From Candidatus Dadabacteria bacterium (GTDB taxonomy: Bacteria; Desulfobacterota_D; UBA1144; Nemesobacterales; Nemesobacteraceae): a stretch of DNA of 57,401 nt. The notes under the pieces were generated by a model. That model searched no databases and was not told the origin of the DNA. It saw nothing but the letters and a program-made list of their open reading frames with translations. The stretch is from positions 1-57,401 of the forward strand of contig VXTZ01000032.1 of assembly GCA_009837205.1 (NCBI GenBank), in the 5' to 3' direction. Position 1 is the first letter of the stretch; every line of letters begins with the position of its first letter. This document shows positions 1 through 57,401 of the stretch, in pieces. A program made the translations under genes and the position numbers.

Positions 1-1071
1 GTCATTACTTCCGCAGAAGGGGTTACCTACAGCGGGAACGCAACTGAGGGTTTTTCCCTCACCCCCCTTGGAGAAGGAGGAAACATAGTCTACAGGAGAA
101 GAACTATAGATCTCCCCGTTACCCGGGATGAATGTCCCTCGCCAGACAATCCGGCACTGATCATATCCCGAAGCACTCTTGACCGTGTCCGGGAAATAAC
201 CTTCGAGCTTAAAGAACTCTCTCCCCACGATCCCCCTCCGGGGTTTCGCATGGAGGGCTGCACAGCGGAAATATATCCGGGAGTAAGACTCGGACAAACA
301 GAGACAGTTACGGTATGCCTGCCCCCAGCTGAAATCGAAGGGGAATCGCATATTCACCGTTACGACGGGGAATGGGAACGTCTTCCCTCACGGCTTGATG
401 AGGTTAACGAAGAAGAACTTCTCTGCGGGGAGACAGATACATTTTCCCTGTTCGGAGTTTTTGTTCCCGTTATTGATTCAGCGGAAGGGGTTTCCCACAG
501 TGAAGACGAAGAGGAGGGTTTCTCTCTTACTCCCCTTGGAGTGGGAGGAAGCATAGTTTACGGAAACAAATCAATAGATCTTTCCGTTACAGGGGATGTA
601 GCGTCAGACAATCCTTCGGTGATAGTACCCCGCAATGTTCTTGACCGAGTCGAGGAGATAACCTTCGAGCTTCAGGAAGTTTCTCCTCATGATCCGCCCT
701 CCGGGCTTCGTCTTTCGGGTTTCGCTGCGGAAGTGGATCTGGGGGTCACGCTTGGGGAGGGAGAGACAGTTACGGTGTGTCTGCCCCAAGCCGGGGGAGA
801 TATTTACCGTTACAGTGATGACCTGGGGGAGTGGGAGGTTCTTCCCTCGCTGGTTGAGACGGTTAACGGAGAGGAACTTCTTTGCGCGGAGACGGGTGGT
901 TTTTCCCTGACTGGGGTTTTCGTAGAGGAAACGGGAGGGTGCGCTGTTGCCGCAAGCGGAGAAGGAACACTCCGGTGGCAGGAAGCCCTGTTTAACCTGC
1001 TTCTTACCATATCCGTGCTGCTGCTGATTGCGAGGCCTGGGGTTTACGGCAGAAAGCCGGCGTCTGGATGA
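1..1071 (+). CDS. Repeat-containing surface protein with C-terminal sorting-type tail (5' truncated)
   Basis: The frame is open from the first base, so the gene begins before the window; an internal ATG at 250 is not a credible start. The protein has at least two tandem copies of a domain of about 156 residues, each running GFSLTPLG, IDL-V, DNP, EITFEL, SPHDPP, ETVTVCLP, GEWE-LPS, EELLC-ET. The first residues of the window match the end of a further copy. The C-terminus has a Gly-Gly-Cys motif, a hydrophobic stretch around LLLTISVLLLIA and a basic tail. That tripartite layout is known from CTERM-type surface-sorting signals. I infer an exported, processed and anchored surface protein. I do not recognise the repeat family and assign no function. 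It is followed by a separate promoter for exbB. Confidence 0.75.
   Translation, partial: VITSAEGVTYSGNATEGFSLTPLGEGGNIVYRRRTIDLPVTRDECPSPDNPALIISRSTLDRVREITFELKELSPHDPPPGFRMEGCTAEIYPGVRLGQTETVTVCLPPAEIEGESHIHRYDGEWERLPSRLDEVNEEELLCGETDTFSLFGVFVPVIDSAEGVSHSEDEEEGFSLTPLGVGGSIVYGNKSIDLSVTGDVASDNPSVIVPRNVLDRVEEITFELQEVSPHDPPSGLRLSGFAAEVDLGVTLGEGETVTVCLPQAGGDIYRYSDDLGEWEVLPSLVETVNGEELLCAETGGFSLTGVFVEETGGCAVAASGEGTLRWQEALFNLLLTISVLLLIARPGVYGRKPASG
49..957 (+). repeat. Tandem coding repeat, period about 468 bp
   Basis: Two consecutive in-frame copies begin at 49 and 517 (156 codons apart). They share conserved blocks such as GFSLTPLG, EITFEL, SPHDPP and ETVTVCLP. The copies have diverged, with insertions and deletions of a few codons, so this is an old domain duplication rather than a recent DNA repeat. 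The segment before position 49 resembles the end of another copy. Confidence 0.8.
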
Positions 1072-1184
1072 AGCAGAGATTTCAAGTCAGTTGAGTCTGG
1101 TTTGAAAAGAGAAGAATTCCGGACAACCAGAAAACTTAAAACCCGGACTTCCTGTATTTGCTTCTTGCATTCTGCAAATTTTGC

Positions 1185-1213
1185 TTGGACAAAACCCGGA
1201 TTTGTTTTATAAT
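1185..1213 (+). promoter_or_regulatory. Sigma70-type promoter for exbB-exbD
   Basis: A -35 TTGGAC (1185-1190) and a perfect -10 TATAAT (1208-1213) are separated by exactly 17 bp. This predicts a start near 1220 and a leader of about 58 nt before the exbB ATG at 1278. It lies in the 206-bp gap after the surface-protein gene, which otherwise shows nothing recognisable. Confidence 0.7.
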
Positions 1214-1277
1214 GGTTTCGTTGTATCGAAAACCCAGACTTCGGAGCAAAAACCTCTCTATTCAAGGATAAACCCCC

Positions 1278-1898
1278 ATGGACGCAATTATTGATCTTTT
1301 TACCAAGGGCGGAATATACATTTTCCCCCTGATTTTATGTTCCATATTTGGACTTGCGATTTTTCTTCAAAAGCTTCAACTCCTTCAGAGGAAGAAGCTT
1401 CTCCCCGAAGAGTTTCTTTCAAGCCTGTACGAGACTGTCGAGACAAAGGGGCTTGAAGAGGCAAAATCCCTTTCCGCATCAAACGATTCTGCTGTAGCCA
1501 AAATGGCTCTCGCAGCCGCGCAGAACTCAGGCAAATCGAAAGAGGAAATGCATGAAGCCATTGAGGCCGCAGGAAAGAACGAGGCCCAAGGTCTTGAAAA
1601 ATATATCGAGACTCTGCTCACCATAAGCAGCATAAGCACCCTTATCGGGCTTCTCGGAACAATATCGGGAATGATAAAGGTGTTTGCCGTCATATCGGAG
1701 AAGGATATAGTGGATCCGCCTTCCCTCGCAGGAGGTATCTCGGAAGCCCTCTACACAACGGCTCTCGGACTCACGATAGCAATCCCGGCGCTCATAGCCT
1801 ACAAGTACACAGATGGAAAATTCAAGGAGATAATCTCCGAGCTTGAGGACGAAGGCAAGAAAATACTGGAAACTTTTTCCGCAAAGGCATCCCTATGA
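1278..1898 (+). CDS. exbB: MotA/TolQ/ExbB proton channel family protein
   Basis: The product is a 206-residue inner-membrane protein with the ExbB/TolQ layout: one membrane helix near residues 12-31, a cytoplasmic domain, then two helices near 115-137 and 156-175. The family signature runs through LIGLLGTISGMIKVF and the GGISEAL-TTALGL segment. With ExbD it forms the proton-driven motor that energises TonB-dependent outer-membrane transport, or the equivalent Tol function. Its stop overlaps the exbD start by four bases (ATGA), so the two are co-translated. A good promoter lies just upstream. No TonB or TolA gene is adjacent, so the partner must be elsewhere and the ExbB/TolQ distinction cannot be settled here. 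Confidence 0.93.
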   Translation: MDAIIDLFTKGGIYIFPLILCSIFGLAIFLQKLQLLQRKKLLPEEFLSSLYETVETKGLEEAKSLSASNDSAVAKMALAAAQNSGKSKEEMHEAIEAAGKNEAQGLEKYIETLLTISSISTLIGLLGTISGMIKVFAVISEKDIVDPPSLAGGISEALYTTALGLTIAIPALIAYKYTDGKFKEIISELEDEGKKILETFSAKASL

Positions 1899-2293
1899 AA
1901 TTCTCGCAAAGAAAATCAGGTAGCAGGTCCGGCATAGACATGGCTCCCATCGTGGACGTGATTTTCAACCTCCTTATTTTCTTTGCCCTTACACTCAATT
2001 TCGCCATATCAAGCGGCATAAAAGTCAACCTCCCGAAAGCAACCGGCGAAATCGTTGAGATAAAAGACGTGAACATACACATTGCCAAAGACGGGAAAGT
2101 TTACTTTAACGACATGCTTATGCGTTCCGAGAGATCTTTGAAGCGGGAGTTTGAGAAGATACCCAACAAAGACACCCTAGTAATAATAAGGGCGGATTCC
2201 CAAGCCATGCACGGCCCGGTGGTAAGCACCATGGATCTGGCAAAGACCCAGGGGTTCTCGAAAATAGCAATCGGAGTTGAGCCGAAGCGATAA
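1895..2293 (+). CDS. exbD: Biopolymer transport protein ExbD/TolR
   Basis: The product is 132 residues: a short basic N-terminus, a single membrane helix at about 17-37 and a periplasmic domain. Asp21 in MAPIVDVIFNLL sits where the family has its essential protonatable aspartate. The periplasmic part carries the usual V-I-AD block (TLVIIRADSQAMHGPVV). It overlaps exbB by four bases, which supports a stoichiometric ExbB-ExbD motor. Length and motifs are ordinary for ExbD/TolR. Confidence 0.92.
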   Translation: MKFSQRKSGSRSGIDMAPIVDVIFNLLIFFALTLNFAISSGIKVNLPKATGEIVEIKDVNIHIAKDGKVYFNDMLMRSERSLKREFEKIPNKDTLVIIRADSQAMHGPVVSTMDLAKTQGFSKIAIGVEPKR

Positions 2294-2342
2294 AACTTCC
2301 CTGTAATCGCTTCCCCGGCAGCCTTGGCGGTAACAAATAAAA

Positions 2343-3293
2343 TTGAATTCAACGAAAAGCGCTTTAACTTCGCTTACAGACCTGATAACAAAGTTCTTCA
2401 TCCTCTGGATAATTCTGTTCTCGGCCGTAGCGTACTTTTTTCCCTCCGTTTTTCGGGATCTCGGATTCCTCATAGTGCCCATGCTCGCGGTGATAATGTT
2501 CGCTATGGGCATAACACTCAAAACAGATGACTTCAGGAGAGTCTTTTCAAGACCGCTTGAAATCCTGACAGGCGTTTTCGCCCAATACGCCGTGATGCCT
2601 CTTTTGGGCTTCCTCCTTGTCTTTGCCTTCGGCACACCCCCACTTGTCGCCGCGGGGGTCGTTCTCGTCGGTTCATGCCCCGGAGGAACGGCGTCAAACG
2701 TGATCACCTATCTGGCGAGGGGCGATCTCGCGCTTTCCGTAACGCTGACTTCGGTTTCAACGCTCCTTTGCCCGTTTTTCCTGCCAGCGCTCATGTACGT
2801 TTACGCGGGAAGATGGATAGATGTTCCGGTCGCCGATCTTTTTATCTCCGCGCTTCAGATAGTACTGCTGCCGGTCCTGCTCGGAGTGGTATTGAGGAAG
2901 CTGCTCGGAAGAAAATCAGAGGCCGTACTGCCCTTCCTGCCCTCAGTATCGTGTCTTGTTATAGCTTTTGTGGTGGGAATAGTAGTGGCTTTGAACGCGG
3001 AATCCATAAAAACCATCGGCGCAATGGTTTTCCTCATAGTAATAATTCATAACGCTCTTGGTCTCACATGCGGTTATTTTATAGCGAAGGCAATGGGTTT
3101 CGGAGAAAGCAGCGCCAGGGCTATATCCGTCGAGGTGGGAATGCAGAACTCGGGGCTCGCGGTAGCTCTTTCCCAGTTGCACTTCGGCTATCTCTCCGCC
3201 CTTCCCGCCGCGCTTTTCAGCATCTGGCATAATATCTCGGGCGCGGTTATAGCCTGGTTATGGAGAAACAAAAGGATTAATGAAGAACGATAA
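2343..3293 (+). CDS. Bile acid:sodium symporter (BASS) family transporter
   Basis: A polytopic membrane protein of 316 residues. The family hallmark GSCPGGTASN occurs at residues 110-119, followed by V-T-LARGDLALSVTLT. Known members couple sodium uptake to organic anions (bile acids, pyruvate, pantothenate and others); the substrate here cannot be predicted. The start is a TTG at 2343, 49 bp after exbD, without a strong ribosome site, so the true start could be slightly different. The 3' end overlaps the next gene by 14 bases, and the gene is probably part of a run from exbB through the EamA transporter. Confidence 0.88.
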   Translation: MNSTKSALTSLTDLITKFFILWIILFSAVAYFFPSVFRDLGFLIVPMLAVIMFAMGITLKTDDFRRVFSRPLEILTGVFAQYAVMPLLGFLLVFAFGTPPLVAAGVVLVGSCPGGTASNVITYLARGDLALSVTLTSVSTLLCPFFLPALMYVYAGRWIDVPVADLFISALQIVLLPVLLGVVLRKLLGRKSEAVLPFLPSVSCLVIAFVVGIVVALNAESIKTIGAMVFLIVIIHNALGLTCGYFIAKAMGFGESSARAISVEVGMQNSGLAVALSQLHFGYLSALPAALFSIWHNISGAVIAWLWRNKRINEER

Positions 3294-4188
3294 GAAAGAA
3301 AAACTTCCCATAAGGGGCTATCTCTTTCTGATAGCCACCGCTTTTTTCACGGCGCTTTCCTACGCAATAGGAAAGGCGCTTGAGCGAAGCGACCTTCACC
3401 CCGAAACCACCACTTTTTTCTGGTTCTTCGGAGCTTTTATAGTCGCCTTAATCCTGTTCCCCTTTCTTCGCTCGCAGAGAAAGGAACTAAGAAGAATCCG
3501 AGAGTACCGTGCCATTTTCATCTGGAGTTCCGTTATAACCTCGGCTGGGGCCGCCTTGTGGATGGTTGCGCTCTGGACGATCGGGCCGGCCCTTACCTCG
3601 TTCCTGATGAAGGCCCAGACGCTTTTCGCGCTTCTGCTCGGCATAATCTTCCTCGGTGAAAGGCTCAACAAGGGAGAAAGCGTAGGAATAGCCTTGACGG
3701 TGGCCGGCGGAGCGGTGGTCGCCTACCAGAGAGAGGATTATCTAATTTTCGGAACCGCCATGGCCCTCGGGGCCGCGTTTTTATATTCCTTTCTCTCTTT
3801 CATGGTAAAGAAGATAGCGCAGGACCTGAACATGCTGACAGTCGCGACGCTTAGAACCCTGGGAGTCTCCATAGTCCTTTTCATTTACCTAATACTCACC
3901 GGGACATTTCAGCCTCCAAGCCTAGAACAGGCGTTTGTGATGGCGTGCGGAGGTGCGTGCGGAGCGTATATAGCAAAAGGAAGCCAGTTTCACGCCATAA
4001 AGCTTCTCGACATCTCACGAACAACCGCCGTCATGCCGATGGAATCGATCTTCGTGCTGATCCTCGCGCATGTTTTCTTCGACGACCTGCCGTCGATTAC
4101 CAAACTTCTCGGCGGAGCGTCAATAATCGTCGGGGTCGTCTTCCTCGTGCTTTTCCGGGGACAGAAAAACGATATCCTCGGCAAGTGA
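3280..4188 (+). CDS. EamA/DMT superfamily permease
   Basis: A 302-residue protein with about ten predicted membrane helices arranged as two EamA repeats (roughly residues 12-145 and 160-295). The repeats show the typical ALW-VALWTIGPA-TSFLMKAQTLFALLLG and MP-ESIFVLILAHVFFDD patterns. These drug/metabolite transporters export amino acids, nucleosides or other small molecules; no substrate can be assigned. The ATG overlaps the upstream BASS gene and is preceded by AAGGA at workable spacing. It ends three bases before the convergent ddl gene. Confidence 0.88.
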   Translation: MKNDKKEKLPIRGYLFLIATAFFTALSYAIGKALERSDLHPETTTFFWFFGAFIVALILFPFLRSQRKELRRIREYRAIFIWSSVITSAGAALWMVALWTIGPALTSFLMKAQTLFALLLGIIFLGERLNKGESVGIALTVAGGAVVAYQREDYLIFGTAMALGAAFLYSFLSFMVKKIAQDLNMLTVATLRTLGVSIVLFIYLILTGTFQPPSLEQAFVMACGGACGAYIAKGSQFHAIKLLDISRTTAVMPMESIFVLILAHVFFDDLPSITKLLGGASIIVGVVFLVLFRGQKNDILGK

Positions 4189-4191
4189 ATC

Positions 4192-5304
4192 CTAGCTGGA
4201 ACCGGAGAAATCCGTTCTGAGTTCCCTTCTCATCCGATGCCTCTGCTCGGCCAGTTCAACAAGCATCTCGAGCATCTCCCCGACGCAAAGCCCGCTTGCC
4301 TCCCAGAGTTTCGGGTACATGCTTATCGGAGTAAACCCGGGAATTGTGTTTATCTCGCTTACAAACACCTGGTCCGTATCAGCGTCAACCAGAAAATCCA
4401 CCCTCGCCATACCGGTACAGCAAAGAGCAGTATAGGAAGCAAGAGCGAGAGTTCTGACCCTCTCCTGAGTCTCGGGGTCAAGGTCGCATGGAATCCGGAA
4501 TTGCGTTGACTCGTCGTGGTACTTCTTTTGGTAATCGTAAAAGCCCCCTTCCACGACCAGCTCTCCCGGAACCGACGCCTGCGGGTCCTGATTCCCTATT
4601 ACGCTTACCTCAATTTCTCTTAGATTCTTCACGGCCCTCTCAACGATCACCCTCTCAGAAAAATCAAAAGAAGCCTCCACCGCTTCGGCAATTGCCTCAG
4701 GAGAATTCACCCTTGAAACCCCCACGCTTGAACCCAGGTTTGAGGATTTAACAAAGCAGGGAAATCCTATTTCGTCTTCTATGCGGCGGAGAACTGCTTC
4801 CTTATCGTTTTGCCAGTCGGTTCCTGAAAAACCGAAAAACGGGACAACCGGGATACCGTTATCCCTGAGGATTGCCTTTGAGACTATCTTGTCAATGCAA
4901 AGCGAAGACCCAAGCAGGTCCACTCCCACGCAGGGAACACCCATAAGATCGATAAGACCCTGTACCGATCCGTCCTCGCCGAAGGTTCCGTGAAGAACGG
5001 GGAAAACGGCGTCCACGGAAAAAATCTCCTTTATCTCTCCGTTGACTATTTCAGCGAAACGACCGGGGGGAGAGCCGTAGAGCATGGGGACGATCTCGGA
5101 GTCGGGAACCACGGCCGGAGGATGCCCCTCCTGCCAATTATCAAGAACGGCCCTCTGCCATCTGCCATCCTTCGAGATTAAAACCGGCAGCAGAGAAAAT
5201 TTTGAAGGATCAAGGTTGCTGATGATAAATTTTGATGAAACGAGCGACACTTCATGCTCAACCGAAACACCGCCGAAAAGAACCACTATCGTTTTTCTGC
5301 TCAA
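4192..5304 (-). CDS. ddl: D-alanine--D-alanine ligase
   Basis: An ATP-grasp ligase of 370 residues that joins two D-alanines for the peptidoglycan precursor in the cytosol. The family signatures are present: GGVSVEHEVSLVS at the N-terminus, HGTFGEDGSVQG in the centre, FVKSSNLGSSVGVSRV for the ATP-grasp loop, and the C-terminal SEINTIPGFTPISMYPKL metal/phosphate motif. The start is a TTG at 5304 preceded by a GGGGG run about 7 bases upstream. The gene is divergent from the lytic transglycosylase gene, so two wall genes flank one intergenic region. Confidence 0.95.
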   Translation of the reverse strand: MSRKTIVVLFGGVSVEHEVSLVSSKFIISNLDPSKFSLLPVLISKDGRWQRAVLDNWQEGHPPAVVPDSEIVPMLYGSPPGRFAEIVNGEIKEIFSVDAVFPVLHGTFGEDGSVQGLIDLMGVPCVGVDLLGSSLCIDKIVSKAILRDNGIPVVPFFGFSGTDWQNDKEAVLRRIEDEIGFPCFVKSSNLGSSVGVSRVNSPEAIAEAVEASFDFSERVIVERAVKNLREIEVSVIGNQDPQASVPGELVVEGGFYDYQKKYHDESTQFRIPCDLDPETQERVRTLALASYTALCCTGMARVDFLVDADTDQVFVSEINTIPGFTPISMYPKLWEASGLCVGEMLEMLVELAEQRHRMRRELRTDFSGSS

Positions 5305-5414
5305 GTTGTAACCCCCGACATGCTTAAGGAAAAGATTTCATGGAAAACTCTGAAAAATAACAACCCGCAAAATCCCGTTCTTACCAGTTATTACTAAATT
5401 TTCCATAACATACT

Positions 5415-5442
5415 TTGACTATTGAAACTATGTGGTTAGAAT
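5415..5442 (+). promoter_or_regulatory. Candidate promoter for the lytic transglycosylase gene
   Basis: A -35 TTGACT (5415-5420) and -10 TAGAAT (5437-5442) have a 16-bp spacer, in the AT-rich divergent gap between ddl and the transglycosylase gene. The predicted start near 5449 gives a leader of about 87 nt. The minus-strand promoter for ddl was not clearly seen. Confidence 0.5.
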
Positions 5443-5535
5443 TATTGTACAAATAACTTACGGAAAAATAAACCGAAAGTCCCTCCGCGGAATATTATCG
5501 TCCCACCTTTTGACTTAAGAATCACAGTAGTTAAG

Positions 5536-7182
5536 ATGGACGGGATTTCCGCAGAGAAAATCAACATGAACTTAACAGTCATACTTAGTATTCTCCTCGC
5601 CGTTTTTTTCCCGTGGGCATCCGTCACCGCCTCAAGCCTGACGCAACTCCCTGAGCAGTTCCAAGAGGCACAGGCAAAGTCCGCCGAGCTAACCGAAGAA
5701 GCCTCAGAAGCTGAACCTGCAGACACTTTGCGGAATCCCGAGGACAAAAGCAAAAAAGCTGAGGAAACCGCAAAAACAGATACGGATCCTGCAGCCCAAT
5801 CACCCCTTAGTTCTGACGAACAAGGCCCACAGGCCCAGCAGACAGAGCCTGGAACCGAAGAAATCTCAGAGGACGAACCCACAGACGCTTTGCAGGCCTA
5901 CGAAGACATAAAATTCGAGATAAAAAGAAACTCAAAGGTTGATCGCTATATCCGACGGTTCTCAGGAAAAGGAAAAAGAAATTTCGCCGTGATTCTCAAA
6001 CGCTCCGGGAAATACCTTCCGGAGATAAAGGAAATGCTTCGCTCCGAAGGTGTTCCCCAGGAGATTGCGTATCTGCCTATTATAGAAAGCGGGTTTAACC
6101 CACGCGCCGTTTCAAAAAAAAACGCTGTTGGGCTATGGCAATTCATAAGGCCGACCGGACTTAAATACGGACTGAAAATAAACTACTGGGTAGACGAGAG
6201 AATGCACGCCGAGAAATCGACCTTGGCGGCAGCCAGATATCTAAGGAAGTTGTATGAGGAATTCGGTTCATGGGAACTTGCCCTCGCCGCCTACAACTGC
6301 GGAGAGAAGAGAGTGGCGAAGGCTATCAGGAGAACAGGTTCAACCGATTTCTGGACAGTATCAAGAAGGCTTCCCAGGGAAACAAGAAACTACGTGCCGA
6401 AATTCAACGCCGCTTTGATAATAGCCAAGAACCCTGAGAAATACGGTTTCAGGATTACGGAAACGGGGAGAGACTACGAAGCCGTGAGCGTTCCACCCAG
6501 AAAAAGTATTGCGGAAATCGCCAACCTCCTTGACATGGGATACAAGGAGATTTCCAATTACAACCCTTCGCTCGTCGGACTTTCCACTCCCCCCGGAAAG
6601 AGCTATAAGCTCAAGGTTCCCAAAGGTTACGGAGAAAAACTCCTTGCCGTTAAAAGCGAAGTGGAGACCCTGAAGGACGTTAAGACTCCTTTCAGGACAA
6701 GGCCGGTAAGATACACCGTAAAGACTGACGACAGCCTCTGGAAGATAGCCAGGAAGTTCGGAACGTCTGTCGAGAAACTCAAGTACGCAAACGATCTCTC
6801 GGGTACGATCATACGCCCCGGCCAGAGGCTTAAGATACCCGCAAGAGGAAACGTCATATACGTAAAGCACAAAATCCGCCCCGGGGAAAATATTTACGTT
6901 CTGGCAAAAAGATACGGAACTTCAATCGACGAGATAAAAAGGGCTAACAACCTCAAGGGCTCCCTTATAATAGCGGGGAAAACCCTTTCCATTCCACAGA
7001 GGCTTTTCCACTCTTACGTGCCGCAGGACGTTCCGAAGAAGGTGCACCACAAGATAATCCCCGGCGACACGCTGAGCGAGCTGGCGCTTCGTTACAGGGT
7101 GTCGGTTTCCCAGATCAAGAGGTGGAACAACATGTCTTCAACCATGCTGATCGCCGGAAGAAACCTCGTCATCTACAAATAA
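5536..7182 (+). CDS. MltD-like lytic transglycosylase with LysM repeats
   Basis: A 548-residue wall enzyme. The order is a signal-type hydrophobic segment (about residues 12-32), an Ala/Glu/Pro-rich linker, an SLT domain (about 140-290), and LysM modules near 392-436, 443-486 and 504-548. A weaker LysM-like stretch lies before the first. Glu184 in the LPIIESGFNPRAVS motif is the predicted catalytic acid; GLWQFI and AAYNCGE complete the SLT signature. It should cleave the glycan strands of peptidoglycan in the periplasm. The ATG at 5536 has no clear ribosome site; an alternative ATG at 5566 would put the signal segment at the very N-terminus. The domain order matches MltD. Confidence 0.92.
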   Translation: MDGISAEKINMNLTVILSILLAVFFPWASVTASSLTQLPEQFQEAQAKSAELTEEASEAEPADTLRNPEDKSKKAEETAKTDTDPAAQSPLSSDEQGPQAQQTEPGTEEISEDEPTDALQAYEDIKFEIKRNSKVDRYIRRFSGKGKRNFAVILKRSGKYLPEIKEMLRSEGVPQEIAYLPIIESGFNPRAVSKKNAVGLWQFIRPTGLKYGLKINYWVDERMHAEKSTLAAARYLRKLYEEFGSWELALAAYNCGEKRVAKAIRRTGSTDFWTVSRRLPRETRNYVPKFNAALIIAKNPEKYGFRITETGRDYEAVSVPPRKSIAEIANLLDMGYKEISNYNPSLVGLSTPPGKSYKLKVPKGYGEKLLAVKSEVETLKDVKTPFRTRPVRYTVKTDDSLWKIARKFGTSVEKLKYANDLSGTIIRPGQRLKIPARGNVIYVKHKIRPGENIYVLAKRYGTSIDEIKRANNLKGSLIIAGKTLSIPQRLFHSYVPQDVPKKVHHKIIPGDTLSELALRYRVSVSQIKRWNNMSSTMLIAGRNLVIYK

Positions 7183-7189
7183 ATCCCGG

Positions 7190-7834
7190 ATGCTGACAGT
7201 ACGGTCAATAAGAGAAGACCTTCCGCACAAAGCCCCGGAAATAAGAAAGAAACTCGGGGAATTTGAGAATATTATCAAAAACGCCTCCGAAGAAGCAATC
7301 TTCGAAGAACTCGTCTTCTGCATATTCACGGCCGGAACGAGCGCCAAGATGGGACTGAGCGCGCTTAGTGCCGTAAGAAGCATACTCCCGAGGGCAAGCG
7401 AGGACGAACTGAGGGCAAGACTGCAGGGAGTTTACAGATTCCCAAACGTGCGCTCAAAACACGTGATCCACACAAGAGACTATTTGGCCAGCAGATACGG
7501 ACTCAGACTAAGACCGCTTCTTCTTTCCTTTGAAGATCCGGCAGAGCGAAGAGACTTTTTCGCGCTCAACAAGGATATAAAGGGGCTCGGTTTCAAGGAA
7601 GCAAGCCATTTTCTAAGAAATGTTGGTTTTCGCGGCTACGCAATTCTTGACAAGCACATACTCCAGTGTCTCTTCGAGCTAGGTATAACGGAATCTCCGC
7701 GGGCACCGCACTCAAGGTCAAAATACATTGAGATTGAGAACAAGTTTAAGAAATTCACGGAGAAAAACGGATTTGATTTCGATGAAATGGATCTGTTTCT
7801 GTGGAGCGAGAAAACAGGCGAAATACTGAAATGA
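7190..7834 (+). CDS. Ogg2-type N-glycosylase/DNA lyase (8-oxoguanine)
   Basis: A helix-hairpin-helix glycosylase of 214 residues, similar in length and pattern to the Ogg2 (MjaOgg-like) family. This family removes 8-oxoguanine and nicks the strand by beta-elimination. The active-site block IKGLGFKEASHFLRN places the predicted Schiff-base lysine at Lys136, and the AILDKHIL segment places the helper aspartate at Asp154. Both are intact. The gene starts 7 bp after the transglycosylase stop. A paralogue follows 25 bp downstream, making a tandem pair. Confidence 0.88.
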   Translation: MLTVRSIREDLPHKAPEIRKKLGEFENIIKNASEEAIFEELVFCIFTAGTSAKMGLSALSAVRSILPRASEDELRARLQGVYRFPNVRSKHVIHTRDYLASRYGLRLRPLLLSFEDPAERRDFFALNKDIKGLGFKEASHFLRNVGFRGYAILDKHILQCLFELGITESPRAPHSRSKYIEIENKFKKFTEKNGFDFDEMDLFLWSEKTGEILK

Positions 7835-7859
7835 CGCCTCGGAAAACAGGGTCCCTCGG

Positions 7860-8510
7860 ATGACGGAAGAAGAAAGACTGGAGCTTCTGGAACTCTACGA
7901 GCTTAAAAAAGAAGAGATACAGGACCGGCTTCTGGAATTCAAGCAGGCTTTTCGGGAGGCTGACGACCGCCAGATCTTCCGTGAACTTTCATTCTGCATA
8001 CTGAGTTCCGGGATCGGCCCCAAAATAGCAGGCCAATGCATGAGCGCCATAGGAGAGAAGCTCGTGGACGGAGAAGAAGACGAACTGCTGGAACGTATTG
8101 GAGCAATTCACAAATATGCCGAGAACGCATCCCGCTATATCGTTTTCACCAGAGAATATCTCAGGGAAGAACACGGATTTCTTTTGAAATCACTTGTCAG
8201 TTCTTTTGAAGACAGGGTGGAAAGAAGAGATTTCTTCGCGAAGAATCCGGGGATAAAAGGACTCGGATACATGCAGGCAAGCCATTTTCTGAGGAATCTG
8301 GGATTCTCAGGCTATGCGATTCTTGACCGAAACAATCTGGCATCCCTTTTCGAACTGGGGATCATAGGCGAAACGAAGTATCCCCTGACGAAAAAAAGAT
8401 ACCTTGAAACCGAAAACCTTATGACGGAAGCCTCTCGCGAACTGGGAATCAGTCTTGATGAGCTTGATCTGCTTCTCTGGTCAAGGAAAAGAAAATACGT
8501 TCCGAGATAA
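7860..8510 (+). CDS. Ogg2-family paralogue lacking the catalytic lysine
   Basis: A 216-residue protein clearly duplicated from its upstream neighbour: the two share IKGLGY/F--ASHFLRN, GYAILD, LFELGI and SFED--ERRDFFA blocks in the same order. At the position of the catalytic lysine this copy has Met138 (GLGYMQASH). The aspartate is kept (Asp156), but the following Lys-His is Arg-Asn. I therefore expect loss of base excision or lyase chemistry, while DNA or damage binding may remain. The reading frame is intact, which argues for selection rather than decay. It ends two bases before the convergent PIG-L gene. Confidence 0.82.
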   Translation: MTEEERLELLELYELKKEEIQDRLLEFKQAFREADDRQIFRELSFCILSSGIGPKIAGQCMSAIGEKLVDGEEDELLERIGAIHKYAENASRYIVFTREYLREEHGFLLKSLVSSFEDRVERRDFFAKNPGIKGLGYMQASHFLRNLGFSGYAILDRNNLASLFELGIIGETKYPLTKKRYLETENLMTEASRELGISLDELDLLLWSRKRKYVPR

Positions 8511-8512
8511 GG

Positions 8513-9178
8513 TCACCCGGAGTCATGCTTTATGAAGACCTCGGCCCAAAGCGGCGCGAATCCGTCTGTGGTGTCGTGAAAAGCCCCCCTGTACCTGTTA
8601 AGGCCCATTATGCCGTCTGTGTAGTCCTTGTAGGACGTCTGGCTCATGTGCGCCTCAATCGCCTGGCGCTTGCGGTCGGCAAAAGACGTTATATCCTCGA
8701 TCCGGTCGTATGAAGGAAAAGGCGTCCACACCTCATAGAACCAGCATTCACACTCAAAAGGGCTTTCCCCAAGCGCCGCGTCGAGACAATCAAGCGTCAG
8801 GCGGGAAACCGTCCTGTGGGTTCTGTGCTTGTCAATTTCCGGATGCGGGAGGTATATCTCCCCCGGGCGGAGATTTGTTATTATTTCCGCCATTCTGGAA
8901 CTGAATTCACGCTTGTTCGAATCGGACTCCATGTCGGAGAACCCTAGAAGAGAAACCTTCACTCCGAGTATCTCTGAGGATGTCCTAACTTCCCGTTCCC
9001 TTGTCTGCACAAGCTCTTCTTGCGAGATACCAAGGGGATTCGCACTTCTCCTTCCATCCGTAACGACAAAGGAAACCACGTCAACACCTTTTTCCAGAAG
9101 CAGGCAGGCAGTTCCTCCCATGCCTATTTCAAGGTCATCCGGGTGCGGAGAAACTATAAGGGCTTTTGTCTCTTGCAT
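8513..9178 (-). CDS. PIG-L/LmbE family deacetylase
   Basis: The product is 221 residues and has the PIG-L fold signature: the zinc motif HPDD at residues 12-15 (IVSPHPDDLEIGMGG) and the second metal motif around HPEIDKHRTH. Family members remove N-acetyl groups from GlcNAc-linked substrates, such as those in bacillithiol or mycothiol synthesis or antibiotic sugars. The length is close to BshB-type enzymes, but no bshA or bshC gene is nearby, so the substrate is open. It is convergent with the Ogg2 pair. Confidence 0.88.
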   Translation of the reverse strand: MQETKALIVSPHPDDLEIGMGGTACLLLEKGVDVVSFVVTDGRRSANPLGISQEELVQTREREVRTSSEILGVKVSLLGFSDMESDSNKREFSSRMAEIITNLRPGEIYLPHPEIDKHRTHRTVSRLTLDCLDAALGESPFECECWFYEVWTPFPSYDRIEDITSFADRKRQAIEAHMSQTSYKDYTDGIMGLNRYRGAFHDTTDGFAPLWAEVFIKHDSG

Positions 9179-9374
9179 ATCGGTCCTTCTCAGTGAAAAG
9201 AGTACCGGAATCTAAATTACACCGTGAACTCAAATTAGGAAAATACCAATAATGCCCTGTTGCGCGTTTTGTCGAGAAAGCAAAGAAGGAAATTCAAAAA
9301 TGGAATCGAGCAGGCAATGGATAAAACGGCAGAGGTGAAAACAGACTATCAGATCGCCGCTTGATTATGCTCCT

Positions 9375-9388
9375 GTACACCAGATTTG
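9375..9388 (+). repeat. Left arm of a 14-bp inverted repeat around the porin gene
   Basis: The 14-mer GTACACCAGATTTG is found here, 21 bp beyond the porin stop codon. Its exact reverse complement lies at 10701-10714, upstream of the porin start. A perfect 14-bp match in two short gaps flanking a single gene is unlikely by chance. Confidence 0.7.
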
Positions 9389-9409
9389 ACTATGTCTCCA
9401 AACGCATCC

Positions 9410-10675
9410 CTAAAAGTAGGTCTGAACCTGCGCTCTTACCATCGACTCATCAGACTCTGCGCCAACGAGATCCTCTTCCCTCTGGAACGTGTAGTCAAGC
9501 TGCACTTTCCACTTGTGATTGCCGCTCAGGTAGTAGCTAAGCCCCTGGGTAAACGTCCATACGTTGTCAAGGTCATTTCCTCCGAGAACGCTGGCACTAT
9601 CGTCAAAGATGACCATCGCGTACCTCGATGCAAGCTCAATCTTTTTCGGAAGGAGGAAGAAACCGCCCTGAACCCTGAAACCTTGATCATAGGCAGTATC
9701 TACTCCACCCTCATCGGGATTGGCCCACCTTCCTACATACTCTCCGGTAAGATTGAACCTTGGATCCCTGTAGTTTATATCCGCCGTAAAGGAGGTGACT
9801 GTACCGCTCTCAAGCGCTCTCTCTCCGGATGGAATTCCTATATTGCCATCATTGCCGTCCTCAACATCTATGCCCGCAACAGCGGCTGCAACCATGAGCG
9901 TCGGCCTCTTGGCAAAATTCTCTTTTACACTTCTGGCTTTCCCGCCGATAATGGCCGCCTGAACCCTTCCTGCCCAGAGCATTCCGGTGTCACCCTTGTC
10001 GTTTTTCTGGTTCGCAACTTCGCCTTGGAAAACGCCCGCATCATAGCGGATCATGCCGTCGCCGAGGAAACCGTAAACACCACCACCGATATCCCTGCCA
10101 TACCCAAAGTAATCGTCTATGATCGAGGTTCCCACAAGCTGCAGGGCGGTAATTGAGGTAAGAAACTCTCTGCTAAACGGAACCTTGTACTGGCCTATCG
10201 TGGGAACAAAAGCCTTGTTCTTGGCAAACGAAAGCCTCATATCCTTTAGCCCGCCCCCTGCGAGATCATACTGAACCGTGTATTTCATCCAGGGAGCGAA
10301 AGCGTTACCGTCCCAGATCAACCAGAGGCTTCTTACACTGAAACCGAAACCCTCTTCGTCAGCGTCAGGATCTGTGTAGTTGGCCAGAAACTGTCCAAAA
10401 AAGCGCATCCTGAGCTTGTAGTTGCTGTCCGCGGTCTGGAAAGTAAGACCCGCGCCTTTTTTGGTCTTGACCTTTATCTTGTTGTACCAAGCCTTGGAGT
10501 CTTTCACCGTGGCCTCGTACTCCTTCATGTTCATCTGCTGCTCAAGCCTTTCTATCTGCTTCTTAAGGTCCTCTATCTGCTCCTTTATGCTCTGGTCGCC
10601 GTCGGCTTGGGCGGGAAGTGACATAAAGGTAAACAGCGTCATTAAAGAAACAGCTAAAACTGCTAAAATCCTCAT
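9410..10675 (-). CDS. Phosphate-selective porin O/P-like outer-membrane protein
   Basis: A 421-residue outer-membrane beta-barrel. A signal peptide (about residues 1-24, cleavage after PAQA) is followed by a coiled coil (about 28-55, IKEQIEDLKKQIERLEQQM) and a long run of alternating amphipathic strands. The protein ends in Phe, as barrel proteins recognised by the BAM machinery usually do. The N-terminal coiled coil followed by a W-x-G-rich barrel matches the OprP/OprO family. Passive anion diffusion is likely, but phosphate selectivity is not shown. A very strong ribosome site (GAGGAGG) precedes the ATG. No phosphate-uptake genes are near. The gene is bracketed by a 14-bp inverted repeat. 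Confidence 0.85.
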   Translation of the reverse strand: MRILAVLAVSLMTLFTFMSLPAQADGDQSIKEQIEDLKKQIERLEQQMNMKEYEATVKDSKAWYNKIKVKTKKGAGLTFQTADSNYKLRMRFFGQFLANYTDPDADEEGFGFSVRSLWLIWDGNAFAPWMKYTVQYDLAGGGLKDMRLSFAKNKAFVPTIGQYKVPFSREFLTSITALQLVGTSIIDDYFGYGRDIGGGVYGFLGDGMIRYDAGVFQGEVANQKNDKGDTGMLWAGRVQAAIIGGKARSVKENFAKRPTLMVAAAVAGIDVEDGNDGNIGIPSGERALESGTVTSFTADINYRDPRFNLTGEYVGRWANPDEGGVDTAYDQGFRVQGGFFLLPKKIELASRYAMVIFDDSASVLGGNDLDNVWTFTQGLSYYLSGNHKWKVQLDYTFQREEDLVGAESDESMVRAQVQTYF

Positions 10676-10700
10676 CTTACGTCCTCCTCTGAGTTATATC

Positions 10701-10714
10701 CAAATCTGGTGTAC
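10701..10714 (-). repeat. Right arm of the inverted repeat flanking the porin gene
   Basis: CAAATCTGGTGTAC on the plus strand is the exact reverse complement of 9375-9388. In the porin transcript this arm would sit in the 5' leader, just upstream of the ribosome site, and the other arm in the 3' trailer. The 1.3-kb unit between the arms contains only the porin gene. No matching direct repeats were seen outside the arms. Confidence 0.7.
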
Positions 10715-10775
10715 GGAGGGTTTGAAAAAAAAGCGGCATATCCGATTGATTTGAATTCACTCAAACTAATCAACA

Positions 10776-10790
10776 GGAGGATACACCTCC
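10776..10790 (+). promoter_or_regulatory. Small hairpin masking a Shine-Dalgarno sequence
   Basis: GGAGG-ATACA-CCTCC forms a 5-bp stem with a 5-base loop directly before an ATG at 10791. The left arm is also an ideal ribosome site. If transcribed, the stem could hide it. Function is inference only. Confidence 0.3.
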
Positions 10791-10934
10791 ATGGGCAGAA
10801 AGAATAAAGTTTTTGGGGCGAAAGGTCAAAAAGAAACGATTGATCCGTTGAGAGGGCTTTCCGCTAGATCTATTCCCTGTTCTGGACAGAAATACGCGGA
10901 CCAGAGGTTGCCTGCTGGCCAAGTACATATATAA
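10791..10934 (+). CDS. Possible 47-residue small protein
   Basis: The frame opens with ATG 10 bases after AGGAGG and encodes 47 residues rich in Lys, Arg and Gln, beginning MGRKNKVFGAKGQKE. I recognise no family, and the protein has no membrane segment or signal. Its stop overlaps the -10 element of the gatB promoter, so it would be read from a separate upstream promoter that I cannot see. The strong ribosome site is the only support, so it may be a chance frame. Confidence 0.25.
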   Translation: MGRKNKVFGAKGQKETIDPLRGLSARSIPCSGQKYADQRLPAGQVHI

Positions 10935-10935
10935 T
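10908..10935 (+). promoter_or_regulatory. Sigma70-type promoter for gatB
   Basis: A -35 TTGCCT (10908-10913), a 16-bp spacer and a perfect -10 TATAAT (10930-10935). The predicted start is near 10942, about 38 nt before the gatB ATG, which has AAGGA 7 bases upstream. Confidence 0.6.
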
Positions 10936-10979
10936 TTTCGCTCGACTGCTTTATCAAATTTTCCCCAAAGGAACGATCA

Positions 10980-12404
10980 ATGGAGTACGAAGCGGTAATC
11001 GGTCTCGAAGTACACGCACAACTTGCCACTGAATCCAAGATATTTTCTTCTTCCTCGACGAAATTCGGAAGTCCCCCCAACTCCCAGGTGAATCCGGTCT
11101 GTCTGGGAATGCCGGGGGTGTTGCCGGTTTTTAACGAAAGGGTTCTTGAATACGCCATAAAGGCCGGTCTTGCGACCAACTGCGAAATCGCCCAGAAATC
11201 CAGATTCGCAAGGAAGAACTACTTCTACCCGGATCTTCCGAAGGGATACCAGATTTCGCAGTACGACGAACCGCTTTGCCTCAGAGGACATCTCGAGATA
11301 GATTTGGGGGACGGCAAAAAAAAGATCAGGATAACCCGAATACACCTGGAAGAAGACGCGGGGAAACTCGTGCACGAATACTCCGACTTTGAAAGCCATG
11401 TGGATCTCAACAGGGCGGGAGTACCGCTTGTGGAGATAGTCAGCGAGCCCGACATCTCAACTGCTGAAGAAGCGGTTGAATACGTAAGGAAACTTAGGAC
11501 AATCCTCAGGTATATCGAGGTTTGCGACGGGAACATGGAGGAAGGAAGCCTGCGCTGCGACGCGAACGTCTCCGTGCGGCCGGCAGGGCAGAGCGAACTC
11601 GGAACTAAAACTGAGATCAAAAATCTTAATTCCTTCCGCTTCATACAAAGGGCCATAGAATACGAAATAAAGAGACAGGAGGCGGTTCTGCGAAGTGGCG
11701 GAAAGGTGGTCCAGGAAACAAGGCTTTTCGACTCCCAAAAAGGGGTCACGTTCGCAATGAGATCAAAAGAGGAGGCTCACGACTACAGATACTTCCCGGA
11801 CCCGGACCTTCTCCCGGTTGTGGTGGTGGAAGATTATCTGGAGAGAATCCGCCTGTCCCTCCCGGAACTTCCCGAAGAAAAACTCAGCAGATTCGTGGAT
11901 GAATTCAATATACCGAGAAACGATGCCGAGACGCTTTCATCTTCAAGACCGCTTGCCGAATACTTTGAAGAGTGTGCAAAACACACGAAAGACAAGAAGG
12001 CGGCGAGTAACTGGATATTAAACGAGATGCTTAGAGAAGTGGAGAACGAAGACAGCATAGCAGAATTTCCGGTCAAGCCCGAGAACCTCGCCGAACTGCT
12101 TAACCTTATCGGGGAAGGAAAAATAAACCGCAAGACCGCCAAGGAAATATTCTCCGAGATGATAAGCGGGGGAAAACGCGCAGAAGAAATAGTAACCGAA
12201 AAGGGACTTGCCCAGATTACCGATGAAGACGAGATCTCTTCTATTATAAGCAAAATAATCGAAGAAAATCCGAAGGAAGTCGAGAGATATAGGAACGGGG
12301 ACACAAAGCTCCTCAGTTTTTTCGTCGGTCAGGTGATGAAGGCAACAAGGGGAAAAGCCGATCCCGCAGTAGTAAATCAAACGCTCAGAAATTCTCTCGG
12401 ATAA
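10980..12404 (+). CDS. gatB: Asp-tRNA(Asn)/Glu-tRNA(Gln) amidotransferase subunit B
   Basis: A 474-residue protein of ordinary GatB length. It begins with the family signature [20 protein letters not shown] and carries [26 protein letters not shown] and [17 protein letters not shown] in the kinase-like domain, then the C-terminal YqeY/helical tail. In the GatCAB complex it phosphorylates the mischarged Glu or Asp on tRNA so that ammonia from GatA can amidate it. gatA and gatC are not in the window. A promoter and ribosome site are visible upstream. Confidence 0.96.
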
Positions 12405-12466
12405 TCTATGGGTGCGCGTGAACATATGCGCCAACGCATTTGCACGGCACCGTTCATCCTCTCTCG

Positions 12467-14173
12467 CTAGGCTTCGTCATCGGCACCGCGTTCGTGAAGG
12501 AGGTTCTTGGACAGCTGCTTCGCCTCGTCAAGAGTGTCCACAAAATTCCCGGCGGGGACACGGTGGAAGACCTTGAGAGATTGCAGGACTTTACCCACGT
12601 CACCAGACAGGCCCAACACGATACAGGCGGTGTCATCATCAATGGCAGACTGGACGAGTTCCTCAATCGCAAGCGCAGCGCTATCGTCCACGTTGGTGGT
12701 CTCGGAGAAGTCGAGGATGATGACGTCGTGATCCTCGATGTCCGCAGCAATAACTCGGGTCAGTTCGTTTGCGGAAGCGATCGAGAAACTTCCTCTTAAC
12801 TTGATGAATCCGACGGGCAGGTTATGGGGATTGATGTCCGCTAAAGACGGTAAAGAATCAAAATCCAGAACTGGCAGGGAAAACACGCCTTCCAGTTCGT
12901 TCTGAGTCAAGTCTCTCGAGCGCACCACGCCCGCAGTGATCAACCCGAGCGCGACAGCGGTGACTAAATCAACAAACACGGTCACGAGGAAGGTGAGGAG
13001 CATTATAAAGACATACTCAAGGCGAATCACCCGCAGATGGACAACAAAGCGCCAGTCAATAATATCCCAGCCGACTTTAATCAGAATGCCGGCCAGAACA
13101 GCCAGCGGAATCGGTTCGGCAATCCAGCCGAAGCCGAGCAGCAGGCCGAGCAGCAAGATCGCGGTCAGGATGCCCGCAAGCGGAGTGCGCCCGCCGGCCC
13201 GGATGTTGGTGACGGTGACCAGCGGAGCTCCCGAGCCCGGCAACGCGCCCAGAATACCGGCCGCCAGATTACCGAGGCCCTACCCCACGAGTTCCCGATC
13301 GGGGTTGTGGCGTGTGCGGGTTTGAGAATCTGCTATCAACGAGGTCAGCAGGCTGTCAATGGAACCGAGAAGCGCAAGAATCAGTGCCGGCTCCAAAAAG
13401 TGCCCGATTGATTCCAGCCCTATCTGCGGAACCTGAAACGCGGGAAGGCCCGCAGGGATCGCGCCCATGGTTCGTGCCTCGTTGAGTCCGAACAACGCAA
13501 TGCAGGTGCCGATCGTCAAGGCGGCCAGTGCAGGGGGCAGGAAGCGTCGTATCCGGCGGGGCCAGAAAATACAAATAGCCAAGGCGATTAAACCAACAGC
13601 AAGGTCGTGCGGATTGGGGTTGGCAATGGCTTCCGGCCAAGCAGCAATCTGGACAAGCGGCCCTCCCGGAATCGGCTCAGCACCGAGGATAGTCACGACC
13701 TGGAGGATTATGATGATCGCGCCGATCCCGGTCATGAAACCGGAAATCACGGAGTATGGAGTGTACCCCACAAAGCGTCCGACCCGGAGAAACCCCAAAG
13801 ATATCTGTATCAGGCCGGCCAGCATGACGATGGTGAATGCGGTCGCCAGATCGTGGGCATACAGGGTGACAATCGCAGCCATGGCGATAGTCATCGGACC
13901 GGTGGGACCGGAGATCTGCGCAGGCGTGCCGCCGAACGTAGCGGCAAAGAATCCCACCGCGACAGCACCGTAGATTCCAGCAACCGGCCCTAGCCCCGAG
14001 GCAACGCCAAAGGCTAACGCCATCGGCAGAATTACGATCGCGGAGACAACACCGCCGAATAGGTCATCTAGAAAAGTGGGCCCTATCAACCCGAAAGAAG
14101 AATTTCCCTTTTTTTTCCCGAACAATTTAAAGCTGCTTCCTTTCTCGGCAACTTTCCACCCAAATCTTAACAA
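12467..14173 (-). pseudogene. SulP family anion transporter interrupted by an in-frame amber codon
   Basis: One continuous frame encodes a SulP transporter of about 568 residues except for a TAG at 13280-13282 (codon 298). Before it lie the membrane core and the DSLLTSLIADSQTRTRHNPDRELVG signature; after it the same frame continues GLGNLAAGIL, GSGAPLVTVTNIRAGGRTPL and a C-terminal STAS domain (ILDFSETTNVDDSAALAI). Relatives usually have Gln at this point, so CAG to TAG explains the stop. Known members carry sulfate, bicarbonate or other anions. The start is a weakly supported TTG at 14173. The region is GC-richer than gatB and nuoF and uses CGN arginine codons, suggesting acquisition. It could be a pseudogene, an assembly error or a read-through gene. 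Confidence 0.8.
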
Positions 14174-14319
14174 ACTTCGTCCGGAGTACGCCCCTCAATC
14201 CCCTGACGGCGCCAAAGCTTGTTGTAAAATCCTATCCTCTCTCCCCTTAAAACTCCTTGCTTCTTTAACCGAGCCATAAGCGTTTAGATATAACTAGTTC
14301 GTATTATAAACCACAAGCA

Positions 14320-15576
14320 CTAAGAATATCCTCTTTTTATATGCTCTTCGAACTCGTCTCTGAATTTTCTCACTATTGAGTCAACGGGCATGGCGCAGCC
14401 ATCTGCAAGGGCACATATGGTCGTTCCCCTCATCTGCGAGCACGCGTCAAGTATTATGTCGAGGTGCTCAATGGATCCCTTACCTTCGTCAATCTCCCTC
14501 AGTATCTTCTCAAGCCACCACGTCCCTTCTCTGCACTGAACGCACTGGCCGCATGACTCATCTCTGTAAAAATGGGCAAGGTTCTGGGCTACCTTGATCA
14601 TGCTCACCGTTTCATCCATCACAGTTACTCCCGCCGTCCCAAGCATGGAGCCCGCAGCCGCAACGGTATCGAAATCCATCGTAATGTCCAGTTCATCCGC
14701 GGAAAAAAACGCGGAAGAAGAACCACCGGGAGAAACCGCTTTTATTTTTCTTCCTCCAGGAACTCCTCCGCCGTACTCCTCAATCAGCTCAAGAAGGTTT
14801 ATTCCGAGGGGAAGTTCGTAAAGCCCGGGCTTGTTTACATGCCCGCTCAGCCCGAAAATCTTGGTTCCGGTGTTTCTGGGAGTCCCTATCGAGGCAAACC
14901 AGTCCGCCCCGTTGTTTATTATATGGGGGACGCATGCAAGCGTCTCCACGTTGTTGACTATGGTGGGGCAGCCGAAAAGGCCCACCTGAGCCGGAAAAGG
15001 AGGCTTGGGTCTCGGCTCTCCCTTTTTTCCCTCTATTGACTCAAGAAGACCGGTCTCCTCCCCGCATATGTAGGCGCCGGCGCCTATATACAGCTTCATA
15101 TCGAGATCAAAGCCGCTTAGAAGTATGTTCTTGCCGAGATAGCCGTGTTCGTAAGCTTCCTCTATTGCCTGCTGTATCCTTTTGGCACCGTACGGCATCT
15201 CCCCTCTTATGTATATGTAGGCTTTGTGGGAGCGGATAGCGTAGCAGGCGATTATTATGCCCTCTATCATCTGATGGGGATCTTTCTCCAGAATCTCCCT
15301 GTCCTTGAAGCTTCCGGGTTCGCTCTCATCGGCGTTGCAGCAGAGATAAACCGGTTTCTTGGAGTCGGGCGGAATGAAGCTCCACTTTATCCCCGCCGGA
15401 AAGCCAGCCCCTCCCCTTCCCCGCAGACCGGATTTCTTGACCGCGTCGGTTACTTCTCCAGGGACCATGCCAAGGGCTTTTCTCAACGCCGAGTATCCCC
15501 CCGAGGACAGATATGATCCGATGGTGTAGGAGTTGGGCCTGTCGACGTAATTTCTTATGACTCTTTGTTCGGGCAT
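14320..15576 (-). CDS. nuoF: NADH-quinone oxidoreductase subunit F
   Basis: The 418-residue flavoprotein subunit of complex I, which takes electrons from NADH to FMN and on to the N3 iron-sulfur cluster. It contains the glycine-rich nucleotide motif GLRGRGGAGFPAG (about residues 50-62), CNADESEPGSFKDRE, GAGAYICGEETGLLESIEG and the 4Fe-4S ligands in ESCGQCVQCREGT plus the later TTICALADGCAMP. All key residues look intact. It stands alone: nuoE and nuoG are not adjacent, and nuoN is 20 kb away, so complex I genes are scattered in this genome. Confidence 0.96.
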   Translation of the reverse strand: MPEQRVIRNYVDRPNSYTIGSYLSSGGYSALRKALGMVPGEVTDAVKKSGLRGRGGAGFPAGIKWSFIPPDSKKPVYLCCNADESEPGSFKDREILEKDPHQMIEGIIIACYAIRSHKAYIYIRGEMPYGAKRIQQAIEEAYEHGYLGKNILLSGFDLDMKLYIGAGAYICGEETGLLESIEGKKGEPRPKPPFPAQVGLFGCPTIVNNVETLACVPHIINNGADWFASIGTPRNTGTKIFGLSGHVNKPGLYELPLGINLLELIEEYGGGVPGGRKIKAVSPGGSSSAFFSADELDITMDFDTVAAAGSMLGTAGVTVMDETVSMIKVAQNLAHFYRDESCGQCVQCREGTWWLEKILREIDEGKGSIEHLDIILDACSQMRGTTICALADGCAMPVDSIVRKFRDEFEEHIKRGYS

Positions 15577-15714
15577 TTTCGAGTCCGGTTAAAGCAATTT
15601 CTCAATGGAAAAAAGGATGAATATGGATAAATATTAAATGCGATTGCCGGAATTTTTTCAAGGAAAAATGGAAAAAATAAGGCCGGGCATAAAAAAACCC
15701 CGTGTTCACTGCTT

Positions 15715-16920
15715 CTAGCGAGCTTCTTCCTCAAGCAGAATGTCCGCTACATACTTGGCAAACGACATCGAGGATGTAAAAGCGGGCGATATGGCGTTTA
15801 GAACGTGAACAGTGTTCTCTTCCCTGCAGACGACGTAGTCCATAACGAGTTTTTTCTCCTTCCAGTCCACAAGCTGCGAACGGATACCGGTTTTCGCAGA
15901 AGAGACTAGGTGACGGGGCAGCAGACCGGGAACCAGCTTTCTGGCTTCTGAGTAGAAATGGGATCCCAGATATTTTTTCACCTCGGAGAGCGCATTTGCC
16001 CTGAATCCGCTGTCACTTACGAACATCGACGCGTTTCTGTAAAGAAACCGGAACGACTCAAGCCCCAGGTCCTCAAGAAATCCGTAGCTCTCCCTTCCCA
16101 GAACCGGCACGGCGGTAGGGCCGATAAAGACCCGTCCCGAAGTGCTCCTCGTGAAGTGCACCCCCAGAAAAGGCATTCTCGGGTCGGGAACCGGGTAGAT
16201 ATTTCCGCGGACAAGATAAGTGCTTTTTTTCGTAAGTTCGCTGTAGGAACCCATAAAAGGGATGGCTCTGTACCTGAGACCCACTCCGAATTGGCGCGCT
16301 ATGACGTCCGCGTGGAGGCCGGCAGCGTTTATGAGTTTTCCATAACCTATCTCTCCCGCGCTCGTAAGGGCGACGCGATTCTTTTTTTGTCCAATAAAAA
16401 CCGTGTCAAAAAGTACTCGTGCTTTCCCGGTTTTTTTAATCTTCGAGCAAAGAGCCTCCAAAACGCCCATAGGGTCAAACACCGATGTCGCGGGAGAATA
16501 TATGGCTTTCTCAAACGTAGCGGCATGCGGTTCTACCTCTGCAAGCTCTTTTTCATCGATAAGATACGACTCCACTCCGTTTCTCTGCGCCCTCTGCTGA
16601 AGTGCCTGGAGTCCTTCAAGCTTTTCCTCGGAGTCCGCCACGATGGCCTTGCCGCATTCGGATATAGCGACTCCGTTCTCACGGCAGAAATCTCTCATCA
16701 TCCGGTTTCCCTCAATACAGTACCGCGCCTTCAGAGAATCGGGCGTGTAATAGATCCCGGCGTGCAGAACCCCGCTGTTTCGGCCGCTTGAATGCGCCCC
16801 CAAGCCCTCTTCCTTTTCCAAAACAATGATGTTGCTGCAGCCGCGCAGAAGAAGTTCATTTGTGATTGCAAGACCCACAATTCCTCCGCCAACAACAATA
16901 AAATCGCAATTTTTTTCCAT
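15715..16920 (-). CDS. lhgO: L-2-hydroxyglutarate oxidase
   Basis: A 401-residue FAD-dependent oxidoreductase of the DAO family. The dinucleotide motif VVGGGIVGL is at residues 10-18, followed by the LhgO-type block HSSGRNSGVLHAGIYY and the C-terminal AISPAFTSSMSFAKYV. LhgO oxidises L-2-hydroxyglutarate to 2-oxoglutarate at the membrane, feeding electrons to quinone and salvaging a dead-end metabolite. Family members with the same signatures can act on related 2-hydroxy acids, so specificity is likely but not certain. The gene is divergent from carD across 79 bp. Confidence 0.88.
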   Translation of the reverse strand: MEKNCDFIVVGGGIVGLAITNELLLRGCSNIIVLEKEEGLGAHSSGRNSGVLHAGIYYTPDSLKARYCIEGNRMMRDFCRENGVAISECGKAIVADSEEKLEGLQALQQRAQRNGVESYLIDEKELAEVEPHAATFEKAIYSPATSVFDPMGVLEALCSKIKKTGKARVLFDTVFIGQKKNRVALTSAGEIGYGKLINAAGLHADVIARQFGVGLRYRAIPFMGSYSELTKKSTYLVRGNIYPVPDPRMPFLGVHFTRSTSGRVFIGPTAVPVLGRESYGFLEDLGLESFRFLYRNASMFVSDSGFRANALSEVKKYLGSHFYSEARKLVPGLLPRHLVSSAKTGIRSQLVDWKEKKLVMDYVVCREENTVHVLNAISPAFTSSMSFAKYVADILLEEEAR

Positions 16921-16969
16921 TACTCCGACCCTTCTCGTCCGTTTTCTGGCAAACCGGGTGTAAATCAGG

Positions 16970-16991
16970 TATACTGACCGTTTAATATAAC
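16970..16991 (+). promoter_or_regulatory. Overlapping -10 elements upstream of carD
   Basis: TATACT (16970-16975) and TATAAC (16986-16991) both resemble -10 boxes, but neither has a good -35. The first would give a leader of about 18 nt. The second would start transcription at or next to the ATG at 17000. The carD ATG has no Shine-Dalgarno sequence, so leaderless translation is possible. Confidence 0.35.
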
Positions 16992-16999
16992 TTAATAAA

Positions 17000-17497
17000 A
17001 TGGGCAGGAAATTTAAAGCAGGACAAAACGCTGTGTACCCAGTTCTCGGTGTGGTTGAGGTTCAGGGAGTTGAGGAAAAGGAAATACTGGGCTCGAGAAA
17101 ATCCTTTTACATACTTAACGTTCTTGAAAGTAGCGTAAAACTCATGGTCCCCACGGATAACATAGAGTCCGTGGGCTTAAGGCCCGTAGTACCCAGGAAG
17201 GAAGTAAAGAAAATCCTTGACATACTAAAGGAAGAAAACGGGGAAGTGCCCAAGCTGGGAGTCCAGAGCTGGAACAAAAGGTATAAGGAATACGCCGACA
17301 AGGTTAAAAGCGGCGACATTTACGAAATAGCCAGGGTACTAAGGGACATACACCATCTGAAAAAAGTAAAAAACCTCTCTTTCGGCGAGAAGAGAATAAT
17401 GGAAAACGCCCTTTCCCACGTAGTTAAAGAACTTTCCATATCGCTTAGAAAAAAAGAGGGAGAAGTCAGCAACCAGATAGAGGAAATCTTCTCCTAA
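17000..17497 (+). CDS. carD: CarD family transcriptional regulator
   Basis: The product is 165 residues. Its N-terminal part (about 1-60, FKAGQNAVYPVLGVVEVQGVE) is the Tudor-like RNA polymerase beta-subunit interaction domain of the CarD/TRCF-RID family. The rest is the helical DNA-contacting domain with the family's NKRYKEY and EIARVLRD segments. Known CarD proteins stabilise the open promoter complex, especially at rRNA promoters. The gene has its own promoter region facing lhgO and lacks a visible ribosome site. Confidence 0.92.
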   Translation: MGRKFKAGQNAVYPVLGVVEVQGVEEKEILGSRKSFYILNVLESSVKLMVPTDNIESVGLRPVVPRKEVKKILDILKEENGEVPKLGVQSWNKRYKEYADKVKSGDIYEIARVLRDIHHLKKVKNLSFGEKRIMENALSHVVKELSISLRKKEGEVSNQIEEIFS

Positions 17498-17503
17498 ATC
17501 CGC

Positions 17504-18925
17504 TCACTCAAGAATATCCCTTCCGTCAACGCCCCGGGGAACTTCAAACCCGAGATAACTGACGATGCTCGAGAAGATATCTGCGGTTCTTACGCAGTCG
17601 TGTGGGGCCGGGCGGCTTATAAGAATGGGAACCACCATGTGGTCTTTGTGCAGGGAGCCATGGGAGCCGTGATGTTCAGGGTTCTCGTGCGTGGCCCGAA
17701 GGTCATAGCCCGGTTTTGAACTGATTACCACATCGCCGGTTCGAGGCGATTCGAAAAGCTGGAGAATCTGGAGGGGGGCATCCGGATAGTCAGAATCGAT
17801 CGTGAGTCGAAGCGACTCCGAGGGATTCATCTTCCTTGAGGAAAAGCCGTAGCCAAGAGGGTCGCCCGAAACATTGCTGTAGCAGATCAGACCTTCTTCA
17901 TCCACACTCACGAGAGCCTCTCCCCTGGGATTAGTTATTTTCACCTCCCCCCCCGCTCCGCCGGTTCTGGCGCAGACAAGATCCACTTCCGGCCGCCCGG
18001 AGAGCTCGTTAACTATATCCGCTATTTCTTCGCAAAAGGTGTGTCTTTTCCATCCATCGGAATTTTTGAAATAGTAATGCGCCATGGAGTTTCCGGAAAC
18101 CATGACGGATGAATCGGCGTCAAGGTAATGCCTGAACACGTTGGTGTAGTAAAGCGGCTTGAGACCCCGTCTGCGAAGAAAATCCAGGGAATCGAAGTGG
18201 GAGTGCGTGGACGTAAGTCCGTGGTCGCTTCCCACGACAAAAAGCGTATCGTCAAGTTCACCTTGCTCGGCGATCTTTTCTGCAACCATTCCAACGTACC
18301 GGTCAAGCCTTCTGTAGGATTCCATAACTTTGTGGTGAAACGGATGGTAGCGGTGGGAATAGGCATCTGCCGCAGTGAAAACGCAGAAAATAAAACGCGG
18401 AGAATCCCTGAGAGAATCAATCAGAATTCTTCCCGCGGCCTCTTCAACACTGTCGCTTCTGTCCGTGAAATGGCTTTTTACGACCAAGTAATACTTAAGA
18501 TACTTGGTCCTGTTTCTCCCCGAGGGACCTATATCCCTGGTTATTTCGTTTAGGATGCTTACGCTCCCTGGAACCATGCCGAAAAGCGTCGGGGAGTCAC
18601 ACTCTATGTCCCGGTTGATAAGAGACGCCTGGGGACCCGCGTAGCTTCTGAATCTTCGCAGGGAAAACGGGGTCTTGTCGTAATATCTTCTGTCAAACCA
18701 CCTTATGCCGGGGAGGTTGCACCTGCCTGGAAACTTGCCGAGAAGGTACGGGGTATAGGCCGGACCCGTTGTGGAAGGAAAAACCGTGACTCCCTTAAGG
18801 AACTCTCCAGGTTCAACAACGTATTTCTGTATATTCTCAAGGTCGCCTCTTTTTAGAAGTTCAGCGAAGACATCCAGCCTCGTACCATCGGCAAGAAAAA
18901 AAACGCATTTTCTTCTATTCATCAA
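17504..18925 (-). CDS. Alkaline-phosphatase-superfamily phosphodiesterase/nucleotide pyrophosphatase
   Basis: A 473-residue enzyme of the type I phosphodiesterase group. Metal-binding and nucleophile motifs appear in order: FLADGTRLD near the N-terminus, FPSTTGPAYTPYLLG with the likely Thr nucleophile, TAADAYSHRYHPF, VVGSDHGLTSTH and a C-terminal HHGSHG. There is no obvious signal peptide, so it may act in the cytosol. Substrates in the superfamily range from nucleotides to phospho- and sulfo-lipids and cannot be chosen here. Its start overlaps the glnE stop by four bases, so it is translationally coupled to glnE. Confidence 0.82.
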   Translation of the reverse strand: MMNRRKCVFFLADGTRLDVFAELLKRGDLENIQKYVVEPGEFLKGVTVFPSTTGPAYTPYLLGKFPGRCNLPGIRWFDRRYYDKTPFSLRRFRSYAGPQASLINRDIECDSPTLFGMVPGSVSILNEITRDIGPSGRNRTKYLKYYLVVKSHFTDRSDSVEEAAGRILIDSLRDSPRFIFCVFTAADAYSHRYHPFHHKVMESYRRLDRYVGMVAEKIAEQGELDDTLFVVGSDHGLTSTHSHFDSLDFLRRRGLKPLYYTNVFRHYLDADSSVMVSGNSMAHYYFKNSDGWKRHTFCEEIADIVNELSGRPEVDLVCARTGGAGGEVKITNPRGEALVSVDEEGLICYSNVSGDPLGYGFSSRKMNPSESLRLTIDSDYPDAPLQILQLFESPRTGDVVISSKPGYDLRATHENPEHHGSHGSLHKDHMVVPILISRPAPHDCVRTADIFSSIVSYLGFEVPRGVDGRDILE

Positions 18926-21726
18926 GTGCTTCCCGTAAAGTACCTGTTATAAATTTCCCTGATATCCCTAGTCACACGCGCATATTCAGACATGAGAAAA
19001 CCTCCCTCTCCACCGGAACCACCGAACTCAGGCGCCATTCGGTCAAAATCGCCCCGCGTGACCTCGTTTTTGCTCCTGTCGTTGAAAAGACTCAGCAGAT
19101 TTCCCATTTTTCTTAAAAATAGATAGCCTTCGCTAAGCGTCAGGGCCTCGTCGCTTTTAATTAACCCGGCCCCATAAAGCCCCCCGACAGCCTCCATGGT
19201 GTTTGCCGTTCTTAGCTCGGGGTTTGCTGGACCATGGGCAAGCTGAAGCATCTGGATAAGGAACTCAATGTCAACCAATCCTCCCCTTCCCGTCTTCAGG
19301 TTAAACCTGGATTCCGTCTCGTTGGCGAGTTCTTTTTCGAGCCTACCGCGTAGCCTGTGGATTTCCTTGGGAAAATCCGGAGCGAGCTCTTTGGCATAAA
19401 CGAAATTCTCTATGACTTTCATTACCTTCTCGCCGAGCGCGCGGTTTCCCGCAACGGCGCGGGCTTTTACAAGAGCCTGCCTCTCCCAGATATGAGCACT
19501 TGAATTATGATATTCTTCAAAGGCCTCAAGCGAGGCGACGAGGGCGCCCGAATTTCCCGACGGGCGCAGTTCCACATCCACCTTGTAACAGAAGCTCTTG
19601 GAAGTGTAAACCGAAAGATTGGATATGAATCTCTGACCGTACTTGGAGAAAAGTTCGTGGTCATCTCCCTCGTAAATGAAGATTATGTCTAGGTCTGAAG
19701 CGTAGCTCATTTCCCCTCCTCCAAGCTTGCCAAGTCCCAGGACGACCATGTTATCAAGAAGTTTTCTCTCCCTTGGAGAACACTTAAGGGAACCCTTGGC
19801 AAGTTCGAGGCTTGAGTCCATTACAACGTCCGCAACCATCGACAGATATTTTCCCACGTAGATAGGTTCCAAGTCCTCGGAAAGTTCCTTGAAGCAAAGC
19901 TTAAGGGACTCAATGTGCTTGAAGCTTCGAAGAGCGTCGAGTTTGCCCTCAAAGAACTCCTCTTCCGAGACGGCTTCCCCGAGAGCCTGTGCCATGGCAT
20001 CTTTCGAATCGTAAAACTGCGTCACGTCCTTCAGTATGATGGAGTCAAGATACTCAGGGTGCCTGATAAGAAAATCAGACAGCATGCCACCTCTTGAAAA
20101 GAGCCTGGAGAGCAGAGGAATGATTTTTGGGTTTTCAGTCAGAAGAAAGTAGACCGACATCCTGGAACCTAGGCCGGAGATAAATCTTTCAAGATTTAAA
20201 AGCGCAGAGTCCTGATCGCTAAGGTTGATTATGTTTGAGAGAAAAGCCGGTATCACTTTTCTCGAAAGCACCCTTCCCCTTTCCGTGAGTCCGGCCCTTT
20301 GGGGATTCATGAGGCTTGATATGATTTCGATCGCGTCGTCCGGCGCCGAGAATCCGAGATTTCCGAGGGTCGAAATCGCTTCCTCGCGGTTTACATTTCC
20401 CTCGGCCATAAAATCCGCCACCTCCCAGAATTCCCTGCCTTTTTCCTCAAGCTCCACCCCGGGATCGGAAAACAGGTTCCCGCAGTTCTTAATGACAAGC
20501 GAGGTTATCTCTTCGTAAGCAGCCTTGAAGTCCGCCGTCGTTTCAAAACCCATTCTCCTTGAGAGTCTGGCGAGCGAACTCTCCTCCGTGGGAATGCTGT
20601 GCGTCTGAAGTTCATCCCAGAGCTGAATCGAATGCTCAACCTTTCTAAGAAAGAGATAGTAATGCTCCATCTCTTCCCTTACCTGTTCTGTTATGAAACC
20701 CGTCGTCGCCATGGCGGAAAGACCGTCAAGAGTGTTCATGAGTCCCCTGAGCTTCTTCACCGCTCCACCACTCATAAGCTGGGTCGCCTGCACGAAAAAT
20801 TCGATATCCCTTATTCCTCCCCTTCCGAGCTTCACGTCGTTTTCCTTCCGGATGCCCTCGAGACGAACCTTCATGTCCTTGAGATCCTCTATGGACTCGT
20901 AATCAAGCAGCTTGCGGTATATTACCGGTTCAAGGTCCCCGAGGAATTCGCGACCGAGCTCAATATCCCCGGCAACAGGGGTCGCCTTGAGCAAAACCGC
21001 TCTCTCCCAGGTCTCGGCCCAGTGGTAATAATGATCAAGGGCCGCGTCAACCGACACCGCGACCGGACTCCCGCTGCCCCCGGGACGCAGACCCAGGTCG
21101 ACTCTGTAGAGAAAACCGCCGGGGGTGACGGAGCTTATCGTTCTGGTAACTGATGAGGAAAGCGTAAATATCTGCCGGGCGTACTCCTCGCCTCTGTAGA
21201 GATAAACGAGGTCTATATCGGAACTCAGATTAAGGAGTCTTCCGCCGAGTTTCCCCATGCCCAGCACTACGAACTCAAACTGATCTCCGCCATCGATTCG
21301 GGACCTGTAAAAATCAAGCACCGCCCTGACCACGGAGCTGGCTAGATCGGAAATCTCCTCCATGGTCTGGCGAAACGTGCAGAGATCCAGAATTTCCCTG
21401 TAGATTATTCTCGAGAGTTCGGTGTACTTGTACTCCTTGAGCCTTTCGGAGAGCTGCTTTGAATCCTGCGAATTCCTCACAATCGAGCCGAGTGGAGTTC
21501 GATGGGAAGAAAGCGTTTTTTTTCTCCTGAGGGCTTTTTCATTGGTAAGTACGTTTAGCGCACGGGGATTTCTTATGATTGAATTGCCGAGAAATCTGCT
21601 GTGGGAAGAGATGGCGCGGAGGACTTTTTCTTTTTCCCCGGAGAGCCTGCCGTTTATCTCCCGGAATCTCTCAACGGTTAAGCGCGCGTTTTCCTCGTCG
21701 GGAAGAAGGATTTTCTTTCTCATCAA
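18922..21726 (-). CDS. glnE: Glutamine synthetase adenylyltransferase/deadenylase
   Basis: A 934-residue bifunctional enzyme that attaches AMP to glutamine synthetase and removes it in response to PII. Two nucleotidyltransferase domains are visible, each with a G-GKLGG motif and a metal-binding S-D-D pattern: GMGKLGGRLLNLSSDIDL in the N-terminal (deadenylase) half and GLGKLGGGEMSYASDLDI in the C-terminal (adenylylating) half. The GRGG(I/L)-DIEF motif occurs after each. Length and layout are standard. It is followed by the phosphodiesterase gene with a four-base overlap and lies 6 bp after priA. Confidence 0.95.
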   Translation of the reverse strand: MMRKKILLPDEENARLTVERFREINGRLSGEKEKVLRAISSHSRFLGNSIIRNPRALNVLTNEKALRRKKTLSSHRTPLGSIVRNSQDSKQLSERLKEYKYTELSRIIYREILDLCTFRQTMEEISDLASSVVRAVLDFYRSRIDGGDQFEFVVLGMGKLGGRLLNLSSDIDLVYLYRGEEYARQIFTLSSSVTRTISSVTPGGFLYRVDLGLRPGGSGSPVAVSVDAALDHYYHWAETWERAVLLKATPVAGDIELGREFLGDLEPVIYRKLLDYESIEDLKDMKVRLEGIRKENDVKLGRGGIRDIEFFVQATQLMSGGAVKKLRGLMNTLDGLSAMATTGFITEQVREEMEHYYLFLRKVEHSIQLWDELQTHSIPTEESSLARLSRRMGFETTADFKAAYEEITSLVIKNCGNLFSDPGVELEEKGREFWEVADFMAEGNVNREEAISTLGNLGFSAPDDAIEIISSLMNPQRAGLTERGRVLSRKVIPAFLSNIINLSDQDSALLNLERFISGLGSRMSVYFLLTENPKIIPLLSRLFSRGGMLSDFLIRHPEYLDSIILKDVTQFYDSKDAMAQALGEAVSEEEFFEGKLDALRSFKHIESLKLCFKELSEDLEPIYVGKYLSMVADVVMDSSLELAKGSLKCSPRERKLLDNMVVLGLGKLGGGEMSYASDLDIIFIYEGDDHELFSKYGQRFISNLSVYTSKSFCYKVDVELRPSGNSGALVASLEAFEEYHNSSAHIWERQALVKARAVAGNRALGEKVMKVIENFVYAKELAPDFPKEIHRLRGRLEKELANETESRFNLKTGRGGLVDIEFLIQMLQLAHGPANPELRTANTMEAVGGLYGAGLIKSDEALTLSEGYLFLRKMGNLLSLFNDRSKNEVTRGDFDRMAPEFGGSGGEGGFLMSEYARVTRDIREIYNRYFTGST

Positions 21727-21732
21727 GCCGGG

Positions 21733-24156
21733 TCACATGAAATCATAGGGATCAACATCAACTACAAGCTTAATTCCCGAGGCGTGTTTTTTCAACGAGT
21801 CGTAAAGTGCCGAGGCGTAGTTGCGAAGCAGTCCCAGATTACTTGACACGACAATGATCTGCCACCTGAACCTGTTTCTAAGTTTGTATATGGGAGCCTC
21901 GGAGGGGCCGAGCACTCGAAGCGACCCGGGCGGAAGCCTGAGAAGAAATCTCTCGGCTGTGCGCTTCATTCTTCCGGCAAAATCTCGTGTTTTCTCCTCA
22001 TCAAGTCCGTTTACTCTGAAGGCTATGAACCTTGAGAAAGGGGGCTGATCAAGAGACTTCCTGAGCTCCAGTTCTTCATCAAGAAACCCGGAACTGTTAT
22101 GGGAAATGGCAAATCTTACCGAAGGATGTTCGGGGTTATATGTCTGCAGAAAAACCGTCCCGGGTTTTCTTCCCCTGCCTGTTCTTCCGGCTACCTGCGT
22201 GAGGATCTGGAAAGTTCTTTCTCCCGAGCGGAAGTCGGGAATCCCCAGCATATGGTCAGCCGAGAGAACACCCACAAGCGTAACCCCTGGCAGATCATGT
22301 CCTTTGGCTACCATCTGGGTCCCGATAAGAACATCCACCTCCCCGGACTCAAGCTTTCTGTAAAGGTCGAGAAGTTTGGTTTTTCCGCGGGTGTAATCCC
22401 TGTCCATGACGAAGACCCTGGCATCGGGAAGCATACTCTTTACCTGCTCCTCCACTTTCTGGGTCCCGAGACCCTTGCCCATGTATTTGGCCCCGCAGCT
22501 TGAGCAGATGTTCTCGAATTCCTGCATAATCCCGCAGTAATGGCACTTAATTGAGTTATCCTTCTTGTGGAAGGTAAGGGTTATAGAGCAGTTGGGGCAC
22601 TTGAAGGTTTCACCGCAGTCCCCGCAGACCAAAAAGCTTGAAAAACCTCTCCTGTTAATAAAAAGAATCGATTGTTCCCCGCGGCTGAAATTCTCCACTA
22701 GGGCGTCCCTTAGACGCGGGGAGAAAACAGTTTCATTCACGTTTTTCATATCCACGAGTTCAACATCGGGAAGCCTGCTCTCCCCCACCCTTGCGGGAAG
22801 AGAAAGATATTCGTACTTGCCCCTGATCGAGTTTGCGTAGGACTCAAGTGAAGGAGTCGCGGAACCCAGCAGCACCGGACAACCGTATATGGTTCCGAGC
22901 ATGACCGCGGCGTCGCGGGCGTTGTAACATGGCGCCTCGTTCTGCTTGTAGGAGGACTCGTGCTCCTCGTCAACCACCACAAGGCCGAGATTCTCAAGCG
23001 GAGCGAAAACCGCGGAGCGGGCACCTATCACCACGCTCAGATCTCCGCTACGGGCCTTTCTCCAGACATCGAACCTCTCACCCTCGCTAAGAGCGCTGTG
23101 AATCACCGACACAGAGTCGGCGAAACGCGAACGGAACCTCTTTACCAGAAGCGGTGTGAGCGCTATCTCGGGGACGAGAACAATCGCCTGTTTCCCTCTG
23201 GCTATGACTTCACTCACGGTCCTTAAGTAGACCTCGGTCTTTCCGCTTCCCGTAACACCGTGAAGAAGAAAGCAGCGATATTCTTCCCTCTTAACGTAAG
23301 GCAGGATTTTCTCCATCGCCATACGCTGATCCTGGGTAAGTTTCTTCGGTGGCTCTTTCTCTGAATCAAGCGCACCGTAGGGGTCCCTTCCGATCTCTTT
23401 TTGCTCCACGGAGACCAGAGCGTTATCCACAAGCCACTTTACGTGAGCCGTGAAATTGCCGAATATTTCCCTTAGTTCCGAGCGGGGGACGGAACCGCGG
23501 AGGTTTATGAACTCAAGTATGGCGCCCTTGGCCGGTTTTTTCCGCCTAATCTCCGAGACAGTGTCGGGACCGCAGGAGATTCCATAGACCTTCTCGTACT
23601 TTACCTTCTCATCTCTTATGACCCTGTAGTCAAATTCAACATGGCCTCTTCTTTTAAGAGAGTTAAGGTTCTCAAGCGACGCCCCACAGCTGAGTTCAAT
23701 AAGCTTCTCCGAGGCGAGTTCTCCTTCGAGCAGAAGAGTTTCCAGAACTCTTTTGTCGAGACGGTTCACGCCCGGTTCCTTAAGGCGGCTTTCCCCCTCC
23801 TCCGTGATCCGCACGGTTTTCCCGACGCTTTTGCCAAGGCCCAAAGGATGGGCGAATTTAAGCACGATCCCGAGAGGCGCCATGTAGTACTCAGAAACCC
23901 GGCGGAAAAATTCCAAGCGCTTCTCGTCAAAAAGCGGTAATTCATCGAGGATATCGATTATATCCTTTAGCTCGAAATCGACTTTCCGTTTTGCCCCATC
24001 TCCAACCACATATCCTATGGCCTTGCGGTTTCCGAGGGGGACAAACACCCTCTTCCCCGTAGCGATTCCTTCCCGGAAACGCTTCGGAATCGAATATAGA
24101 AAAAGCTGCTCGGAATGAATCGGCAAAGCTACCTGAACAATATTTCCTGAAGCCAT
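21733..24156 (-). CDS. priA: Primosomal replication restart helicase PriA
   Basis: An 807-residue superfamily 2 helicase that reloads the replisome at stalled forks. The N-terminal 3'-DNA-binding domain opens VALPIHSEQLFLYSIP. Walker A is HGVTGSGKTEVYLR, the DEEH box is VVVDEEHESSYKQ, and the zinc region carries paired cysteines (CGDCGETFKCPNC, CHYCG, CSSCG). The helicase C-terminal motifs include DVLIGTQMVAKGHD and QVAGRTGRG. All features look intact. The ATG has no strong ribosome site. The 227-bp upstream gap carries a candidate promoter. glnE follows within 6 bp, so a priA-glnE-phosphodiesterase operon is likely. Confidence 0.96.
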   Translation of the reverse strand: MASGNIVQVALPIHSEQLFLYSIPKRFREGIATGKRVFVPLGNRKAIGYVVGDGAKRKVDFELKDIIDILDELPLFDEKRLEFFRRVSEYYMAPLGIVLKFAHPLGLGKSVGKTVRITEEGESRLKEPGVNRLDKRVLETLLLEGELASEKLIELSCGASLENLNSLKRRGHVEFDYRVIRDEKVKYEKVYGISCGPDTVSEIRRKKPAKGAILEFINLRGSVPRSELREIFGNFTAHVKWLVDNALVSVEQKEIGRDPYGALDSEKEPPKKLTQDQRMAMEKILPYVKREEYRCFLLHGVTGSGKTEVYLRTVSEVIARGKQAIVLVPEIALTPLLVKRFRSRFADSVSVIHSALSEGERFDVWRKARSGDLSVVIGARSAVFAPLENLGLVVVDEEHESSYKQNEAPCYNARDAAVMLGTIYGCPVLLGSATPSLESYANSIRGKYEYLSLPARVGESRLPDVELVDMKNVNETVFSPRLRDALVENFSRGEQSILFINRRGFSSFLVCGDCGETFKCPNCSITLTFHKKDNSIKCHYCGIMQEFENICSSCGAKYMGKGLGTQKVEEQVKSMLPDARVFVMDRDYTRGKTKLLDLYRKLESGEVDVLIGTQMVAKGHDLPGVTLVGVLSADHMLGIPDFRSGERTFQILTQVAGRTGRGRKPGTVFLQTYNPEHPSVRFAISHNSSGFLDEELELRKSLDQPPFSRFIAFRVNGLDEEKTRDFAGRMKRTAERFLLRLPPGSLRVLGPSEAPIYKLRNRFRWQIIVVSSNLGLLRNYASALYDSLKKHASGIKLVVDVDPYDFM

Positions 24157-24194
24157 AACGATATCGGAAGACCCGAAGAGTAGTCTTACAGAAA

Positions 24195-24222
24195 AGTATA
24201 TCTAATTAGGCAGTACTCGGAA
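24195..24222 (-). promoter_or_regulatory. Candidate promoter for priA
   Basis: On the minus strand TTCCGA (24217-24222) and TATACT (24195-24200) are separated by 16 bp. The -10 is good and the -35 weak. The predicted start lies about 30 nt before the priA ATG at 24156. The rest of the 24157-24383 gap shows nothing recognisable. Confidence 0.4.
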
Positions 24223-24383
24223 TTTTCTCTGCTAGGGCCGTCCGACTTTCCCTTCCAATCCCCGTCCTCATATGGCAATCGGATTTGGTTCAACTTGCGA
24301 CCCCGCATGTCCGCCAGCATCCGTTGCCTCCCCGCAGCTGCATATTCCTACCGGAGATACGGCCTCTGACAACTCAGCAGACC

Positions 24384-25649
24384 CTATCTGTTGTCCACCC
24401 TACACTCGCCTGCGGGATTCCCTTCCAAGTCAACGAGAACAGGGTCAGGCCTTCCACCCATGTCATCATAAGTGTGTACATAGTAAAAACCCTTTGTTAC
24501 GTCGCCGTTAGAATCAAAATCAATCTCGCCCGAAAAACCGTGATAATCAATATCATCGTTAGTACTGTCGCTATCGGTGAGAAATCCCGCACATTCTGCA
24601 TAAGTTCTGCATTTGGTCCCATCCCTGCTTATTCCTATCATTTCCCCGACATACACAGCAGGATCAGAAGACGTGCTTTTAATGGATGCAAGCTTCATCA
24701 GAGCAACAGCATCGTATATCTGTCTTGCATATCTCCCCGCTTCATCAAAAATTTCCTTCCCGTCTTCCAGTCTGCAGGGGTCAGGACCCGCGATGGTGGT
24801 CACAAAACCTTCCATGTCCTCAAGCGAAAGTGCTTCGGGGTCAAGGGCGACAACTATTTCAGCAAAGCTCTCAATTGACAATGAATCCGCCCCGTAGTAT
24901 TTCACCTTTCCATTCAGTTCCTTCCTCTTGAGCATATTTGCCATAAAATTCGCTCCCCCTTCACGAAACAGCGCAAGAACCACGGAGTCCACAGGATTAT
25001 CCTCGGCATTTACTGCACTGACTACGGCATTTACTGCCGCCTCGGGACCTTCCCCATACTCAATCGGTTCAAGTGAGCTTACTCCCGCTTGCTTAAGGGA
25101 TTCGACAAGACCGTCCTTAAGGTTTCTTCCGTAACTGTCGTCACGAAACAGTATGGCCGCACGTTTTCCCCCAGCCTGCTTTATCAGTTTCGCAAGTACG
25201 GGTGCTTGGAATGCGTCCGATGGAATAACTCTGAAGAAGTAGCCGTCATCAGCGAAAGTGCTTATTTCAACCGAACTGGCCGAGGGTGATATCGCGACCA
25301 TCTTCGCTCCGGCAAGATCATCCACAAGACCCACAGAATCGGCAGAGGTAGCCGGACCTATTATTCCATCGACCCCGCTGTCCAGAACATTCCTCAGGGC
25401 ATCAGAATCAAAAGAACGGTCAGTGTCGCGGCCAAAAACAAGCTCTATATCACCGCCTGCGGCATTAATATCTTCTACGGCCGAAACTACCGCCTGTCGT
25501 CTGCTGTCATAACTGCCGTCAAAAATCCTCTCGGGGATGAGCACCCCTATGCAGAGAGAAGCATCCGCACAGTCATTGCTTCGGCAACCTGAAGAAGCCA
25601 GAATGCAGATCAGGATGAAAACGTACAGAACTGAGCAGATGTTTTTCAT
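24384..25649 (-). CDS. Branched-chain amino-acid-type ABC substrate-binding lipoprotein
   Basis: A 421-residue periplasmic-binding protein (type I fold, Leu/Ile/Val-binding class). A signal sequence with a lipobox-like SSGC places the acylated cysteine at about residue 22. The mature part shows the family order: IGVLIP, AVEDINAAGG, GIIGPATSAD, ISPSASS, FFRVIPSD, AAILFRDDSYGR and KYYGADSL. Known relatives capture amino acids or amides for an ABC importer. No permease or ATPase gene is near, so it is either an orphan receptor or served by distant genes. It has an unusually acidic, Asp-rich C-terminus. Confidence 0.82.
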   Translation of the reverse strand: MKNICSVLYVFILICILASSGCRSNDCADASLCIGVLIPERIFDGSYDSRRQAVVSAVEDINAAGGDIELVFGRDTDRSFDSDALRNVLDSGVDGIIGPATSADSVGLVDDLAGAKMVAISPSASSVEISTFADDGYFFRVIPSDAFQAPVLAKLIKQAGGKRAAILFRDDSYGRNLKDGLVESLKQAGVSSLEPIEYGEGPEAAVNAVVSAVNAEDNPVDSVVLALFREGGANFMANMLKRKELNGKVKYYGADSLSIESFAEIVVALDPEALSLEDMEGFVTTIAGPDPCRLEDGKEIFDEAGRYARQIYDAVALMKLASIKSTSSDPAVYVGEMIGISRDGTKCRTYAECAGFLTDSDSTNDDIDYHGFSGEIDFDSNGDVTKGFYYVHTYDDMGGRPDPVLVDLEGNPAGECRVDNR

Positions 25650-25776
25650 TTCAGGGTCTTAAAGAGACCGTCTTACTGTTATGGCCCGCCAGAACAGTGA
25701 ATGCTGAATTAACAAGTCAAACTACATCAGTCCAACGGACACAGAGAAGTGGCCACCTGTTACCAACAACAGAGGA

Positions 25777-27489
25777 TCAGGCAAGATCCGCGGGCATCAT
25801 TATCATGTTGTCCATCGACGCGCCGGGGGCTATCATCGGATAAACCATCTCGGTACAATCGACTTCTATCTCCATGAGGACAACTCCCGGAGTGTTAAGG
25901 CCTTCCCTGAGAGTGGGCTCAAGCTCCTCGGGCCTCACCGCCCGAAGGCCGCGGGCGCCGAACGCTTCCGCGAGCTTCACGAAATCCGGCAGCACTTCAA
26001 ACCGAGACGCCGAGTAATTACCCTCAAAAAACATCGTCTGCCATTGCCTTACCATTCCATGATGACGGTTGTTGAAAACGATAATCTTAAGATCCAGATT
26101 GTTTTCAACCGCAGTCGCGAGTTCCTGGAAATTCATCTGGAAACTTCCGTCGCCGGCAACGCATATAACCTGCTCATCAGGTCTTGCGTATTTCGCTCCC
26201 ATAGCCGCAGGGAAACTGAATCCCATGGTTCCCAGTCCCCCCGAGGTAAGATGGGTTCTCGGTCTTTCGAACTTGTAGAACTGGGCTACCCACATCTGGT
26301 GCTGACCCACGTCGGAAACTATTATGGCATCTCCTTTCGTGAGCTTGTAAAGCATGTCTATGGCGTAGGTCGTCAGAATTTTCTCGCTTCCCTGGCAATA
26401 GGTGAGCGGATGCTTCTCGTTCCAGTCCCGTATCCGCCTGAGCCAAGATTCCCTTCCCTCAAGGTCAACCTCCCCGGGAAGGGCATCGAGTAGCTGGCGC
26501 AGAACAACTTTAGCATCCCCTACTATCGGACACTGAACCGTTATGTTCTTGTCTATCGAGGAGGGATCTATATCTATATGGATAATCTCCGCGTTGGGGG
26601 CGAACTCATCAAAGTTCCCGCCCGTAGCCCTGTCATCAAACCGCCCGCCGATCGAGATAACGAGGTCCGATTCGGTAACGGTCATATTGGCCGCGTAGGA
26701 ACCGTGCATCCCGAGCATACTTATGAAAAGCGGATCGCTCGCCGGATAACCTCCGAGCCCCATGAGGGTTGAAGCCACGGGTATCTGAAGCCGGTGGCAG
26801 AACTCAAGCAGTTCATCCGTAGCCCCGGACCAGATAACTCCTCCCCCGGAATAAATAACGGGCCGCTTTGAGGCAAGCAGCATCTCCACCGCTCTTTTTA
26901 TCTGCGAAGGATTTCCCCTCGTAGTGGGCTTGTAGCCCTTGATGTCTATCTCATGATCCTCGGGGATTACAAGCTCGTCTTCTCCTATGAGAACATCCTT
27001 GGGCATATCAACCAGAACAGGGCTGGGTCTTCCGGTGCCGGCTATGTGGAAAGCCTCTTTCATAGCTCTCGGAAGATCCCGGGTTTCCCGCACAAGGTAG
27101 TTATGTTTCGTGCAGGGCCTTGTTATGCCGATATGGTCGGCTTCCTGAAAAGCGTCGCTTCCAAGGTACTGCGTGGGAACCTGCCCCGTAAAGATAACTA
27201 TGGGAGATGAATCCATCTGCGCCGTCGCAATGCCGGTAACGGTGTTGGTTGCCGCAGGACCCGAGGTGCAAAGCACCACTCCCGGTTTTCCCGAGGCCCT
27301 TGCGTACCCGTCGGCCATGTGCGTAGCTCCTTGCTCATGCCTCACGAGCACGTGATTTATCCTGTCGGTGTAATCGGTCATCACGTCATAGACCTTGAGA
27401 ACGTAACCTCCCGGCAGTCCGAAGACCACATCAATACCCTGGTGAAGAAGCGTCTCAAAGAACATCTGTGCGCCGAGCATCTTGGCCAT
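25777..27489 (-). CDS. ilvB: Acetolactate synthase large subunit
   Basis: A 570-residue thiamine-diphosphate enzyme that condenses pyruvate in the first step of valine and leucine synthesis, or pyruvate with 2-oxobutyrate for isoleucine. Glu52 in RHEQGATHMADGYAR is the conserved cofactor-activating residue. The diphosphate/metal motif is GDGSFQMNFQELATAVENN, and FNNRHHGMVRQWQ follows. The usual GPGATN is GPAATN here. The small regulatory subunit (ilvN) and ilvC are not adjacent. A promoter and a GGGAGA ribosome site are visible upstream. Confidence 0.94.
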   Translation of the reverse strand: MAKMLGAQMFFETLLHQGIDVVFGLPGGYVLKVYDVMTDYTDRINHVLVRHEQGATHMADGYARASGKPGVVLCTSGPAATNTVTGIATAQMDSSPIVIFTGQVPTQYLGSDAFQEADHIGITRPCTKHNYLVRETRDLPRAMKEAFHIAGTGRPSPVLVDMPKDVLIGEDELVIPEDHEIDIKGYKPTTRGNPSQIKRAVEMLLASKRPVIYSGGGVIWSGATDELLEFCHRLQIPVASTLMGLGGYPASDPLFISMLGMHGSYAANMTVTESDLVISIGGRFDDRATGGNFDEFAPNAEIIHIDIDPSSIDKNITVQCPIVGDAKVVLRQLLDALPGEVDLEGRESWLRRIRDWNEKHPLTYCQGSEKILTTYAIDMLYKLTKGDAIIVSDVGQHQMWVAQFYKFERPRTHLTSGGLGTMGFSFPAAMGAKYARPDEQVICVAGDGSFQMNFQELATAVENNLDLKIIVFNNRHHGMVRQWQTMFFEGNYSASRFEVLPDFVKLAEAFGARGLRAVRPEELEPTLREGLNTPGVVLMEIEVDCTEMVYPMIAPGASMDNMIMMPADLA

Positions 27490-27546
27490 TTTATTCTGTC
27501 TCCCTGGTTGTTTTTAAAATGCGGAACACCAAAAACCCACTCGCTT

Positions 27547-27575
27547 AATCTATCACCGCGTGCAGACAACTTCAA
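27547..27575 (-). promoter_or_regulatory. Candidate promoter for ilvB
   Basis: On the minus strand TTGAAG (27570-27575) and TAGATT (27547-27552) have a 17-bp spacer. The predicted start is about 50 nt upstream of the ilvB ATG. No attenuator-like leader peptide rich in Val, Leu or Ile codons was noticed. Confidence 0.4.
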
Positions 27576-27620
27576 GACTGGCAGAGAAAAAGATTTCTAT
27601 CGCGACTTCAGCGATCCCGC

Positions 27621-28283
27621 CTAGCGCTCCGCCGCGGAGCGGCGAAGATAAAATGGGGTTAAAGTGAAGGGATCGTCCTTTTGTCCGGAAAGAATCTTTT
27701 TTCTCCCTAAAAGCGCGCAGCCAGACGCCCTCGGGGTGTTTAGATCCGCAGGCAGAAACACAGATCTCTCTCCCACAGCATCCCGTATAAAATTTTCGTG
27801 GAGCAGGGCTCCGCTGCCCACAAAAACGGTCTTTCTTCTCACCCCGGCGCACACAGACTCGGGTGTAGCAATTTCCGCGGGGGTCATCTCCGTGCTTTTA
27901 AGATCATAAAACGAAAAGAAAACCTCCCCCCTGCCAGCGTCGGTCATGGCGCACACGTCATCTCCGCACCAAAGCGCGTTCGAGGCGAGAATTTCAAGCG
28001 ATGGAATTCCCGCGAGGTCCGTCCCCAGGGAATAGCAAAGAGTCTTCGCAGTGGAGACCCCTATGCGAAGAGAGGTGAAAGAACCCGGACCCACTGACAC
28101 GCAGACCGCTTCCAGATCATCTTTTCCGAGCCCGCAGTCTGAAAGAAGTCGCTCGATCGTGGGAATAAGAACCTCGTTATGCCTTGGACCGGTGTTGAAA
28201 ACATACTCGCAAAGAATAGTGTCGTCATCGCATACTGACACGCTTCCCCAGAAAGTAGACGTTTCAATTCCCAGAATTTTCAT
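27621..28283 (-). CDS. tsaB: tRNA threonylcarbamoyladenosine modification protein TsaB
   Basis: A 220-residue ASKHA-fold protein. It opens MKILGIETSTFWGSVSV and carries the hallmark VSVGPGSFTSLRIGVSTAK at about residues 62-80. TsaB pairs with TsaD and TsaE to place the t6A modification on ANN-decoding tRNAs. TsaB lacks catalytic residues and acts as the platform subunit, as expected from its length. It lies 100 bp downstream of recA on the same strand. Confidence 0.93.
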   Translation of the reverse strand: MKILGIETSTFWGSVSVCDDDTILCEYVFNTGPRHNEVLIPTIERLLSDCGLGKDDLEAVCVSVGPGSFTSLRIGVSTAKTLCYSLGTDLAGIPSLEILASNALWCGDDVCAMTDAGRGEVFFSFYDLKSTEMTPAEIATPESVCAGVRRKTVFVGSGALLHENFIRDAVGERSVFLPADLNTPRASGCALLGRKKILSGQKDDPFTLTPFYLRRSAAER

Positions 28284-28329
28284 ATCTGTTTCTTAGCCAA
28301 AAACGAGGCATTAAGGCGTGACGTTTATG

Positions 28330-28344
28330 CACTCAGATTGAGTG
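28330..28344 (-). other. Short hairpin in the recA-tsaB gap
   Basis: CACTCA-GAT-TGAGTG gives a perfect 6-bp stem with a 3-base loop just after recA. No T-run follows, so it is not a canonical terminator. A 13-bp palindrome (GGAAACTGTTTCC, 28357-28369) lies between it and recA. Either could be a weak processing or binding site. Confidence 0.3.
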
Positions 28345-28383
28345 GACAGGCATGGCGGAAACTGTTTCCCTCGGGGTTTTTCC

Positions 28384-29403
28384 TTACTCCGCTTCCCCAG
28401 AAGAACCCATTCCCGAGGCCTTTATGATCTCATTTCTTATTTTTTCGCGGATTTCCGGATTTTCGTGGAGAAACTTCTTGGAATTCTCCCTTCCCTGTCC
28501 TATTCTCTCCCCTTCGTAGGAATACCAAGTGCCGCTTTTCTTTATCACATTGAATCTGCTTCCCAGGTCCACAAGTTCACCGAGCTTTGATATCCCCCTT
28601 CCGAAAAACACCTCGAATTCCGCTTCTCTAAAAGGCGGAGCGACTTTGTTCTTGACAAGTTTCGCCCTGACCCTGTTACCCACGATGCGGTCGCCGTCTT
28701 TAAGCGACCCGATGCGCCTTATGTCAATTCTCACCGACGAATAGAACCGAAGCGCGTTACCCCCGGTGGTGGTCTCGGGGTTCATGTACGCCGGAACCCC
28801 AATTTTCATCCGAAGCTGGTTAACGAAGATCACTATGGTCTTAGAGCGGCTCACGTTAGCTGTTATCTTGCGAAGCGCCTGCGACATCAGTCTCGCCTGA
28901 AGACCCACGTGAGTGTCTCCCATTTCCCCCTCGATTTCGGCACGTGGGGTAAGGGCAGCGACTGAGTCAAGCACTATGAGGTCAACCGCGTTGCTTCTTA
29001 TAAGGGTATCGACGATTTCAAGGGCCTGTTCTCCGAAATCGGGCTGCGAAATAAGAAGATCCTCAACCTTGATCCCAAGCGCCGCCGCGTAGCTTGTCGA
29101 AAGAGCATGCTCGGCATCGACAAATGCGGTTATTCCGCCGGCCCTCTGAGCCTCCGCAATGGCGTGGAGCGCTATGGTGGTCTTACCCGAGGCTTCAGGG
29201 CCGTAAACCTCTACGATTCTTCCCCTGGGAAAGCCCCCGACTCCAAGCGCTATGTCAAGTCCAAGGGAGCCCGAGGTGATAACCGGAATGTCCGAGAGGG
29301 AAGCATCCTCCCCCAGCCTCATTATGGAACCTTTTCCGAACTGCTTCTCTATTGTGCTGATGGCTACGTCTATATTCTTGTTCTTCTCGTCAAGATCGCT
29401 CAT
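28384..29403 (-). CDS. recA: Recombinase A
   Basis: A 339-residue RecA. Walker A is GPEASGKT at residues 68-75, Walker B is in [10 protein letters not shown], and loop L2 carries the near-invariant [16 protein letters not shown]. It pairs homologous DNA and stimulates LexA-type cleavage where present. The ADP-contact stretch reads [10 protein letters not shown] rather than the common AEHALDP-YA, a mild variation. It follows cinA by 42 bp on the same strand, a conserved arrangement. I saw no LexA-like operator in that gap. Confidence 0.97.
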
Positions 29404-29445
29404 TCCGTCTTAATCTCCGTTCTGGTCTTTGTGGTTCTAAAATTA

Positions 29446-30690
29446 CTATCCTACATAATCAAGGCAGAACTTCCTAACCATATCAATGGCGGTGGAAGCG
29501 GCAAAGTTTTTTATCTCATCCCTCGTTCCGGCAAAATTCCGTTTCTCGCAGAAAGTTCCTGAGGAAACGTGACTGAATCCAAACCACACGGTACCCACGG
29601 GCTTCTCCGCGGTTCCTCCTCCCGGACCCGCGATCCCGGATATGGAAATCCCTATATCGGTTCCGAAAAGCTCTCTCGCCCCCTTGGCCATTTCGAAAAC
29701 CACCTCCTCGCTCACCGCGCCGAACCGCACGAGCGTATCCGTGCTTACTCCGAGAAGCTTTTCCTTTGATTCGTTGCTGTATACCACTGCTCCGCCCAGA
29801 AAATAGGCTGAACTTCCGGGAATGTCAGTAAACCGGCTTGAGCAAAGCCCTCCCGTACAGGATTCCGCAACGGAGAGGGTCAGGTCTTTTTCAAACAATA
29901 AAGCTGCGGTTACCCCCTCAAGGGGATCATCCTCCTCGGAAAAGAGAAAATTTCCCAGTCTTTCCTTGGCCTGCGCGCAGGCATCGCGCAGAAGTGAATC
30001 CAGCACCTCACCGTCATGGCCGGAGGCCGTGAACCGCAGATGGATCTCGGGCAGGCGGATCCTGTATCCGACATCCACCCCTTCGGGCGAGAAGCCTCCC
30101 AGCTTTTCCGCCACCTCGGATTCGCCCAGGCCGAAGGTCCTGAGCACTCTCACGCGCAGGATGGTTCCTTTTTCCGCAACGCCACTTATATCTGGAAAAA
30201 CATGTTCTCTGAACATACGCCTGAATTCCCTCGGGACACCGGGAAGAAAGTAGAATTTCGAGTTGCCGGAAACAAAACTGAAGCCGGACGCCGTGCCGAC
30301 GGGGTTCTCGATAACCGCCGTTTTTTCAGGAAACATGGCCTGTTTTTCATGATGGATGTTGGGTTCCCTTCCTCTCTTCCTTAGCTTTAGGGAAATGTCT
30401 TCGTAGACCTCTTGATTAAAAACAAGGGGAGTTCCCAGGAATTTCGAGGCTGCAAGCGCACTCAGATCATCCTCGGTGGGGCCAAGCCCTCCCGTAACTA
30501 TGACAAATCCGGATCTTTTTGAGGCCGTGGCAAAAGAAGCGAGAAGATCGTCAAGGTCATCGGCAACCGCGCAGTGGTGCTTAACCTCAATACCGGATGA
30601 GGACAGTTCCGCGGCTACCCAGCTGAAATTGGTATCCCGGGTGAGACCGCTCATTATCTCATTTCCGGTCGTTATTATCTCGACACACAT
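29446..30690 (-). CDS. cinA: CinA: competence/damage-inducible protein, NMN deamidase domain
   Basis: A two-domain protein of 414 residues from the chosen start. The N-terminal MoCF-like domain opens CVEIITTGNEIMSG with VTGGLGPTEDD. The C-terminal PncC domain has VAESCTGGLCSSRFTDIPG and SISGIAGPGGG. The PncC part converts nicotinamide mononucleotide to nicotinate mononucleotide in pyridine-nucleotide recycling. I chose ATG 30690 because the family begins at this motif. A GTG 15 codons upstream would overlap pgpA by about 34 bases. The gene sits between pgpA and recA, all on one strand. Confidence 0.92.
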   Translation of the reverse strand: MCVEIITTGNEIMSGLTRDTNFSWVAAELSSSGIEVKHHCAVADDLDDLLASFATASKRSGFVIVTGGLGPTEDDLSALAASKFLGTPLVFNQEVYEDISLKLRKRGREPNIHHEKQAMFPEKTAVIENPVGTASGFSFVSGNSKFYFLPGVPREFRRMFREHVFPDISGVAEKGTILRVRVLRTFGLGESEVAEKLGGFSPEGVDVGYRIRLPEIHLRFTASGHDGEVLDSLLRDACAQAKERLGNFLFSEEDDPLEGVTAALLFEKDLTLSVAESCTGGLCSSRFTDIPGSSAYFLGGAVVYSNESKEKLLGVSTDTLVRFGAVSEEVVFEMAKGARELFGTDIGISISGIAGPGGGTAEKPVGTVWFGFSHVSSGTFCEKRNFAGTRDEIKNFAASTAIDMVRKFCLDYVG

Positions 30691-30701
30691 CGCGGGTAAT
30701 T

Positions 30702-31157
30702 CTAACTGGAAAGAAGGATGATCGCCTGAAGGCACAGGTTGCCGTACACCCCGGCCAAAACATCATCCATCACGATACCGTAACCCCCCGGGAGCTTCTC
30801 GACTCGTCGTATCGGAAACGGCTTTGCTATATCGAAGAATCTGAACAGAAAAAAGCCGATCGCCAGGTTAAGTGGGTTCGGGGTGATGAAAAGCATGCAC
30901 ACCAAAAATCCGCATACCTCGTCAATCACGACCTCGGGCGGGTCCTCCCTTTTAAAAATCCGCACGCAACGGGAAGCGGCTATAAAAGAGACAAGGATCA
31001 GCCCCAACGTGAATATCGAATAAAAAACCGCACCGCCTGCGAGGCTTAGCAGGTACACGACCCCGACCGCTCCAAGAGTCCCAACCGTTCCTGAGGCCCC
31101 GGGAGCAAATCCCAGCCCGAAAAAAGTCGAAAAAACAACGCATATCCTGTTTATCAA
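30702..31157 (-). CDS. pgpA: Phosphatidylglycerophosphatase A
   Basis: A 151-residue membrane enzyme that removes the phosphate from phosphatidylglycerol phosphate, the last step to phosphatidylglycerol. It has the family motifs GFAPGASGTVGTLGA, PPEVVIDEVCG and FFDIAKPFPIRRVEKLPGG followed by GIVMDDVLAGVYG. Three or four hydrophobic segments are visible. It heads a pgpA-cinA-recA run and is divergent from parA. Confidence 0.92.
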   Translation of the reverse strand: MINRICVVFSTFFGLGFAPGASGTVGTLGAVGVVYLLSLAGGAVFYSIFTLGLILVSFIAASRCVRIFKREDPPEVVIDEVCGFLVCMLFITPNPLNLAIGFFLFRFFDIAKPFPIRRVEKLPGGYGIVMDDVLAGVYGNLCLQAIILLSS

Positions 31158-31210
31158 GGTTAACTCTCCGGGAATCCCGCCTGCGGGGGCGTATCTTAAG
31201 CAAGACTCAT

Positions 31211-31239
31211 TTGACTGATAACATCGCCAAGTTTATCAT
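31211..31239 (+). promoter_or_regulatory. Sigma70-type promoter for parA-parB
   Basis: TTGACT (31211-31216), a 17-bp spacer and TATCAT (31234-31239). The predicted start is near 31246, only about 8 nt before the parA ATG, so the leader is very short or absent. Confidence 0.6.
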
Positions 31240-31253
31240 TTTTTTATAGGCAA

Positions 31254-32039
31254 ATGTCAAAAGTAATATGCGTGGTAAATCAGAAAGGGGGAGTCGGTAA
31301 AACCACAACCGCAGTCAATCTTTCCGCCTCTCTGGCAGTGACAAACCGCCGAACGCTTCTCATAGATATTGATTCCCAGGGGAACGCCACCGGGGGGCTC
31401 GGCATTGACAAGGAATCGATTAATTCGAAAAACATCTGCAGCGTCATACTGGGAGAAGTAAAGCTCACAGACACCGTAATTGACGTCTATCCCGAGCTTC
31501 TAAACGGTTACCTGCACCTATGTCCGGCGAATCACGAACTCACCGGGGCGGAGATACACCTCATAGAGACAGAAAGCAGAGAATACCGTCTTAAAAAGGT
31601 TATCGACGAGATAAAGGCCGAGTACGATTACATATTCATAGACGCCCCTCCGTCTCTAAGCCTGCTCACCATAAACGCGCTCGCCGCGGCCGACCGGGTG
31701 TTAATACCCGTCCAGTGCGAGTACTACGCTCTTGAAGGAATAGGACAGCTGCAGACAACCATATCGCTCGCCAAGCAGAGACTCAATCCTTCGCTCGAGG
31801 TGGAAGGCTATCTTCTGACCATGTTCGATTCCCGCAATAACATATGTCACTCTGTGGCCGAGGATGTAAGGAATCACTTCGGCGAAAAAACCTTTGACAC
31901 CGTAATAAGCAGAAACGTTAAGCTCGCCGAAGCGCCAAGCCACGGCAAGCCGCTTCTGCTTTATGAAATCAAGTCGAGCGGAGCTCAGAATTACATGAAA
32001 CTCGCAAATGAGATAATAAGGAAAGCGGAGGTTAACTGA
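31254..32039 (+). CDS. parA: Chromosome partitioning ATPase ParA/Soj
   Basis: A 261-residue deviant-Walker ATPase. The P-loop KGGVGKTT is at residues 11-18, the switch IDIDSQGN follows, and FIDAPPSLSLLT is the Walker B region. ParA binds DNA non-specifically as an ATP dimer and is released by ParB, moving the origin region to the cell poles. Length and motifs match chromosomal Soj-type proteins. parB begins after one base, so they form an operon. Confidence 0.95.
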   Translation: MSKVICVVNQKGGVGKTTTAVNLSASLAVTNRRTLLIDIDSQGNATGGLGIDKESINSKNICSVILGEVKLTDTVIDVYPELLNGYLHLCPANHELTGAEIHLIETESREYRLKKVIDEIKAEYDYIFIDAPPSLSLLTINALAAADRVLIPVQCEYYALEGIGQLQTTISLAKQRLNPSLEVEGYLLTMFDSRNNICHSVAEDVRNHFGEKTFDTVISRNVKLAEAPSHGKPLLLYEIKSSGAQNYMKLANEIIRKAEVN

Positions 32040-32040
32040 C

Positions 32041-32898
32041 GTGAAAAGACAAAGCCTGGGAAGAGGACTTGACTCCCTTATTCCGAAGAGCCTGGAAACG
32101 GAATCCACCGGATACCAGATGGTAAGCACGGACCTGCTTAAGCCGAATCCCTCGCAGCCGAGAAAGCAGTTTGAACAGGGTGCGCTTGAGGAGCTCGCAG
32201 AGTCTATAAAGGAAAACGGGGTCATACAGCCTCTTATCGTCAGGAAGATAAACGGCGGCTTTGAAATAGTGGCCGGGGAGCGCAGATGGAGAGCGGCAAA
32301 AATTGCCAAATTCGAAAAGCTCCCCGTAGTGATAAGAACCGCTACCGACCAGGACGTAGCGGAGCTGACGTTAATAGAAAACATACAAAGAGAGGACTTA
32401 AATCCCATTGAGGAGGCTGAGGCTTATGAAAAGCTCTCGGAGCGCTTCGGGCTTACCCATGACGATATAGCCAAGAAAACGGGGAAAAATCGCTCTGTTA
32501 TCACGAACCAGTTGAGGCTTCTCAAGCTTTCCGGTAAAGCCAAGGAAGCGCTTGTCTCGGGTGCGATAACCACAGGGCACGCAAGAGCGCTTCTAGCCGC
32601 CGCCTCTCCTGAGGAAATGAATTCCCTTCTCGGAGAAGTGCTGAAAAAGGATCTTACGGTAAGGCGAACCGAAGCGCTTGTAAAAAAGAAAAGCAGAGAT
32701 ACTGAACGGCCCGCTGAGCCAGCCTTGAATGAGGTGGAGGAAGATATCTTCACCAGGGAACTTACAGAAGAGCTTTCCGGGAAATTCTCGACCAAAGTAA
32801 AAATAAGCCGCAACAAGACAAAAGGGAAAATAGAAATAGAGTACTATTCTCCCGAGGAGCTTGAGAGAATTATTGGCATACTGCTCTCGCGCGGGTAA
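32041..32898 (+). CDS. parB: Chromosome partitioning protein ParB/Spo0J
   Basis: A 285-residue centromere-binding CTPase with a GTG start. The N-terminal nucleotide-binding domain holds the GERRWRAA motif and ENIQREDLNPIEEA. The helix-turn-helix region follows around DDIAKKTGKNRSVITNQLRLL, and a C-terminal dimerisation segment ends the protein. ParB loads at parS, slides as a clamp and recruits ParA and SMC. No perfect parS site was noticed in this window. Confidence 0.94.
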   Translation: MKRQSLGRGLDSLIPKSLETESTGYQMVSTDLLKPNPSQPRKQFEQGALEELAESIKENGVIQPLIVRKINGGFEIVAGERRWRAAKIAKFEKLPVVIRTATDQDVAELTLIENIQREDLNPIEEAEAYEKLSERFGLTHDDIAKKTGKNRSVITNQLRLLKLSGKAKEALVSGAITTGHARALLAAASPEEMNSLLGEVLKKDLTVRRTEALVKKKSRDTERPAEPALNEVEEDIFTRELTEELSGKFSTKVKISRNKTKGKIEIEYYSPEELERIIGILLSRG

Positions 32899-32936
32899 TA
32901 TCCCGCAGAATTCACACCGGAGCAAGGAAACAGGAG

Positions 32937-33191
32937 ATGAAACAGTTTTCTGTGAAAATAGAGGTTAAGCTCAAGCCCGTGGTGCTTGACCCCCAGGGCA
33001 AGGCGGTGCTTAACGCTCTTTCCGGTCTCGGATTCAGCGGGGTCTCAGACGCAAGGGTAGGCAAAGTCGTAGAGCTCACCATGGAGGGCGAATCCGCCGA
33101 GGAGGTAAGCCGCAAAGCGGACGAGATGTGCCGGAAACTCCTTTCCAACCCGGTAATCGAAGATTCTTCGGTAGAGGTAGCGGAAAAATAA
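32937..33191 (+). CDS. purS: Phosphoribosylformylglycinamidine synthase subunit PurS
   Basis: An 84-residue protein with the PurS pattern: an opening V-IEVKLKPVVLDPQGKAV, the central LGFSGVSDARVGKVVEL, and a final MCRKLLSNPVIED. PurS bridges PurQ and PurL in the fourth step of purine synthesis. Its TAA shares one base with the purQ ATG (TAATG), indicating coupling. purL is not in the window. Confidence 0.94.
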   Translation: MKQFSVKIEVKLKPVVLDPQGKAVLNALSGLGFSGVSDARVGKVVELTMEGESAEEVSRKADEMCRKLLSNPVIEDSSVEVAEK

Positions 33192-33904
33192 TGCCAAGTT
33201 TCGGAGTTCTGTTCTTTCCGGGGTCCAACTGCGACCACGACTGCTATCACGCCATAAAAAAAATCCTGGGTCGTCCCTGCGAACTTATATGGCACGAGGA
33301 AACTTCCCTCGAGGGAATAGACTGCATCGTGATACCGGGGGGATTTTCCTACGGAGATTATCTTCGCGCGGGAGCTATATCGCAGTTCTCTCCGGTGGTA
33401 AGCCCTCTCAGGGAACTTGCCGCAAGCGGAGTCCCGGTAATAGGTATATGCAACGGGTTTCAGATTCTTGTTGAATCGGGACTCCTTCCCGGGGCATTTA
33501 TACACAACTCCTCACTGAAATTCGTCTGCAGATGGACAAACGTGAGGGTCGAGGATACCGATACGCCCTTTACCTGTCTTCTCCGCAAGGGAGAAGTGCT
33601 GAAACTGCCGGTCGCAAACGCGCAAGGCAATTTCGTGCTGCCCCCGGACGGGGACGATGCCCGGGAACGAAGAATAGTTCTGCGCTACTGCGGGGAAGGA
33701 GGAGAGCTCAGTGCCGAAGCGAATCCAAGCGGCGCCGAGGACAACATAGCGGGAATCGCCAACAGCCGGGGCAACGTACTCGGGATGATGCCTCATCCCG
33801 AGCGCAGTTTCGAGAGCCTACTAGGCTCAGAGGACGGCAGAAAAATGTTTGAATCCGTGATATCGTGGATAGGGTCCCGGAATGCCGACGGAAAAGCCAT
33901 TTGA
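33191..33904 (+). CDS. purQ: Phosphoribosylformylglycinamidine synthase subunit PurQ
   Basis: The glutaminase subunit, 237 residues, that supplies ammonia to PurL. It begins SFGVLFFPGSNCDHD. The class I glutamine amidotransferase triad is visible: Cys87 in GICNGFQ, and the His and Glu in MMPHPERSFE. I chose ATG 33191 over an in-frame upstream ATG because the family starts at this motif and the TAATG overlap with purS is typical. Confidence 0.95.
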   Translation: MPSFGVLFFPGSNCDHDCYHAIKKILGRPCELIWHEETSLEGIDCIVIPGGFSYGDYLRAGAISQFSPVVSPLRELAASGVPVIGICNGFQILVESGLLPGAFIHNSSLKFVCRWTNVRVEDTDTPFTCLLRKGEVLKLPVANAQGNFVLPPDGDDARERRIVLRYCGEGGELSAEANPSGAEDNIAGIANSRGNVLGMMPHPERSFESLLGSEDGRKMFESVISWIGSRNADGKAI

Positions 33905-33959
33905 GTAAAACACAGACTGTGTTAGTCTTAACGGGAAATCGCGCGGACGAGAGTTTAAA

Positions 33960-34199
33960 ATGGACAACACGCAGAGCAAGGAAAAAATAGACATAACTGA
34001 CTACATCTGTCCGATGACGTTTGTTAAAACCAAGCTCAAGCTTGAGCAGATGAAGCGCGGGGAAGTCCTTGAAGTAAGGCTCTGCGAAGGGGAACCTCTC
34101 TCCAATCTCCCGAGAAGCGTGGAACAGGAAGGTCACAAGGTCCTGTCCGTAGAGAAGGAAGAAGGCCGCTACCACAAGGTAATCATCGAGCGCTGCTAA
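33960..34199 (+). CDS. TusA-like sulfurtransferase
   Basis: A 79-residue protein of the TusA/SirA fold, with the active cysteine at Cys17 in the Cys-Pro motif (DYICPMTFVKTKL). TusA-type proteins carry sulfur as a persulfide between donors such as cysteine desulfurase and acceptors. The last base of its TAA is the first base of the next ATG (TAATG), so it is coupled to the cysteine synthase gene. I infer that it hands sulfur to that pathway. Confidence 0.88.
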   Translation: MDNTQSKEKIDITDYICPMTFVKTKLKLEQMKRGEVLEVRLCEGEPLSNLPRSVEQEGHKVLSVEKEEGRYHKVIIERC

Positions 34200-35140
34200 T
34201 GTATAGACCCGAATCCGGAACCCCCGCCGCCGGAGGTTCAAGAGTCGAATCGGTGGTCGACCTTATAGGCAACACCCCCCTTTTGGAACTTTCCGAGACG
34301 GCAAAAGAATGCTCTCCCGGAGTCAGTATTTACGCAAAGGCCGAGTGGTTTAACCCGGGAGGTTCAATAAAAGACCGCCCCGCCCGCAGAATGATCCTGG
34401 AAGCCATCCGCTCCGGCGAACTCACAAAAGACAAGGTCATTATGGACTCCTCTTCCGGGAATACAGCGATCGCGTACGCGATGCTTGGGGCCTCACTGGG
34501 GTACGAGGTTGAAATCGTAACGCCTGAGAACGTAAACACCGAGAGAAAAAAAGCAATCGAGGCCTACGGAGCGAAAACAACCTTCTCAAACCCCCTTGAA
34601 GGTTCCGACGGAGCGATAAGAATTGCTCACAAGCTAAAGGCGGATAATCCTGAGAAATATTTCATGCCTGACCAGTACAACAACATTAACAATCTCCTGG
34701 CTCACTACGAGACGACTGCGCCCGAGATCTGGAAGCAGACAAAGGGTGCCGTGACCCATTTTCTTGCGGGACTCGGCACATCGGGAACCTTCATGGGAAC
34801 CGGGAGAAGACTTAAAGAGCACAATCCCGATATAAAGACAATCGCAATTCAGCCTGAAGAAAGCCTTCACGGACTTGAGGGCATGAAACATATGCCCACT
34901 TCGATAGTTCCAGGCATATACGATGAGGAGGAGGCCGACGAAGTTGTCTTCATCTCGACCGAGAAAGCGTATGAAATGATGGAGCGGCTGATGGATACCG
35001 AGGGGATATTCGTGGGCCACTCGGGAGGAGCCGCGGTCTGCGTAACGCTTGAGTACGCGAAAAAACTGAAAGAAGGAGTGCTCGTGACGATTCTTCCCGA
35101 CTCGGGCAGAAGGTACCTGAGCGAAGGACTCTGGTGGTAA
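34199..35140 (+). CDS. cysM: PLP-dependent cysteine synthase, CysM-like
   Basis: A fold-type II PLP enzyme of 313 residues. Lys58 in NPGGSIKDRPA forms the internal aldimine. The substrate loop is SSSGNTAIAYA, and the phosphate-binding glycine loop is GLGTSGTFMGTGR. The GNTAIAYA form and C-terminal extension resemble CysM-type enzymes, which can use carrier-bound sulfur, rather than CysK. It overlaps the TusA gene upstream by one base and a JAMM protease gene downstream by seven. That order suggests use of protein-bound sulfur, but the acceptor substrate is not proven. Confidence 0.9.
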   Translation: MYRPESGTPAAGGSRVESVVDLIGNTPLLELSETAKECSPGVSIYAKAEWFNPGGSIKDRPARRMILEAIRSGELTKDKVIMDSSSGNTAIAYAMLGASLGYEVEIVTPENVNTERKKAIEAYGAKTTFSNPLEGSDGAIRIAHKLKADNPEKYFMPDQYNNINNLLAHYETTAPEIWKQTKGAVTHFLAGLGTSGTFMGTGRRLKEHNPDIKTIAIQPEESLHGLEGMKHMPTSIVPGIYDEEEADEVVFISTEKAYEMMERLMDTEGIFVGHSGGAAVCVTLEYAKKLKEGVLVTILPDSGRRYLSEGLWW

Positions 35141-35601
35141 AGATATACAGATCGGCCTATCTGGGCATGACACGGGATGCAGAATCCGGTTACCCTTACG
35201 AGGTATGCGGAGTGATGATCGGGAAAGAAGATACCGTCACTCACTTCCGCAAATGCGCCAATCTGGTCGCTGACGACAAATCCGAAACAGCGTTTAAGGA
35301 AACAGCAGACATTGACAGCAAGCGGTTAAGAGACCGTTACGAGCTTGATCCGCGTTCCTACATAGAGGCAGATTCGTGGGCGAGGGAGAACGGTCTTGAG
35401 ATTCTCGGCATATACCACTCGCATCCAGACCACCCTTCGGTACCTTCGGAGACGGACAGGCAGGTGGCATCGCCCGGATGGGCGTATATAATTTTCTCGG
35501 TAAACCGCGGGAAACTCGCCGACGCGAGAATATGGTACATTGACGAGCAAGATTTCCAGTTTGAAGAAAGAAAGTTCGAAGTGCTTAAAAACCCCGACTG
35601 A
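35134..35601 (+). CDS. JAMM/MPN-domain metalloprotease (Mec-like)
   Basis: A 155-residue M67 family protein. The zinc site is complete: Glu23 (EVCGVM), His95, His97, Ser105 and Asp108 in HSHPDHPSVPSETD. Stand-alone bacterial members such as mycobacterial Mec release cysteine from the C-terminus of the carrier CysO. Here the gene is fused by overlap to a CysM-like synthase gene, which fits the same job. The start is a GTG at 35134 inside the end of cysM; an ATG at 35167 is possible but would shorten the fold. Confidence 0.88.
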   Translation: MVKIYRSAYLGMTRDAESGYPYEVCGVMIGKEDTVTHFRKCANLVADDKSETAFKETADIDSKRLRDRYELDPRSYIEADSWARENGLEILGIYHSHPDHPSVPSETDRQVASPGWAYIIFSVNRGKLADARIWYIDEQDFQFEERKFEVLKNPD

Positions 35602-35661
35602 TGTAATGAAAAAGACAACCGAGACCCGGAGAAGGCTGCATATGCCGGGAGAGACGCAACT

Positions 35662-37119
35662 ATGAATATGCAGGTTCTGTTTGAAAGTACGCTGGCTATC
35701 CTTCCCGAGTGCGTACTCATACTCGCCGCCCTGCTCATACTCATCTGTGCCCCGATTCTGAAAAAAAGATGGACGGGGTCGCTTTTTCTCCTCGCAATCT
35801 CCGGTACCGTGCTCTCCCTCGTCCTTAACTTCTCCAGGTTCTCCGGCGAAAGTTCCGCGTTCTCCGGCGCATTGGTAATCGATTCCTTCTCCGCCTATTT
35901 CAACTCCCTTTTTCTTCTGGCAGCGCTTGCGACTATCCTTTTTTCAAAAGACCACCTCGAGAAACGCACGCAATGGCTTGAGGAGTTCTACGCGCTTGTG
36001 CTTTTCTGCACGAGCGGGATGATGGTTCTCGCCTCCTCGGTCGAACTCATGACGCTTTTCGTTGGGTTCGAAATCATGTCAATCGCCGTCTACATACTCT
36101 CGGGGTTCAGAAGCAAATCCCTCGACTCGACAGAATCAGGCGTAAAATACCTTGTTCTGGGAGGGTTCTCTTCCGCGGTGCTGCTTTTTGGAATCGCCCT
36201 TCTCTACGGGGCTACCGGTTCCACTTTTCTGGAGGAAATTCTAAAAAGTCCGGGGAATCTTCCGATGTATGTCTGCGGAGCCACCTTTGTTGCAGTGGGA
36301 GTCATTTTCAAGATAGGAGCCGTGCCGCTTCACCAGTGGGTGCCCGATATCTACGACGGAGCTCCCCTCACGGTTACGGGATACATGTCCGTTGCGGTAA
36401 AAGCGGCGGCTTTTGTGCTGCTGCTGAGAATATTTCTCGGTTCCGCTCCGGAATTTGAAAACTACATGACGGCCGCGGTGCAGATTGCGGCGGTGCTGAC
36501 CATGGTAGTGGGAAATATAGCCGCCATATATCAAAAAAGCGTGAAGAGGATGCTCGCCTACTCAAGTGTGGCACACGCTGGATATGCCCTCGTCGGGGTA
36601 GCGGCAGTTCTCTCAGACTCTTCGGTCGGAAGCGGGAGCGTTCTTTATTATCTGTTTGCCTATACTTTTATGAACCTCGGAGCTTTCGGAATCCTTGCCT
36701 ACGCGAGCAGGGAAGGAGACGATTGTGACACTTTCGAGAGGATATCGGGACTCTGGAGCAGAAAACCGGCGGCATCGCTCGCACTTGGAGTATTTATGTT
36801 CTCGCTTGCGGGAATCCCGCCGACTATAGGATTTTTCGGGAAATACAGGGTGTTTTTAGCTGCAGTCGACGCCAATCTGACGCCGCTTGCAGTAATAGGA
36901 ATAATAACAAGCGTAATCTCCGCGTACTACTACCTCAAAGTGCTCGTCTACGCGTTTATGAGGGAAGACAGTTACGGAGCAAGCGCGAACAAACCGCTTT
37001 CGGGGGCTACAATTGCGGTGCTTACCGCAGTCACGGTTTTTTTCGGTATATTTCCTTTCTTGTCATGGGATCTAGCAGCTCAGGCCTCAATCACTCTTCT
37101 CGCCGGAATCGCATTTTAG
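35662..37119 (+). CDS. nuoN: NADH-quinone oxidoreductase subunit N
   Basis: A 485-residue antiporter-like membrane subunit of complex I with about 14 predicted helices. Diagnostic segments include GFEIMSIAVYILSGF, KYLVLGGFSSAVLLFG, FKIGAVPLHQWVPDIYDGAP and KRMLAYSSVAHAGY. The glutamate in GFEIMS and lysines in the central helices belong to the proton path. nuoL and nuoM, which usually precede it, are absent. It follows the JAMM gene by 60 bp with a GGGAGA ribosome site. Confidence 0.95.
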   Translation: MNMQVLFESTLAILPECVLILAALLILICAPILKKRWTGSLFLLAISGTVLSLVLNFSRFSGESSAFSGALVIDSFSAYFNSLFLLAALATILFSKDHLEKRTQWLEEFYALVLFCTSGMMVLASSVELMTLFVGFEIMSIAVYILSGFRSKSLDSTESGVKYLVLGGFSSAVLLFGIALLYGATGSTFLEEILKSPGNLPMYVCGATFVAVGVIFKIGAVPLHQWVPDIYDGAPLTVTGYMSVAVKAAAFVLLLRIFLGSAPEFENYMTAAVQIAAVLTMVVGNIAAIYQKSVKRMLAYSSVAHAGYALVGVAAVLSDSSVGSGSVLYYLFAYTFMNLGAFGILAYASREGDDCDTFERISGLWSRKPAASLALGVFMFSLAGIPPTIGFFGKYRVFLAAVDANLTPLAVIGIITSVISAYYYLKVLVYAFMREDSYGASANKPLSGATIAVLTAVTVFFGIFPFLSWDLAAQASITLLAGIAF

Positions 37120-37178
37120 ACTGCAAGGGTTTTTTCCTTCGCCCGAGCGCGGAGGATTTTTATTTCAGAATTTAGGAA

Positions 37179-39377
37179 ATGGAGAAAGGCAAAGACACTC
37201 AAGGCTTATTTGTAGATGTGATGGCGGTTTTTTTCTTCGCCCTCGGCGTATTTACCTTCGTAAGTCTTCTGGCCTTCAGCAACCTTCTTGAAATCGATGT
37301 AAAAGGCGCGATGGGAGGGGCGGGCCTTTATGTGTCCCACTCCCTTGGAAGTTCCTTCGGCACGCTTTCCTTCGTATTTCCCGTGCTGATGTTCTATTCA
37401 TCATACGTGATCCTGAGAAAGCGGCCCGCCCAAAAAATATACTGGAAGCTTTTCTCCACAATTATTTTCCTTCTCTCCTCGACCACCCTGCTGGGGCTTG
37501 TTTACGGAAAAAGCTCCCTTCTAGGCTACTCGCCGGCCGGGGGATGGCTGGGTCTTGCGATCTCCAGAGAATTTGCGCAGAACATCCTGGGGACCTTCGG
37601 AACATACATTATCGCCATAATTGTCATATTCGTCTCCGTGATAATAGCAACGGAAACCAAGATCGCCACCGTAGTGAAAATCATCCGCCTTCTCTTCTCA
37701 GGCACGTTAAAAGGAATTTCCGCACCGATCGGTGCTCTGAGACGCACTGCCGCACAAAGGGCCGCACGAGGAAAGAAGAAGCAAGACGCACCGAAGGCAA
37801 CCCCCAGCGCGGCAAAAACCACGGCCACAGAACACAAGCAACAAGCCGACACGGAACCGCAGATAGTCTTCACTCCTCCCGCCCCTGACAAGAAAGACGG
37901 GCCGTCCCCTGCCGCGCCCGAAAGCAAATGGCTTGACTTCTCCCTCCCCTCAATTGACCTGCTTGACCCGAAAATCGATACGTCGGTAGAGATAGATAAG
38001 GAAGCCATGTACCAGAAGGCCACCTTGATCGAGGAAAAGCTTGCGGACTTCGGAGTAACCGGAAAGATCATGGAAATACGCCCCGGGCCGGTTATCACGA
38101 TGTTCGAATACAAGCCCGCCCCGGGGATAAAAATAAACAAGATATCGTCCCTTGAAGGCGATCTGGCAATGGGTCTTAAGGCGCTCAGTATAAGAATCAT
38201 AGCCCCCATACCGGGAAAGGACGTTGTCGGAATAGAGGTGCCGAATGAAAGCAGGGAGATAGTGGTACTGCGGGAACTTTTCGAGAGCAGCTCGTTTACG
38301 GAGAAAAAATCGATGCTCACCGTCGCCCTCGGAAAAGACATATCCGGAAAACCGCGCTACATGGACCTTCAGACCGCCCCGCACCTTATGATCGCCGGAA
38401 CTACAGGTTCGGGCAAAAGCGTGCTCCTAAACGCCGCAATCACAAGCCTGCTCTACAGGGCGACCCCTTATGAGCTCAAGATGATAATGATAGACCCGAA
38501 GATGCTCGAGCTCTCCATATACGAAGACATTCCCCACCTGCTCCACCCGGTTGTAACCGAATCGAAAAAAGCCGTGGCCGCCCTTAAGTGGCTGGTTGGG
38601 GAAATGGATTCCAGGTACAGGATGCTCTCCGAGGAAGGGGTAAGGGACATAGACAGCTATAACAGGAAGCTTGAGACGCTTGAAATCGAGGAAAAGCAGC
38701 TCAGGTGGCTTCCCTACATAGTCGTTATCATAGACGAGCTCGCCGACCTGATGATGGTCTCCCCGAGCGACGTCAAGGACTCGATAATAAGGCTCGCGCA
38801 GAAAGCCAGGGCGGCGGGAATTCATATAATAGTCTCCACTCAGCGCCCCTCGGCGGACGTGGTGGCGGGACTCATAAAGGCTAACTTCCCGGCGCGCATA
38901 TCCTTTCTCGTATCTTCAAAAGTGGATTCAAGAATCATTCTTGACACCGGGGGAGCTGAAACCCTGCTCGGAAAGGGGGACATGCTTTTTCTCGCATCCG
39001 GTGGGAGCAACCTATTAAGACTGCAGGGCGCGCTTATATCCGACGATGAAAGAAAACGGGTAACGGATTTTCTAAGGTCCCAGGCAGACCCCGTCTACAT
39101 AGAAGAGATAACAAAAGACGACCCAAACGATGAGAACTCGGGAGTCAGCGAAGACGAAAAAGACGAGCTTTACGAAACCGCGCTCGGCATAATAGCCGAA
39201 ACGGGACAGGCATCCATCTCCATGATACAGAGAAGGCTCAAGATAGGATATAACCGCGCGGCCAGGATCGTTGAGACAATGGAAAAAGAAGGTCTTATAG
39301 GTTCCCAGGGAGCTGCCGGCAAGCCGAGAGAAGTCTACGTGAACATGATTAAAGCGGACAGGGGAAACTCGGATTGA
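37179..39377 (+). CDS. ftsK: FtsK/SpoIIIE family DNA translocase
   Basis: A 732-residue septal DNA pump. Four N-terminal membrane helices (within about residues 8-155) are followed by a Pro/Ala/Lys-rich linker, the alpha/beta motor domain and a C-terminal winged-helix gamma domain (about 665-728) that reads polar sequence marks. Walker A is AGTTGSGKS with Lys413, and Walker B lies in VVIIDELADLMM. It clears the chromosome dimer region during division. lolA overlaps its stop by four bases. Confidence 0.95.
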   Translation: MEKGKDTQGLFVDVMAVFFFALGVFTFVSLLAFSNLLEIDVKGAMGGAGLYVSHSLGSSFGTLSFVFPVLMFYSSYVILRKRPAQKIYWKLFSTIIFLLSSTTLLGLVYGKSSLLGYSPAGGWLGLAISREFAQNILGTFGTYIIAIIVIFVSVIIATETKIATVVKIIRLLFSGTLKGISAPIGALRRTAAQRAARGKKKQDAPKATPSAAKTTATEHKQQADTEPQIVFTPPAPDKKDGPSPAAPESKWLDFSLPSIDLLDPKIDTSVEIDKEAMYQKATLIEEKLADFGVTGKIMEIRPGPVITMFEYKPAPGIKINKISSLEGDLAMGLKALSIRIIAPIPGKDVVGIEVPNESREIVVLRELFESSSFTEKKSMLTVALGKDISGKPRYMDLQTAPHLMIAGTTGSGKSVLLNAAITSLLYRATPYELKMIMIDPKMLELSIYEDIPHLLHPVVTESKKAVAALKWLVGEMDSRYRMLSEEGVRDIDSYNRKLETLEIEEKQLRWLPYIVVIIDELADLMMVSPSDVKDSIIRLAQKARAAGIHIIVSTQRPSADVVAGLIKANFPARISFLVSSKVDSRIILDTGGAETLLGKGDMLFLASGGSNLLRLQGALISDDERKRVTDFLRSQADPVYIEEITKDDPNDENSGVSEDEKDELYETALGIIAETGQASISMIQRRLKIGYNRAARIVETMEKEGLIGSQGAAGKPREVYVNMIKADRGNSD

Positions 39378-40033
39378 AAAAAATCGCGCTTGCGGCAGCG
39401 CTTTTCGCCACATCCCTTCTTTTTACCGCGCAGCCCGCGAGTACCCAGAACCCAAGCACTGTTGTTAGCGGCATCCAGAAAAAATACGCCTCGATAAACG
39501 ACCTCAGCTCTCCATTCACCCAGGTGACCCGGATAAAGGACCTCGATGAGAAAATCGCTTCCTCGGGCAAGGTGTGGTTTAAAAAACCCGGGATGATGAA
39601 GTGGCAGTACGAAGAGCCATGGAAAGATACGATTGTTTCTGACGGAAAGAAGGTCTGGTATTTCGACAGCCGGGAGAACCAGGTAACCGAGATGGAAATT
39701 GAAAGCGTCTGGGCAGACTCTCTCGGTTCCTATACCATCATTTCCATACTGGAGGATCTTGACCGCCTTTTCGATGTCCGCCCGGGTGCCGGAAGCGCGG
39801 ACGAGCGGGGGAATGTCCTCCTTGACCTGAAACAGAAAAACCGGGAGCAGTCAAAGCAGGTAACGATAGCAGTCGATCCCAAGACCTACATGCTAAGAGA
39901 AATCATAATCGGCGATGTCTTCGGAAACACTACGGTCATAAAACTGGGCGCCGCAGAAGTTAACCTCGGCATTGCCGATTTGTTTTTCAGTTTCAAAAAA
40001 CCAAAGGGGGCAAGGATGGAGGCTTTTCCCTGA
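39374..40033 (+). CDS. lolA: Outer-membrane lipoprotein carrier protein LolA
   Basis: A 219-residue periplasmic chaperone that ferries lipoproteins from LolCDE to the outer membrane. A signal peptide (about residues 1-22, KKIALAAALFATSLLFTAQP) precedes the LolA core with YASINDLSSPFTQVT, GKVWFKKPGMMKWQYE and WYFDSRENQV. The start is a TTG overlapping the ftsK stop (TTGA). The ftsK-lolA order is common in Gram-negatives and confirms a two-membrane envelope. Confidence 0.93.
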   Translation: MKKIALAAALFATSLLFTAQPASTQNPSTVVSGIQKKYASINDLSSPFTQVTRIKDLDEKIASSGKVWFKKPGMMKWQYEEPWKDTIVSDGKKVWYFDSRENQVTEMEIESVWADSLGSYTIISILEDLDRLFDVRPGAGSADERGNVLLDLKQKNREQSKQVTIAVDPKTYMLREIIIGDVFGNTTVIKLGAAEVNLGIADLFFSFKKPKGARMEAFP

Positions 40034-40092
40034 GTTTTTTACGTATCGCATTTGACAACTCCGACAGCGCGGGTTTCAAAGCAAGCGTGTTT

Positions 40093-41436
40093 TTATTCTT
40101 CAGTGCGCTGTAATCCTTCGGGAGTAACGCTTTGCGGGGCGGTTCTGTCTTCGCTGACCTTGGGGGCGGGGGGTTGGTACGCGCGCAGGTACTGACCGGC
40201 GGTTTCGTAAAACCCTGACACCATCTGCTCCAGTTCGTCAATGAAGCTTTTGCGCTGACTGAAACGTCTGCCCAGCTGATGGATCATGCATACTTCGAAT
40301 CTGGCGACGGGAATATCCTGACCGCTTGTGGAAGCCATCACCGAATTCTCTCTCAGTTCCCCAAGCGTATACTGCGTGCGGGGCCTTCGTCCGGGCCAGA
40401 TCAGCCTGATATGGATATCCGTTTCGGAGGTTTTCCGCAGCTGGCGGAGCAGCCAGTTGAGACGGGCCGGGGTGGTTTTTCTGTTGCCGGGAGCTTCAAG
40501 CGTCATTGACGCGCTGATCGTCCGTTTTCCGATATCGACGACCAACTCAATCGGTGCTGCCGCATCTTGAATCTTAAGTCCGGCCGAAAGCGTCTGCTCT
40601 TCGGCAAGTTCGTAGGCGTCTTTCTTTGCACGTGCCGCCGGATCCAGAACGTGGGAACGCGGCAACCTGACTTCAACTTTCACATTGACCTTGCGCGTCA
40701 GCAGAAGAGAGATGTCCCTGACTTCCTGATGCCAGGCGGCCACTATATCCTGCACTTCCTCGCTTTTTGTCTGGAGCGAAGCGCCGGCGGCGATTTTCTG
40801 CACGATACCGGGCCATGCCTCGGGCATGCGGTCGAAAGCTTTTACCCCCGTGCTCGCATGCGTCAGGAATCTCAACATCTCGGAGAGAACAAAATACTGG
40901 TCCTCGTCTTCAATGTCGTCATTGGAAATCAGCAGGTCGGCCTGCGTAATAATGTACATCCATGACCAGTGATAGATTTTCACCCTTGAGCGCGTTTTGG
41001 CGGAGAGCTTGACAGGGTGATGATCCGGTCTCGAAGTGAACTGGTTTGAGACGGTTATCACGGCATCAATGTTATGTTCTCTGGCCAAGCGCATGTAGGC
41101 GGCAAGCTGCTCCTCATCGAGCTTGACGTTGCCGATCTTCGTTTCAACCAGCGCTTTCCACCGGCGCCTGCCAACCCTGAGCACGATCAGCCCGTCCGGC
41201 CTGTGCGCTTTTTCCTCCCCCCGGTCCGCGAATGTGACTTCGGTGTACGCCGTGAGACTCGCAAGTTTCCCGACGCGCTGGTTGACGGAACCCAGCATCG
41301 CCTGGCCGAATTCGCGCACGTGCACAAGGCAGGAAAGAAGAATTGAAGTGCTTCGGCCCTCCTTTGAAGTGTCCGCCAGCACCGGAAAAAGACGCGCTTT
41401 TTCTCCGCGTTCAAGATATTCGGGCAAACTGTCCAT
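40093..41436 (-). CDS. PD-(D/E)XK nuclease-like protein of unknown role
   Basis: A 447-residue protein I do not recognise as a named family. The N-terminal part (about residues 60-130) has the restriction-endonuclease-like pattern: Pro80-Asp81 in HRPDGLIVL, then Glu98-x-Lys100 in ALVETKIG, then a helix with Gln110. Such a core usually cuts or binds DNA. The rest is rich in charged residues with no membrane helix, and a Pro-rich tail ends it. It is the first minus-strand gene after lolA and marks the change to GC-richer accessory sequence. A defence role is possible but no partner genes are visible. Confidence 0.65.
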   Translation of the reverse strand: MDSLPEYLERGEKARLFPVLADTSKEGRSTSILLSCLVHVREFGQAMLGSVNQRVGKLASLTAYTEVTFADRGEEKAHRPDGLIVLRVGRRRWKALVETKIGNVKLDEEQLAAYMRLAREHNIDAVITVSNQFTSRPDHHPVKLSAKTRSRVKIYHWSWMYIITQADLLISNDDIEDEDQYFVLSEMLRFLTHASTGVKAFDRMPEAWPGIVQKIAAGASLQTKSEEVQDIVAAWHQEVRDISLLLTRKVNVKVEVRLPRSHVLDPAARAKKDAYELAEEQTLSAGLKIQDAAAPIELVVDIGKRTISASMTLEAPGNRKTTPARLNWLLRQLRKTSETDIHIRLIWPGRRPRTQYTLGELRENSVMASTSGQDIPVARFEVCMIHQLGRRFSQRKSFIDELEQMVSGFYETAGQYLRAYQPPAPKVSEDRTAPQSVTPEGLQRTEE

Positions 41437-41621
41437 AAACCGCCGATAATTCTAACATGCGTCGGTGTTTTCTCCAAAAGCGCGCGACGAACCAGCCTGC
41501 CCGCGCAAGCCGCGCGCAAAAGTCAGGTCTGCTGTTCCAAGCGGCAGAAGCAGGAGGCTTGCGTTCGGGGAAGCGATCAATTTCCGGCACAGTGAGCCCG
41601 GCAGAACCGGAAACCAACCGG

Positions 41622-42353
41622 CTATGGACCTTCCGGTCTTTTTGTTTTCGTGAGCGCCGAGGCCAACAGGGCGGTGGGAACCGCCACAACTCCGAGCCCC
41701 GTTACCGCGACGAAAAAAGTGAATATCTTTCCGCCCGTGGTTATCGGGTACACATCTCCGTACTCGACCGAGGCGAGGGTCGTAATCGCCCACCAGAGGC
41801 TATGGAACACGCTTTTGAACGCTTCGGGCTGGGCTTTGTGCTCAAAGTGGTGAATGCCGGCCGCCGCCGTGAACAGCACTATGACGCTTGCCGCTCCGTA
41901 GAGCATTAGTTCGTCTCTGATCTGCCACCATGCCTGCTTCAGCCTGAACACCGCCTCTGAGGACTGCACCGCCTTGATTATCAGCAACAGGCGCAGCAGG
42001 CGAAAGGAGCGCACGAACACCAAGTCTGTCGTCCCCCTTGCGAACCAGAAAACGGGCAGAATGGCGACAAGGTCCACGATCCCGAAGAAACTGAACACGT
42101 AGCCCCACCTGTTTTCGCTGACCCAGATACGAAGCGCGTATTCAAAGGTGAAAACAGCGAGGATCGCTGTTTCCGCCATTTCCAGCCAGCGCCGGTCGGC
42201 GGGATCCAGATCCGGCAGCGTTCCGATTGAAAAAACCGCAAGGGCCATCAGAACCAAGAACTGGACGGCGTAATCGAATGCTACGCCGGCTTTAGTGTCC
42301 CGACGCACCACTACAGCAGCCAGCCGGGAGCGCGTCTTCGCGTAGACCGTCAT
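41622..42353 (-). CDS. Voltage-gated-type potassium channel with altered selectivity filter
   Basis: A 243-residue six-helix channel. S1-S4 lie within about residues 27-130, with Arg115, Arg118, Arg121 and Lys127 as the sensor charges in RSFRLLRLLLIIK. S5 is about 150-168, the pore loop 185-203 and S6 208-232. The filter should read T-V-G-Y-G, but here residues 195-200 are SVEYGD, putting Glu197 at the first filter glycine. The frame and the rest of the fold are intact. Known channels need this glycine for K+ selectivity, so ion preference may differ or the channel may be silent. Confidence 0.85.
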   Translation of the reverse strand: MTVYAKTRSRLAAVVVRRDTKAGVAFDYAVQFLVLMALAVFSIGTLPDLDPADRRWLEMAETAILAVFTFEYALRIWVSENRWGYVFSFFGIVDLVAILPVFWFARGTTDLVFVRSFRLLRLLLIIKAVQSSEAVFRLKQAWWQIRDELMLYGAASVIVLFTAAAGIHHFEHKAQPEAFKSVFHSLWWAITTLASVEYGDVYPITTGGKIFTFFVAVTGLGVVAVPTALLASALTKTKRPEGP

Positions 42354-42560
42354 GCAGCAATGTAGATTACTTGCTTTTTTGGGGCTTTAAAAACGGGAAA
42401 GACAAGTGCGGCGTCCACTATCCAGTTGACCTTACGCTTGTCCATGCAGCAGGCAAGGGCGTCAAGCGTACCGTGCGCCCCTCATCCCGCCCGCAAATCT
42501 TAAATAAAACTGCCACCTGTATTTAGCGTGAGATAGTCGTGGCACGAGCGAAGAAGAGCT

Positions 42561-42589
42561 TTGTTCCCTGTCCATCCCTATGCTAAACT
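42561..42589 (+). promoter_or_regulatory. Candidate promoter of the PKS gene
   Basis: TTGTTC (42561-42566) lies 17 bp before TAAACT (42584-42589), which is preceded by TG one base away (TGC at 42581), making an extended -10. The predicted start is near 42596, giving a leader of about 114 nt that holds a hairpin. Confidence 0.4.
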
Positions 42590-42619
42590 TTTCCGAAAGA
42601 GAACTATCAAAGCCAGTGG

Positions 42620-42656
42620 TGAACTGAAAACCGTTTTATAAGACGGAAACAGTTCA
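42620..42656 (+). promoter_or_regulatory. Leader hairpin before the PKS gene
   Basis: TGAACTG (42620-42626) pairs with CAGTTCA (42650-42656). Inside, CCGT (42631-42634) pairs with ACGG (42643-42646) around an 8-base loop. The two stems are separated by a small internal loop of A residues. There is no U-run, so it is not an intrinsic terminator. It could be a stability element or regulator binding site. Confidence 0.45.
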
Positions 42657-42709
42657 GACTAAGGGAACGGATAGAGCCATCAGTTCATAATCTTGGGAGG
42701 AAGATTTCG

Positions 42710-45700
42710 ATGACAGAGTCAAACAAATCTTGCGACTCTTCCGGGGAATCGCTACCCCACTCTGAAACTCAAAAACAGGAAAAATCCGGATTCGGTCCAC
42801 CGATAGCGATCGTGGGCATGGGGTGCCGGTTCCCCGGCGCACCGAGTATACCGGCCTTTTGGCGCCTGCTCGAAGCGGGCCAGAACGTGGTGACGGAGGG
42901 CGTCCCGGGTTCCGGCATCGGGCGTATGGACGAGCTTTTCCCCGATGGACAGATTCCGAGCAAGGCCTGTCGTTTCTGTGCCTATGTCGACGGAATCGAG
43001 CAGTTCGACGCGGGGTTCTTTCGCATTTCTCCGGTCGAGGCCCAGTTGCTGGATCCACAGCAGCGGATGATGCTGGAAACCACTTGGGAAGCTCTCGAGG
43101 ATGCTGGCATGAACCCGGATCGGCTGAGGGGCACCCGCACCGGGGTATACACCGGGATCAGCAACGACGAATACAGGATGCTGGTAGTGGAGTCAAGGAA
43201 ACCTGCCGATGCCGCCTCATGTCTTTATGCTCTGAGCGGCACGAACCTGAACGGTACCAGCGGACGGGTCTCTTTCGTGCTGGGCCTGATGGGACCGGCA
43301 AAGGCAGTGGACGCCGCGTGCGCGTCGTCCATGGTGTCGGTCCACGACGCGGTGGCGGATCTGCAGCAGGGCAAGGCGGATCTGGCCATTGCGGGCGGTG
43401 TGCAGGCTATCCTGAACAGTCGCATATTCGAACTCCGTGCGGATGCGATGATGCTGTCTCCAGACGGGCAGTGCAAGACGTTCGATGCGTCTGCGAACGG
43501 TTACGTGCGCGGCGAAGGTTGCGGCGTCGTTATCCTGAAGCGCCTCAGCGAGGCCGAGGAGGATGGCGATCGGATCTGGGGCGTGATCCGAGGCTCGGCG
43601 GTGAATAACGGCGGGGCCAGCACCGGACTGACCGTACCGCACATCCCCGCACTGGAACAGGTGATGGAAGCGGCCCTGTCCGACGCCGGAGTTTCTGCTT
43701 CAGATGTGGATTACCTGGAGGCGCACGGGACTGGAACAGCTGTAGGCGACCCGATTGAGATCGACGCCGTCTCCGCTGTCTACTGCAAAGGACGCAAAGC
43801 CGATCGTCCTCTTTTGATCGGTTCCGTAAAGACCAATGTCGGCCACCTCGAGTCGGCTGCCGGAATCGCCGGTCTGATCAAGGCGGTGCTGGTGATGCAG
43901 CGCGGCGTGATTCCGAGGCATCTGCACTTCAAGGAACCCAACCCTAGCCTCGATTGGGACCGACTGCCTTTGAAGGTTACTTCGTCCATGATGGACTTAC
44001 CTCAGCGTGGCGGACGGCCGAGACTGGCAGGAGTAAACTCCTTCGGGATATCCGGGACGAACGCCCACATAGTGGTGGAAGAATACATCGCCCCGGGGGG
44101 GTTGCCCTACGGAAAGCATGAGCTTGCGGGCTCAGCCCAGGCGGTGACAGTCTCTCTGCCGGAGGCCGTGGAGAGTTTGCCGTTGCCGGAGCAAGAGTTA
44201 AGGAGGCGCGAGACCCGGTTGCTGCCGCTGTCCGGCAAATCGGTGAACGCACTCCGGGAACTTGCGGAGCGTTACCTCTCATGGCTGGACGAGCATCCGG
44301 AGGATCTTGCTTCCCAAAATGCCTCGGTAGAACCCCTGCTCTCGGACATGGCGTGGACTGCAAGTGTAGGGAGGAGCCATTTTGATCACCGTGCGGGCGT
44401 GGTGTTTCGGGATACTGGATCGCTACGGGAGGGGCTGAAAGCGCTGGGGAATGTGGGCGAGAGTTCAGGCCCGCAAACGGCGACGAAGATAGCGTTCGCT
44501 TATACCGGGCAAGGAAGCCAATGGGCCGGCATGGGAAAGGCGCTCTACGAACGTGAGCCGGTGGCGCGGGCGGTTCTCGACCGCTGTGAAGAGGTGTTTC
44601 GGGCCGAAAGAGGCACCTCGTTGCTTGACGTGATGTTCGGGCGCGGCGAAGGCGATCTGGGCGATACAGCGTGGGAGCAACCGGCACTCTATGCCCTCGA
44701 GTGCGCGCTCACGGCGCTTTGGTCGAGTGTAGGGGTTCGTCCCAGCGTGGTGTTGGGGCACAGCGTCGGGGAACTGGCGGCGGCGCAGGCGGCGGGAGTG
44801 TTCAGCCTGGAGGATGGAATGCGGTTTGCCGCGGCGCGAGGTACCCTGCTGTCGGAAACCGAACCGGGCGCAATGGCAGCAGTTTTTGCCACTCCGGTAC
44901 GAGTGGCGTCGACGGTCGAGGAGCTGAACGAATCATCTGCCAGTGTTGGGGTGAGCATCTCGGCGGACAATGGCACCCACCAAGTGGTGAGCGGACCGGT
45001 TGCAGAAATTGAAATCATCTCGAAGCGTTTCGAATCGGAAGGAGTCCGGGTAAGACGGTTGAACACGCTCCGCGCGTTCCACAGCGCCTTGGTAGAGCCA
45101 GCTCTGGACATGCTGGAAGCTTCCTTGGATAGTGTGGCGATCGATCCACCTTCCCTCACCGTGGTCAGCAATCTGACTGGCCAAGTGGTGGAGCCTGGCC
45201 AAGCGCTGGACGGAGCCTACTGGAGGCAGCATGCCCGCGAGAAAGTGGCATTCGCCCGCGGTGTCCAGACGTTGGCGGAACTCGGAGTGGACTTGGTGTT
45301 GGAGATAGGACCGAGACCGATTCTGGCCACGATGACTCGCTCGGCCTGGCCGGACTCTGTACAGACACCGGCGCCCATGGTGCTGTCGAGCCTGCGCCCA
45401 CCGTCTGGTGAATCCTCAGCGTCCGCGGATGGCGCCGATTTCACGCAGGCTGTCGCGGAAGCGTATCAGGCGGGGCTCCCGATTTGTTTTGAAGGGCTTT
45501 TTGCGGGGGAGGAGCGCCATCGCATCTCGCTGCCAAGCTATCCATTCCAACGCGAACGCCATTGGCTCGATTCGAAGAGAAAACAGCGCTCAGGCGTCGG
45601 CCACCCCTTACTGGGGGTCCGGCACGAATCCGCCACAGGCGAGGTCACATTCGAAACAGAAGTATTCCAGTCGGATCCGGAGTGGTTGAGCGACCACCGG

Positions 45701-48700
45701 GTGTTTGGCCGGGTTATAGCTCCGGGTGCACTCTACGGGGCCATGGCGGCATCGATATCCTTTACGGAAGAAAGCGGCGCGGTGGTTGTGGAGGACATGC
45801 AACTGCTCAACGCGCTGATTTTCCCCGAGGAGGGCTCCGAGGACGATACCGGTGACGAGGGCCGTGAGGTGCAGGTTGTGCTTGATTCTTCCGAGCGGCC
45901 AAATTCGCGTCGTGTCCAGATATTCAGCAAGAGGAGTGGCGAGGACTGGACGGCACATGTGGAAGGCCACATATCGTCGGGCGCCCCCATGCCGGAAGCC
46001 GGTAGCCGCATCGATCTTGAAAGCCTCAAGACCCCCCTGTCACCAATAGACGTGGCAGACTACTACCGCGCCCGGGCGGGTACGGGGATCAATCTCGGCC
46101 CGTTTTTCCGTACGCTTGGGAAGGTCTGGTCCCGGCCAGGCGAGGCGTTAGGCGAGATTTCTTTCCCTGAAGCTCTCGGCCGCAATGAGCTGGACGTTCA
46201 TCCGCTCCTGCTCGACGGTTGCTTTCAGGTTGTGGCCGTAGCGCGCAATCCGGGCGGGATAGAAGAGGAAACCACCTATCTACCATTTGGCTGGGAGCGA
46301 CTGTGGCTGGCAGATCGGCTGCCGGATCACTTGTTCTGTCACGTGCGCATGAGTGAGGTTTCCCAAGGGACAGAAGCGGAACAGGGCGAGCCGCCTGAGG
46401 TCTGGAACGGAGAATTGCGCATCTACGATCCCAACGGGGTTCTGCTTGGCGGGTTGAGCGGATACATGGTGAAACGCGCGACGCGGGCGGCACTGCTCTC
46501 TGCAGGCGAAGGGGTGAATGAACTGCTGTACGAGGTTGTGTGGCGCGAAAAGACTCTCCCGCCCGGAATGCTGTCCGCAGATTTCCTCGCATCTCAGGCA
46601 ACAGTTGCAGCGCGCTCGGGGTTGCTCGCGGATTATTTGGCTGACGAAGGAGTCACGCCCAAAGACAGAAGCGCCCTCCTGACCGACCTAGAGCGGTGGT
46701 CTCGATCCTGCGCGCTCGAGACCTTGGAGAAGCTGGGGTGGGAACGCGAGGTGGGCGTGACCGTGGATTCAGAGGACTTGCGGCAGCGCTTGAACGTCGT
46801 GGAGGAGCATAAGAAGTTGTTCCGCCGGATGCTCGAGATGCTGGCCAAGTCCGGGGTGTTGGAAGAGGTGGACGGCGACTTCGTCGTGAGGATCGGACCC
46901 GGGGATCCCTTGCCGGATGAAATGCCGCCTGACACCGAGAAGTTTGCTACCCGAATGGCTGAGCTATATCCCCACGGCTTGACCGAGATCGGGCTTTTCC
47001 GACGGTCTGGCAACGCCTTGGCAGACATCCTGCTGGGCCGAGCGGACCCGTTGACGGTCCTGTTCAGCAACGGAGACCCGACCCCGGGCGATCTGTATCT
47101 AAAAGCCCCGGTGGCGCGGGCGGCGAACCGTCTACTGCGAGAAACGGTTCAGACTCTTGTGGCGGAGTTGCCCGACGACCGACACCTCAGGGTGATCGAA
47201 GTCGGGGCGGGTACAGGATCGGCAACCGCGGCCATCCTGCCGGAACTCCCGGAAGGACGGTTCGACTACATGTACACGGATATCTCGGCGGGCTTCTTTG
47301 CGGAAGCAGAAGCGCGTTTCGGAGGCGACGAAGCGTCGATAGACTACCGCATGCTGGATATCGAGAAGGATCCGGTGGAGCAGGGATTCGACTCCCACGG
47401 TTATGATCTGGTGATCGCGTCCAATGTGCTGCACGCCACGCGATACCTAGATGAGACGCTTGCGCACTGCCAGCGGCTTCTCGCGCCATCAGGACAGATG
47501 GTCGCGCTCGAGAACCTGAGGGGTATGGGTTGGATGGACCTGACTTTCGGGCCGCTCGACGGCTGGTGGCGGTTCGCCGATGCCTACCGACCGCAACACG
47601 CCTTGGTGGAGCCAGCTGTGTGGCGCCGCATACTCGCTGACGTGGGTTTCGAGGAAATAGAAGTGCTGGGATTGGAAGAGTCCGACTCGACCGGGATGCC
47701 GGATAAGGGCGTGATCGTGGCGCGGGGCCCGGCTGAGGTGACCGAAAGACCGGGCGTCTGGGTTCTAGCGGCAGATAGCGCCGGCGTGGCCAAGGAACTG
47801 GCAGCAGAGTTGGCCGCGCGCAACCAGACAGTCGTGCTGGCGGACCATCAACTCCCGGAGAGCGGGCACTCAGAAATGGACGGGTCCGGCATTGTCCGGT
47901 CAACGGTGGACATGGAGCGGCGCGAGTCGTGGCAATCGCTGTTGGAGTGCCTGCCCGGGGATGCGCCTCTGAGCGGCGTCGTGCACCTCGTGGCGCTGGG
48001 TGGCCACGGACTGAACGCGACAACCGAAGAGATGGCGGAGGACACGAAGCAAGCGATGGCGAGCGCACTGGCGTTGACGCAGGGACTGCTTGACTCCGAT
48101 GTGGTGCCCGAAAACGGAGTATGGTTTCTTACGCGGGGCGCCCAGGTGCTGGAGAAGGAGCTTGGCGGGGAACTTGCCGGCGCGACGCTATGGGGTTTCG
48201 GGAAGGCAGTGGCCCGCGAAGCGGCGCATCTAAAACCGAGGATGATTGACCTGGATCCCACAAAAACGCAGTCGCCTGAACTTCTGGACGAACTGTTGTA
48301 TCCCGACCACGAGAATCACATCGCACATCGCTACGGACGACGGATGGTGGCCCGCCTGGTCCGGGCCGGGACCGACACGGATCGGTTGACATTGCCGGAG
48401 CAGTCGGGCTGGGTGCTGGCTCCGGACCCGGAAGGCATATTCGATAAGCCTTACGTCAAACCGCTGCCGGAACATTCTCTGGAGCCGAAAGAAGTCCGCG
48501 TCGCGGTCGAAGCTGCCGGGCTGAACTTCTGGGATGTATTTCGTTCGCTTGGCTTCATTGAAGAGGAGAACTTAGGAAAGGAGATGTGTGGCCACGTGCT
48601 CGATGTGGGTTCCGAGGTGTCAACCGTCTCGGTCGGCGATCATGTGGTTGGATTGGGGTTCGGTGGTGCGTTCGCGGACGAAATGGTTATACGAGAGGAA

Positions 48701-51700
48701 TTGGTGGCGCCCGCGCCATCGGGAATCTCGGTGACGGATCTCGCCACGGTGCCGAATGTGTTCGCCTCAGCAGCATTCTCCTATGAGCTCTCAGGGTTGG
48801 ACGCTGGCGAACGGGTGCTGATCCACGCGGGTGCCGGCGGTGTGGGACTCGCGGCCATCCAGTTGGCGCGTGCTGTAGGAGCCGAGGTGTATGCCACGGC
48901 GAGCGAGCTGAAGCGGCCATATCTCCGCTCCATCGGTGTGGAGCATGTGTTCGACAGCCGCACGACGAAATTCGGGGAAGAGATCCTCGAGGCTACGGAC
49001 GGAGCAGGAGTCGAAGTGGTGCTGAACAGCCTGACAGGAGAGGGATTTATCGAGGCGAGTCTGTCATGCCTAGCACAGGGTGGCCGGTTTGTGGAATTGT
49101 CTAGGCGGGACATTCTGAGCGAGGAGGAGATGGCCGAAGTTCGTCCCGACGTTGCCTACTCCATCCTGGAGTTGGATGTTTTTAAGAAGACTGATCCGGC
49201 TTGCGTCGGAAAGGTTCTCCGGGAAGTGATGGAGCGCCTTAAGGCGGGAGAACTGAAACCGCTTGTCCACAGCAGGTGGCCCCTGGCCGAAACGGGGGCT
49301 GCATTGAGATTCATGCGATCGGCCCGGCACATCGGGAAGATCGTCGTGACGACACCACCGCTTGTGAGAGGTGGGTTGCGGCAGGACAGGACCTACCTAG
49401 TGACCGGCGGCCTAGGCGGTATTGGGTGCGCCGTGGCCAGCTGGTTGGCGGATCACGGCGCGGGGGCAATCGTGTTGAATGGAAGACGGCCACCGGACCC
49501 CGAAGTTGAAAAAGAAATCGACTCGTTGCGTGAACGCGGGTCCACGGTGAGGGTGGAACTGGCGGATGTGACGGATGCCGCCGCTGTGGACGACATGCTG
49601 GCGCGGATGGATCAGGAACTGCCGCCGCTCGGCGGAGTGATTCACAGCGTGGGAGTGTTGTCGGATGCTTCGCTGTCGAACCAGAGTTGGGAGAGATTCG
49701 AGCAGGTGCTGTGGCCGAAGGTGCTGGGCGCCTGGCACCTGCACCGTGCGACGGCGGACCGCAATCTGGATCTCTTTATCCTCTTTTCAAGCCGAGTTGG
49801 CGTCATGGGTAATCCGGGCCAGGCGAACCACGCCGCAGCCAATGCGTTCCTAGACCAGCTCGCCGCCCACCGGCAGGCGGTGGGACTTCCGGGACAGGCC
49901 ATCGCCTGGGGGGCATGGTCAGAGATCGGCGAAGCGGCGGAACAACGAGACCGGATTGAACGGCAACGAGCGGCGCTCGGCGGCCGCTGGTTTACACCGC
50001 AGCAAGGTCTCAGGGCGTTCGACAGGCTAGTACGCCAAGACGTAACGAATTCCGTGGTGATGTCTATGGACTGGGCAGTTTTTGAGGAGGCTGTCGAAGA
50101 CCGTCCCTCTCTGCTAGAGGACCTGCTGTCCACCAGTTCCAAGGCCGACGCCGACTCGCCCGCTCAGGCGGACGACCTGATGTCCAGGGTGCGAAAGACG
50201 ACTGTGGCGGAACGCGAAGGCATGCTGGTGTCATTCCTGCAGGGGGAAGTGCAGGCAGTTCTGCGACTACCGTCGACGCCGACTCCAACGGTGGGGTTCT
50301 TCGATCTGGGAATGGACTCATTGATGGCAGTAGAACTGAGAAACCGGCTCAATCGAGCATTCGCGGGCGAGTATGTCGTCTCCAACACAGTTGTCTTCGA
50401 CTACCCCGACATCACGACCTTAGCCCACTATCTGGCAGGTGAACTCGGTCAACTGGGCGGGGACGGTGGGACGGCTCCAACGCCCGAAACAGTCGCACCC
50501 TCACCGCGCCCGTCCGTCGCTACTGAGGATGACGACATAGCAATAATCGGCATGGCGTGCCGCTTCCCCGGCGCGAAAAACCTTCTGGAATACTGGAATC
50601 TTCTGGAATCGGGCACTGATGCAGTGACCGACGGACGTCAGGCCGGCGATTCGCCGAGGGACACCTTTGGAGACTCAAATTCCGAGAGCGCCACCCACCT
50701 GCACGGCGCGTTTGTTGAGGGTATCGAGTGGTTTGACTCACGCTTCTTCCGCATTGCGCCGATAGAAGCGCGGATGATGGACCCACGACAGAGAATGATG
50801 TTGGAGACAAGTTGGGAGGCTATCGAAGACGCCGGAATCGCTCCCGACAGCCTACGAGGCAGCCGCACCGGAGTGTATGCCGGAGTCAGTCACAGCGAAT
50901 ACCAACATGTAATTGAAGCCAGCGGTAAGGCTGGCACTTTCCTCGGCCTAATGGCCAGCGTCACCGCCGGGCGGGTCGCATCCGTGCTGGGTCTTGAGGG
51001 TCCGGCAATGGCTATCGATATGGCCTGCGCCTCGGCATTGGTTGCGGTGCATCAAGCCGTCGTTGGGCTACAGCGGGGCGAGGTGGACCTGGCCCTCGCC
51101 GGAGGCGTGCATGCGGCGCTGTCGCGCGACATTTCCAAACTTATGCTGGATGTGGGGATGCTGTCGCCGAGTGGGCAGTGCCACCCCTTTGATGCGTCTG
51201 CGGACGGCTATGTACGCGGCGAAGGTTGCGGAATGCTCATTTTGAAACGACTGAATGAGGCGGAGGTTGACGGCGACCGGATATGGGGCGTCATCAAGGG
51301 TTCTGCCATTAACCAGAACGGGGCCAGCGCGGGATTGACCGTTCCGAACGGCCCGGCACAGGAGCGTGTTATAGAGGAGACGCTTGTTAAGGCGGGCCTC
51401 ACCGGAAGGGATGTTGACTATCTCGAAGCACACGCTACAGCCTCCCAGTTGGGCGACGCAATTGAAGTACACGCGGCAGGCTCGGTGTACGGCAGAGGGC
51501 GCGACGCCGACCGCCCGCTGCTGATGGGCACCGTAAAGTCAAACATCGGATATCTGGAGACGGCGGCGGGCGTTGCCGGCCTGATAAAGGCTGTGCTGGC
51601 AATGAAGCAGGGTATCATTCCGAAACATCTGCACTTCAAGGAACCGAACCCACAAATCGACTGGGACCGGCTGCCCGTGCGGGTGACTTCTGAAAAGACC

Positions 51701-53080
51701 GACTGGCCGCCCCATCCTGACAGGCCGCCACGCGCGGCAGTAAGCGCGTTCGGCATATCGGGCACAAACGCGCATATGGTGGTGGAAGGCTACGGAATCG
51801 CGACAGAGGATAACAGCGCAAGTGCTGGAGTCCAGTCGCTTAGGGGCGCCGCGCGGCAGGTGCCCGTTTCTCTGCCAGAGCCGGTTGCGAGTCTGCCGCT
51901 AGCTGCGGGGGAACTAACGGAGCGCACAGTGCGTTTCCTGCCGCTATCGGGCAAGTCGGACGGCGCCCTGCGGGACATGGCAGGACAGTACCTGTCGTGG
52001 TTAGACAACCATATTGCTGAGTCGTCGCCTGAAGCGCCTGCACTTGCTGACATAGCGTGGACGGCGAGTGTCGGACGCAGCCATTTTGACCATCGTGCCG
52101 CTTTAGTGTTCGGGGATATGCAGTCTCTGCGTGCAGGGCTAACGAAACTCACGAAGACCGACGCTACGCCTGATAAGCCAGATCCACAACCCGTAACAAG
52201 GGTGGCATTCGTGTACACAGGCGAGGGCAGCCAGTGGGTTGGTATGGGCGAGGCGCTGTACAACAGCGAGCCAGTCGTACGCGCTGTTTTGGACCACTGT
52301 GACGCCGTGGTGCGCGCAGAGAGAGGAGCATCGCTGCTCGATGTGATGTTCGGGCGCACCGAAGCAGCGGGCGATTTGAATGATGCCGATTGGGCGCAGC
52401 CAGCTCTCTACGCATTGGAGTGCGCGCTGACGGCGCTGTGGGCAAGCGTTGGGATCCGCCCGAACGTCGCGCTGGGGCACGGCACGGGTGAGATTGCCGC
52501 GGCGCAGGCTGCGGGAGTCCTCACCTTAGAGGACGGACTGCGCTTTGCCTTGACTCGTGGCACGCTGATGGCGGCGCTGCCGGGAGTGGACCCGAACCAA
52601 TCTCTCGACGGTCTGGAAGTGGCATTTGCAGAGAGTGAGGTCTCACCTCCATCCCTGACTCTGGTGAGCGGCGTTACGGGGCAAGTTGTGAATGCGGACA
52701 GCCCGCTAGACGGGGCGTACTGGCGTATGCAGGCGTGCGAGACTGCGGCGTTCAGCGCAGGTGTTTCCACGCTTGCCGAGTTGGGAGTGGATGCAGTGAT
52801 AGAGATTGGCCCCGGCGCGGTACTGGGGCCGCAGGTGAATCCCGAATGGCCGGACTCGTCAAACGGAAAGGAAGCCACCACTTCACCACTCGTGCTTGCG
52901 AGCCTGATGCGACCATCCGACGAGGATTCACAGGAGCGCAGTACCGGTTTTGCGGAGGCGGTTGCAGGGGCATACGATGCGGGACTGGCACTTTCCTTTG
53001 AGGGCATGTTCGCCGGGGAATCGCGCCGCCGCATCTCGCTGCCGAGCTATCCGTTCCAGCGCAGGCGTCACTGGGTGTAA
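42710..53080 (+). CDS. Reducing C-methylating type I polyketide synthase with an appended degenerate KS-AT
   Basis: A 3456-residue megasynthase. Order: KS1 (29-460; Cys204, His339, His379), AT1 (594-900; Ser685 in GHSVGE, His791 in RAFHS, malonyl-type), DH (about 955-1240; His996, Asp1169), C-methyltransferase (about 1330-1660; VGAGTG at 1498-1503), structural pseudo-KR, ER (1905-2215; AGAGGVG near 2040), KR (2228-2420; GGLGGIG near 2233), ACP (Ser2537). Then KS2 (2609-3030) and AT2 follow, ending at the post-AT linker. KS2 keeps Cys2773 and His2908 but has Tyr2948 where GHLE has His. AT2 has Gly3258 for the Ser and lacks about 70 residues including the His. KR has His2374 where Tyr is usual. 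There is no thioesterase. The first module matches the order reported for sponge-symbiont sup PKSs. A methyl-branched reduced acyl product is inferred. Confidence 0.93.
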   Translation: MTESNKSCDSSGESLPHSETQKQEKSGFGPPIAIVGMGCRFPGAPSIPAFWRLLEAGQNVVTEGVPGSGIGRMDELFPDGQIPSKACRFCAYVDGIEQFDAGFFRISPVEAQLLDPQQRMMLETTWEALEDAGMNPDRLRGTRTGVYTGISNDEYRMLVVESRKPADAASCLYALSGTNLNGTSGRVSFVLGLMGPAKAVDAACASSMVSVHDAVADLQQGKADLAIAGGVQAILNSRIFELRADAMMLSPDGQCKTFDASANGYVRGEGCGVVILKRLSEAEEDGDRIWGVIRGSAVNNGGASTGLTVPHIPALEQVMEAALSDAGVSASDVDYLEAHGTGTAVGDPIEIDAVSAVYCKGRKADRPLLIGSVKTNVGHLESAAGIAGLIKAVLVMQRGVIPRHLHFKEPNPSLDWDRLPLKVTSSMMDLPQRGGRPRLAGVNSFGISGTNAHIVVEEYIAPGGLPYGKHELAGSAQAVTVSLPEAVESLPLPEQELRRRETRLLPLSGKSVNALRELAERYLSWLDEHPEDLASQNASVEPLLSDMAWTASVGRSHFDHRAGVVFRDTGSLREGLKALGNVGESSGPQTATKIAFAYTGQGSQWAGMGKALYEREPVARAVLDRCEEVFRAERGTSLLDVMFGRGEGDLGDTAWEQPALYALECALTALWSSVGVRPSVVLGHSVGELAAAQAAGVFSLEDGMRFAAARGTLLSETEPGAMAAVFATPVRVASTVEELNESSASVGVSISADNGTHQVVSGPVAEIEIISKRFESEGVRVRRLNTLRAFHSALVEPALDMLEASLDSVAIDPPSLTVVSNLTGQVVEPGQALDGAYWRQHAREKVAFARGVQTLAELGVDLVLEIGPRPILATMTRSAWPDSVQTPAPMVLSSLRPPSGESSASADGADFTQAVAEAYQAGLPICFEGLFAGEERHRISLPSYPFQRERHWLDSKRKQRSGVGHPLLGVRHESATGEVTFETEVFQSDPEWLSDHRVFGRVIAPGALYGAMAASISFTEESGAVVVEDMQLLNALIFPEEGSEDDTGDEGREVQVVLDSSERPNSRRVQIFSKRSGEDWTAHVEGHISSGAPMPEAGSRIDLESLKTPLSPIDVADYYRARAGTGINLGPFFRTLGKVWSRPGEALGEISFPEALGRNELDVHPLLLDGCFQVVAVARNPGGIEEETTYLPFGWERLWLADRLPDHLFCHVRMSEVSQGTEAEQGEPPEVWNGELRIYDPNGVLLGGLSGYMVKRATRAALLSAGEGVNELLYEVVWREKTLPPGMLSADFLASQATVAARSGLLADYLADEGVTPKDRSALLTDLERWSRSCALETLEKLGWEREVGVTVDSEDLRQRLNVVEEHKKLFRRMLEMLAKSGVLEEVDGDFVVRIGPGDPLPDEMPPDTEKFATRMAELYPHGLTEIGLFRRSGNALADILLGRADPLTVLFSNGDPTPGDLYLKAPVARAANRLLRETVQTLVAELPDDRHLRVIEVGAGTGSATAAILPELPEGRFDYMYTDISAGFFAEAEARFGGDEASIDYRMLDIEKDPVEQGFDSHGYDLVIASNVLHATRYLDETLAHCQRLLAPSGQMVALENLRGMGWMDLTFGPLDGWWRFADAYRPQHALVEPAVWRRILADVGFEEIEVLGLEESDSTGMPDKGVIVARGPAEVTERPGVWVLAADSAGVAKELAAELAARNQTVVLADHQLPESGHSEMDGSGIVRSTVDMERRESWQSLLECLPGDAPLSGVVHLVALGGHGLNATTEEMAEDTKQAMASALALTQGLLDSDVVPENGVWFLTRGAQVLEKELGGELAGATLWGFGKAVAREAAHLKPRMIDLDPTKTQSPELLDELLYPDHENHIAHRYGRRMVARLVRAGTDTDRLTLPEQSGWVLAPDPEGIFDKPYVKPLPEHSLEPKEVRVAVEAAGLNFWDVFRSLGFIEEENLGKEMCGHVLDVGSEVSTVSVGDHVVGLGFGGAFADEMVIREELVAPAPSGISVTDLATVPNVFASAAFSYELSGLDAGERVLIHAGAGGVGLAAIQLARAVGAEVYATASELKRPYLRSIGVEHVFDSRTTKFGEEILEATDGAGVEVVLNSLTGEGFIEASLSCLAQGGRFVELSRRDILSEEEMAEVRPDVAYSILELDVFKKTDPACVGKVLREVMERLKAGELKPLVHSRWPLAETGAALRFMRSARHIGKIVVTTPPLVRGGLRQDRTYLVTGGLGGIGCAVASWLADHGAGAIVLNGRRPPDPEVEKEIDSLRERGSTVRVELADVTDAAAVDDMLARMDQELPPLGGVIHSVGVLSDASLSNQSWERFEQVLWPKVLGAWHLHRATADRNLDLFILFSSRVGVMGNPGQANHAAANAFLDQLAAHRQAVGLPGQAIAWGAWSEIGEAAEQRDRIERQRAALGGRWFTPQQGLRAFDRLVRQDVTNSVVMSMDWAVFEEAVEDRPSLLEDLLSTSSKADADSPAQADDLMSRVRKTTVAEREGMLVSFLQGEVQAVLRLPSTPTPTVGFFDLGMDSLMAVELRNRLNRAFAGEYVVSNTVVFDYPDITTLAHYLAGELGQLGGDGGTAPTPETVAPSPRPSVATEDDDIAIIGMACRFPGAKNLLEYWNLLESGTDAVTDGRQAGDSPRDTFGDSNSESATHLHGAFVEGIEWFDSRFFRIAPIEARMMDPRQRMMLETSWEAIEDAGIAPDSLRGSRTGVYAGVSHSEYQHVIEASGKAGTFLGLMASVTAGRVASVLGLEGPAMAIDMACASALVAVHQAVVGLQRGEVDLALAGGVHAALSRDISKLMLDVGMLSPSGQCHPFDASADGYVRGEGCGMLILKRLNEAEVDGDRIWGVIKGSAINQNGASAGLTVPNGPAQERVIEETLVKAGLTGRDVDYLEAHATASQLGDAIEVHAAGSVYGRGRDADRPLLMGTVKSNIGYLETAAGVAGLIKAVLAMKQGIIPKHLHFKEPNPQIDWDRLPVRVTSEKTDWPPHPDRPPRAAVSAFGISGTNAHMVVEGYGIATEDNSASAGVQSLRGAARQVPVSLPEPVASLPLAAGELTERTVRFLPLSGKSDGALRDMAGQYLSWLDNHIAESSPEAPALADIAWTASVGRSHFDHRAALVFGDMQSLRAGLTKLTKTDATPDKPDPQPVTRVAFVYTGEGSQWVGMGEALYNSEPVVRAVLDHCDAVVRAERGASLLDVMFGRTEAAGDLNDADWAQPALYALECALTALWASVGIRPNVALGHGTGEIAAAQAAGVLTLEDGLRFALTRGTLMAALPGVDPNQSLDGLEVAFAESEVSPPSLTLVSGVTGQVVNADSPLDGAYWRMQACETAAFSAGVSTLAELGVDAVIEIGPGAVLGPQVNPEWPDSSNGKEATTSPLVLASLMRPSDEDSQERSTGFAEAVAGAYDAGLALSFEGMFAGESRRRISLPSYPFQRRRHWV

Positions 53081-53120
53081 CTGAGGTGCCGTGTCACGGA
53101 GAAAACTAGAGAAAAATCGA

Positions 53121-53149
53121 TTGACCCAAGCGCCTATGTATTGTATCAT
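53121..53149 (+). promoter_or_regulatory. Strong sigma70-type promoter for the ACP-PPTase-hydrolase operon
   Basis: TTGACC (53121-53126), 17-bp spacer, TATCAT (53144-53149). The predicted start is near 53156. The downstream ribosome site AAGGAGG (53177-53183) lies 9 bases before the ACP ATG. The local sequence is much more AT-rich than the PKS gene. The three downstream genes can thus be expressed independently of the PKS transcript. Confidence 0.65.
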
Positions 53150-53192
53150 TGTGTTCTAACATCTTAAATTTTTTAAAAGGAGGACTGTAATT

Positions 53193-53438
53193 ATGGCTTC
53201 AGTTGAAGAGCGACTAAGACAACTTGCGGACGAAAACCTGGAGGTAGACGGACAGCCGGTAGGCCAGTTGCTGGACCCGGACAAGGGCCTTGCTGATGTA
53301 GGTGTTTCCTCTATGGACGCAGTGTCATTCGCCAAAGTGCTAGAATCGGAATTCAACGTCTCTCTCCTTCCCGGAAAAGCCGGGGAGATCAAGACTATTG
53401 GAGAGTTGATAGCGTACCTGGAGGCCAACGCCTCTTAA
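53193..53438 (+). CDS. Stand-alone acyl carrier protein
   Basis: An 81-residue four-helix carrier protein. The phosphopantetheine site is Ser40 in VGVSSMDAVSFAKVLE; the usual Asp before the serine is Ser39. The rest (ESEFNVSL, TIGELIAYLE) is ordinary for an ACP. It has its own promoter and an ideal ribosome site, so it should be made in excess over the giant PKS. It may shuttle the starter or finished chain, or work with the second KS-AT. The PPTase gene that would activate it begins 32 bp downstream. Confidence 0.9.
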   Translation: MASVEERLRQLADENLEVDGQPVGQLLDPDKGLADVGVSSMDAVSFAKVLESEFNVSLLPGKAGEIKTIGELIAYLEANAS

Positions 53439-53470
53439 CACCTCTTCGCTGTAGAGGTAACCGGCATCTG

Positions 53471-54244
53471 ATGTCCGTTTCTGCCGCAAGGCGCTGGTGG
53501 AGTTCCTTCCATAAAGCTGGTTCCGTTACCGTCATGCATGTAGACCTGACTCCTAACGCCAGCCGTGAGACATCATCTTTGTTGTGGCTGAACGAGGAAG
53601 AACAGATGCGCTGTCGCCAATATCCGCTCCCAGGTCCTCGTCGCAGGTTTGCTCTGTGTCGTGCCGCGCTTCGGGCTATCCTCTGTCGCCAGCTCGGTTG
53701 CGGCAATGAACGCCTCAGCTTCGGCTCATCTGACCATGGAAAGCCGTTCGCACTAGTAGACGAGGAACCGGCAGCCATCAGCTTTAACCTCAGTCACAGC
53801 GGAAAGCACGGCTTGATAGCTTTTGTTCCCCATGGACGTCTGGGCGTGGATGTGGAGGAGTGCGTCCCCCGAAGGGATTTTGACGAACTGAGCGAAGCCG
53901 TGTTCGGTCCTCATGAACAGTCCGCCCTTGCATGCTTACGCGGATCGGATAGGGCTCAGCTATTCTTCAGACTCTGGACCATCAAGGAAGCCCTGATCAA
54001 GGCTCTTGGTCTAGGTTTTACCCTTGATGTGTCTCAGTTTGAGGTGCCACAAGCCTTGCAGCGGGGGAAAATGAGCATGTTCCGCTTCCCACAGCTGCCG
54101 GAAGTACACTGGCGCGTCGAATACATCGGCAACGAGGATTTCTCAGCAGCCATCGCGCACGAACTTGTCCCGTCCCAATTGGGCGAGCGGTCATTACAGC
54201 GGCTAAGCGGTGACGTGTCAGAAAAACGAGGAATTTGCCAGTGA
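53471..54244 (+). CDS. Sfp-type 4'-phosphopantetheinyl transferase
   Basis: A 257-residue enzyme that transfers phosphopantetheine from CoA to carrier-protein serines. Motifs in order are GKPFA (about 90), FNLSHSGKHGL (105-114), GVDVEE with Asp127 and Glu129 as metal ligands, and the WTIKEALIKALG helix with Glu173. The length is typical for Sfp-type PPTases that serve PKS and NRPS carriers. Its stop overlaps the hydrolase start (GTGA). It should activate both the PKS ACP (Ser2537) and the stand-alone ACP. Confidence 0.93.
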   Translation: MSVSAARRWWSSFHKAGSVTVMHVDLTPNASRETSSLLWLNEEEQMRCRQYPLPGPRRRFALCRAALRAILCRQLGCGNERLSFGSSDHGKPFALVDEEPAAISFNLSHSGKHGLIAFVPHGRLGVDVEECVPRRDFDELSEAVFGPHEQSALACLRGSDRAQLFFRLWTIKEALIKALGLGFTLDVSQFEVPQALQRGKMSMFRFPQLPEVHWRVEYIGNEDFSAAIAHELVPSQLGERSLQRLSGDVSEKRGICQ

Positions 54245-55146
54245 CTTCAGAAATCGTATGGGAGGTACCTGAACCGCTTTCCACTCACGATGTCCGCGTG
54301 GACGACGAAACCGTCATTACGCTGCGGCAACATGGAAACCCGTCGGGACCGCGGCTCGTTCTGAGCCACGGCAACGGTCTCGCAACCGACCTTTATTACC
54401 CGTTCTGGTCACTCCTAGTCGACGATTTCGACCTTATAATCTACGATCTCAGAAACCATGGCTGGAACCCGGTAAGCGGTCTTGAAAACCATAGTCTTCC
54501 AACATTGGCTCAGGACAACGACACCATTCTTGAGGCTGTCGACCTTCACTATGGAGCAAAGCCCAGAATAGGTGTGTTCCACTCAGTTGCGGCTCTGGCG
54601 ACTCTGCTATCACCCAAAAAGGGCGGCGACTTTGCAGCCCGGGTCCTGTTCGACCCGCCTGTCTGCAAACCTGGCCGGAGCTTTAAGGATTATGAAGATA
54701 TCGCAAAACGTATGGCCAAAACGATCCGTCAAAGCACAAGTCAGTTTAAAACCACGCAGGAACTTGTGGACATTCTTCCTTACATTCCAGCCTGGCAGCA
54801 CGTGGTGCCAGGGGTATTCGACCTTTACGCAAGAACAACCCTGCGTGAGCGTGCGAATGGAGAGGGGTATGAACCTCGCTGCCCTCCTGAGTACCAGGCG
54901 CAATTAATAGAGTACGCCAGCGCCTTCGCCGTACTCGTGGACTTTCAGTCGCTACTCTGCCCGACAAAGGTCATCGGGGCTGACCCGACCTTGCCATACT
55001 CATACCTGCCGACGCTCGACCTGAGCGATATGTCCACCGTAGATTACGACTTTCTGCCTGACACTACGCACCTTCTTCTTTTGGAAAAGCCGCAGGAATG
55101 CGTCAGGTCCATGCTTGAGTTCATCGAGCCGATTATCACTACGTAA
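54241..55146 (+). CDS. Alpha/beta hydrolase
   Basis: A 301-residue hydrolase. An oxyanion-loop motif SHGNGLATD is near residue 43, the likely nucleophile is Ser115 in GVFHSVAALA (not the strict G-x-S-x-G), and the C-terminal catalytic His lies in PDTTHLLLLEKP. I start at GTG 54241, with GAGGAA 7 bases upstream and a four-base overlap with the PPTase stop. A TTG six bases earlier has poor spacing. As the PKS lacks a thioesterase, this enzyme is a candidate for product release or editing, but that is inference from position. Confidence 0.85.
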   Translation: MTSEIVWEVPEPLSTHDVRVDDETVITLRQHGNPSGPRLVLSHGNGLATDLYYPFWSLLVDDFDLIIYDLRNHGWNPVSGLENHSLPTLAQDNDTILEAVDLHYGAKPRIGVFHSVAALATLLSPKKGGDFAARVLFDPPVCKPGRSFKDYEDIAKRMAKTIRQSTSQFKTTQELVDILPYIPAWQHVVPGVFDLYARTTLRERANGEGYEPRCPPEYQAQLIEYASAFAVLVDFQSLLCPTKVIGADPTLPYSYLPTLDLSDMSTVDYDFLPDTTHLLLLEKPQECVRSMLEFIEPIITT

Positions 55147-55184
55147 ACTCGGCCCCTTCCCTTGCGTTCCAATCCAAGCAGCCG

Positions 55185-56933
55185 TTACGCTTCGACCCGC
55201 ACCGTAACGATATCCATCCCCTGATATTTCCGGTGGCGCACCGATGAGGCATAATGACGCAACAGGCGGAACGATATTTCCCTCTCATCCACGCTTTCGT
55301 CCTCCTCGTTAAGATACGCGAGACGGTCCTCCAAGTTCTTCTCGTCCTCAAGCGTCGAGATGAATTCCATCTCCACCGCCCTACCGTCGGGACGCACGGC
55401 TATGATCAGGCGCGACGTTTTGTCCGTCCCGCTATCCTCGGGATATTCACTGTCCGGCTGCAGCAGGCTCGAGAGCGTCTCCTCGCCCGCCGAACGCAGC
55501 CGCTGGGTCGCCGCCTCGCTCCAGCGCATATCGGCGGCAACTTCCCGCATGAAGGCGTCAATTCGCGGCAGGTCGGAAAAGTCCAATCGGACCTCCAGCT
55601 TCCTAGAACGCGGACTGGTCACATTCAGGAAGATGTTGAGCGCAATCGCCGTTGCCGCGCCCACTGTGATGCCGTTGCCAAGCAGTGTGCCCCATGGGTG
55701 CGCCAGCAAGTTCTCAAGAATGTTTTGTTGCTCGAACCCGACACCAAGCGCAAACGACACGCCTACCACAACGGTCTTTTGAAAATCTAGTCCGTCCCGC
55801 ACAATAGTCTGTATTCCCTCGACAAAAAATATTCCCACGGCAAGTAAGAGAAATGCCCCCATCACCGGATTGGGTATGGTGAGCAGCGCGCCCGTGAACT
55901 TTGGCAGCAATGCCAGTACCAGAAGCATGATCGCTATAACGTATCCCACATTGCGGGCGGCGACTCCCGTCATGTTCACGACCGACGCCGTGAATGACGA
56001 ATATGGCGACGCAGGAGGCGTTCCGGCAAGACCCGACAGCAAAACACCCAGCCCATTTGAGTAGAGCGAGCCTTGGAGCAGCCGAAAATCGGTCGTCCTC
56101 GGTCTGCGCCGCGACACCCGTTGAATCACCACGTTGTCTCCAATGCCTTTGATCGCCTGCACCAAAGTGACAATCAAGAACATCGGCAGCAACGCCCAGA
56201 ATCCGGCAGCCAATGTAAGATCCAACCCTTGGAAACCAACTTGGGGAATGCCGACCCACGGCGCCGCGTACAGCGGCTCTAGGTCATACACTCCCAGCAG
56301 GGCCGCAGCAATGCATCCGGATGCGAATCCGATCAGTATGGACCACGGACGCCAGCGCCGCGGGGCGCGCAGTATCAGCGCCGTGGATACCACCAGCATT
56401 ACCGCAGCTACGAACAGCCCAGCGAATGTCGGCGCATCCTCCGGCACTTCCCCGAATCGATCCAAACAGATGGGCAACACCATCACGGCTATCAGCATAA
56501 GCACTGTGCCTGACACGGTCGGCGTTATCACGCGCCGCAGTTGCGGAAGCCTTGTCGCTATCGCAAAGAAAAAAAGCGCAGACACTACCATCAGGCTGGC
56601 CAGCATCGCCGGTCCTCCCTCATGCAGGGCAAATACCGACAGCGGGATGTAGTTGGGCGTCACTCCCACGACGACCAGATGCCCCGCACCAAATCGACTT
56701 ATCTTGGAGGCTTGCAGCGCGGTGACTATCCCTACGATTATCAGCGCCGAGAATACGGACCAAGTCAGATATGCTTCGTCCTGGCCGGTCGCTAGAACAT
56801 TGATAACCACTATCGAAACTGCGAGCGGCAGCACAAGCACGATGCCCTGTATGGCCACGATGAAAGAGGAGAGCGGCGTGCATTTTTCGTCCGGCTCGTA
56901 GCGGATGTGGTCATTTACAGGGATTGAAGCCAA
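55185..56933 (-). CDS. NCS2 (xanthine/uracil) family permease with RsbW-like C-terminal domain
   Basis: A 582-residue protein. About 430 residues form a many-helix NCS2 core, with the TGTV-like TPTVSGTV segment, KGIGDNVVIQRVSRR, AGTPPASPYSSFTASV and NMTGVAARNVGY blocks. The last 130 residues are soluble: a strand-helix pattern (LDFSDLPRIDAFMREVAADM, AGEETLSSLL, RLIIAVRPDGRAVEMEFIS, MDIVTVRVEA) that resembles anti-sigma/histidine-kinase-like ATPase folds. The usual N-box Asn is not kept. NCS2 members import purines or pyrimidines with protons. The attached domain suggests coupling of transport to regulation. Convergent with the hydrolase gene. Confidence 0.8.
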   Translation of the reverse strand: MASIPVNDHIRYEPDEKCTPLSSFIVAIQGIVLVLPLAVSIVVINVLATGQDEAYLTWSVFSALIIVGIVTALQASKISRFGAGHLVVVGVTPNYIPLSVFALHEGGPAMLASLMVVSALFFFAIATRLPQLRRVITPTVSGTVLMLIAVMVLPICLDRFGEVPEDAPTFAGLFVAAVMLVVSTALILRAPRRWRPWSILIGFASGCIAAALLGVYDLEPLYAAPWVGIPQVGFQGLDLTLAAGFWALLPMFLIVTLVQAIKGIGDNVVIQRVSRRRPRTTDFRLLQGSLYSNGLGVLLSGLAGTPPASPYSSFTASVVNMTGVAARNVGYVIAIMLLVLALLPKFTGALLTIPNPVMGAFLLLAVGIFFVEGIQTIVRDGLDFQKTVVVGVSFALGVGFEQQNILENLLAHPWGTLLGNGITVGAATAIALNIFLNVTSPRSRKLEVRLDFSDLPRIDAFMREVAADMRWSEAATQRLRSAGEETLSSLLQPDSEYPEDSGTDKTSRLIIAVRPDGRAVEMEFISTLEDEKNLEDRLAYLNEEDESVDEREISFRLLRHYASSVRHRKYQGMDIVTVRVEA

Positions 56934-56981
56934 TCCGAACCTCCCAATCAGATTTCATCGCTGGCGTAAAGAGTATCGGTA

Positions 56982-57383
56982 TCAGCTCAGCGTGTTAACC
57001 AGTTTAGCTTCGACGATTCTGTGATCCTGAGTCAAAAGTGTCGCGCCGAGCACACGGGCGGTCGCCACGAGGATGCGGTCCGCCGGATCGCGGTGAAAGG
57101 AATCCGGCAGAGACACTAACTCGGCCGCTATCGCCGGAGAGATGCCATGTCGCCGCACCAGCGGAGGTGCAACCACCTTCTCCAACCACTCCCGGAGGGG
57201 GATCTTCAGGCGAATACGACCCAGACTGTGCAACATCGCCACTTCCCAAAGCGAAATATCGGATACCTGCAACGGCGAGTCGGCATCGGCGGACGCAATA
57301 ACGTCCTGTTGATCCCGAGACAGCCGGCTACGGTCCCCATGCCACCACAGCAGGATATGTGTGTCGAGCAACACATTCTTCAC
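56982..57383 (-). CDS. vapC: PIN-domain toxin (VapC-like)
   Basis: The product is a PIN ribonuclease of about 133 residues. The acidic site is visible: the first Asp in VLLDTHILLWW, Glu in ISLWEVAML, Asp pairs in DPADRILVATA and a final Asp in LTQDHRIVEA. I start at GTG 57383 because the family begins K-x-LLDTH. The frame also stays open to a GTG at 57398 and to the window edge. An antitoxin gene (vapB type) would be expected just beyond the edge. VapC toxins cut tRNA or rRNA when free of antitoxin. Confidence 0.85.
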   Translation of the reverse strand: MKNVLLDTHILLWWHGDRSRLSRDQQDVIASADADSPLQVSDISLWEVAMLHSLGRIRLKIPLREWLEKVVAPPLVRRHGISPAIAAELVSLPDSFHRDPADRILVATARVLGATLLTQDHRIVEAKLVNTLS

Positions 57384-57401
57384 TTCAGGCTGTCCCACTG
57401 C

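Follow-up and report, generated by a model that had tools for sequence, protein, structure and literature searches.

The locus described here raised the question of how a CysM-like cysteine synthase and a JAMM protease could work when the only sulfur carrier encoded beside them was a TusA-like protein. The window, that is, the whole stretch of DNA that was analysed, was a 57,401-nucleotide contig of a Candidatus Dadabacteria genome. A preliminary description of its sequence had reported three overlapping genes encoding TusA, CysM and a complete JAMM protease, had seen no ThiS/MoaD-like protein, and had offered two readings: either TusA fed a carrier encoded elsewhere, or it filled the carrier position in a variant route without CysO. 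Pfam searches and reading of the sequence confirmed that the three genes were present, intact and overlapping; coordinates, Pfam assignments and motifs all agreed (Table 1). The tusA and cysM genes shared 1 nt (TAATG), and cysM and the JAMM gene shared 7 nt.

Table 1. Genes of the cassette and its flanks, with positions in the window
Feature	Length	Position	Strand	Evidence or remark
PurS, upstream flank		32937-33191		precedes PurQ
PurQ, upstream flank		33128..33904	+	upstream neighbour kept in the phylum
TusA-family protein	79 aa	33960..34199	+	PF01206, E 4e-20
CysM-like PLP cysteine synthase	313 aa	34199..35140	+	PF00291, E 1e-68
Prok-JAB/JAMM metalloprotease (Mec-like)	155 aa	35134..35601	+	PF14464 (Prok-JAB), 83 bits
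NuoN, downstream flank		35662..37119	+	directly after JAMM in the source genome

The PurQ entry in the table is the longest reading frame, which overlapped PurS; since most homologues aligned from residue 22, the true start of PurQ lay near 33191. Elsewhere in the window (42710-55146), the genes for a phosphopantetheinyl transferase and an alpha/beta hydrolase came after that for a large type I polyketide synthase with the domains KS-AT-DH-MT-ER-KR-ACP and a second KS-AT.

The missing carrier was found on another contig. The preliminary description had called for a genome-wide search for a ThiS/MoaD/CysO protein with a di-glycine end, and in the source genome (1.69 Mb, 35 contigs, 97.4% complete) this search returned exactly one ThiS/MoaD-family gene (PF02597), located on contig C14, with the cassette on C32. 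Thus, the statement that no such protein was present held for the window and failed for the genome. The gene (L002, 9910-10182) encoded a CysO of 90 aa that ended in IIPAIAGG followed directly by the stop codon, without a tail. Its best PDB matches, aligned up to the final GG, were the M. tuberculosis CysO (3dwg_C, E 1.3e-20) and the ThiS/MoaD protein 4n6e (E 4e-19). A gene for threonine synthase (TIGR00260 at 280 bits, above the cut-off) preceded it by 74 nt. A third contig, C35, encoded a MoeZ-type protein of 382 aa that combined an E1 domain (ThiF, 281 bits) with a rhodanese domain (74 bits); it was the sole MoeZ/MoeB-type E1 of this genome. In M. tuberculosis, thiocarboxylation of CysO has been shown for MoeZR (PMC3227635). 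The genes for CysO, MoeZ and the cassette were mutually unlinked and formed three loci. Thus, the apparent absence of CysO was an artefact of the window: all parts of the CysO/CysM/Mec system were in the genome and linkage alone was broken. A position of CysO beside CysM and Mec is typical in actinobacteria, is no functional requirement and did not hold in the source genome. Contig C14 also carried, near 112 kb, a module of three genes for an E2-like, an E1-like and a JAB-domain protein (L004, 211-2597) matching the PADLOC E2, E1-E2 and JAB models; this was a second, separate ubiquitin-like system, possibly related to defence.

The co-occurrence of the carrier with the cassette, another check that had been proposed, was then followed across the phylum. 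Among 58 Dadabacteria genomes, CysO was present in 56 (including 43/43 near-complete ones), JAMM in 52, orthologous CysM in 51 and TusA in 43, these counts being of related genomes and not of independent events. The presence of a GG-ending CysO on C14 and of MoeZ on C35, together with the near-universal CysO of the phylum, supported the first of the two readings, in which TusA feeds a carrier encoded elsewhere. The usual gene order was purS-purQ-tusA-cysM-jamm, with tusA and cysM adjacent in the TusA-bearing genomes examined, and TusA was accompanied by CysM and JAMM in 43/43 cases. Adjacency of the CysM and JAMM genes persisted through the phylum, even where TusA was lost. The dN/dS ratios of the cassette genes (approximately 0.07-0.09; median for TusA within the genus 0.09 by a simple pairwise estimate) indicated purifying selection. 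With the gene set and its adjacency conserved across the phylum and dN/dS low, what could arise by chance was far exceeded.

The phylum also contained informative deviations from the usual order. Families f2, f3 and f7 usually had a rhodanese-less E1 between the JAMM gene and nuoN, and 21/21 genomes with this operon E1 had TusA. The operon E1 was absent from the source genus, where MoeZ alone remained and TusA was still under purifying selection. Nine small genomes of family f8 kept JAMM without TusA, eight of them also keeping CysM, and the junctions read in f8 genomes of two genera revealed that TusA was gone from between purQ and cysM. TusA was not essential to the core, and its loss may have been tolerated because the MoeZ rhodanese could substitute for it. 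Three near-complete genomes (G001, G019 and G020) retained CysO and had no match for TusA, JAMM or orthologous CysM; either these are gaps in the assemblies, or the cassette was lost and CysO has a second role. In one further genome (G026; L051, 10716-11888), cysM and the JAMM gene were separated by an inserted ORF that by eye resembled an IS605-type OrfB/TnpB.

We propose a CysO-dependent route to cysteine, by way of a protein thiocarboxylate, of which the cassette is probably the enzyme part; the genes of this route are spread over three loci, and TusA would have a role in it. That the CysO-MoeZ-CysM-JAMM core serves as a cysteine route appears likely from the sequences. The parts, their intact motifs, their conservation and their linkage could be read directly, and from here on we infer the chemistry and the order of steps. 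Sulfur, probably from the sulfite reductase encoded in the source genome or from another reduced inorganic source, would be bound as a persulfide on TusA and/or on the MoeZ rhodanese. MoeZ would adenylate the GG end of CysO, leading to its thiocarboxylate. CysM would form aminoacrylate, probably from O-phosphoserine, and its reaction with CysO-COSH would give CysO-Cys, from which the Mec-like JAMM protease would free cysteine and regenerate CysO. For net synthesis of cysteine, the sulfur should not itself derive from cysteine. Several points counted against this explanation: the loci were unlinked, the source genus had no dedicated rhodanese-less E1, the nine f8 genomes lacked TusA, G001, G019 and G020 lacked the cassette, CysM scored below the cysM equivalog cut-off, Arg220 of the M. 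tuberculosis enzyme was replaced by lysine, and a CysK-like paralogue was also encoded.

The C-terminus of CysO varied across the phylum. It was read in 50 genomes (L055-L084, L272-L291), and SI(I/V)PAIAGG was found in 50/50; 22 proteins stopped at GG and 28 extended 1-22 residues beyond it, with unconserved tails (I, L, FR, RW, CQ, LLVS, KKQF and others). A tailed CysO should need trimming before adenylation, and trimming of carrier tails by JAMM proteases is known from the HcyS/HcyD and QbsE/QbsD pairs. A JAMM needed only for such trimming was considered and rejected for the source genome, whose CysO had no tail. Moreover, G001 and G054 had CysO tails (KKQF and VN) and no JAMM match, which weakened the case for JAMM as the only trimmer. 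More tentatively, Dadabacteria CysO might be a tailed precursor trimmed by the operon JAMM ahead of sulfur loading, so that this protease would serve both maturation and cysteine release, with TusA in place of a rhodanese feeding persulfide to the dedicated rhodanese-less E1; the tail and this E1 would have been lost in the source genus, where MoeZ took over.

Once CysO had been found, the main question was the function of the extra TusA. Its predicted persulfide cysteine, C17, was located in a CPMT motif rather than CPxP, and in the alignment CPMT was invariant across the phylum set and followed by (F/Y/S)(V/I)KT. The protein had neither a GG end nor a conserved C-terminus. Its C-terminal cysteine was rejected as a functional site because it was confined to the source genus and a few relatives, the residue being mostly R, S, T or N elsewhere. 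The same TusA subtype was widespread, with at least 517 relatives retrieved by a pattern that favours CPM. In Bacteroidales it was encoded near a rhodanese-less E1, JAMM and cysteine synthase within sulfur-assimilation clusters, and in some Alphaproteobacteria, such as Reyranella, it had no E1, JAMM or cysteine synthase neighbours. The best direct link between this subtype and CysO was a locus from a groundwater deltaproteobacterial MAG (L204). Within approximately 6 kb, it encoded TusA and a CysO fused to a NIL domain together with a CysK-type synthase, threonine synthase, sulfite reductase and two E1 proteins. In the fusion (6328-6843), the GG was buried inside the protein at approximately residues 90-91, so that cleavage would be needed for it to act as a thiocarboxylate carrier.

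It was reported in 2006 that operons with a rhodanese-less E1 contain SirA/TusA (PMC1779556), and the E1 and TusA arrangement of families f2, f3 and f7 matched this pairing of SirA for rhodanese. We found no paper on the combination of TusA with CysM, JAMM and CysO. We lean towards TusA donating persulfide sulfur at the E1/CysO step, probably acting upstream of CysO rather than replacing it as the carrier. Its partner was uncertain because the dedicated rhodanese-less E1 was missing from the source genus.

Alternatively, TusA could act in a different sulfur relay, for example one that serves MnmA in tRNA thiolation or one that serves a cofactor, and be cotranscribed with CysM and JAMM for regulation only. 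MnmA was present, this TusA was the only one that the genome search detected, the eight f8 genomes dispensed with TusA while keeping CysM and JAMM, and the alphaproteobacterial members of the subtype left room for other roles. However, the genome had no match to the DsrE family of TusD-type proteins (0 for PF02635, the one family of Tus relay partners searched), TusA was never found without CysM and JAMM in the phylum, and its Bacteroidales relatives kept company with E1, JAMM and cysteine synthase. Since neither another TusA nor a DsrE-family protein was detected, the E. coli tRNA relay was not present in its known form, and we consider a separate relay unlikely, if still the most credible of the alternatives. 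The preliminary description had named two findings that would together count against its own proposal. One was made, as a CysO elsewhere did explain the JAMM protease; the other, a TusA solely for tRNA thiolation, was unlikely because no DsrE-family protein was found, TusA was tied to CysM and JAMM, and in other phyla the subtype clustered with genes for sulfur assimilation and thiocarboxylates.

It was less likely still that CysM was an ordinary sulfide or thiosulfate sulfhydrylase, with JAMM and CysO engaged elsewhere, for instance in the maturation of CysO, in tRNA thiolation or in modifying proteins. The enzyme kept the PLP lysine (K58 in PGGSIKDR, aligned with K51 of M. tuberculosis CysM), and its top NCBIfam model was cysM (TIGR01138) with 346.6 bits, below the cut-off of 394.2. 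In favour of the sulfhydrylase, it was as near to E. coli CysM (40% identity) as to M. tuberculosis CysM (38.6%, rounded to 39%), the latter reference having been checked by an end-to-end match to PDB 3dwg before use, and CysO persisted in genomes without the cassette. On the other hand, CysM and JAMM stayed adjacent through the phylum, also where TusA was lost. Moreover, CysE was not detected in the source genome by a search that matched in 14/14 control genomes, leaving no obvious source of O-acetylserine. The failure to detect CysE points to O-phosphoserine as the probable CysM substrate, and together with the sulfite reductase it fits a CysO/CysM/Mec route in which O-phosphoserine is used. 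The position aligned with Arg220 of M. tuberculosis CysM carried lysine in 36/36 readable motifs, out of 47 distinct CysM sequences of the phylum; it could not settle the use of O-phosphoserine because arginine is also found there in E. coli CysM, an enzyme that uses O-acetylserine, and a literature search on Arg220 found nothing. The C-terminal WW was shared by 46/47 of these sequences. The JAMM protease had a complete zinc motif (E23, H95-S-H97-P, S105 and D108; EVCG ... HSHPDHPSVPSETD), its HSHP...S..D part was found in 48/48 distinct phylum sequences, and its nearest solved relative was 2kcq (E 1.5e-17).

The second reading of the preliminary description, in which TusA replaces CysO and passes sulfur straight to CysM, had the tusA-cysM adjacency in its favour but was highly improbable and would leave the JAMM protease without a substrate, TusA having no suitable C-terminus and its role as the carrier being rejected because of the CysO of the same genome, which nearly all relatives shared, and because of the survival of CysM-JAMM without TusA.

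Under the preferred CysO-dependent reading, this uncultured phylum probably has, as a standard way of making cysteine, a route of which mycobacteria offer the best-known example; in the single genome searched for the textbook CysE step, it was undetected. Across Dadabacteria, the sulfur donor of CysO also seems to change in a natural series, from TusA with a rhodanese-less E1, to TusA with MoeZ, and then to MoeZ alone. This series bears on the sulfur source for CysO, which the authors of the MoeZR study gave as unknown (PMC3227635). The variable CysO tails are a candidate case of the processing of ubiquitin-like precursors by a JAMM protease.

Among known systems, the closest was CysO-CysM-Mec(-MoeZR) of Mycobacterium tuberculosis, with which the source genome shared a CysO with a GG end, a PLP-dependent CysM, a complete JAMM and MoeZ with E1 and rhodanese. 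In contrast to it, the Dadabacteria genes occupied three loci, TusA was part of the CysM-JAMM operon, CysO lay beside threonine synthase, no ClpS was a neighbour, and Arg220 of CysM was replaced by lysine. Thiocarboxylate-dependent methionine synthesis in Wolinella (HcyS/HcyD/HcyF) reportedly relies on a ubiquitin-like carrier first made with extra residues beyond GG, an E1, a JAMM protease and O-acetylhomoserine sulfhydrylase as the synthase. The likeness lay in the delivery of sulfur to an amino acid by carrier, E1 and JAMM and in the tailed carriers of many Dadabacteria relatives, whereas the source genome had a cysteine synthase and an untailed CysO. The E. coli-type TusA relay for tRNA thiolation differed in its DsrE-family partner (PF02635) and in having CPxP instead of CPMT. 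Class 4c of Iyer et al. 2006 comprises ThiS/MoaD, E1 with rhodanese, JAB and cysteine synthase (PMC1779556); the same four functions were present in the source genome, including the fusion of E1 to rhodanese, but they did not form one operon and TusA was added. Class 4e comprises ThiS/MoaD, JAB, E1 without rhodanese, SirA and sulfur assimilation (PMC1779556). It shared with our cassette the association of TusA/SirA with JAMM and, in the 21 relatives from families f2, f3 and f7, the rhodanese-less E1; the source genus, however, had no operon E1 and kept only the E1 with rhodanese, and the operon contained a cysteine synthase and no sulfate-reduction genes. As a whole, the system is largely ordinary: a known cysteine route in a variant that includes TusA and whose genes are dispersed.
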